Notes under the pieces: generated by a model
Told to the model about the DNA's origin: nothing
The model's input: only the letters and a program-made list of their open reading frames with translations
Database searches by the model: none
Position numbers and translations under genes: made by a program
IMG/VR virus record: IMGVR_UViG_3300031772_000168
Location: 1-32,576 of that record
DNA: 32,576 nt
From: a virus
Direction: 5' to 3' (one strand)
Shown: piece by piece, positions 1 through 32,576 of the stretch
Numbering within the stretch: position 1 is the stretch's first letter
Layout of the letters: the number at the start of each line of letters is the position of its first letter

Positions 1-3000
1 TATTTTGAACCTTAAACGAGGTGTTAGATGAGTTGGTAACATTGATGATATTCGGAGAATAGCTGATGATGACCGCACCGCTTGAGGAATAATTACTTGA
101 ATTTTGGGTGCCGCCCACACCATAAGAGTTATAGCTCGGGTCAGAATTATTTGCGGCTGAAATTCCAACTGAGGGAATGACAACGGGGCCGCACGAATCT
201 CCATTTCCACCGCCGTATGCCGTAATAAAGTTCCCATCTGGTAATCCACCAGCTCCACCAGCGGTACACCCACCGCTTCCGCCACCCCCACCGCCTTGAT
301 GGGTATTGGGGCCAAAGTAAGACACCCCGGCACCGCCAGTTGACGTTGCTAGACAACCATCACAGGCGTTAGAATTCCAACCGTCAGCTTGTGGGTTCAC
401 AGCATTATCACCACCCCCACCACCACCTCCACCACCAGCGGCTACAACCAAACTCACGCTTGAAATTCCAACCCGGTAAACACCAGACGCACCACCTCCT
501 CCACCACCGCCCCCGCCAACAAGCTGACTAAGGTTTGTGGTGCTACTCACACCTCCATCCCCTCCCCATCCACCAGTAGTTGTGCTTAAACCAATACCGC
601 CAGTACCACTACTCTTTCCAATTCCGGGGCCTCCCGCACCGCCAGAGAATACCACAAGTATTTCGCCGGGGGTAACAGGGATTCTTCCAGCCGCAAAATG
701 ACCACCTGCGCCATTTCCAGCAGGGTATGTCGCGGAGAAAGCACCCTGACCACCACCACCGCCCCATGCCTTGACATAAATTCCTGTTACACCAACGGGG
801 ACAGTAAAGACGCTTCTGCCAGCCGTGGCATATATCACAGTAGAAGATGAATAAGCCTGTTCTACCGACAAAATGCCACTGACCTTAGTATTGGTAGAAA
901 CAGTAACGCCCGTAGAAGTCTGACTGATATAAGAATCCCCAATCGCGGAGGCGGCTGTGAACACAGGGATTTGTCCGATAGTCCCACTCCCCCCAATCGA
1001 TCCGGCGCTAAAGGGCAAGCATTGAGTTCCCCCGGAGAACTGGAGACAACCGTCTCCGAGATTCAAAACTCCGTGCGCCATGCTCATACCAGAGGATGCT
1101 TGGAGGCTATATTGGTTGTTCCCCGTCGCCGTGAAGGTGCCGCTGGAGGCCGTCAACCCACCGCTGAATGTTCCCGTCACCGCTACGATTCCCCCGGTGA
1201 ATCTTCCCGTCCCGTTCACACCCAGGGCCTCGGACGGGTCGTGGTCGTTGATTCCAACCCGGAGATGGTCCGTGTCAACCGTCAAGGCGTCACCGCCGTT
1301 GTAGGCGTTTGAGACGTTCCAGCGATGACCCGTATCGGTTACGGAATAGAACCTGAAATTCGTGGAATCGGATCGGTACGCGACCCAGTCACTTGATCCC
1401 GCGCCATCTTGCCAGTTTATGTAGCTGGAGCCCGTGCCACGATTTAGATTTATTCCCTCTCCATTCGCTCCGCCGATAGTGAGAATGTTCGGAAGTTGCA
1501 AGCCCCCCACCGAGGTCATTGTGGAGGTGTAAAGCGTATTCGGGCGAAACCGGGTTACACCGGCCTCCGTCACTAGGTCAGGATTCGTGAGACTGGTCCC
1601 GTCGGAGAATAGCGCGGTCCCCGTGTAGCCATGAAGGCCGAGATAGTGGTCCGTTCCAAAGACGGTTTGACGCCCAATTCTCACAGCATTGTTCACGAAG
1701 TAAATGGCGTCGGACCCATTTATGACCGTCAGGGTGTCTCCGAATCTCCCTTTGCCGTTGACCGTTGAACTTCCCTGGACAATTTCTTGTCCCGTCACGA
1801 TTTCAGCCGCATTGACCGAAACGGAAGTCCCATCGTCGGAGATGCTCGAATTTCCAAGGACCTGAGCGGAAGTGAATTTCGCAATTTGGTTCGCGGTTCC
1901 AGCCGCATTCACCGCGCCAAGAGGAGTGTGAAGGTGGCTCGCGTGAGCAGTACCCTCAAAATACATAGTGACAGTAGAGTTCGCGCCGCCAGTTTTTCGG
2001 GCGTTCAGCTTCGCAATGACTCTATCCGTGGTCAAGATATACGTCGAGGTGTTGGTGACAAAGAGAACTTCCTGAACCCCAACCGTGGCGTTCGTGATCG
2101 TTGCCCCGGTTGACGCGAATAAAAGAACTTCATTCCCTGCGGCATGACGGATATAAACGTCTAGGCGAATTACCGAGGAGTTGTTTACGCTTGCGGAGTT
2201 CCAACACTCAAGCTCCCACACCCCTGCGGGGATGAATGTTACGGCAGGGATATTTGACTGCGTGGCAAAAGACCCGAGCGAGAAATCCACATTGTTCGCA
2301 TTGACAAGGACCGCCGAAGATGATTCGACGTTGGGAGATGGGCTAGTCAACAGCACCTTATAGTTGGAGATGTCGGAAGCATCCGTCTTATCAAAATAGA
2401 AAAGAAGGGAGTCAGCAGGGGCAGAATGGACGTTGTAAAGATTTCCGCCGTCCAAGCTCGGAATACTCCCCAAAGAATCCAGCGTGACGAATTGATACGC
2501 GCCGTTCGTACCATTAAGCACATTGCCAGTAGTGATTCCAACACCGACACCAACGGCAACGTTGTTCGTGAGGACCGTCAACGCGGAGGCCGTGCTATTG
2601 AGTTCCGAGTAGGTGGTGCCCGTAGAATTTCCAATGGCATTTTCTCGGGCAACAGCCCTGTTGGTTTCCGACGTAAGGGCTGAACCAGTAGAGTTTATGT
2701 ACCCAAGCAGAGTCCCCGTGGACGTGGCAAAGTCTGAGCGAATGGTGCCCGTAGCCGTTCCGATGACGTTTTCGCGGGAAATCGCCCGGGAGATTTCGGA
2801 CGTGAGCGCAGAGCCCGTAGAATTAACGTAGCCGGTCAGGGTCCCGGTGTCGTTGGCGATAGCGTTCTCACGGGAAACAGACCGATTGATTTCCGAGGTT
2901 AGGGCGGAGCCCGTGGCGTTCAGAGCCGAGTAAGTCGTCCCCGTGGAATTTCCGATACCATTCTCACGCTGGATGGCCCTGGAAATCTCAATGGTGAGAG

Positions 3001-3433
3001 CAGAGGCCGTGCTGGCCAAATTCTGTCCGATAGTCGTCGTATCCTGAGCGACACCATCAAACCGAGACGTGAGACCTGAGATTTGAGACTGGGTCATCCC
3101 GGTGAGATTCGATCCATTCCCAAGATGAGTCCCGGAGAGATACGGGGCATTCACCGTCCCGGAGGCATAGAGAACGATCCCAGGAGCATTGCCCCCAGTT
3201 GAGACAGCCACGTTCGAGGTCGTATAGAGCGCCACATTGGGGATGGACCCGTTGTAGCTGGTCGTGGCAATTGTTACCCTGCGGTTCGTGGTGGAGACAT
3301 AAACCGTAGCGGCGGAGGCCGGGACTCCCTCCATAATAGCCCGGTTCTGAGCCGAAGCCGGGATGGCAAATCCCAGGGCCAACAAGCTAGGCAGGAACGA
3401 TTTGTATGACCGGGTCAAGTTGGCCAGTTTCAT
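1..3433 (-). CDS. Giant fibre/adhesin-like protein with signal peptide, 3' end outside window
   Basis: The frame is open from an ATG at 3433 to the left edge (1144 codons, no stop), so the C-terminus is missing. The N-terminus is a plausible Sec signal peptide: basic start, hydrophobic core, AxA cleavage region near residue 28. About four repeats of roughly 30-45 residues (residues 144-285) resemble a coiled fibre shaft. Next comes a beta-rich part containing 'LRVGINDHDPSEALGVNG', a variant of the VGIGT.P...L.VNG element common in phage fibres, then a very glycine-rich distal part encoded at about 100-775. Likely a receptor-binding or surface fibre. The start overlaps the upstream gene by 47 bp. 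A Sec signal on a virion fibre is unusual, so a secreted host-surface adhesin is an alternative. It is not recognised as one family. Confidence 0.8.
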   Translation of the reverse strand, partial: MKLANLTRSYKSFLPSLLALGFAIPASAQNRAIMEGVPASAATVYVSTTNRRVTIATTSYNGSIPNVALYTTSNVAVSTGGNAPGIVLYASGTVNAPYLSGTHLGNGSNLTGMTQSQISGLTSRFDGVAQDTTTIGQNLASTASALTIEISRAIQRENGIGNSTGTTYSALNATGSALTSEINRSVSRENAIANDTGTLTGYVNSTGSALTSEISRAISRENVIGTATGTIRSDFATSTGTLLGYINSTGSALTSETNRAVARENAIGNSTGTTYSELNSTASALTVLTNNVAVGVGVGITTGNVLNGTNGAYQFVTLDSLGSIPSLDGGNLYNVHSAPADSLLFYFDKTDASDISNYKVLLTSPSPNVESSSAVLVNANNVDFSLGSFATQSNIPAVTFIPAGVWELECWNSASVNNSSVIRLDVYIRHAAGNEVLLFASTGATITNATVGVQEVLFVTNTSTYILTTDRVIAKLNARKTGGANSTVTMYFEGTAHASHLHTPLGAVNAAGTANQIAKFTSAQVLGNSSISDDGTSVSVNAAEIVTGQEIVQGSSTVNGKGRFGDTLTVINGSDAIYFVNNAVRIGRQTVFGTDHYLGLHGYTGTALFSDGTSLTNPDLVTEAGVTRFRPNTLYTSTMTSVGGLQLPNILTIGGANGEGINLNRGTGSSYINWQDGAGSSDWVAYRSDSTNFRFYSVTDTGHRWNVSNAYNGGDALTVDTDHLRVGINDHDPSEALGVNGTGRFTGGIVAVTGTFSGGLTASSGTFTATGNNQYSLQASSGMSMAHGVLNLGDGCLQFSGGTQCLPFSAGSIGGSGTIGQIPVFTAASAIGDSYISQTSTGVTVSTNTKVSGILSVEQAYSSSTVIYATAGRSVFTVPVGVTGIYVKAWGGGGGQGAFSATYPAGNGAGGHFAAGRIPVTPGEILVVFSGGAGGPGIGKSSGTGGIGLSTTTGGWGGDGGVSSTTNLSQLVGGGGGGGGGASGVYRVGISSVSLVVAAGGGGGGGGGDNAVNPQADGWNSNACDGCLATSTGGAGVSYFGPNTHQGGGGGGSGGCTAGGAGGLPDGNFITAYGGGNGDSCGPVVIPSVGISAANNSDPSYNSYGVGGTQNSSNYSSSGAVIISYSPNIINVTNSSNTSFKVQN
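2579..3004 (-). repeat. Fibre shaft repeats (about four copies)
   Basis: Within the large fibre gene, residues 144-285 repeat the pattern S-A-L-T-x-E-I-x-R-x-[IV]-x-R-E-N-x-I-x-N-[SD]-T-G-T with spacers of variable length. The hydrophobic spacing fits a short trimeric coiled-coil or fibre shaft. The DNA copies are diverged, so this is an old protein repeat, not a recent duplication. Confidence 0.75.
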
Positions 3434-3692
3434 TGTTAAGCACCTCATATATCTGTATCCTATATTTCCTTCCTGATCCGGGATTATTTACCGGGACCAG
3501 TAAAAATTCGCTTCCCGCTGGGATCGCCGTGGCCAGGTCCGGCACAACCGACCACGACGACCCATTCCAAGTTTGCAGGTTCCCGGTCGTGGTATTGCAC
3601 ACGACCCATCCACGCTGAGGCGACGCCAGAGCATCAATTTCGGTCTGGGTCAGCCTCGGTGTGCCGACTGGAACCTTGAACTCATGGGCCAC
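3387..3692 (-). CDS. Small tail/fibre-associated protein
   Basis: A 101-residue protein. The start is a GTG at 3692 following a purine-rich GAGAGA stretch. The N-terminal half, with 'LTQTEIDALASP' followed by 'GWVVCNTTTGNLQTWNGSSW', has the 'x-G-x-x-x-Y/C-N-T-T-T-G-x-L-x-x-W-x-G-x-x-W' look of short phage fibre or tail-attachment modules. It lies between two fibre genes, 25 bp after the upstream one and overlapping the downstream one by 47 bp. No signal peptide or membrane segment is seen. A structural role is inferred from composition and context; the exact function is unknown. Confidence 0.75.
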   Translation of the reverse strand: MAHEFKVPVGTPRLTQTEIDALASPQRGWVVCNTTTGNLQTWNGSSWSVVPDLATAIPAGSEFLLVPVNNPGSGRKYRIQIYEVLNNETGQLDPVIQIVPA

Positions 3693-3717
3693 TTTTTATC
3701 TCTCGTATGCCCACCTC

Positions 3718-5670
3718 TTACCCGATAACGGTCACGTTGTAAGCGTCCGTAGCGGGGGCGCTTGCGAAGGTAACGGTCACGGTATTCACGTCAACGCGAG
3801 TGACATCAACGCTCACGGTGTCATAGGAACCCGTGTTCTTGCGGACCTGAACGATCACGTCGAGCGAGTTCAGATTGTGAGCGATGTTGAACGACGTGTT
3901 CGAGGTGTCTCCGACGGGCAACACGAATTTATTGGCGAACTTGCGAATGGTCTGGCCGGAATACGCACCGACGCGGCTTTCAAAATATCCGCTTCCGTTG
4001 TTCCAGGCCAGCACCGCATCGATGTGCCGACGAACGGTTCCGCCGGAAACCCAGGCGTTAACAAATGCCGATCCCACAAGATCGTAGCTATCAGCATCTA
4101 TCCTGGTGATCGACCACCAGGGCCTATTGACGGTCGAGTTGGCCTCGGTCGTTCCGGTAACCCCTGAGATTCGGACGCGGTCCCCGGTTTGGTATCCGTG
4201 GGCCGTGCTGGTGATTCTGATTAGCCCACCTCCATTATTGGTGGCATCCTCAACGGAAGTTGTCCCGCTGGAGAGACGCGCAATCTCCAACCCGCCGTCC
4301 GAGTTTGACGCGGAACTAGTGATGAAGGCGTTGAGTTCGACGAACGAATCACCAATATCGACGACATTCGATTGAATGATCGTTTGGGTCCCTGTAACGC
4401 TAAGGTTTCGGCAGGTCAAGTCCCGAGCGCGAACATCTGCGTCCGTATCCCCAGCGGCATTACGAACAGCGAGAAGGCCGGACTCGTCCGCAAGCTTGAC
4501 TCCAGTCCCACCGGAATCGATCAGGAACGAGGAGGAGGTTGTCCCCGTATCAGTATTCTGCGAGTGTCGCTTCGTAACGGCATCGGCGATGTTCGTTGAC
4601 GAGGCTCCGCCGACCGTGTTGACGGTCATGTTGGAATAGACCCCGGTGATGTCTCCGCCGGAAGACTGGAACGTCGGGTCCGCGCTCGCTCCACCGGAAA
4701 CCAAAGCCTGTCCAGCCGTTCCCGCCGCCGTGGCATTTATCCCGTCGGTGGTATTTCCAACCAGAACTCCGTGGATGGTGAGAGTATTGCGTCCCGTTCC
4801 TCCAGCGGCCACCGGAACAGTCGTCCATGAAGCCGTGTTGGCCGCCGATGAAACTAGGACAGTATTTGCGACTGTCGCGCTGGGGAACTGGGTCGCATCA
4901 ACGTTTAGGGTGATGCTTCCTGCCCCAACAGAAACGCCGAGACGATTGCTGGTCCCGGTGATTACAGCCGCGACCGGATCATTCCCGGTCGATCCAATAA
5001 GAAGCTGACCGTTCGTGAGAACGATTGGATTCACCGCCGACGTTCCCTCTCCAACCATGATGCCATGCAGGGTGATCGAGGCAAGTCCAGTCCCTCCGCC
5101 AGCTACTCCAACCGAACCCCATGCCGCTGTGTCAGCCGCCGTGGCAACGAGAGCCTTGCCCACATCCCCGGTTACGGCCTGGGGGAATTGGGTGGCGTCG
5201 ATGTTCAACGTGATGCTCCCGGACACGCTGGTGACTCCCAGACGCTTTGTGGTCCCCGTGATTGTCGCCGCAGAAGGATCACCAGAGGTCGTCCCGATAA
5301 GGATTTGACCGGCGGTGAGTACAATAGCGCTCATCGCGGCTGATCCCTGGGCGACTAGGATTCCGTGTACGGTCGGATCGGAAACTCCGGTCCCACCGCG
5401 AGTCGCAGAGATTGTCCCGGTAAGGGATATGTCCGGCGTGGCTCCACCGCTTGACGCCAAAGGAGAAGACGCCGTGACGCTCGTCACCATTGAGGCCGAG
5501 TCATCAAGCACGGTCCTGAAAGCCGCGTTATCTCTGTACCTGAGCTTATGGGACGAGGTATCGTAGTAAACCTGGCCCTCGGTGTATGACAACGGAGGCG
5601 ATCCTAAGAGATGGATAACGGCGTTGCGAAGTTCATTTTTTGCGAGGTCAATCGGGACCAGGAATTGCAT
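3718..5670 (-). CDS. Tail fibre-like protein with 100-residue repeats
   Basis: 650 residues, with an AGAGGA ribosome site before the ATG. The N-terminal 50 residues, with 'IDLAKNELRNA' and 'EGQVYYDTSSHKLRYRDN', match a module often seen at the start of phage fibre proteins. Residues 88-340 hold two full repeats of about 100 residues and part of a third, each opening with a GGTG turn and containing HGI(L/M)V, GQ(I/L)LIG and DATQFP. The last 60 residues ('FNIAHNLNSLDVIVQVR...') form a beta module with an H-N-L signature, which also occurs at the end of the next upstream gene. The composition (Gly, Ser, Thr, Ala, few Cys) fits an extended beta fibre. Likely virion-exposed. Which fibre it is cannot be told. 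Confidence 0.85.
   Translation of the reverse strand: MQFLVPIDLAKNELRNAVIHLLGSPPLSYTEGQVYYDTSSHKLRYRDNAAFRTVLDDSASMVTSVTASSPLASSGGATPDISLTGTISATRGGTGVSDPTVHGILVAQGSAAMSAIVLTAGQILIGTTSGDPSAATITGTTKRLGVTSVSGSITLNIDATQFPQAVTGDVGKALVATAADTAAWGSVGVAGGGTGLASITLHGIMVGEGTSAVNPIVLTNGQLLIGSTGNDPVAAVITGTSNRLGVSVGAGSITLNVDATQFPSATVANTVLVSSAANTASWTTVPVAAGGTGRNTLTIHGVLVGNTTDGINATAAGTAGQALVSGGASADPTFQSSGGDITGVYSNMTVNTVGGASSTNIADAVTKRHSQNTDTGTTSSSFLIDSGGTGVKLADESGLLAVRNAAGDTDADVRARDLTCRNLSVTGTQTIIQSNVVDIGDSFVELNAFITSSASNSDGGLEIARLSSGTTSVEDATNNGGGLIRITSTAHGYQTGDRVRISGVTGTTEANSTVNRPWWSITRIDADSYDLVGSAFVNAWVSGGTVRRHIDAVLAWNNGSGYFESRVGAYSGQTIRKFANKFVLPVGDTSNTSFNIAHNLNSLDVIVQVRKNTGSYDTVSVDVTRVDVNTVTVTFASAPATDAYNVTVIG
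4651..5409 (-). repeat. Tandem 300-nt coding repeats in fibre gene
   Basis: Residues 88-187, 188-287 and a shortened copy from 288 share GGTG, HG(I/V)(L/M)V and GQxL(I/V) elements at a spacing of about 100 residues. The first two copies agree over nearly their whole length, for example in the shared DATQFP. Such repeats set fibre length and can change copy number by recombination. Confidence 0.8.
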
Positions 5671-5685
5671 TTTTTTAATCCTCTC

Positions 5686-6078
5686 TTAGTTCAGGTAAGC
5701 GACACCGGCAAACATAAATGTGAAGGTCACGATCAAGTTGTTGTCGTCGATATAATGCACGTCGCCAATAACCTCATCTCCTCCACTCGTCACAACCGAC
5801 ACGCTTGGTCTTTTCCCAAGATTATGGTTTATCGTCCAAGTGGTTGAAGCCACCATCTGCGTAAAAACGAATGTCGTCCCCTGTAAGCCACCGACCACAA
5901 GGGTTCCCTGGATGACGCACCCGCCCTTAATAGTTACGCTCGCATCCTTGGCTCCAGGGACGCTATCGTTCAGCGTCAATGTCCCGGGAGCATTCCCCTC
6001 GAAAGACGCGGACCCACCAAGAGTGAGGGATTTCCCACCGATCTGGCTCTCAGCGCGAATCTTTGTGGGAGGAGGCAT
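5686..6078 (-). CDS. Beta-rich structural protein with H-N-L C-terminal module
   Basis: 130 residues. The ATG overlaps the stop of the upstream gene in a TAATG, which suggests translational coupling. The last 50 residues ('TWTINHNLGKRPSVSVV' and on to 'VTFTFMFAGVAYLN') match the W-x-[IV]-x-H-N-L-G-x-x-P-x-V module at the C-termini of many phage fibre and tail-tip proteins. The N-terminal half is rich in Gly, Ser and Thr, as in a small head decoration or fibre protein. It shares its C-terminal module with the 650-residue fibre just downstream, so the two may contact the same partner. No signal peptide. Confidence 0.8.
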   Translation of the reverse strand: MPPPTKIRAESQIGGKSLTLGGSASFEGNAPGTLTLNDSVPGAKDASVTIKGGCVIQGTLVVGGLQGTTFVFTQMVASTTWTINHNLGKRPSVSVVTSGGDEVIGDVHYIDDNNLIVTFTFMFAGVAYLN

Positions 6079-6533
6079 TACACCGCCTCCTCAACGGATT
6101 GGACATTGAGTTTGAGACCGCTGAGATTCGCGGTCAGCGTCCCAGCCGGGAGGTTGATCCTGAGCCAGAACTTTCTCTCCGGGGTGAGACCGCCAGACGG
6201 AGAGATGTCTCCCAGGGTCATCGTAAGATTCCCGGGGACTCCGAAAGTGGTCCACTCAGTTTCCGTGGGTGAGGAGCCCGCCACGTTGTCGTCATCTAGG
6301 AACCTGAACCAAGTATTGAGCGCGGGCGGAGCAGAACCGGCCATGCCCAACACCGGAGCGTTGAACTTGAAATTGTTGTCGTCGTTAAAAACGAACAGGG
6401 CGACATCTTCCGTGTCGCCAGCCCCACCGGGAGTACCATCGAGGACTAGGTCCCCGAAAATGGTTGCGCCGGTCTGCCCCTGATCGTCATTGATGGGGTT
6501 CGCCCCACCCGTGCTTTTTGCGAAATGAAGCAT
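6078..6533 (-). CDS. Putative capsid-proximal structural protein
   Basis: 151 residues, not recognised as a family. It starts with 'MLHFAKSTGGANPINDDQG' after a GGGAGA ribosome site. It is rich in Gly, Asp, Asn and Thr with alternating hydrophobic residues, which suggests a beta-sandwich, and has no cysteine, membrane segment or signal peptide. It is the first gene after the major capsid gene, separated by 106 bp holding a strong hairpin, and is coupled to the next structural gene. A head decoration or head-tail interface protein is plausible from position alone. Confidence 0.75.
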   Translation of the reverse strand: MLHFAKSTGGANPINDDQGQTGATIFGDLVLDGTPGGAGDTEDVALFVFNDDNNFKFNAPVLGMAGSAPPALNTWFRFLDDDNVAGSSPTETEWTTFGVPGNLTMTLGDISPSGGLTPERKFWLRINLPAGTLTANLSGLKLNVQSVEEAV

Positions 6534-6573
6534 TCACCATCTCCCTTGAGCAGTAATCCCTTTGTGGTCCCGT

Positions 6574-6610
6574 GGGGAGGCGACCGGGCTATTAACCCAG
6601 CCGCCTCCCC
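6574..6610 (-). other. Strong hairpin in the capsid gene 3' spacer
   Basis: In the 106-bp spacer after the capsid stop, GGGGAGGCG pairs with CGCCTCCCC 9/9. An inner GGG/CCC pair and a 7-nt loop complete the stem. No T-run follows on the minus strand (the next bases are ACGGGACCAC), so it is not a typical intrinsic terminator. It could protect the 3' end of the capsid mRNA or be an RNase processing point. Confidence 0.7.
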
Positions 6611-6639
6611 TATTCGAGACCGACTGCCCTGCCTACCCC

Positions 6640-8073
6640 TTAAGAGGGCAGGTTGAGGGGAGACGCGGACGAGCCGATGTTTTTCACCAGCAAGCCTTTC
6701 CGCTTGGCGTACAGGATCGGAACCCCGTACAGCAAGATCATGAAGCGAATGGCGGCGGAGATCGTCGCCAAGGGCAACTTCATGAGGGGAGCCAACTGCT
6801 TAAACGCCATGACCTGCGTCGGGTTCATGTCGAACATGAAGGCTTCCGACGTGCCTTCGATATCCGCGCCCAAGTCCCTAACGACGAACGTGGCGTTCCC
6901 GACGGTGTAACCCGCGTCATCTGCGGGGACGACAGTCCGCAGATACAGCTTCGTCCCGCTGGCGGTTCTCCGATAGATACGGAAAGACGCCGCCGCAGGC
7001 TGGTCAATGGTCGGGGTGGCCGTCGGCAGGGTGATGGTCAACGGGATATACTTCCCGTCTCCGCCGGTGGTGATGTCCGATCCGCCGTCCGCAATGGCGA
7101 GAGACTCGCCATTCTGGTTGACTGCTGAGACCGAGTAGCCATAGGTCCCGCTTTTGAGCGAGGTCCCCGATCCCGTCGCGGAACCTGCTACGATTCCGAG
7201 TCCACTCGTCGCCGGAGCGCCGATCTGTCCAGCCGAAAGCACCGGGCCGCCTTCCTTGATGAAGACATCCGGGTTGAACTGGAGTACGCCGTTCTGGGAC
7301 GAGAAGTGCGTGATCGGAACTCCGACCACACCCTTTTCCGGCGCGGGCAGGTTGACCCGCTCGCGGGGGAAGAACGTCTTTGCGATGTTCGCCATCGCCG
7401 CGACGCTGAGGAACACGTCGGTGACCATGCCGAAATTCGAGGCCACGGTCTGAGCGCCGGTTTCCAGGACGCTCTCATTGAGAGGCATTCCCTGGGCATC
7501 GATGACGTTGCCGCCAGCGGTGCTGAGGAGTTGGGCGCGGAATCCATCCCACTCCAGGGCGTTCCAATAGCTATTGCCATAGAACAGACCCTTTTCGACG
7601 GCTCGCATGATCCAGAGGGTCCCGTTCCGGGCCTCCAGAGCCATGACATCGCCGTGCGCGGAACGAACCAAGGTCATCGGGTGCGTGACGACGCGGGTGT
7701 TTCCGATGAACTTGATGAGCGCGGTTCGGCGGGTGTACGAGGTGTCCTCCTCGCGGGGCAGACCGCCTTCTTGGAAGAAGGCACCGGAATCCGCACCGTA
7801 GTCGTTCAACTCGTTGTATTCCTCGACGGTGGAATACGCGGGTAGTTTCGCCAGCTTTTTCCAAAGCTTCACATGCTGGTCGAGGTACGTCAGAACCTTG
7901 AGGGTTGATTCGAGGCTCTGCGGGCGAAGGGCTCCTCCACCCGTTTGAGACGAAACGTCGTATCCGGCGCTGATGGCCTTGTTGAGTTCATCCAGAGTGG
8001 CGGCGGACCCTAGGTCCCCTCCGCCGAAACCCTGGAGTCCCTCGTAGTCGGCCAGGCTTACCATGTTTTGCAT
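6640..8073 (-). CDS. Major capsid protein with Ig-like insertion
   Basis: 477 residues, ATG at 8073 after AAGGAG. The region at residues 55-280 and the C-terminal block ('PTQVMAFKQLAPLMKLPLA', then 'IRFMILLYGVPILYAKRKG', residues 418-460) have the look of an HK97-fold shell protein with a terminal P-loop/A-domain strand. Residues of about 290-405 break in with a Gly/Ser/Thr-rich stretch containing 'GTYGYSVSAVNQNGES' and 'FRIYRRTASGTKLYL', typical of an Ig or fibronectin-III-like domain. It follows protease and scaffold-like genes, the usual order. Identification rests on length, order and block pattern; I cannot run a fold search. The only realistic alternative is another abundant head protein. 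Confidence 0.88.
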   Translation of the reverse strand: MQNMVSLADYEGLQGFGGGDLGSAATLDELNKAISAGYDVSSQTGGGALRPQSLESTLKVLTYLDQHVKLWKKLAKLPAYSTVEEYNELNDYGADSGAFFQEGGLPREEDTSYTRRTALIKFIGNTRVVTHPMTLVRSAHGDVMALEARNGTLWIMRAVEKGLFYGNSYWNALEWDGFRAQLLSTAGGNVIDAQGMPLNESVLETGAQTVASNFGMVTDVFLSVAAMANIAKTFFPRERVNLPAPEKGVVGVPITHFSSQNGVLQFNPDVFIKEGGPVLSAGQIGAPATSGLGIVAGSATGSGTSLKSGTYGYSVSAVNQNGESLAIADGGSDITTGGDGKYIPLTITLPTATPTIDQPAAASFRIYRRTASGTKLYLRTVVPADDAGYTVGNATFVVRDLGADIEGTSEAFMFDMNPTQVMAFKQLAPLMKLPLATISAAIRFMILLYGVPILYAKRKGLLVKNIGSSASPLNLPS

Positions 8074-8117
8074 TTTTTGGGCTCTCCTTGTTTCCGATTT
8101 AGGTTACGCTGGTCCGA

Positions 8118-8969
8118 CTACTCCTTGGTCTCACCAATGACCAGCTTTTCGACAGACTTGCTCATCTCGCCGGTCGTCTCGTAGCGGGCGGTCGTTCCAT
8201 AGGGAACCTTGCTCCCCATTTCCAGGTCCGCGAGCTTCGAGGAAATCTCCGACTTGCTGAGTTCGTTTGCATCGCCAGCCTTGGGCGCATCGTTGCGAAA
8301 CGACTTTGCGATGGTCTCAGCCGGTCCAGAAATCGCCTTGCGAGGGCGGGGTGCGGCACCGAAAGACTCGACCTGCTCGTTCATGCTCTTGAGCATGTCG
8401 TTCTGGGCGGACTGGCTCTTGGCCAGGGCTTCGCCCAGGGCGGCGTTGGACTTCTCCAGACGCCTCATGCGATAGACGACATCGCCGAGGACCTCGGACT
8501 GGCTCTTGACCAGATCGCGCAGGAACTTGGAGACCTCGATGGCGTTCGAGACGGTCTCGGACTTGGCGAGGGTGTCTTCGACGGACTTGCGATAGCCCAC
8601 CTTTTTCTTGTCCTCGTCTTCCTCATCCACTTCCTCGTCTTTCTTGCCCTTGGCGTCCTCGTCCTCGTCGTCCTTCTTATCGCCCTTGGAATCCTTTTTG
8701 TCGAGGTCGCTGTCGGCCCCGTGGATTTCTTCCTCGTCTTTCTTGCCCTTCACGTCCTCGTCTTCCTTCTTGTCCTCGTCCTTCTTGTCCTCGTCCTTTT
8801 TCATGAACGGGGGGAGCTTCTTGTCGCCCTTGGCGTCCTCATCCTCATCCTTCTTGGCGGACTTGGAAATCGTTTCCACATCGCCAGACGCCGCCTTCTG
8901 GAGGGTCGCCAGGCTCTCGTCGAGCGCCTTCTCCAGTTCGGACTTAACTTCCTCTTTCTTATCAGCCAT
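8118..8969 (-). CDS. Charged scaffold-like protein between protease and capsid genes
   Basis: 283 residues, extremely rich in Lys, Asp and Glu at residues 38-125 (short KKDED-type repeats), then a helical part (about 130-205) likely to form a coiled coil. There are eleven K-S dipeptides, mostly preceded by hydrophobic-x. Position between prohead protease and major capsid protein, high charge and predicted helices fit an internal scaffold that organises the shell and is later cleaved or expelled. No sequence family is recognised. The low-complexity part also gives a Ser-rich reading on the opposite strand, which is only its mirror. Confidence 0.8.
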   Translation of the reverse strand: MADKKEEVKSELEKALDESLATLQKAASGDVETISKSAKKDEDEDAKGDKKLPPFMKKDEDKKDEDKKEDEDVKGKKDEEEIHGADSDLDKKDSKGDKKDDEDEDAKGKKDEEVDEEDEDKKKVGYRKSVEDTLAKSETVSNAIEVSKFLRDLVKSQSEVLGDVVYRMRRLEKSNAALGEALAKSQSAQNDMLKSMNEQVESFGAAPRPRKAISGPAETIAKSFRNDAPKAGDANELSKSEISSKLADLEMGSKVPYGTTARYETTGEMSKSVEKLVIGETKE

Positions 8970-8983
8970 TTTTTTACCCTCTC

Positions 8984-9835
8984 TTATCGATGGATTCCGA
9001 GGATGCGTTTGTGGTTTTTTCCAATGTAGGCGGCTAGAGCATCAGCGCGATCATCGCTGAGTCCCTGGCTTTTGAACCATTGTTTGGCCGCGTTCGCATC
9101 TCCCGTAAAGTGCTTCGAGGAGACAAACTTCCGAAACACCCTAACGTCGCTCTCTAAGTGCTGGGGGATTACTGGGTTCGAGCCCACGGCAGTTGTCCCG
9201 CCCGCAGGACCACCGGAGCCGGTGCTGATTGCTTTCTCAAAATCTTCCCGGCTGGCAATGATGAAGTCCTTGCCCCCGAGATTCACGACCTGACCAAGAG
9301 ACTCTCCAGACGCCAGAGACTTCATAAAGGAACCGTAGGCGTTGGCCGTGGCGAAGGTGCTGAGATTCTTTGGGTGGGGAGTGAGCGCGACGTGGTTGAT
9401 GATGGCCTCAACCACCCTGGGGACGAAGCGCTGGAGGCTCTTATCGAACTGCATAGCCTTCTTTACGATCTTCCCCCCAATAGACCAGCCCATCCGGGTC
9501 GTCCCGGCCTTCATGAGGGCCCAACATTGGTCGGCGATTTCCAGGCCCTTGTAGAGCTTCCCCTTGAGGTGCATCCGGTTGTCGTGGTCAAACCGGCCCT
9601 CGATGGGCTCCCCGATGATATATTTGGGCTCGTCCTTGGATTTATGGTCGTAGTCGATCCGGCCATGCTTTAGGAAATAATCCAGGCTTTTTCTGAGACC
9701 GGATGCTGAGACAATCTCATTGTCCAGGTCCAGGTCTTCCGTGGAGGCTACGCCGTAGATCAGGCGCTCGCCGTTCTCGGACTCCTTTACCCCACCCTTT
9801 TCAATGGGGACCCAGAACCCAAACGTGTCCAGCAT
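8984..9835 (-). CDS. Prohead maturation protease, XkdF/HK97-like serine protease
   Basis: 283 residues. 'IYGVASTEDLDLDNEIVSASGL' (residues 26-47) is the typical opening of this family ('V-[AS]-S-T-E-x-x-D-x-x-x-[ED]-[IV]'). A candidate catalytic His is H64 in 'IDYDHKS', and a candidate Ser is S118 in 'MGWSIGG'. 'INHVALTPHPKN' further on matches the conserved segment before the end of the protease core. The family cleaves scaffold and capsid N-termini inside the prohead. About 60 C-terminal residues ('DVRVFRKFVSSKHF...') form an extra small domain. The ATG lies inside the 14-bp palindrome TCCAGCATGCTGGA, with GGGGAG 10 bases upstream. The scaffold-like and capsid genes follow directly. Confidence 0.87.
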   Translation of the reverse strand: MLDTFGFWVPIEKGGVKESENGERLIYGVASTEDLDLDNEIVSASGLRKSLDYFLKHGRIDYDHKSKDEPKYIIGEPIEGRFDHDNRMHLKGKLYKGLEIADQCWALMKAGTTRMGWSIGGKIVKKAMQFDKSLQRFVPRVVEAIINHVALTPHPKNLSTFATANAYGSFMKSLASGESLGQVVNLGGKDFIIASREDFEKAISTGSGGPAGGTTAVGSNPVIPQHLESDVRVFRKFVSSKHFTGDANAAKQWFKSQGLSDDRADALAAYIGKNHKRILGIHR

Positions 9836-9841
9836 GCTGGA
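9828..9841. repeat. 14-bp perfect palindrome, copy A
   Basis: TCCAGCATGCTGGA, identical to its own reverse complement. The central ATG (minus strand) is the start codon of the prohead protease, and the copy also touches the end of the preceding small gene. Two more exact copies lie at 10038 and 25569. Confidence 0.9.
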
Positions 9842-10012
9842 TTATCTCCCCTTCCGTCGAGAATCGTTCTTTAGCTCGGCCTTGCTCTTGTGCTTCTGGT
9901 CGAGTTGAGAACACTTCTTGTAGGACTGGATGTCCTTAAACTTGCCCTTCGAGTCCCTCACGGCATACAGCTTTTTGCCGCCCTTGCTCCTAAGCGTCGT
10001 TCGCTTGCTCAT
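9842..10012 (-). CDS. Small basic phage protein (56 aa)
   Basis: A 56-residue gene starting at an ATG with an excellent AAAAGGAGG ribosome site and ending one base before the protease palindrome. The product is lysine/arginine-rich; its N-terminal half contains 'RSKGGKKLYAVRDSKGKFKD'. This 'SKxGKKLYAVRDxxGxFKDIQ' pattern is, as I recall, common in small uncharacterised phage and bacterial proteins. Its charge suggests nucleic-acid or capsid-interior binding. It is flanked on both sides by copies of the 14-bp palindrome, 210 bp apart. Function unknown. Confidence 0.85.
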   Translation of the reverse strand: MSKRTTLRSKGGKKLYAVRDSKGKFKDIQSYKKCSQLDQKHKSKAELKNDSRRKGR

Positions 10013-10037
10013 GTTCCCGGCCTCCTTTTATACAGAG

Positions 10038-10051
10038 TCCAGCATGCTGGA
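10038..10051. repeat. 14-bp perfect palindrome, copy B
   Basis: A second exact TCCAGCATGCTGGA. It is in the 52-bp spacer between the 73-residue and 56-residue genes, just upstream of the AAAAGGAGG ribosome site, so it would sit in the 5' leader of the small basic gene. Confidence 0.9.
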
Positions 10052-10064
10052 ACCTGACCCGGAA

Positions 10065-10286
10065 CTATATGTTCGGGACAGGGGAGACACAGACCAGCGA
10101 CGCCTGGCTGGCCGCTACGGCCAGGGCGTTGTGCTGGGTCTTGAGTTCGATCACAAGGGTCTGGAGCTTGGCAATCTCTCCAGCCAACTGGCCCCACACG
10201 GGGTCGGCCTGCAAGAGGGTGCTGTGGGCGATGCCGGGCACGGGGATTTTTCCCAGAGAGTCGGTACGGTCGATCAGTTCAGGCAT
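10065..10286 (-). CDS. Small helical protein, first gene after the leader terminator
   Basis: 73 residues from an ATG at 10286 with AAGGAGG seven bases upstream. The middle ('GQLAGEIAKLQTLVIELKTQ') has heptad-like leucines and can form a short coiled coil; the end is hydrophobic and proline-containing. It is unrecognised. It begins 16 bases past the U-tract of an intrinsic terminator, so its expression should depend on read-through from the upstream leader. It may be a small assembly cofactor of the capsid operon that it opens. Confidence 0.75.
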   Translation of the reverse strand: MPELIDRTDSLGKIPVPGIAHSTLLQADPVWGQLAGEIAKLQTLVIELKTQHNALAVAASQASLVCVSPVPNI

Positions 10287-10301
10287 TTGTGATCCTCCTT
10301 G

Positions 10302-10337
10302 AAATAAAAATGGGCTCGGTGATTTTCACCGTAGCCC
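10302..10337 (-). terminator. Intrinsic terminator (leader attenuator candidate)
   Basis: On the minus strand GGGCT-A-CGGTGA pairs with TCACCGAGCCC: an 11-bp GC-rich stem with one bulged base and a 3-nt loop. ATTTTTATTT follows directly. It sits between the zinc ribbon gene and the 73-residue gene, just before the latter's ribosome site, and downstream of the strong promoter at 10425-10453. Confidence 0.8.
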
Positions 10338-10345
10338 AGTTCTTC

Positions 10346-10363
10346 GGCTCCCGAAATCGAGCC
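10346..10363 (-). other. Leader hairpin upstream of terminator
   Basis: Minus strand GGCTC pairs with GAGCC over an 8-nt loop. Its 5' GGGCTC (10364-10359) is also a perfect complement of the GAGCCC in the terminator 3' arm (10317-10312), so the two structures can compete. This fits an attenuator or put-like antitermination RNA. No protein or ligand is identified. Confidence 0.5.
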
Positions 10364-10385
10364 CTACAACCCTTTGGCTGAAAAC

Positions 10386-10405
10386 GTCTCAAGACATCTT
10401 AAGAC
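10386..10405. repeat. GTCTTGAGAC-type repeats downstream of promoter
   Basis: Two adjacent near-palindromic decamers, GTCTCAAGAC (10386-10395) and ATCTTAAGAC (10396-10405), lie at about +14 to +33 of the transcript expected from the promoter at 10425-10453. They look like a paired operator. Confidence 0.55.
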
Positions 10406-10414
10406 AATTTTACT

Positions 10415-10720
10415 TCACGACCCAATTTTAACAGGTGCGCCAGAGATTGTCAAGTCTTTTCTGAGGTCTTGAGACTCGTCTTGAGATTCTCGATTCGACA
10501 CGATGAGATGATGAGATTTATAGCTCATCGCCTCGACGAGAACCTCGGTCTTGCATTGCGGACACGAACCGAACACGCGCCCGCCACGAATGACGATTGC
10601 CCTTTGAAGCACAACGATTTCACCAGATGTGCGCTGGACCACGATCTTGCAATTGCATGTGGGACAGCGGAGCAATGCCACGGAGCCGTTCCCGTTCTGA
10701 GCCGTCTCAGAGTTTGACAA
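10415..10720 (-). CDS. Zinc ribbon protein, possibly Com-like
   Basis: 101 residues with two knuckles: C19-P-T-C22 (plus C24) and C53-P-Q-C56, spaced as in a zinc ribbon. The tail is Ser/Gln/Asp-rich ('ESQDESQDL'). It overlaps the end of the preceding gene by 14 bp. Small zinc-binding proteins near head genes include the phage Mu Com translational regulator, but the length and cysteine spacing differ, so I only suggest the comparison. The DNA for its last 35 residues also carries a strong promoter and short repeats for the next operon. It may be a DNA- or RNA-binding regulator. Confidence 0.8.
   Translation of the reverse strand: MSNSETAQNGNGSVALLRCPTCNCKIVVQRTSGEIVVLQRAIVIRGGRVFGSCPQCKTEVLVEAMSYKSHHLIVSNRESQDESQDLRKDLTISGAPVKIGS
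10425..10453 (-). promoter_or_regulatory. Strong sigma70-like promoter for capsid operon
   Basis: Minus strand TTGACA (10453-10448, perfect -35), a 17-bp spacer, then TAAAAT (10430-10425, 5 of 6 with the -10 consensus), preceded by TGT for an extended -10. The expected start is near 10418, giving a leader of about 130 nt before the 73-residue gene. It lies inside the 3' end of the zinc ribbon gene. Confidence 0.75.
10466..10487. repeat. GTCTTGAGAC-type repeats upstream of promoter
   Basis: GTCTTGAGAC (10466-10475) and GTCTTGAGAT (10478-10487), spaced 12 bp centre to centre, about 13 bp upstream of the -35. With the pair at 10386-10405 they bracket the promoter. They also encode the repeated S-Q-D of the zinc ribbon protein, so coding constraint is a competing explanation. 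Confidence 0.5.
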
Positions 10721-12680
10721 AGAGAATCTCCTTCGAGAGCTTCTCGCTCTCTAATGATTTCACCACGTCCGCGAGCGTGGGCTTTTCACTCGCCTTCTCG
10801 GGGCTCTGCTTCCGGTCAATCCAGGTGTATTCCCGACGGAAATCGGGATCGTAGTCCCCGACTTCCTCGCGCCCCCCAAGCCTAGCCTCAAGCGGGCTGG
10901 ACGCGGCGGCGTACTTGCCGGAACGAATCCAATCGTTCTTGGTTAAGATGCAAAGCTCCTGGCGGCCCATCCTCTTGACGTTGAGAAACGCCCGGTCGAA
11001 TGCGTCAACCTTTTTGCTGGACCTCACATCGGGAACATAATAGGAATGAGGGAGAGCCTTGCTGGGGTTATGGGTCGTGTTCGTCCGGTCCTGGATCAAT
11101 TTTGTTATCGCCTCACCCTCCGCCTCTGTTTGGGGACGGAATGCCAGGATATAGTCCGACGAGTAGGCGATCTTCTTTTTTCCTTCCGGGGTATCGACCT
11201 CGCGGAAGGTTTGCTCTTTGTCTAGGGGGCCCCAGTTGTCATCCCAAAATACCGCGCTGGCACGTTTGACGACGGTGTATTCCGGGCTGAGACCCTGTTC
11301 GTGCATGACAGCCAAAAGCTCCTCTCCGTGATCGACGCTCTGAGCGTACATGTGATAGGAGATAATCTTCTCGTCGGCGGTCATCATGTGAGAGTAGATT
11401 CCCTCGTCGGCGACTTCGTAGGAATCGATGTTGTAGCCGGATGCCTTCTTTCGGAGAAGGTAAGAGTCTCCCTCTTTTTTAACCCGGGGACTCACCCAGG
11501 CTTCAAACTTCTTAGGGACGCTTCCTGTCCACTTCCGGTATTTCTGGACATACTCCTCGGTGGCGGGTGCAAGCTTAGGCTTCTCGCGCTTCTCCGTGTA
11601 TTTATCGGCAAGGTCCTGGTATGGCTTAACCGCGCCCCAGGGAACATGCTCTCCGCGCTCGATGGCACGGGAAACCTCTTGCTTATGATCGACCTTCTCA
11701 AGTTTCCTGTCCACGGATCGGCGTGTCTCAAATTCCTGCGGAGAAAGTTGCCAGACCTGCATGAACGCTGGATTGTCCGGGGAATACCCTCCAGGTCTCT
11801 TGGCCAACTCATCCGGTGTGGCAGAGTTTTTGCCCGACTCAAACTTCTTTCGCTGGAGGATATCTCGGGAGACCGCCTCAACCAAAAATGCCTTGTCCTT
11901 TTCAGACGTAATGTGCTGGTTGCGTGAGGCGATAATATCAACTCTCTCTTGAAAAGCCTTCCTGCCTCCCATAGCCTCAGACGCCAATTGCATTGCCTTC
12001 TGGGTAGAGGCCGGGATAGCCAGCCCCGACATGGCGTAATCTCGAAGCCACGACGGGCTTTCTTTAAGTTCCTGACGCATCTCTCCCCGCTTCTTCCCAG
12101 CATGTTCCTCGGGGGGCTTGGCCTGTGGAACTGGTTTCTCAGGGAACCCGGTTTTCTTTTCCTCTGGCTCCTCGTAGATATAAACCCAGTTCCCACCCGG
12201 GCTCAGGTGGCGCTCTCGGTATTCGTGAGGATAAACCTCCTCACCCTTCTTTCCTTTTTCGAGATCAATATAGAGCGCGGGCTCTTGAGACCGGACCAAG
12301 TCCTTGAGAGCAGGCTTCTCCATTTTCCTGAGCTTCGTGTAATAATTCGGGTCCTCGACGAGATGGTCTTTGGCGATCTTGCGAGCAAGGCCAATGTCGC
12401 TGGTATGCTCCATCTCGACCTTCATCCCCATAACCAATTGTTTGGAGAGATGCTCCATCGAAACTTGATGCTTCTTGGCTATGTCCTTAAGAGTCTTTCC
12501 GCGAGACATGCCTCCGCGAACTTCCTCCTTGTCGCCCACGTCAAACTCGACCCCCAACTCACGCGCCATGTCACGCAGGGCCCGCTTATCCTGAATCACA
12601 TAGACCTGATGTGGATTTTCCTCGATCATGCGCTCCTGCTGGATGAAAAATTGTTTCTGCGGGTTTCGGATGACGCCCAT
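10707..12680 (-). CDS. DUF5661-containing multidomain head-associated protein
   Basis: 657 residues. I chose the ATG at 12680 over an upstream start at 12836 because the upstream gene ends at 12682 and AAGGGG lies 10 bases before this ATG. Residues 62-121 ('DIAKKHQVSMEHLSKQLV', then 'GMKVEMEHT', 'IAKDHLVEDPNYYTKL') match DUF5661, a phage-borne domain of unknown role. H152-Y169 is the shared motif H-x-Y-x2-R-x3-P-x-G-x-W-x-Y-x-Y, after which comes a proline/lysine-rich linker. The C-terminal 300 residues hold an alpha/beta domain I cannot name. It follows the MuF-like gene. An internal or injected virion protein is likely by context. Confidence 0.85.
   Translation of the reverse strand: MGVIRNPQKQFFIQQERMIEENPHQVYVIQDKRALRDMARELGVEFDVGDKEEVRGGMSRGKTLKDIAKKHQVSMEHLSKQLVMGMKVEMEHTSDIGLARKIAKDHLVEDPNYYTKLRKMEKPALKDLVRSQEPALYIDLEKGKKGEEVYPHEYRERHLSPGGNWVYIYEEPEEKKTGFPEKPVPQAKPPEEHAGKKRGEMRQELKESPSWLRDYAMSGLAIPASTQKAMQLASEAMGGRKAFQERVDIIASRNQHITSEKDKAFLVEAVSRDILQRKKFESGKNSATPDELAKRPGGYSPDNPAFMQVWQLSPQEFETRRSVDRKLEKVDHKQEVSRAIERGEHVPWGAVKPYQDLADKYTEKREKPKLAPATEEYVQKYRKWTGSVPKKFEAWVSPRVKKEGDSYLLRKKASGYNIDSYEVADEGIYSHMMTADEKIISYHMYAQSVDHGEELLAVMHEQGLSPEYTVVKRASAVFWDDNWGPLDKEQTFREVDTPEGKKKIAYSSDYILAFRPQTEAEGEAITKLIQDRTNTTHNPSKALPHSYYVPDVRSSKKVDAFDRAFLNVKRMGRQELCILTKNDWIRSGKYAAASSPLEARLGGREEVGDYDPDFRREYTWIDRKQSPEKASEKPTLADVVKSLESEKLSKEILFVKL
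12174..12227 (-). other. Shared 18-residue motif, copy 3
   Basis: Encodes H152 to Y169 of the DUF5661 protein. Fixed positions are H, E, Y, R, P, G, G, W, Y and Y, in ungapped register with the copies at 15712 and 25430. Confidence 0.75.
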
Positions 12681-12681
12681 G

Positions 12682-13536
12682 TTATGACCCCTTGACCCGA
12701 AGCGTACCGCCCGGGCCAATCTCATGGAACCTTGGGTTGTAAGCAACCCATGTGCATCGGCAATGCGGGTGAAGTGGTATGCAGGGCTTCCAGAGTTCCC
12801 CTGATACCCGAATGACGCCATTGGCCGCCTTCGCATGGCGCGTCCTCATGATATTGCTCTTTCCTGACCAAATGAAGTCATCCCATTTCGGATCGCTCGC
12901 GTTCTGAGGCGGCTCATGCGTTACGGTGAAAATCTTTCCCTGAATCATGCTCTTGCACCAGGGGCAACAGTCCGGTCGGCTCTGTCCAACAACTTTCTGG
13001 CCCTCGCCCTGAGACATGATGTAGCCATTCATGACGATGCTGGCGCTCTCGGTCACGGCCACACGTCGCCAGTCCCGATCCAGGTTCTTGAAAGTTTTTC
13101 TCAGGCGCTCGGCTAGGTCCTTTGAGGACATCCCTTCCAATTTAGCCTGGGCGATTAACAGCCGAATGGATGTCCGTGCCTGGTCGCTGATCTTTTGGAG
13201 ATTCTCAGCCGACCGCGTAAAGGCAAATTTGAGCATGTTCTTCGACATCGCATTATAGGGGAGGATGTCGTTTATGTTCTCCACCGCTCCCAAAGAACCT
13301 CCGGGGTGACGATGACCCATGACATGATCTGAGTTCACCTTGGCAGGGATCATGTCGGAGAGTTTTGAGACAGGCTTCCCGAGACGCTCATAGAGGGCCC
13401 ATAGAGCGCCGATGGTAAGAAGCTTTATGGCCCAGTCCTTGAAATTAACCCGCTTCATTTCCTCGTTCGTCTTCTTGTCCACCTCGTTTAGGTCCTGGAA
13501 TAGCGGGACCTTGTGGTCGAGGGAATATGGCTTCAT
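12682..13536 (-). CDS. Phage Mu gpF-like minor head protein (MuF)
   Basis: 284 residues. The C-terminal half is diagnostic: 'RVAVTESASIVMNGY' (158-172), the C-P-W-C motif at C191-C194 and 'PLHPHCRCTW' with C259 and C261. This is the signature of the Phage_Mu_F family, a portal-associated minor head protein that is often injected. The first 150 residues are helical, with a hydrophobic segment near 36-50. Many MuF proteins carry a C-terminal toxin; here the protein stops 23 residues after the motif, so none is fused. The start codon overlaps the preceding stop (ATGA), and the gene follows the portal cluster. Confidence 0.93.
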   Translation of the reverse strand: MKPYSLDHKVPLFQDLNEVDKKTNEEMKRVNFKDWAIKLLTIGALWALYERLGKPVSKLSDMIPAKVNSDHVMGHRHPGGSLGAVENINDILPYNAMSKNMLKFAFTRSAENLQKISDQARTSIRLLIAQAKLEGMSSKDLAERLRKTFKNLDRDWRRVAVTESASIVMNGYIMSQGEGQKVVGQSRPDCCPWCKSMIQGKIFTVTHEPPQNASDPKWDDFIWSGKSNIMRTRHAKAANGVIRVSGELWKPCIPLHPHCRCTWVAYNPRFHEIGPGGTLRVKGS

Positions 13537-13799
13537 ATGACCGTGGCTTCCTTAACGTCGGTACAATAAAAATATGATCCCGTGAAAGCTTGCGGCATCT
13601 GCGCCAGGAGAGCGTACCCTCCAGCTTTCAGATACGGCTTGAGCATGTCATTGTCTTCGATGGCCTTTTTGATGTCATCGGCATCGGGCCCCTCATAGAT
13701 CAATTTACCGTTGACAAGGTAAACCGTGCAAGCATCCTCAAACTCATCGCTTGTTTCTGAGTAGCTTTTGAAAATCACATGGTCGTATCTGGCTGGCAT
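13533..13799 (-). CDS. Small protein between polyvalent and MuF genes
   Basis: 88 residues, unrecognised. The N-terminal half looks like a small alpha/beta fold ('YDHVIFKSYSETSDEFEDA', 'VYLVNGKLIYEG'). The end carries one of two cysteines ('SYFYCTDVKEATVI'). There is no signal peptide or membrane segment. It overlaps the MuF-like gene by 4 bp (ATGA), so the two are probably made together. It could be an immunity-like or chaperone partner of a neighbouring large protein, but nothing in the sequence proves this. Confidence 0.8.
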   Translation of the reverse strand: MPARYDHVIFKSYSETSDEFEDACTVYLVNGKLIYEGPDADDIKKAIEDNDMLKPYLKAGGYALLAQMPQAFTGSYFYCTDVKEATVI

Positions 13800-13806
13800 T
13801 ATTCCT

Positions 13807-16800
13807 CTATAAGTTCACGATCAGATCAGGCTCGCCCTGAGATTTTTCTGCTACCGGAGGGGCCTCTCCCCATCCAAAATGCGCCGGGTCGTCAAATATC
13901 CTTTCCGTCTTGTTCTTATTGATTCCCAAGAGATGCTTCGGGAGAGCCCATCGACCCTGCAACTTCTCGAAGTCGTTGGGACCAACGATATTCTTGATCG
14001 CTTGCTCGTCAAGCTCTCCGCGCTGGAGTTTGTTGACGTATTCCGGGCCCCTGGCTTTCAGGTTGTCGTGGAACTCAGAAACAAAATCTCTCTGGAGATG
14101 GTTTTCGACCCGAGCCTTTATGTCTCGCAGTTTACTCTTATCGAATCCCATGCGCCTGGCAAAAAGCTGTTTTCCGAAAAGCTGGTTCACTAAGCGCTTC
14201 GGGCAAACTCGGACGAATTCTCTTAGCTGATATGCCGCATTGAACTTATCTCCAGCCTTCCAGTATCCAAGAGCTTCGTCTAAATATTTCTTTTGCCTGG
14301 GGACCAGATGCTCCAGGAGAGGATGTAAGAAGTCGTTTACGGCACCGATATCCTTGAACATCGCGGGCGCACCGGCCTCTTTCCCGACGATAGCCGTCTT
14401 CCCCGTTATGTCAAATGGGTTCATTTCGGCCTCGGGAGGGGCACTATATTTCGACGGCCTGTTCTTCTTCTCCCACCTGTTCATGTCGTACCAGGAGGCA
14501 AGAGTTACCCTTCCCAGCTTGTCTCGGTGGCTATCACCCAGGAGCCAGTCGATCCGATCTGCAACCCGCTGGATTTGGTCCTCGGAAATGTTTTGCCGAA
14601 GTTCATGATCGATTACCTTCCTGCGGCGTCTCTTGTCTCGAATATCATCTCTCAGCTTGCGTAGGTCTCGGAGGGTTTTCTTGTCTATAACCTTCCCCGT
14701 GGCCATGTGTCCAAATTCATCATAGCATCGTTGATTTTCGAGTGCCCCGTCTCCGAAAGAATACCCATTATCGACGAGAAGAAATCTCCAAGGTTTCCCA
14801 TATCGAGAATCGGGATCACGAACAACCATCAAATTATTTTGGTGCCGATCCTGATGGTTGATAATCATGTCGAATATAAAGAACCTCATTATTTCTTCTT
14901 GGGCGATTTCCTTGAGATGCTCTTTCCCTTCTATCTTGCTAAATTGGATGGCTCCCTGAGCGAAGGCTTGCAGGCTGGCCTCGTTCATGTCCTTGGTGCT
15001 GAATGCTTTATAGACCGGGTTGTCTCCGCCCTTGTCTTTTTTTATCGCTTCCTCGATAATCCTGCTTCCTTGTCCCTTGAGTTCGCGGAGAGCGGTGGGG
15101 GGAACGAGATTCCATTTCAAAATCTTGTCGATGGCATAGGCACATACTTCTCGGTAGATGGTGGTATGCTCGTCAATCTCATGGCGAACCTGATTGCGCC
15201 CAAACTGCAAGGCGCTCGACTTCGGCTTCACCAGGGCATCACCATCATTTTTCAGCTTGGCCCTGTATTTCACCTGGATTCCACCCTCTCCCCAGCCTTC
15301 ATAAATTTTCTCGACGGCCCACGTCTTGAGAGCCGACTCATTGTCTTTCGCGTCATTCTCGGACAGAGCGAAAATCCTCTCCTCGCGCTTGGGCTTACCA
15401 TGTCTCCAGTCTGGCTTCCCCTCGGGAGATTCCTTCTCCTCCGGCTGTCCTTCGGCCACGGGCTTGGGAGCCGCATTGGGGTTGAAGGCATCTGGACCAG
15501 GCTTGATGTCATCGATTATCTTCGGCCTTTCCGGGATGTCGAAATGATGGGTCTCGATTCCTTGCCCGCGCTTGGCCTCCTGCATTTGCTCGGGGGCAGT
15601 CATGCTCTGCCTGCGCCGCGCCCACTCAGTATCACTTTTTATCTCAGGATGGTGTCTGCCCTCCTCATGCAGGGCCTCATGAGAAAAATAATGGTGACCG
15701 CTGGGCATCTCGTAGTAATATTTGAAGCTCCCGTCGGGCATGGACTCACGATATAGGTATTTGTGCCCAGGCTTCATCTGCCCCTTTAGCGGATTGGGTC
15801 CCAGATTTCCCAAATGAGCGCCTGCTGTTGGGTTATTGGGCTCGGCCTTTTCCAGGCAAATGTCTTCGCATGGTTCTGTCAAGAACTCATCGAGAGCCTT
15901 CTGAATAGCATCAAGCTCATCCAGATCAGAGAGGCTGGGCAGGCGCGTGTCGCAATAGCTCTCGAAGACTTGAGATTTTAGAATCTCAGAATCATCTCGC
16001 GCTTCCAGGCCGGAGTTTGGGCTCTCTGACTTTTGGAATTTATCGATGATCTGATGAACGAAATCCCATTTCTTTTTTCCAGTCTCACCAACGAAATATT
16101 GTTTCGCTCCCAGCATGGCAAAGGCAAATGATTCGCAGAAATCTTCTTTAGGGTTACGGGCCCCATACCACCTGGGGAAGCAGGTGCCTTTCTTGTACGC
16201 CCAGCGAGACTTTAGAGTCGTCTCATTCTTGTCTTTTAGGATTAGGCGGTCATGGCCTTCGGCGGGTTCTCCGTCGAGGCCGATGAACTTCCATTCAGAT
16301 ATTTCGAGCCACTCTTTTTTTCCAGAGAGATCGTTTCGGTCATCAATAGAATGTCCGACCTCATGCAAAAGAGTTTGGGTGATCTTGTTAACTGGTTTCC
16401 CCTTTCCGTCCTTATAGATCGTGTTGTCCCCGAAGATATTTGGGTTCAGGACAACCTTTTTGCTTTCGTCGTAGTAGCGCCCATGATTAGGATACTTCGC
16501 CCGGGAGGCACCGAAGCGCCCATCGACAGACACCAGGCGGACTCCCGCCTCAAGAACTTCCTTGGGAATAAGACTGAGAACCTCGTCGATCTCTTTGGCT
16601 TGGTCGAATGTGACGGTGCTTCCCAGTTCGATCCCATGCCCCTCAAGGACCTGATCCCGATACTTCTCCTTGTCGAGCAAGCCCTTGGTGAGATTCGTCT
16701 CAATCTTGAGACTACGAAGTAGCCAGGAATAGATGCCGCTAAGGGCTTCGTGGCCTTGGTCATAAATCTCATCCTCGGAGGCGGCTATCGCCCTAACGGG

Positions 16801-16950
16801 ATGAGATTTCCAAATTCCATTCTCGATCTGTTCGCCGAGCTTCACTCCTTTCTCAAGAAGGCTCTCTGTGGCGGCCTTAATGAGTGCGGGCAGGCGCTCC
16901 AAAAGCTCCTGCTTGGTGATCCCATTGTCAATTCGGAATTTGATTTTCAT
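13807..16950 (-). CDS. Polyvalent protein: zinc metallopeptidase plus PI3/4-kinase-like domain
   Basis: 1047 residues in two enzyme-like parts. N-terminal: H196-E-V-G-H200 with a later 'NPKEDFCESFA' (E270/E273 as third zinc ligand), the layout of an ATLF-type gluzincin. Central linker: the shared motif at H396-Y413, then a Pro/Glu/Lys-rich stretch. C-terminal half: 'ALVKPKS' (K575, nucleotide site), 'YREVCAYAIDKIL' to 'LVPPTAL' (599-620), catalytic loop D701-R-H-x-x-N706 and metal site D727-N-G729. This is the pattern of bacterial PI3/4-kinase/HipA-like kinases. It lies between portal and MuF genes, so it is probably packaged and injected. Targets unknown. All key residues are present, with no frameshift. 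Confidence 0.9.
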   Translation of the reverse strand: MKIKFRIDNGITKQELLERLPALIKAATESLLEKGVKLGEQIENGIWKSHPVRAIAASEDEIYDQGHEALSGIYSWLLRSLKIETNLTKGLLDKEKYRDQVLEGHGIELGSTVTFDQAKEIDEVLSLIPKEVLEAGVRLVSVDGRFGASRAKYPNHGRYYDESKKVVLNPNIFGDNTIYKDGKGKPVNKITQTLLHEVGHSIDDRNDLSGKKEWLEISEWKFIGLDGEPAEGHDRLILKDKNETTLKSRWAYKKGTCFPRWYGARNPKEDFCESFAFAMLGAKQYFVGETGKKKWDFVHQIIDKFQKSESPNSGLEARDDSEILKSQVFESYCDTRLPSLSDLDELDAIQKALDEFLTEPCEDICLEKAEPNNPTAGAHLGNLGPNPLKGQMKPGHKYLYRESMPDGSFKYYYEMPSGHHYFSHEALHEEGRHHPEIKSDTEWARRRQSMTAPEQMQEAKRGQGIETHHFDIPERPKIIDDIKPGPDAFNPNAAPKPVAEGQPEEKESPEGKPDWRHGKPKREERIFALSENDAKDNESALKTWAVEKIYEGWGEGGIQVKYRAKLKNDGDALVKPKSSALQFGRNQVRHEIDEHTTIYREVCAYAIDKILKWNLVPPTALRELKGQGSRIIEEAIKKDKGGDNPVYKAFSTKDMNEASLQAFAQGAIQFSKIEGKEHLKEIAQEEIMRFFIFDMIINHQDRHQNNLMVVRDPDSRYGKPWRFLLVDNGYSFGDGALENQRCYDEFGHMATGKVIDKKTLRDLRKLRDDIRDKRRRRKVIDHELRQNISEDQIQRVADRIDWLLGDSHRDKLGRVTLASWYDMNRWEKKNRPSKYSAPPEAEMNPFDITGKTAIVGKEAGAPAMFKDIGAVNDFLHPLLEHLVPRQKKYLDEALGYWKAGDKFNAAYQLREFVRVCPKRLVNQLFGKQLFARRMGFDKSKLRDIKARVENHLQRDFVSEFHDNLKARGPEYVNKLQRGELDEQAIKNIVGPNDFEKLQGRWALPKHLLGINKNKTERIFDDPAHFGWGEAPPVAEKSQGEPDLIVNL
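15712..15765 (-). other. Shared 18-residue motif, copy 2
   Basis: Encodes H396 to Y413 of the kinase/peptidase protein, in the linker between its two enzyme parts. Fixed positions are H, K, Y, R, P, D, G, F, Y and Y. Confidence 0.75.
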
Positions 16951-16961
16951 AATTCAAAGGG

Positions 16962-17012
16962 CCGGAAGCGAAGGTGTCCAACCCCAACCCGCCAACTTCC
17001 CCCCGCTTCCGG
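16962..17012 (-). other. Stem-loop with G-rich loop after portal gene
   Basis: A perfect 9-bp inverted repeat, CCGGAAGCG/CGCTTCCGG, frames a 33-nt loop in the 68-bp spacer between portal stop and polyvalent start. On the transcript strand the loop holds several G-runs (GGGGG, GG, GGG, GGGG, GG), so a two-layer G-quadruplex is possible. No U-tract follows, so it is not a standard terminator. It may tune expression between the portal and the toxin-like gene. Confidence 0.5.
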
Positions 17013-17018
17013 GTAAAC

Positions 17019-18908
17019 TCATTGTATGATGAACTCCACTACTTCTTCTCCATCTTGCGACTTGGTCACATTCATCCCGATGTGGTCGCGTTCGCGCTTC
17101 CGCGCACCCATCTTTTTTTCGTTCTCGCGGGCCTCTTGAAAACCACCATTGGTGGTCTCTTTTTTGGCCACGGTAGGCAGGGGCATCTCGACTCCATTCT
17201 GCCCGGGCGTCGGCTCGCGCAACTCCTTGGGAGCGTCTTTCCCTCCACCCGGCAACATCGGAGGCTGTCCGCCCTGTTCGGGAGGCTGGCCACCTCCTTG
17301 ACCGGGAGGCATCTCTGGCTGGCCTCCTAGGCCAGACATCTGCTGTTCTGCGGCCTGGTCGGCCTTCTCCTGCTCGCGCTGGTAGTTCAAGTCGGCCATA
17401 TAGACCTGAGCGAGAGTGGCCGATGCCGGGGCATTCGCCCAGTTTGCCCGAATCGGCTCCAGGTCTTCGAGCGCACGGGCCTCGTTTACTGTGAGGACTC
17501 CGTTCTGGAGCTTCTTGCCTAGAAGCTCAACCTTGTCGCGCTCTGACATCGCGTCGATCCCAACCCACTCAAAGAATAGATCGGGGTAGATTTCCTTGAC
17601 GACATACTCGTTAAAGATATGGGCCAGAAACTTTAACAGCGGGCGCAGTCCTTTGTCCTTCGAGAAGTCGAGGCGAACAGCACCGGAATGTTCCACCATA
17701 GGACCGCCGCCAGCGCCCTTTATCATAAACCCGATCTCTGACGGGTCTATCGTAAACACCGAACACACGGTCTGTATCAGATATTCCAACCAGAGGTTGT
17801 ATTGCATGTTCCGGTTGGACTCCTTGAAGGGAGTGAAGCTGACTCCGCCCTGTGCCTCGTCGATGGCCATGATCGGGATTTTCCAGGAGTTGGCCACGCC
17901 GGACACCTGGGCGATCCATTGACGCTTAAAGGCTTCAAGGGCTTCCGGGGTGTATTTCCCGGCGATATTGAGGACGCCCTGGGGTAGCGCGTTCTGGGTA
18001 AAATACTTGGCGTTGTATTGCTCCGTGAAAAGAACCTGGGTCACGGTCTCCATTAGAATCTCAAGCTCGCTGAGACCATAACCCCCGATGTCTATGTCCG
18101 TGCGGGGGTTTCTCACGGCATAGCAGAGGTCCTTTTCATTGAACAGGGCTACGCGCTGGCCAGAGTAAAGCTCCTGGACGTAGCGAACCGGGAGACCATC
18201 CGTGTATTCGGTGTGGTCCGGCATGGGTGCGCCCGTGCGCGGGTCCCATTTGTATTTCTCAGCGGCGTATTTAATCGTGCTGGGGTCCACCGGCCAGATG
18301 GCATGGGGCAAGCCGCGTTGATTTCGCTGGACTTCAAAGCAGACGGCGTCCAGGGTCAGGGTGTCTCGGACGATCTTCCTGATGAAGGTGTCGAAGTTGT
18401 CCCGGCGTCTCTCTCCAAAATAAAAATGAGAGTTGTACTGATCGTAGCCCATATTAAGGAACCACTCCGTCAATTCATTCATCCTTTCAAAATCGCTTGG
18501 GGTCGGTCGCTTCGTGGGGACGCGGGTGGTTATGCGGAACCCAATATCTCCGGTACGTCTAGGAATCTGCGTGAAGGCCGCGATCTGGTTCTGACGGGTT
18601 TGAATCACGGCTGAGACGGGCTTACAGGACAGAGCCATGCGGCGTAGAATCTGCCAGGTGACGCGAGACGGCTTCGCCCGGGAGCCCAAAAAGTCGAGCA
18701 GGTTGTACGGGTCTATGAACGTGCTTTTGAGACGAGAGGTACCGTTCACGTCCGATCCTTTCTGGAGTTGCATGGCGGCATCCAGCATCGTCGCATTGGT
18801 GTGGCTAAGGGGGATGTTCCTCATGCGCTCAAGCTCTTTTTTCCCGGCGACAGGGAGAGCATCGGATGCGTTTAAGTCCCCTTCTGAGAAACTTTTTCTA
18901 TCGGACAT
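17019..18908 (-). CDS. Portal protein
   Basis: 629 residues. The central portion is typical of HK97/SPP1-type portals: 'ILRRMALSCKPVSAVIQTRQ' near residue 90, 'RDNFDTFIRKIVRDTLTLDA' near 170, 'YGLSELEILMETVTQ' near 280, a 'NPRTDID' loop just before it, and the 'FTIDPSEIGF' plus 'VEHSGAVR' region near 400. Portals form the dodecameric vertex ring for DNA entry and exit and bind terminase. The last 120 residues are a Gly/Pro/Gln-rich then charged tail, longer than usual. The start overlaps the InPase gene by 11 bp. The kinase/peptidase and MuF genes follow. Confidence 0.93.
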   Translation of the reverse strand: MSDRKSFSEGDLNASDALPVAGKKELERMRNIPLSHTNATMLDAAMQLQKGSDVNGTSRLKSTFIDPYNLLDFLGSRAKPSRVTWQILRRMALSCKPVSAVIQTRQNQIAAFTQIPRRTGDIGFRITTRVPTKRPTPSDFERMNELTEWFLNMGYDQYNSHFYFGERRRDNFDTFIRKIVRDTLTLDAVCFEVQRNQRGLPHAIWPVDPSTIKYAAEKYKWDPRTGAPMPDHTEYTDGLPVRYVQELYSGQRVALFNEKDLCYAVRNPRTDIDIGGYGLSELEILMETVTQVLFTEQYNAKYFTQNALPQGVLNIAGKYTPEALEAFKRQWIAQVSGVANSWKIPIMAIDEAQGGVSFTPFKESNRNMQYNLWLEYLIQTVCSVFTIDPSEIGFMIKGAGGGPMVEHSGAVRLDFSKDKGLRPLLKFLAHIFNEYVVKEIYPDLFFEWVGIDAMSERDKVELLGKKLQNGVLTVNEARALEDLEPIRANWANAPASATLAQVYMADLNYQREQEKADQAAEQQMSGLGGQPEMPPGQGGGQPPEQGGQPPMLPGGGKDAPKELREPTPGQNGVEMPLPTVAKKETTNGGFQEARENEKKMGARKRERDHIGMNVTKSQDGEEVVEFIIQ

Positions 18909-19482
18909 GGAGGCCCACCTCTGGTTGTTTGAATCCCTGGGGCCTATTAGACGCCAGGTATCCTCTTAGGAACTGATCGTACAGCATCGTGTCGAGGCTT
19001 CCGAAGCCCCACTTCGGTCCATGCTCGAAGTAACACCGAGTCGCTTCGATGGCGTTATCGAACCCCAAAAAGACCTTGTCCTCGTCGAACTTTCCTTCCT
19101 TCGTGACTTGGTGGACCACGAAGACCAAATTAGAATCCGGGCAGGGCCCCAGATAAACGTCAACCGGGTCCTTATCCTCGCCTTCGGTCTGGGGGATTTC
19201 CCCGTATGGATACTTATAGGTCACATGCCAGGGCACACCATCGGGATCAACCCCCTCCGCTTCCATCCCCACATCAAGCTCGACATCGACCGGCGTCCCA
19301 CGGAAATAAGCGTGACGCACGATTGGCCGAGCCTTGCTCAACATGAACGGGTCGGCCATACCTCCGTGAGACCCAGCAATAAAATCCTCGGTCTCTTTTT
19401 TAGAGTTCTCTTTGTCAGCGCCGATCACATACTCAACCCCGGCACCGACAGAGACGATGTCGCTCTTGATAAAATGCTTCAC
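18898..19482 (-). CDS. Inorganic pyrophosphatase-like (InPase) phage protein
   Basis: 194 residues. I take a GTG at 19482, one base after the preceding stop; the longer frame to 19692 would overlap that gene by 200 bp. 'EGEDKDPVDVYLGP' (100-113) and 'GKFDEDKVFLGFDNA' (130-144) match the InPase domain described in phage polyvalent proteins, with Asp/Glu clusters like the metal-binding site of pyrophosphatases. Here it is stand-alone, just before the portal. A pyrophosphatase activity could act on nucleotide by-products or a host signal; alternatively the fold is structural. Catalysis is not proven by sequence. Confidence 0.82.
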   Translation of the reverse strand: MKHFIKSDIVSVGAGVEYVIGADKENSKKETEDFIAGSHGGMADPFMLSKARPIVRHAYFRGTPVDVELDVGMEAEGVDPDGVPWHVTYKYPYGEIPQTEGEDKDPVDVYLGPCPDSNLVFVVHQVTKEGKFDEDKVFLGFDNAIEATRCYFEHGPKWGFGSLDTMLYDQFLRGYLASNRPQGFKQPEVGLHVR

Positions 19483-19483
19483 G

Positions 19484-21076
19484 TTATTTCTTTCCCCGAT
19501 TCCCCGTCTTTCCGCCGCCCACTCCGCCGCCAACTCCATTGTTTCCGTGGGAGACCACATGCTTGATATGTCCCATCTGCTTTCCTTCCCCGGGGGCGTC
19601 CTTCTGAATCTTCCCATCCCTGGTCCTTTCGTGGGCATGCTTCCCCTTAGAGGAAGTCGCATGCTTCTTGGAGATAGGAGCATTTTCATCACCTCCCAGA
19701 GCGATCACATGCTCCTGCATCTTCGGAAGGGGCGGGATTTTTGTCGCAAGACGATGAGACACCGCCTTATCCGTGCTAGGGAATTTCACGACTTCGATCT
19801 TTGGGCTGAGACCACCCTCGCCCCAGTAGGTCAGGGCGTATTTGATCTTTCCGACCTGGCCGGTCTTGTGACCAGAGATTGCCTTGGACAGGTCTTGAGA
19901 CTTTTGAGACTTGTCCGTATGGGCCGGGGTGTGGAACCCATAGTCTTGATTCTTGAAACGCGGATCAGCCTGATCTCGGGACATGTCTTCGGTCTTGAGA
20001 CCAAGGCCCTCAGACGCCATCGTCACCTCGGCGAGTTCCTCATTGAGATCGCGGAGCTTGCGGTGTAGTTCCACCGATGTCTCTGGATCATTCGCGTCGA
20101 GCATCTTCTCCTCGCAACATGCGATCTCACAGTTCAGGTGAACGATCTTGGAGTAGGCTTCTTTCGCGGACATCTTGTGGATTTTCTTTTCCGGCATCCC
20201 GGCCACGATGGTCCCGCTTCCCACGGCGAGAGCGCCCATGCCGCCTTTTTCGAGCGTCATTTTCATCGCCTTGGCGATGACATCAAAACTCGTCTTGCCG
20301 CTAAGGGCAACCTTACGAGACCAAGCGCCCAGGTCGGAGAGAACCGTTCGGCGAGCCGCAATCTTCTTTAGACGGGACTTCTCCAGGGTGTTGGACTCAG
20401 AGCGATAGATCGGAGAATCCCGGTGCATTGATTTCTGGGCCTTCTTTTCTTCCGGTTGCTTCGCCTCCGGCTTTTCCTCGTCCTCGTCCTCCTCCTCTCC
20501 ATTGTCCTTGAGTTTTCGGTTCATCTCCCGGATTTTCCCCTGGTCAACGGCGTCCACGCTGGACTTCTTTTCTTTGCAGGATTTCATGATCTCTCTCTGG
20601 AGATTTAGCGGAATGCGAACATCGCCACGAAGACCGGATTTCGCCAGTTCAGCGGCGCGAGCGTCAAGAGCATTTGATTTCATCGATTCATCCTCCTCGT
20701 CTTCGTGATTGTTCACGACGATTGTCAAGTTTATGTTCGGGGGTAAGCCCGGGGTCGGAGCCTCGCTACCCTCTGGCTCGGAATGCGCTCCGCCCTCGTC
20801 CGCACCCGATTCATCCTCTACCTTCGTCCCGCTGGCCACGGGGACACCGGCCACATAATTCTCCCTAGTCTCGGGACTTTTGTCCATGATATCCTGCATC
20901 ATCTGGATTCCTCGTCCCTGAGAATCCATAATCATGCGGTCGTAAACTTGCCTGAGATGGGAAAGCTCGTCCCAGTATTGGGTGACCCGGTCGGGATCGC
21001 CCTCTGCTTGGCGGGTGAGGGCCTCAAGGTGGTCGAGGCGCTCTTTCACGTCTTCCATCGTCAAAGATTTTTCCAT
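19484..21076 (-). CDS. Long charged protein of unknown function
   Basis: 530 residues, AGGAG before the ATG. The first 60 residues form a helix suited to a coiled coil, then an acidic linker (81-130), a basic helix region, a Glu/Lys stretch (193-216), a compact helical part around 'HLNCEIACCEEKML', and a Lys/His/Gly-rich tail ending in repeated GGG. Several short K-S motifs occur, as in the scaffold-like protein. No family is recognised. The domain-linker-domain layout is like that of other large accessory proteins in this window. A head-internal protein or second scaffold is possible. Confidence 0.82.
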   Translation of the reverse strand: MEKSLTMEDVKERLDHLEALTRQAEGDPDRVTQYWDELSHLRQVYDRMIMDSQGRGIQMMQDIMDKSPETRENYVAGVPVASGTKVEDESGADEGGAHSEPEGSEAPTPGLPPNINLTIVVNNHEDEEDESMKSNALDARAAELAKSGLRGDVRIPLNLQREIMKSCKEKKSSVDAVDQGKIREMNRKLKDNGEEEDEDEEKPEAKQPEEKKAQKSMHRDSPIYRSESNTLEKSRLKKIAARRTVLSDLGAWSRKVALSGKTSFDVIAKAMKMTLEKGGMGALAVGSGTIVAGMPEKKIHKMSAKEAYSKIVHLNCEIACCEEKMLDANDPETSVELHRKLRDLNEELAEVTMASEGLGLKTEDMSRDQADPRFKNQDYGFHTPAHTDKSQKSQDLSKAISGHKTGQVGKIKYALTYWGEGGLSPKIEVVKFPSTDKAVSHRLATKIPPLPKMQEHVIALGGDENAPISKKHATSSKGKHAHERTRDGKIQKDAPGEGKQMGHIKHVVSHGNNGVGGGVGGGKTGNRGKK

Positions 21077-21085
21077 AGCGATCTC

Positions 21086-21598
21086 CTATGACTCCCTCTG
21101 CGCCGAATCGAGATAATTGTAAATATCCTTCGGAAGCATCGTGTTGATGTCACCGGCGATGTGCGCTCCAATTATCTCAATCAAAATGTCCCCGACCAGC
21201 TTCGAGCAGAAGAACGTACCGGCTCGCTTACCAAACGGATTCGATATCTTCTTCCCAAAGAGGCCCATCAAAAGGACGACGCCGATGCCGATGATTGAAA
21301 GAATATCGTATGGGTCTCCGGCCTCGTCGATGGCGAACTGCATGAATTTCTTGTAGGTCTCGTCGCTGATCGATAGGCTGAATTCCCGGACGACGAGTTC
21401 TTTTTTGACGAAGGTTTTAGGACCGAAGAAATTTACGAAAAGACTGCTGGCTTGATACACCAGGCGTCGCTCGTATTTCGACGAGTAGAAGCTGACGTAA
21501 ACGTGGGAATAGGGTGTCCATTGGACAAGACGGATGATCCAACTGAATGGTGCGAACCAGCTTGTCGGTCGAGAGAACCCTATTCTAATCTGTTGCAT
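21086..21598 (-). CDS. Permuted papain-like (NlpC/P60, YiiX type) membrane protein
   Basis: 170 residues from the ATG at 21598 (AAGG seven bases before). A TTG at 21604 overlapping the upstream stop is an alternative. H32 in 'TPYSHVYVSF' and C131 in 'FFCSKLVGD' sit in the order His-then-Cys that marks circularly permuted NlpC/P60 or YiiX/C92-like hydrolases. The end, 'LPKDIYNYL', also matches the family habit. Residues 97-115 are a likely membrane helix between the two catalytic motifs. Such enzymes cleave amide or lipid ester bonds. A role in cell-envelope modification is plausible; a lysis role is less so given its place in the head region. Confidence 0.75.
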   Translation of the reverse strand: MQQIRIGFSRPTSWFAPFSWIIRLVQWTPYSHVYVSFYSSKYERRLVYQASSLFVNFFGPKTFVKKELVVREFSLSISDETYKKFMQFAIDEAGDPYDILSIIGIGVVLLMGLFGKKISNPFGKRAGTFFCSKLVGDILIEIIGAHIAGDINTMLPKDIYNYLDSAQRES

Positions 21599-21600
21599 GG

Positions 21601-22350
21601 TCAAGCCTTGTAAATCTCCATAAATGTCCCTAGGGCGATTTGGAAACCCGCCGGGTGCGTGAACAGGACCCGCATCTTGTTGGTATGCAGGGTCGCGCTA
21701 TACGCCAGGAACTTCGCCGCCTGCGGTGCCCCCGCCGCTATCCCGATTTGAGGATGCAGGAAGCGAAGGTTTACATTCTGTACGAACTTTTTTGACCCAC
21801 CGTACTGAGCAGGAACGTCGGGAACCCCGATGAAGTGGCAATAGACATCCTGCTCTGGACTCGCATTCATCTTCAAGTGCCCACCGGCGATGTAGTAGTC
21901 GTGAGGCGGTTCCAAATCCATGACGGTCTTGACGCATAGGTTTTGGTCGGCGGGGTCCGTAATGGTGGAGCCGTCAGCCTTGTAAAGCTTCAAGACGGCG
22001 TCGGTCAATACGTTCCCATCGGCGTCATTATTGACAATACTCCCTAGGAGAGAAGTCGTGAACTGGACCATCCTCATCTGGTAATTCCAGCCAGCGGGAG
22101 CGACCTTGACGCGGCTCATCACAGCACCGTCGGAATCAATCTGAGTCCCGATTTTCAGGTTCATGCTCGACTGAAAATTCGTAGTGAAATCCAGAATCTC
22201 AGCGGAATCTGATATGCGAGAGACCCAGATTATCCCCGAATCCAAAGCGAGAACGTCGAACCCAGTCCTCGTAGCGGCCCAGCGCATCGCGTATCCCCTC
22301 GGGATGACGGTGGTCTTGAAAGTCGTCCAATCCAGCTCGTAGGTTTCCAT
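21601..22350 (-). CDS. Putative structural protein
   Basis: 249 residues, unrecognised. It is beta-rich with few charges and two cysteines ('QNLCVKTVM', 'QDVYCHFIG'), has no signal peptide, and ends 'ALGFTM'-like in 'IALGTFMEIYKA'. It starts right after the stop of a secreted protein gene and overlaps or touches the next gene, so all are one transcript. Composition resembles virion surface or connector proteins. No firm assignment. Confidence 0.78.
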   Translation of the reverse strand: METYELDWTTFKTTVIPRGYAMRWAATRTGFDVLALDSGIIWVSRISDSAEILDFTTNFQSSMNLKIGTQIDSDGAVMSRVKVAPAGWNYQMRMVQFTTSLLGSIVNNDADGNVLTDAVLKLYKADGSTITDPADQNLCVKTVMDLEPPHDYYIAGGHLKMNASPEQDVYCHFIGVPDVPAQYGGSKKFVQNVNLRFLHPQIGIAAGAPQAAKFLAYSATLHTNKMRVLFTHPAGFQIALGTFMEIYKA

Positions 22351-22351
22351 T

Positions 22352-23275
22352 TTAGTGTGGTGTCAAGATTCCGATTAAAGATTCTCGTAGCGTCTGCGCT
22401 CCGCCCGTCAGGTTATACTGCATGTAAATCGTCTGCCCCGTGAGGACAGCAATGGTGTTGAGAGGGAGTGATACCAGAACCGGAACTCCTCCTGATGGGC
22501 ACGACATATACACCAATTCGGATGTTCCATTTAAGGTCGTCTGCCCTTGCTCCGTGACCGTGTGAGTTACCCCGGTGATAGCTAGTACCCCGTAATCCCC
22601 GGTCGCTAGTGGGACAGCGATGTCTGACCCGACGGTCGCATTCTTGGGGATAGTTACCGTCGTCGTCTTACCAGCGACGCCTGCCTGATTCGTGTAGGTG
22701 ATGGTCAATATATCCGGGTTTACTGAGAAGGTCCCCGAGGAAACGTCGGCCCAAATCTGAGTCGCAAAATACGGGAGGGACAGAACCGTCCCCGTGGAAA
22801 AGTGCCCCGCCGAAGTGCTGGAATTAAAAACCGCCAACTGAGTCTTAATCACGGCTCGGACGAGAAGACTATTATTCGAGCCAACAGCATCGAACAGGGC
22901 TCCGCTAAAATTGTAGCCCTCCGGTACTTTATACGCGATGGCATCTGTCCAAGCGACCTGATTCCCCTGAGTCAGCCCAGTCTGGCTGAATAGCAACTGG
23001 ACCGGAATATTGTTCGCCGGGGGGACGTAGGTGACATTTAGGGGTCCGTCTTGCTGTATGCTGACTGCTGGAGTCGATGCGAATTGAACGTATCCGGGAT
23101 TCGTCTTCGAGAAAGTGCTGACCAAATTCACATACACGGTCCCCCGCACAGCAACCGTGGAACCATCGACGGGACTGATGGTCGAACTGGCGGCATGGGC
23201 AACGCCGGAAAGCGGGAGGAGCAATATGAAAATTGCCTTCCGTATCACGGCCCAGCCGCCAGTTCGACTCAGCAT
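22352..23275 (-). CDS. Secreted beta-rich protein 1
   Basis: 307 residues. Residues 1-28 form a Sec signal peptide: R12-K13, then a Leu/Ile core, then 'GVAHA|AS' as an AxA-type cleavage site. The mature part is Ser/Thr/Val-rich with alternating hydrophobics and only one cysteine, as in beta-sandwich surface proteins. The ATG at 23275 has GGAG nine bases upstream; a GTG at 23248 would give a shorter signal peptide. First downstream in a run of three signal-peptide genes. A virion or cell-surface display role is inferred. Confidence 0.82.
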   Translation of the reverse strand: MLSRTGGWAVIRKAIFILLLPLSGVAHAASSTISPVDGSTVAVRGTVYVNLVSTFSKTNPGYVQFASTPAVSIQQDGPLNVTYVPPANNIPVQLLFSQTGLTQGNQVAWTDAIAYKVPEGYNFSGALFDAVGSNNSLLVRAVIKTQLAVFNSSTSAGHFSTGTVLSLPYFATQIWADVSSGTFSVNPDILTITYTNQAGVAGKTTTVTIPKNATVGSDIAVPLATGDYGVLAITGVTHTVTEQGQTTLNGTSELVYMSCPSGGVPVLVSLPLNTIAVLTGQTIYMQYNLTGGAQTLRESLIGILTPH

Positions 23276-23276
23276 C

Positions 23277-23945
23277 CTAGTTCGCTCCGACGATGCGGAC
23301 CTTGCAGATAGCCTGAGTATCCTTCGACACCAACGTCACGCTCGGGTTCGTCAGCGTGTAATCGTAGTCGTAGGACTCGCTGGTATTCTTACTGACCTCA
23401 AGTTGCGCCCCGCTGTTGATGGTGAAGGTGCAGACCCCCGAAAATGCCTGGAGGTCGATGCTCTTGCCTAGACCCGTAAGACTCAAGACGCCGGAAGTCA
23501 CCATCGAGTTGCTGGAGGCGTAGACCATCGACTTTCCATCCAGATTCGGGCGACCGACGTTGATGACCTGGAGAGCCGTCCCGCCCGCCGCAGTATCGGA
23601 CGAGGAGATAATTTTCCCCTGGCTACCCCGGATGCCAACGGTAGAGATGCTCACGTCAGCATTCCAGGTTCCGGTCCCAGGAGTGACGGTCATGGAACCC
23701 TGCTGTTGAACAGCGACAGGGCCACCGCCCAATCCAGTGACCTGAACGGTTGAGCCCGTAACGGACAATCCGGGGACATTCACATTGATTGACCCATCGG
23801 ACAGAACCTTCATGGTGTTGGAGCCGCTGGAGATTCCCACATCCCCAGACACGGGCTGGACATCGACGGCCAGTGCGCTGGTTGCGGCTTTTGCGCCGAG
23901 CGGAACCATCAGCATCAGCGCGATTGCTATGAGCATCTTTTTCAT
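23277..23945 (-). CDS. Secreted beta-rich protein 2
   Basis: 222 residues from the ATG at 23945, which has a strong GGGAGGAG site. An earlier in-frame ATG at 23981 lies in the preceding gene and would spoil the signal peptide. The signal is 'MKKMLIAIALMLMVPLGAKA'. The mature part repeats short Val/Gly/Ser-rich strands ('VNVPGLSVTGSTVQVTGLGG') and carries two cysteines (in 'SGVCTFTI' and 'QAICKVRI') that could form a disulphide after export. Unrecognised. Similar in plan to both neighbours. Confidence 0.82.
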   Translation of the reverse strand: MKKMLIAIALMLMVPLGAKAATSALAVDVQPVSGDVGISSGSNTMKVLSDGSINVNVPGLSVTGSTVQVTGLGGGPVAVQQQGSMTVTPGTGTWNADVSISTVGIRGSQGKIISSSDTAAGGTALQVINVGRPNLDGKSMVYASSNSMVTSGVLSLTGLGKSIDLQAFSGVCTFTINSGAQLEVSKNTSESYDYDYTLTNPSVTLVSKDTQAICKVRIVGAN

Positions 23946-23962
23946 CGTACTCCTCCCTTGCT

Positions 23963-24370
23963 TCATTTTGCGAACACGCATCTCATTCTATAAATTCCAT
24001 CGATGGATGCGCTTGTCACTTGGGCGATATGTGATCCCAAAAAGTACCGGAACGCATGAAGGCTCGTCCTGCCGAATAGAGTCCGGTCGCTACCGAATAC
24101 GTTAAATTGATCCGCGTCATTGGTCACTATCTCAAACACATAGGTCGCGGTTTCAGAGGATGGAACTACTGAACATTGGTTCACGGAGCCGGTTGAAGAA
24201 AAAACAGCCTGCCCCGCGCCCCCCAAAACCGTGATCGATAAAACGACGGCGTCCAGGGTATTCGATGACACAATTACCGGCAGGGGAGTGTTTGTCACGC
24301 GAACCGGCTGACTGCTGATCTGGGCTTGGACCGGAGAAACCAGGAAGGCCAGGAGAAGGGAGAGGATCAT
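23963..24370 (-). CDS. Secreted beta-rich protein 3
   Basis: 135 residues, ATG overlapping the upstream stop (ATGA). The signal peptide is 'MILSLLLAFLVSPVQAQ', cleaved after QA. The mature protein is beta-rich with two cysteines ('VNQCSVV', 'YRMRCVFAK') that may pair after export. The C-terminus resembles that of the next gene's product (a late Cys followed by V-[RF]), so the two could be related. Function unknown. Confidence 0.8.
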   Translation of the reverse strand: MILSLLLAFLVSPVQAQISSQPVRVTNTPLPVIVSSNTLDAVVLSITVLGGAGQAVFSSTGSVNQCSVVPSSETATYVFEIVTNDADQFNVFGSDRTLFGRTSLHAFRYFLGSHIAQVTSASIDGIYRMRCVFAK

Positions 24371-24948
24371 GCTTCTCTCCCGATGATCGTGTCGTATAAA
24401 ATCCTCGCGTTACCGTCGGGGTCGATATTCGTCTTCTTTACCAGAACCTTCCAGCCAGCCGAAGCCGGGATAGGTCTCTCGAAGGGGATAGACTTCGTTA
24501 AATTCGAGGGGGTGTTGAAGAAGGTTCCTTTATAGACCTCTGATCCTGCGGGGCCCACCCACAACTCCGCTTGAACGTATCCTTGCGCTCCAAACACCAA
24601 CTGCTCCAGGATGAGGGATTTCCCAGCCGCCACGGTATGGGAATGCGTGTCGGTTGACCCCTGAGCCACGGGGGACAGACTTTGATGCGGCTCATGGACA
24701 TCCCCGCCGCCATCTCCCCCTAGGGCCGCGAGAATGGCCTGGAGAGTCCCTTCGGTCGCCGGGTTGATCTGGGTATTCGTGAGATCAAGAATCCCAACAT
24801 TCCCAATCTCAATCGGGGGGAATGTGGCCGATACGAGATCGACCTTGAATGCCATGCTCCCATCGCTCAAACTCTCCGCGACCCGGGCTAAGATGTCCTG
24901 GTCGGAGAATCTGTAAACGACGCGGCTTTTAACAGTTGGAGCAGGCAT
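24367..24948 (-). CDS. Phage structural protein with INPATEGTLQ motif
   Basis: 193 residues. 'NTQINPATEGTLQAILAAL' (near 58-76) is a short helix-strand element I recall from many phage tail or head surface proteins of unknown role. The C-terminal 90 residues look like a jelly-roll beta domain ('SHTVAAGKSLILEQLVF', 'AGWKVLVKKTNIDPDG'). No signal peptide, unlike the gene it overlaps. Likely virion structural, perhaps the base on which the exported or beta-rich proteins build. Confidence 0.82.
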   Translation of the reverse strand: MPAPTVKSRVVYRFSDQDILARVAESLSDGSMAFKVDLVSATFPPIEIGNVGILDLTNTQINPATEGTLQAILAALGGDGGGDVHEPHQSLSPVAQGSTDTHSHTVAAGKSLILEQLVFGAQGYVQAELWVGPAGSEVYKGTFFNTPSNLTKSIPFERPIPASAGWKVLVKKTNIDPDGNARILYDTIIGREA

Positions 24949-24958
24949 TCACCATTCC

Positions 24959-26089
24959 CTAGCAATACCGATACATCTGTCTCAGCGTCGCCTCTGCTCT
25001 CTGCTGGAGAGTCTCATGATCCAACCCGGGAGTCTCAGCCGCGAGGGATTTTTCCACGTCGGGCAAATACTGGGTCCTGAAAGACTCAAAGTCCACGGCT
25101 TCGCCACTTTGGGATTTCTGGACGGGCTTCTTTCTGCCCGCTTCCGTCTTACGGCTGTCGGCCTCTTGGCGCAACTGTTTCCCGAACGAGGAGCCCGAGG
25201 GAACGTGTCCCAGCATGGCGCTAATGTTCTCGTAGGACACGTTCTGGAGCGCGGCTCTGCGCTCTGCTTCGGGCTTTTTCTCCAGGGTCTCGATGTCGCG
25301 CCTAAGCTTCGATGTCGCGTATCCCTCCGGGACCACACCGGGCTGGCCAGGCTTCTTGGGGATTTTCTTGTATCCGGCCCCCGTAGCGTCCGGCGGTCGT
25401 CCGTGAGGCTTATCCTGGCCGCCTCCGGCATAAGAATACTTCCAGCCGCCACCTGGCTTCTGAATTCTGGACTCATATTTATGGACAGCCGCCGCAGAGC
25501 CGGGGCCAGCCTTCTCGAATTGAGAGGCAATGCTCGCCGCCGCCATGTCCTGCATGCTCGGCTTGTTGTCCAGCATGCTGGACTTTTGGAGTGTCCCGCC
25601 CATCTCTGCGTAGCACCGAACGACCAGGCCCAGATTCTTAAGGGCTGGTTCGGGCTTCTCCAGGCTCCCCCCGGACTTCTCCAGGGCACGGACCCATAGC
25701 CTTGGGTTGGAGATGAAGGTTGGAGTCACCTTGCAGATGTTCTCCATGAGGTCGAGAGATTTTTTGAGCTTGGAATGGAACTTCCCGCCCATCGTCTTAT
25801 AGATCGTAGAGATGATCTTCCAGAGGCGGGGGTTATCCTCGCTCAGGTCCGGGTACTGCTTCTTGGCCTTCGCCTTAGCCTCATCCCACTTCGCTTCGTC
25901 AACTTTGCCTGGCATATCCGCGTCTCCTTTGTTGTCGGCCCTTTCGGCCCAGTTTGTGTTCACGGCTCGCCTATCAGGTCTCAATAATCCATCATGGACC
26001 AGATGGCCGCCGACGGTGGTGTGGACAAAATCGGCATCGTATGTGTGCCCATCGACGGTTCTTTTTTCGTTGTTTGAGTCCTTTGTCAT
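24959..26089 (-). CDS. Multidomain phage accessory protein with shared motif
   Basis: 376 residues from an ATG overlapping the preceding stop (ATGA); the longer frame to 26188 reads into that gene. Residues 64-103 ('EAKWDEAKAKAKKQYPDL', then 'WKIISTIYKTMGGKF') match a W-x2-A-K...I-Y-K-x-M module common in phage polyvalent and protease-associated proteins. H203-Y220 is the shared 18-residue motif. Several K-S motifs precede linkers, as in other proteins here. One 14-bp palindrome lies inside the gene and encodes S-M-L-D. No enzyme site is recognised. Probably a head-associated accessory protein. Confidence 0.82.
   Translation of the reverse strand: MTKDSNNEKRTVDGHTYDADFVHTTVGGHLVHDGLLRPDRRAVNTNWAERADNKGDADMPGKVDEAKWDEAKAKAKKQYPDLSEDNPRLWKIISTIYKTMGGKFHSKLKKSLDLMENICKVTPTFISNPRLWVRALEKSGGSLEKPEPALKNLGLVVRCYAEMGGTLQKSSMLDNKPSMQDMAAASIASQFEKAGPGSAAAVHKYESRIQKPGGGWKYSYAGGGQDKPHGRPPDATGAGYKKIPKKPGQPGVVPEGYATSKLRRDIETLEKKPEAERRAALQNVSYENISAMLGHVPSGSSFGKQLRQEADSRKTEAGRKKPVQKSQSGEAVDFESFRTQYLPDVEKSLAAETPGLDHETLQQRAEATLRQMYRYC
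25430..25483 (-). other. Shared 18-residue motif, copy 1
   Basis: Encodes H203 to Y220 of the 376-residue protein. Fixed positions are H, K, Y, R, P, G, G, W, Y and Y. Confidence 0.75.
25569..25582. repeat. 14-bp perfect palindrome, copy C
   Basis: A third exact TCCAGCATGCTGGA, inside the coding sequence of the 376-residue accessory protein and 15.5 kb from the other two. All three copies are followed by C on the minus strand, so 15 bases agree. Confidence 0.9.
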
Positions 26090-26538
26090 CGATGGAATAC
26101 CGAGGCTAAAAATGTAATGAAATAGGGGATCACCGTGCTGGCCAGGGTCGTGGCGACGAATGTAGTCGCGGCGACCGTGGCTGTCCACCGGGCTGAAAGC
26201 CTATCGGACACGTTTCGGACAACTTCCACTAGGCCCACTCCATCTGGGTCTAAAGTCCCATCCCCATAAACCGTTTTCTCAACCTTGAGGAAACGATGCT
26301 CCTGCTGGGAAACATACTTTTCCAGGGACTCGAATAGATGCTCTTGATGCTCGGAGAGTCTGACGACGACGGACTTATTCTCCGTCGTCGCGGACTCAAT
26401 CCTGTTCATTCTCTCCTCGCTATTTTTCGTGTATCTTTCAATAGATGCCATGAGCATCTCTTGAGACTTAAGAAGCCCTGATATATCTCCCGACACCTGG
26501 GAGCGCCACTCCATGTCCATCCTTCTTCTCTCGTCCAT
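26086..26538 (-). CDS. Coiled-coil protein with C-terminal membrane anchor
   Basis: 150 residues starting right after the terminase stop (AGGAG before the ATG). Residues 1-90 are charged and heptad-like, a long coiled coil; residues 119-147 are a hydrophobic membrane helix rich in Ala, Thr and Val. This tail-anchored layout resembles XhlA-type holin-associated proteins and some phage membrane tethers, but there is no sequence family I can name. A role in lysis or in tethering assembly to the inner membrane is possible. Confidence 0.8.
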   Translation of the reverse strand: MDERRRMDMEWRSQVSGDISGLLKSQEMLMASIERYTKNSEERMNRIESATTENKSVVVRLSEHQEHLFESLEKYVSQQEHRFLKVEKTVYGDGTLDPDGVGLVEVVRNVSDRLSARWTATVAATTFVATTLASTVIPYFITFLASVFHR

Positions 26539-28605
26539 CTAAAGCTCCTGGCCTGCGTTGGCTTCGCAGATTTTCTTGCAGGATTTTTGCAACACGCACG
26601 GCGGACAAACTGCCTGATCGTACCCATATTTAAGGGCATAGCAATTGGTTTTGGATGGCATTACGTTCCCCATGCCACCCGTGGCCTCGATTAGTTCCTT
26701 AATAGGCATGAAGCCAGGAACAGCGGGGGTCGCGTTCGTCTGAGCTTCTTTCTGGAGAGTCCCTTCGCGCTTTGCGGTTGCGAGGTCCTTATGCCAGTCC
26801 CAGCACTCGCTCTTAGGGATTTTTGCAAGCTTCCCGAGAGCGGTGCAAGCGTAATTCCATGCGTGTCCATAGTGATCCTGTCCCGTGGAGGCGATCCATT
26901 CCTCAATCTCACCAGTCTTCTCGTCGTAGTCCTTAACGGAAACGAGATTGGTGAGATGCTTGCAGAAGGTCTTGAGTTCGTTGAGATCGACCTCGCGGGC
27001 GATGATGACCTGCTTGGCCTTGAAAAGCCCCAGGGACAACTTGAGGCTAGTCGTTCTATCAACTGAGACTTTATGCTGTTCGTCCTGCCATTGGGGCTCG
27101 AATATTTTGGAACCCTTCTCGCTGGTAGGATAGAAACAGGAGTAAACCCGGTCGGGATTCAGCTTAAGCAAAATTGTGTTTCGATCTTTCCCGTACCCAG
27201 CGTCGTTGACCATGAGGTCGGGGCGGAGTTTGTGCTTAACAGCCTGGACCTGATTCACGATCTCGCCAACATCAGAAGACAGGATTCTCTCCAGATGGAC
27301 GAGACCAACTTTCCCACTGTTGATCCATTGGAGGCAGACGATCCAGGATTTGTCTCCCCAGTCGATACCGAGAACGCGGGGGCCCTGCCAATCGACCCGC
27401 GATGCGGTCCCCCGGCAGGAAAGAATATGCTCCTCTGTGACGAGGATGTTGTCGCCCAGATAAGGAACGCCGAGACAGTAGTTGTAGAAAAGCTGTTTGA
27501 ACGGATATTCTTCCTGCTTTTCCCAGAGCCTCTGGGCGCTAATCCAGGGAGCCATCATCTGAGTGAACTGGTAATAGCTGGGATCGCGCTTGGGCCACCG
27601 CGCAACCCACTCCCCCCGGAACCGATCCTCAAGGGTAAGCTCTCCCTCGCAATGGCGGCACACATAGACGTGGGTCCCCTCGCGCTCCGCGACTGAGACC
27701 CGGCCCGAGAAGTTATCATCCGGTAGCCACTCAAGAGTCTGCCGGGTCCCGCACCGTGAGCATTTGATGAACCAGAACCATTGCTTCGACTTGTTCCAGC
27801 CCTCGTCGATGCCAAAGTTTGGCACCGTCGGCGTCGATATTTCCCGCACCCAGCCCCATTGTGAGGATTGGAGCGACTCCTTGAAGGCCACCTTTACGCG
27901 GGGCGGCATCCTGTCGATCTCGTCGAAGAATGCGACATCAGCGTCAACGCCTTCTCCAAGTCGCTCGGCCTGAGCGCCTCTCAAAAACAAGAAGCTGGAG
28001 CCGATCTTCTTGAGGTTCACGTTCTTCACGTCGCCCATGATGCTTCTAAGGTAATCGCTCTCTTGGATCGCCTCGGATATTCTCGTATTTGAGAAGTCCT
28101 GCATCTGCTGATTGGTCGGGAACGTGTAGAACGCCTTGGTGTGTGGATTCCGGTCGGTGAACCAGAATATTTCCGTGACGCTGTTTTCGGATAGCCCGAT
28201 CTGGCGGGCCTTGCGATAGCCCTTCTCTTGAGAATCGTCGTTCAAGGGCTTTTCGAGAAAAGGTCTCACCCGATGAAGATTCCTGGGTGAGATGTCCTTC
28301 GGCATGAAGACCAGCGGCTCTCCCTTGAGCTTCCGGTACTGATAAGCCCAAGCCGACGGCAAGACTAAAGCGGCGCTCGCGGCGACCACGTCTCCGTTGA
28401 GCGTCTTCTTCGGCGCGAAGTGCTTTTGGGCCGCCTGCGCCTTTACGTTCAGTAAATGCGCGTTCTGGGCCCTAAGCGGCTTGCCCGTCTTGCCGATGAG
28501 AGGAGGCGGCACCGCTTCCATCTGCCCGACGACGTTCGTATCTATGAAGTCGTCAAGCGAAGCGGCAAACTTCTTCGCCTCCTCCCCCGAGAGTCTCCGG
28601 GGCAT
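26539..28605 (-). CDS. terL: Terminase large subunit, GpA family, with extra cysteine tail
   Basis: 688 residues. ATPase part: Walker A-like 'RKARQIGLSENS' (131-142), Walker B 'VAFFDEID' (224-231), coupling motif 'STPT' (257-260). A CxxC...CxxC zinc knuckle follows (C282, C285, C316, C319), usual in the lambda gpA family. Nuclease part: D415 in 'GIDWG', D468 in 'NDAG', D577 in 'GQDHYGHA'. The enzyme translocates DNA into the prohead through the portal and cuts it. After the nuclease come about 90 extra residues ending with C655, C667-x2-C670-x5-C676 and C680. No small terminase is recognised upstream. Confidence 0.94.
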   Translation of the reverse strand: MPRRLSGEEAKKFAASLDDFIDTNVVGQMEAVPPPLIGKTGKPLRAQNAHLLNVKAQAAQKHFAPKKTLNGDVVAASAALVLPSAWAYQYRKLKGEPLVFMPKDISPRNLHRVRPFLEKPLNDDSQEKGYRKARQIGLSENSVTEIFWFTDRNPHTKAFYTFPTNQQMQDFSNTRISEAIQESDYLRSIMGDVKNVNLKKIGSSFLFLRGAQAERLGEGVDADVAFFDEIDRMPPRVKVAFKESLQSSQWGWVREISTPTVPNFGIDEGWNKSKQWFWFIKCSRCGTRQTLEWLPDDNFSGRVSVAEREGTHVYVCRHCEGELTLEDRFRGEWVARWPKRDPSYYQFTQMMAPWISAQRLWEKQEEYPFKQLFYNYCLGVPYLGDNILVTEEHILSCRGTASRVDWQGPRVLGIDWGDKSWIVCLQWINSGKVGLVHLERILSSDVGEIVNQVQAVKHKLRPDLMVNDAGYGKDRNTILLKLNPDRVYSCFYPTSEKGSKIFEPQWQDEQHKVSVDRTTSLKLSLGLFKAKQVIIAREVDLNELKTFCKHLTNLVSVKDYDEKTGEIEEWIASTGQDHYGHAWNYACTALGKLAKIPKSECWDWHKDLATAKREGTLQKEAQTNATPAVPGFMPIKELIEATGGMGNVMPSKTNCYALKYGYDQAVCPPCVLQKSCKKICEANAGQEL

Positions 28606-28617
28606 TGGCTCCCCGAA

Positions 28618-29262
28618 CTAGGCGATATACCCAGCGTCCCGTAAACCGTCGAACAGAGCCTTCGCCCACTTGGCGATGAAGATGCTCTGACCGTCGTTCT
28701 CGCCCCTCGCAAACACGGGGGCGGTCCAGGCGGCTCCTGGGACCAGATTCGTCACAGATAGCACTTCCATCCCGCCATCGGAGAGCTTCGTAGCGGTTAC
28801 GAGCAAGCTGACTCCCTGGATCGCCGTCACGAACGCGGCGGCGGTGGCCACGGTGTTGTCGTAGACCTCCGGTGTCACTCCGTCGGTGATGGTGATTTTA
28901 GCTCCGCTGGTGGTTCCAGCCTCGATTTTCACCGAGATGGCAAGGCCGGGGAGTCCAGCCACGATAGCGGTCAGGTTCACGCGCTCCGCCAATGCGGCTC
29001 CAAGTAGGACGAGTTTCGCATGGGTCCCGTTGGTGATGGCGCTCTGGATGTTGCGAATCCATTGGATTTCAGCATCATACGGAGTGCCGGATTTGTCCAA
29101 TCCCACGTTTGGGTTCGAGAACGACGGGGGGAGAACCACGGGGACACCGTTCTGAACGAGAGCCTCGGTGCATTGCTTGAGCAGGGACTTGTTCTTGTTG
29201 ATGTCGTCGGCAACCTCGTATCCGAACACGGCGGCGACGGGCGTCTTTGCTACGATTGGCAT
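28618..29262 (-). CDS. Unknown protein upstream of terminase
   Basis: 214 residues, ATG with GGAGGG upstream. The N-terminal 95 residues alternate helix and strand ('VAAVFGYEVADDINKNKSL', 'WIRNIQSAITNGTHAKLVL'). The C-terminal part is beta-rich ('TTSGAKITITDGVTPEVYD', 'VTATKLSDGGMEVLSV') and looks like a small virion domain. It is first after the promoter-like inverted repeat at 29289-29316, 12 bp before the terminase. Position alone would suit a small terminase, but it has no DNA-binding helix-turn-helix that I can see. Confidence 0.75.
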   Translation of the reverse strand: MPIVAKTPVAAVFGYEVADDINKNKSLLKQCTEALVQNGVPVVLPPSFSNPNVGLDKSGTPYDAEIQWIRNIQSAITNGTHAKLVLLGAALAERVNLTAIVAGLPGLAISVKIEAGTTSGAKITITDGVTPEVYDNTVATAAAFVTAIQGVSLLVTATKLSDGGMEVLSVTNLVPGAAWTAPVFARGENDGQSIFIAKWAKALFDGLRDAGYIA

Positions 29263-29288
29263 GGGTTGGACCCTCCTTTATCTTTTAT

Positions 29289-29316
29289 GTTAAAACCTAA
29301 TATAACAGGCTTTAAC
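29289..29316 (-). promoter_or_regulatory. Inverted repeat around an extended -10 promoter element
   Basis: Minus strand GTTAAAGCCT and AGGTTTTAAC form a 9/10 inverted repeat with an 8-nt centre. TGTTATATT (extended -10, hexamer at 29304-29299) spans the centre. No good -35 is seen. It lies in the 93-bp gap before the gene upstream of the terminase, the largest AT-rich gap here. It could be a promoter with an operator that covers it. Confidence 0.55.
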
Positions 29317-29355
29317 AGAACTCCGCTAGACAAATTGCTCTCCACAGCCCTAAGT

Positions 29356-29829
29356 CTATATGATGCCATCTAATTGTGCAACTTTCTCGACGGAGCGTCT
29401 TTCACGATTCGCGCATTGAGACTCGCACTCATGGCAGTTCACCCGAAAACGCTCATTCACCTGAAACCAGAACTCCCGAAAAGCCCTCGCGCCATCCTGA
29501 AATCTCGACGAGAGATTAGGCAATCCATTCTGGTGCGCTCGGACGTATGTCCAAGCCTGGCAAACAACGAGATCGGTCTTAAGACCGGGACCAAGAAACA
29601 TCTCGACGTGCGCCTCGACATCGCTGGTCCCGTGAGACCCTACCGGCCACCCCAGAGGCTTCCGGCGCTCCCGGAATCTCCAGAGAGCCGAATACGAGAC
29701 GGAATGAGACACTTTGAGATTTGGCAGAGAAACATTGCCTATTTTTGGTATCTTACGGGGAAACGGCATGTAGCCCCAGACGCTTTTATGATATCGCCCC
29801 AGGATCATCCTCTCTACCAGTTCAGACAT
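29356..29829 (-). CDS. Hypothetical basic protein
   Basis: 157 residues from the ATG at 29829, overlapping the preceding gene by 8 bp; an ATG at 29841 is an alternative. It is rich in Arg, Trp and Phe and ends with a cysteine/histidine cluster ('NCHECESQCANRERR') that could bind a metal ion. It is not recognised. The basic charge and possible metal site fit nucleic-acid contact, for example a terminase partner. It is the last gene before the AT-rich spacer. Confidence 0.72.
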   Translation of the reverse strand: MSELVERMILGRYHKSVWGYMPFPRKIPKIGNVSLPNLKVSHSVSYSALWRFRERRKPLGWPVGSHGTSDVEAHVEMFLGPGLKTDLVVCQAWTYVRAHQNGLPNLSSRFQDGARAFREFWFQVNERFRVNCHECESQCANRERRSVEKVAQLDGII

Positions 29830-30082
29830 CTCGGACATCACTCACCTGGATCAGCAGATTCGCGTCTTTATTCGTCTCAAGAAACTTCACCGTCTCCGGG
29901 CTGGTGTTTTTCTTGTCCACTAGGAACACGATCTCGTACTTTGCGATCTTGAGAATCACCTGCGCGTCCTTGAACTCGAATTGCAAAAGCTGTTTCTTAA
30001 GCGGACCCTCGAAGACATCAACCAGAATGTCCGCGCCGACTTGGTAATCGGTCTCGCACGGAGACTTTTCCTCATCGCTCAT
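29822..30082 (-). CDS. Hypothetical small acidic protein
   Basis: 86 residues, ATG overlapping the preceding stop (ATGA) with GAGAGGG upstream. A compact alpha/beta pattern ('YQVGADILVDVFEGPLKKQL', 'YEIVFLVDKK') with one cysteine. No family recognised. Overlaps the next gene, so probably co-translated. Confidence 0.75.
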   Translation of the reverse strand: MSDEEKSPCETDYQVGADILVDVFEGPLKKQLLQFEFKDAQVILKIAKYEIVFLVDKKNTSPETVKFLETNKDANLLIQVSDVRDV

Positions 30083-30399
30083 TTGGAGACCCTCTCATTC
30101 AACCAGCCATGACCAGCGAGTATGATCTTTTCTTTTAGCGCGGTGATCTCGTCGAATTTTCTGATGACTCCCTGAACGAAATTCCGAGCAGTTTCGTCGC
30201 TGTCGTAGGCGTCGAGAGGCGACATAGCCTTGACGAACTGAGATTTGGTGCCGAAATGATTGACGGCGGACGCTATCGTTTCCCGCAGGACGTACTTATG
30301 GACCGCCCCAGGATCAGAGGAACTCGGCGGATTCCAGGGCCTTTTCTTGAATTGGGCCCCGAGCCAAATCTCCTTTGCGACAGCGCCGCCGTCGATCAC
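30079..30399 (-). CDS. Hypothetical small protein
   Basis: 106 residues from a GTG at 30399, one base after the stop of the secreted protein gene; the ribosome site is weak, suggesting coupling. Mostly helical in the second half ('SDETARNFVQGVIRKFDEI'), tryptophan-containing at the start. No motif recognised. Confidence 0.7.
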   Translation of the reverse strand: MIDGGAVAKEIWLGAQFKKRPWNPPSSSDPGAVHKYVLRETIASAVNHFGTKSQFVKAMSPLDAYDSDETARNFVQGVIRKFDEITALKEKIILAGHGWLNERVSK

Positions 30400-30400
30400 C

Positions 30401-30985
30401 TTAGAGCTTCCAGGCCAGACCCAAAGAATAAGTGGAAGCGTTCTTGAGAATCTCCCCGATCCCTTGTCCAGGGAACATGGCCTTGGCGCTCTGGAAGTGG
30501 CCGTTGTTCACAATATTCCCGGCCACTCCGATTCCAGCGGAGAACCCGACGACCCCATATTCTTGTCCTAGATCGAGCCCGGTGGTCATGAAGTCGGCGA
30601 TAGCCTTCGCAGTCGGATTCTTGATCCCCCCGCAAATCTTAATTGCCGATCCTGCTACAAACGCACTCACGTTCACGGAAGACCCCATGTGGATCAGGGC
30701 GTTCGTGTGGATGTCCCCTCCGAGACCGACCTGGAGAGGAACCCAAGGTTCAGGAATGAGACCGATGTCCTGGAGCTTTTGTGGGATGAGACTGCCGTCG
30801 GCGTTGACGTGCGTGATGAGGGCCACGTCGGTCACGGCCCCGACAAACCTGCTGTCATTCACCGCGAACAGCGTGATCGCATCCGTTTGGACGTGGTGAA
30901 CGTCCATAAGGCGAAAGTACGGAGTGGCCTGGGCCGAAGCCTTGGCCATGAAGATGACTGCCAGCAACGTCAGCATTTTTTTCAT
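30401..30985 (-). CDS. Secreted protein with signal peptide, unknown
   Basis: 194 residues with a very good GGAGGAG site. 'MKKMLTLLAVIFMAKASAQA' is a clear Sec signal peptide (cleavage after SAQA or ASA). The mature part has Gly-rich strands ('WVPLQVGLGGDIHTNALIHM', 'YGVVGFSAGIGVAGNIVN') ending in 'YSLGLAWKL', a hydrophobic/aromatic C-terminus like that of small outer-membrane barrel proteins. A periplasmic or outer-membrane location is likely in a Gram-negative host. Such phage proteins can block receptors or superinfection; that is inference. Confidence 0.8.
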   Translation of the reverse strand: MKKMLTLLAVIFMAKASAQATPYFRLMDVHHVQTDAITLFAVNDSRFVGAVTDVALITHVNADGSLIPQKLQDIGLIPEPWVPLQVGLGGDIHTNALIHMGSSVNVSAFVAGSAIKICGGIKNPTAKAIADFMTTGLDLGQEYGVVGFSAGIGVAGNIVNNGHFQSAKAMFPGQGIGEILKNASTYSLGLAWKL

Positions 30986-31117
30986 TTACTCCTCCTGTTC
31001 GTCGTCATCGTCCGGCTGTTCAATGCGCCAGGGGACCTTAAATGCCGCTGACGACACTCTTGGCAGGATAAGTCCCCTTGGTTTTGCGATTTTCTTTTTC
31101 AAGTATGACACCCACAT
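30986..31117 (-). CDS. Small acidic-tailed ORF (43 aa)
   Basis: A frame fills the gap before the secreted gene and its stop abuts that gene's ATG. It runs from an ATG at 31117 (or a TTG at 31102 overlapping the upstream TGA). The product is basic in the first half ('LKKKIAKPRG') and ends P-D-D-D-D-E-Q-E-E. The tail codons double as the GGAGGAG ribosome site of the next gene. Real but unproven; it could be only a leader. Confidence 0.5.
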   Translation of the reverse strand: MWVSYLKKKIAKPRGLILPRVSSAAFKVPWRIEQPDDDDEQEE

Positions 31118-31389
31118 TCATGAAAGAATGTCCGGCTGTCCTTGAAAGCGATATGCAACATACCTGGCATCGAGGGGCAGACGATCAGAAGCAGTCTGTC
31201 CCGAATCTCCGGGTCCACGTTCGCGTTGATCTTATATTGCGCCCACCGGATCGATTCTTCGTGGCCAATTGCGGTGTATGCCGGGCCCTGCAAATAGGAA
31301 AGCTCCTTTCTGGACTCGTTGCGGAGCCATTGAGCTATTGCCCTGACGACAAACCGACGGTCCTTCTCGCTGAGTCCTAGATTTTTCAT
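31099..31389 (-). CDS. Hypothetical protein
   Basis: 96 residues from the ATG at 31389, which overlaps the preceding stop (ATGA); a longer frame to 31416 would overlap by 31 bp. Helical with a conserved-looking 'LSEKDRRFVVRAIAQWL' start and a Cys/His end ('FFHECGCHT'). No family recognised. Confidence 0.75.
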   Translation of the reverse strand: MKNLGLSEKDRRFVVRAIAQWLRNESRKELSYLQGPAYTAIGHEESIRWAQYKINANVDPEIRDRLLLIVCPSMPGMLHIAFKDSRTFFHECGCHT

Positions 31390-31700
31390 ATCCTGAGCCT
31401 CACGTTCCCGATCCAAATAAAGGTGTCAGAGTCGCTCGTTGATGAAGTAAGGGGCACGTTCTCGTCGGCACGGACTCCCCCGAAAGAGAATGGAAATGGG
31501 TGGAGGTCTTGCGGCTCCATCCCGGGAAGAATGACTCCCGAACGCAGACCCACGTCTTTCTCAGAAAACCCGTTATCGGCCATGAGCTTATCGGCCATTC
31601 GCCGCGCAGTATCCCTCTCGGCATCGGTGGCACCGGAGCCTGGGGCGGCCACGGCGAGGAGACTGCGAACCTTGCGCTTGATGTCATTGATATCGCCCAT
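31386..31700 (-). CDS. DUF2786-like protein
   Basis: 104 residues. Residues 4-50, 'INDIKRKVRSLLAVA', a Gly/Ser loop, then 'AERDTARRMADKLMADNGFS', match the DUF2786 pattern (I-x-x-L-L-A...E-A-x-x-A...A-x-x-L-M-x-x-x-G). DUF2786 is a small helical domain in phage and bacterial proteins, of unknown biochemical role. The C-terminal half is not recognised. Confidence 0.78.
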   Translation of the reverse strand: MGDINDIKRKVRSLLAVAAPGSGATDAERDTARRMADKLMADNGFSEKDVGLRSGVILPGMEPQDLHPFPFSFGGVRADENVPLTSSTSDSDTFIWIGNVRLRI

Positions 31701-31704
31701 GCCC

Positions 31705-31902
31705 CTATATTTGTCTGACCAGAACCTTGATCCCCATGTCCTCGCACGTCGGGCCGTCTATCGCTACGGCAGGCTCTTTTACGCTCGGCCACGGAGGCGG
31801 AGACACGATCTTTGATAGGCGCTTAAGCTCACGAAATCCCCGGGGGAGTCTGTCTCCCCGGTAGAAAAATATCCGGTTCAGCTTTGGGCGGTCCACTCTC
31901 AT
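31705..31902 (-). CDS. Hypothetical small basic protein
   Basis: 65 residues, start codon overlapping the preceding stop (ATGA), which supports it as a real gene. Arg/Lys-rich in its first half, proline-containing middle ('IVSPPPWPSV'), one cysteine. No family recognised. Confidence 0.68.
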   Translation of the reverse strand: MRVDRPKLNRIFFYRGDRLPRGFRELKRLSKIVSPPPWPSVKEPAVAIDGPTCEDMGIKVLVRQI

Positions 31903-32198
31903 GACATGGAGAAATCATCCAATGAGACCATTTCGATCCTATCCATGATCGATACCTGCCCCGTCATCTTCTCTTTTACCCATCTCTCCGTGGGGGGGTG
32001 GATGTTCACGATGTCCGCAAAGAACACCGGCTCCCCATTCTTCTTGACCCACGCATCCGAATTGGAGCGTTGCTTCCAGCCCTGAGCCATCAAGATATTT
32101 GAAGGACACGTCGGACAAGCTCTGTCTCTGCTGTCAGGTCGCTGAGTTGTCAGAGAAGCTGGGTCGATGTGTCCATCAAGTATCTCGGTTGCGCTCAT
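31899..32198 (-). CDS. Hypothetical protein with CPTC motif
   Basis: 99 residues with AGGAG before the ATG. 'RACPTCPSNILMAQGWKQR' holds a CxxC pair that could be half of a zinc site or a redox motif; no second pair is seen. The rest has Trp and acidic segments. Unrecognised; part of the same tight operon. Confidence 0.75.
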   Translation of the reverse strand: MSATEILDGHIDPASLTTQRPDSRDRACPTCPSNILMAQGWKQRSNSDAWVKKNGEPVFFADIVNIHPPTERWVKEKMTGQVSIMDRIEMVSLDDFSMS

Positions 32199-32200
32199 GG

Positions 32201-32576
32201 CTATGCTCCTAATGCCTGCCCAAGGGTGATCCTCTCGGGCCCGGCGATTTCCTTCATGGTCTCTCGTAGTTCTTTCATACTGATCGGCTTCTCATCGATG
32301 TGCTTTTTCTTCTTCTGCGCGGCCAACTCTTTTTCCGACTGGGAAATTTTGGCATTGTGTCTCTCGACGACGGCGTCCACAACCCTATCGAAAGCCCACT
32401 GCTCGATCTTTGCGGAGCCTAATAGGCCGATGAGAGTCTCGCCCCAGCCGAAGAACTCCGTCCTGAGAGAAAAGAGATCGCGCTTCTCATCGATCTTGGA
32501 CTTGTGGCGAATGACCAAAGTCTCTGCGACGTGTTTCTCGAACTCGATTCCGATGCGACGCCGAAGGTCCTTCGGT
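32201..32576 (-). CDS. Partial hypothetical protein, 5' end outside window
   Basis: The frame is open to the right edge; the visible part is about 124 residues. A TTG at 32518 could be a start, but coding-like sequence ('KDLRRRIGIEFEKHVAET') continues upstream, so the real start is probably outside. Helical and charged, with a Lys-rich stretch ('AAQKKKKHIDEKP'). No family recognised. Confidence 0.75.
   Translation of the reverse strand, partial: PKDLRRRIGIEFEKHVAETLVIRHKSKIDEKRDLFSLRTEFFGWGETLIGLLGSAKIEQWAFDRVVDAVVERHNAKISQSEKELAAQKKKKHIDEKPISMKELRETMKEIAGPERITLGQALGA

What the first reader, a model, noticed from the sequence alone, without database searches (positions are those of the whole stretch)
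13807..16950. One virion-region protein combines a zinc metallopeptidase and a PI3/4-kinase-like domain
Seen: HEVGH (196-200) with E270/E273 downstream, and in the same chain K575, D701-R-H-x-x-N706, D727-N-G729. Known: these are the catalytic residues of ATLF-type gluzincins and of PI3/4K/HipA-like kinases; multi-enzyme 'polyvalent' proteins of phages and conjugative elements have been proposed to be injected to act on the host. Inferred: this one is packaged beside the portal and MuF proteins and acts on host targets at DNA entry. I do not know of this exact pairing, but cannot search for it.
Basis: partly seen in the sequence, partly recalled or inferred. Interest (0 to 1): 0.8.

Follow-up and report, generated by a model that had tools for sequence, protein, structure and literature searches.

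The report
Phage head cargo: peptidase plus kinase
A phage gene next to the portal encodes one protein that joins a zinc peptidase to a protein-kinase-like enzyme, and it sits in a gene slot where related phages carry other host-attack enzymes that share a common sequence tag, so it is probably loaded into the virus head and delivered into the bacterium with the DNA.

Summary
ORF 16950..13807 is on the minus strand. It has HEVGH 196-200, K575, D701-R-H-x-x-N706 and D727-N-G. One slip: residue 270 is Asp, so the ExxxE pair is E269/E273. A 44%-identical homolog (L002) keeps every catalytic residue. The peptidase is ATLF/Pro-Pro-endopeptidase-like: in a partial, moderate-confidence model the first 26 structural matches are almost all of that family or related anthrax-toxin-family domains. 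The kinase belongs to the SCO1664/FAM20C/HipA-CtkA/PI4K superfamily (profile E 5e-9). That rests on sequence only; its model failed. The gene fills a portal-MuF slot of an SPO1-type head module. In related phages the slot holds other polyvalent proteins with NUDIX, SNF2, LPD1-zincin, RelA/SpoT or DUF5661 domains. These proteins share a roughly 20-residue HKY...YxY module, often just behind a Phi-x-K-[SAG] site. That site is also enriched in the phages' own protease and scaffold, so it looks like the prohead-protease site. Best reading: a head-packaged, probably protease-cut polyvalent cargo whose zincin and kinase act on host proteins at DNA entry. Packaging, cutting and targets are inferred. 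It is a known kind of protein, with a domain pairing I did not find described. The shared tag and slot may be the more general novelty.

The parts
13807..16950 (-). 1047-aa polyvalent protein (P0001)
   Evidence: Intact ORF; homolog L002 at 44% identity over full length in the same place behind the portal gene
16024..16668 (-). ATLF/PPEP-like gluzincin domain, aa 95-309
   Evidence: Pfam ATLF E 0.013; A9 profile vs PDB sequences: ATLF family 5e-5, PPEP 0.7; hhalign to Bacillus-phage zincins E 7e-8; fold match Z 8.2, unrelated rows 2.6 and below
16351..16365 (-). HEVGH, aa 196-200
   Evidence: HELGH in L002
16132..16167 (-). Y262...E269-x3-E273 (YGARNPKEDFCE): inferred catalytic Tyr and third zinc ligand
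   Evidence: Invariant Y and E seven residues apart in all five aligned zincins
15844..15849 (-). Phi-x-K-[SAG] site LEK368|A between the two enzymes
   Evidence: One of six such sites (K25, 34, 89, 307, 325, 368) kept in L002
15646..15798 (-). HKY module region, aa 385-435 (HKYLYR..DGSFKYYYE)
   Evidence: Most conserved stretch versus L002 (63%); recurs in unrelated cargo proteins
14506..15348 (-). Kinase domain, aa 535-815, SCO1664/FAM20C/HipA/PI4K-like
   Evidence: TIGR03843 E 4.9e-9 and 9.4e-12 in the record scan; FAM20C 4.3e-5 in two collinear pieces
15226..15228 (-). K575, nucleotide-binding lysine (ALVKP)
   Evidence: Aligned to ALFKP of FAM20C; kept in L002 and the plasmid relative L020
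14833..14850 (-). DRHQNN 701-706, catalytic loop
   Evidence: L002 has DRWMAN
14764..14772 (-). D727-N-G, metal-binding DxG equivalent
13810..14460 (-). C-terminal region aa 831-1047, no known family; ends EKSQGEPDLIVNL
   Evidence: 34% identity to L002; no Pfam hit
17019..18908 (-). Portal protein gene, directly upstream
   Evidence: Phage_portal 4.4e-28; 40% to SPO1 gp3.1
12682..13536 (-). MuF-type minor head protein gene
   Evidence: phrog_115 8.7e-7, Phage_Mu_F 7e-4
10707..12836 (-). Second likely cargo: DUF5661 protein with HKY module at 12171-12227
   Evidence: DUF5661 8.7e-17; module behind LEK|G
24959..26188 (-). Third likely cargo: 409-aa protein with HKY module at 25427-25483
   Evidence: Module behind FEK|A; site enriched 6 vs 1.9
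18898..19692 (-). InPase domain protein of polyvalent type
   Evidence: PF18823 2.7e-29
8984..9835 (-). Prohead protease
   Evidence: phrog_1028 head maturation protease 7e-28; Phi-x-K-[SAG] 8 vs 1.8 expected
8118..8969 (-). Scaffold
   Evidence: phrog_15087 head scaffolding protein 5.8e-5; Phi-x-K-[SAG] 11 vs 2.1 expected
6640..8073 (-). Major capsid protein with N-terminal site DELNK32|AISAG (7975-7980)
   Evidence: phrog_752 7e-89; same site DALNK|ALEAG in SPO1

Best explanation
P0001 is a head-cargo polyvalent protein of a tailed phage with an SPO1-type head. It is made from the portal-MuF slot as one chain: an N-terminal ATLF/PPEP-like zinc peptidase, then an HKY module, then a FAM20C/HipA/SCO1664-like kinase. 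The most likely course has three steps. (1) The chain is taken into the prohead, perhaps through the HKY module. (2) The phage's own prohead protease cuts it at Phi-x-K-[SAG] sites, freeing the zincin (sites at K89, K307, K325, K368) from the HKY-kinase part. (3) Both parts leave with the DNA; the zincin cleaves and the kinase phosphorylates host proteins early in infection. Shown here: domain identities, conserved active sites, gene slot, shared module, and the enriched site in protease and scaffold. Inferred: packaging, cutting, delivery, and protein (not lipid) substrates.
For: Both domains and all catalytic residues are kept in L002. The zincin profile and partial fold model point to ATLF/PPEP. 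The kinase profile points to SCO1664, FAM20C and CtkA, and a mobilizable-plasmid protein is homologous (E 6e-7). In relatives the same portal-MuF slot holds other polyvalent proteins: a HEWGH zincin with LPD1, NUDIX proteins, SNF2, RelA/SpoT. The HKY module occurs 10 times in the first loci against 0.3 in shuffles. A DNA-pattern scan of 2.9 million viral contigs found it in 16; in 13 it lies next to a portal or MuF gene. In 9 of 11 distinct modules there a Phi-x-K-[SAG] site lies shortly upstream, against 6.9% of positions (P 1.6e-9). That site is enriched in protease and scaffold of this phage, of most of the portal relatives tested and of SPO1. Precedents: P1 DdrB, N4 vRNAP and MPTase polyvalents (PMC5512222), and ejection proteins cut by the prohead protease in SPN3US (PMC5694885).
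Against: No virion proteomics was available for this phage. The site excess in P0001 itself is modest (10 vs 4.6, p 0.016) and not significant in L002 alone (9 vs 5.6, p 0.11). P0001's own module has no strict site right before it; NPLK|G does not fit, and the nearest strict site is 27 residues upstream. The kinase fold was not modelled (pLDDT 33), and the zincin model covers only part of the domain well (mean pLDDT 60). No substrate is known.
Confidence: 0.6

Rival explanations
1. The zincin is a processing enzyme: it cuts its own chain or other cargo in the head or after entry, and the kinase (with any other cargo) is the real effector.
For: Iyer et al. 2017 propose this role for MPTases of polyvalent proteins, citing P1 DdrB (PMC5512222). 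Zincins recur in the slot in unrelated cargo.
Against: The linker sites kept between P0001 and L002 are Phi-x-K-[SAG], the motif enriched in protease and scaffold, so a cutter is already at hand.
Confidence: 0.2
2. It is a structural or assembly factor that works in the producing cell (for example phosphorylating or trimming head proteins) and is not delivered.
For: Head-operon position between portal and MuF; a zincin of group 1 jumbo phages has been suggested to act in virion maturation (PMC7824862).
Against: Slot contents vary freely among relatives (NUDIX, SNF2, RelA/SpoT, zincin) and SPO1 lacks the slot altogether, which suits exchangeable effectors, not core assembly parts.
Confidence: 0.12
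3. One or both domains are catalytically dead and serve as binding modules.
For: H703 becomes W in L002; scores are below all curated cut-offs.
Against: All zinc ligands, the general base, the Tyr, K575, E601, D701, N706 and D727 are kept at 44% overall identity. The position of H703 also varies in related kinases (PI4K2; own knowledge).
Confidence: 0.06

Closest known systems
Phage polyvalent proteins (Iyer et al. 2017, PMC5512222), e.g. P1 DdrB, N4 vRNAP
   Same: Unrelated enzymes in one chain, a zincin among them, encoded beside portal/MuF genes of a terminase-portal phage; InPase and LPD1 partners nearby or in relatives
   Different: ATLF/PPEP-like zincin joined to a FAM20C/HipA/SCO1664-like kinase. 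The kinases in that paper are truncated STYK kinases lacking the C-lobe; the terms HipA, PI3, phosphatidylinositol and Fam20 do not occur in it
ATLF / Pro-Pro endopeptidase family (MEROPS M34)
   Same: HExxH, downstream ExxxE with Tyr seven residues before the ligand Glu, fold match Z 8.2 to ATLF and 7.5 to PPEP
   Different: 15.7 bits against the 27.4 curated cut-off; none of the other domains of the known toxins; phage head context
SCO1664 family (TIGR03843), FAM20C, HipA/CtkA, PI4K type II
   Same: KP lysine, Glu, DRxxxN loop, DNG; collinear match to FAM20C and SCO1664
   Different: 35.9 bits against the 172.4 equivalog cut-off; fused to a zincin and an HKY module; long insert before the catalytic loop
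T4 capsid-targeting sequence and prohead-protease-cut ejection proteins of SPN3US/phiKZ
   Same: Cargo with cleavage sites of the phage's own prohead protease (PMC5694885)
   Different: Site here is Phi-x-K-[SAG] (inferred); the candidate tag is a roughly 20-residue HKY module behind the site, not a short N-terminal peptide before it

Membership tests
Polyvalent protein of phages | Two or more unrelated enzymatic domains in one polypeptide | tested here: met
   Zincin and kinase in one ORF, both also in L002
Polyvalent protein of phages | Encoded beside virion genes of a portal-terminase phage | tested here: met
   Portal upstream, MuF, protease, scaffold, MCP downstream, TerL in the same record
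Polyvalent protein of phages | Packaged and delivered with DNA | not testable with these tools
   Only indirect support: slot, HKY module, protease-like sites
ATLF/PPEP gluzincins (M34) | HExxH, third Glu ligand and catalytic Tyr at the family's spacing | tested here: met
   H196, E197, H200, Y262, E269; invariant in five sequences. Spacing of the known enzymes from own knowledge
ATLF/PPEP gluzincins (M34) | ATLF/PPEP fold | tested here: met
   Top 26 rows are ATLF/PPEP or related anthrax-toxin-family domains plus one putative metallopeptidase, Z 8.2 to 5.7, next row 2.6. Caveats: mean pLDDT 60, Foldseek E 0.02
ATLF/PPEP gluzincins (M34) | Pfam PF07737 curated score | tested here: not met
   15.7 against 27.4 bits; so described as ATLF/PPEP-like, not filed as a member
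HipA/FAM20C/PI3-4K-like kinases | Nucleotide-binding Lys, DRxxxN catalytic loop, DxG metal site in order | tested here: met
   K575, D701/N706, D727; collinear with FAM20C and plasmid relative L020
HipA/FAM20C/PI3-4K-like kinases | Protein-kinase-like fold | tested here: inconclusive
SCO1664 family (TIGR03843) | Equivalog cut-off 172.4 bits | tested here: not met
   35.9 and 26.5 bits: homologous, not an equivalog
PI3/PI4 lipid kinases | Pfam PF00454 curated score | tested here: not met
   19.1 against 27.1 bits; lipid substrate not tested

The most novel reading that the evidence does not exclude
Phages with SPO1-type heads have a dedicated cargo slot between portal and MuF. Its products share an addressing tag: a prohead-protease site Phi-x-K-[SAG] followed by an HKY...YxY module. 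Large multi-enzyme chains are taken into the head through it and cut into pieces that each begin with the module. Here the cargo delivered is a protease-kinase pair.
Probability: 0.45. Interest if true: 0.85.

Novelty: new variant of a known kind. Interest (0 to 1): 0.64.

Why it matters
A FAM20C/HipA-like kinase and an ATLF-like peptidase delivered together would mean that a phage can rewrite host proteins by cleavage and phosphorylation before its first gene is read. The shared slot and HKY tag give a concrete, testable rule for spotting head cargo from sequence alone. They would also help to answer how polyvalent proteins get into capsids, a question for which I found no packaging signal described in the paper that defines them.

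Tried and rejected
Whole-protein tblastn in phages: no match; plasmids only E 0.9 or worse. Domain tblastn at E 10 gave only hints, later useful as L003 and L004. Peptide-pattern scans with P0001, A1, A2 and A3 found nothing beyond L002; genome scans found none. AlphaFold2 on the full chain with two sequences was useless (pLDDT 33). PDB search with the two-sequence profile gave chance Kunitz hits. The A6 kinase profile includes HipA-like rows, so its CtkA match is biased; A7, without them, gives FAM20C and is the one I rely on. BFVD fold search gave no match with E under 0.001. TIGR03843 was sought in ten relatives' records: only L002's has it. I considered the truncated STYK kinases of polyvalent proteins (PMC5512222): the motif order and the hits fit SCO1664/FAM20C, and no Pfam model of that kind was hit at E 1. 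tblastn of two HKY modules in named phages gave nothing significant. I did not scan genomes with the ATLF model, to keep listed toxins out as yardsticks.

Full report
OBSERVATION. The ORF is on the minus strand, 16950..13807, 1047 aa, intact, starting 68 bases behind the portal gene. The window is a 32,576-base IMG/VR virus record of the 'linear' class, often a fragment.

HOMOLOG. Nothing matches in named phages, and plasmids give only E 0.9 or worse. One IMG/VR contig, L002 (4,929 bases), holds a portal 69% identical to ours and, behind it, a 44%-identical homolog of the whole protein. All catalytic residues of both domains are identical; only H703 becomes W. Identity by region: N-terminus 49%, zincin 59%, HKY module 63%, linker 30%, kinase 49%, C-terminus 34%. 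Both enzymes and the module are under stronger constraint than the linker and the C-terminus.

ZINCIN. Pfam gives ATLF at 0.013 for P0001 and Peptidase_M91 at 0.006 for L002, both below cut-off. A Bacillus phage protein (L004) and three IMG/VR relatives (L024-L026) carry a zincin homologous to it (hhalign E 7e-8); L004 itself matches ATLF at 0.0036. All share HExGH, EWxxIS.W and YG..xPxEDFxExF. The five-sequence profile finds the ATLF family in the PDB at 5e-5 and Pro-Pro endopeptidases at 0.7. An AlphaFold2 model of aa 90-320 is good only from about aa 180 to 310 (mean pLDDT 60, pTM 0.63). Its matches under VIA-align are ATLF/PPEP or related anthrax-toxin-family domains, plus one putative metallopeptidase, for the first 26 rows (Z 8.2 to 5.7), then fall to 2.6. 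Foldseek alone is weak (E 0.02). I take the fold as shown at moderate confidence. The Tyr-to-Glu spacing of seven fits the catalytic Tyr and third zinc ligand of PPEP (spacing from own knowledge; E143/Y178 appear in PDB titles).

KINASE. TIGR03843 (SCO1664 family) matches aa 596-805 at 4.9e-9 and L002 at 3.6e-6, or 9.4e-12 in the record scan. PI3_PI4_kinase is at 1e-3 in both. A Brevibacterium plasmid protein (L020) is homologous (hhalign E 6e-7), with the same K, E, DRxxxN and DxG. The profile of these three finds FAM20C at 4.3e-5, in two collinear pieces that pair K575 with ALFKP, D701 with DRHHYE and D727 with DNGRGFG. PI4K2 is much weaker (0.15). A protein kinase is therefore more likely than a lipid kinase. 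The fold itself was not modelled.

PLACE. The order on the minus strand is TerL, InPase protein, portal, P0001, 88-aa ORF, MuF, DUF5661 protein, prohead protease, scaffold, MCP. SPO1 has portal, protease, scaffold, MCP with nothing between portal and protease. A portal-alignment scan gave 14 further relatives. In L014, L016 and L019 a large protein lies directly behind the portal, though the MuF assignment in L016 is weak: L014 a HEWGH zincin with LPD1 (1.8e-15), L016 and L019 NUDIX proteins.

HKY MODULE. These unrelated proteins share one short module: HKYLYRESMPDGSFKYYYE in P0001, HKYLKKYKKGDKWIYIY in L014, HKYIRKYQKNGEWIYIY in L019, and so on. The regular expression finds 11 cases, 10 of them convincing, against 0.3 in shuffles. 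A DNA pattern for one form of it, run over 2.9 million viral contigs, returned 16. In 13 of these a profile-detected portal or MuF gene lies next to the module-bearing ORF. Those ORFs are up to 2,304 aa and carry SNF2, NUDIX, RelA/SpoT, LPD1, DUF5661 and HEXXH domains: typical polyvalent proteins (PMC5512222). The module's function is unknown; a head-targeting or docking role is inference.

PROTEASE SITE. Phi-x-K-[SAG] is enriched in this phage's scaffold (11 vs 2.1), protease (8 vs 1.8), a 530-aa head-operon protein (8 vs 2.9) and a 409-aa protein (6 vs 1.9), and moderately in P0001 (10 vs 4.6, p 0.016). The same two genes, protease and scaffold, show it in six of the portal relatives tested (L008, L009, L012, L014, L015, L018), with other head-region ORFs enriched in L006, L016 and L019, and it is clear in SPO1 (8 vs 1.6, 11 vs 1.4). 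The MCP carries it near its N-terminus, DELNK|AISAG here and DALNK|ALEAG in SPO1. This is what a prohead-protease site looks like by analogy with T4 and SPN3US (PMC5694885), though I found no paper that maps it. Six of P0001's ten sites are kept in L002: K25, K34, K89, K307, K325, K368. All lie before or just behind the zincin, outside both catalytic cores. In the independent module set, 9 of 11 modules have such a site 3-13 residues upstream against 6.9% of positions (P 1.6e-9). P0001's own module is an exception: NPLK|G does not fit strictly.

READING. P0001 is a polyvalent head cargo, probably cut in the prohead into a zincin piece and an HKY-kinase piece, and probably delivered. Confidence by step: zincin fold 0.9; kinase superfamily 0.93; head cargo 0.8; cut by the prohead protease 0.55; both act on host proteins 0.6. 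The likeliest rival is that the zincin processes cargo (0.2). The kind is known; this pairing is not in the papers I could reach, a library that lacks most subscription journals. The slot and tag are the broader new observation and the most testable one.

Noticed in passing
L028-L043 and window 12171-12227, 25427-25483: A shared HKY...W/YxYxY module, usually just behind a Phi-x-K-[SAG] site, marks unrelated large proteins in the portal-MuF slot of many uncultivated phages: a candidate head-cargo tag.
   Followed up: partly
window 8118-9835; SPO1 L027:9481-10985: Phi-x-K-[SAG] is strongly enriched in prohead protease and scaffold of SPO1 and many relatives and occurs near the MCP N-terminus: a predicted cleavage motif of this protease family.
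   Followed up: partly
window 18898-19692 and 19484-21076: InPase-domain ORF overlaps the 530-aa ORF by about 200 bases as listed from its GTG; the real start is probably further in.
   Followed up: no
L020:2474-3556 (Brevibacterium plasmid pAP13): A mobilizable plasmid encodes a stand-alone relative of the kinase domain with the same catalytic residues and a conserved VPPT motif.
   Followed up: partly
L004:3784-6360 (Bacillus phage EZ-2018a) and L024-L026: Unannotated ATLF-like zincin at the C-terminus of an 858-aa phage protein, also in three IMG/VR contigs of about 120 kb.
   Followed up: partly
window 13810-13850 and 17019-17070; L002:1550-1601: P0001 and the portal end in similar tails: EKSQGEPDLIVNL and TKSQDGEEVVEFIIQ (L002 portal NKSQEGDDIILEFEIQ); perhaps a shared C-terminal peptide behind a K|S site.
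   Followed up: no
L032:3672-10583 and L039:8836-13935: Giant cargo ORFs (2,304 aa and 1,700 aa, the latter open at the contig end) with SNF2 helicase plus DUF5661, zincin or RelA/SpoT domains; L032 has two HKY modules, each starting a new segment.
   Followed up: no
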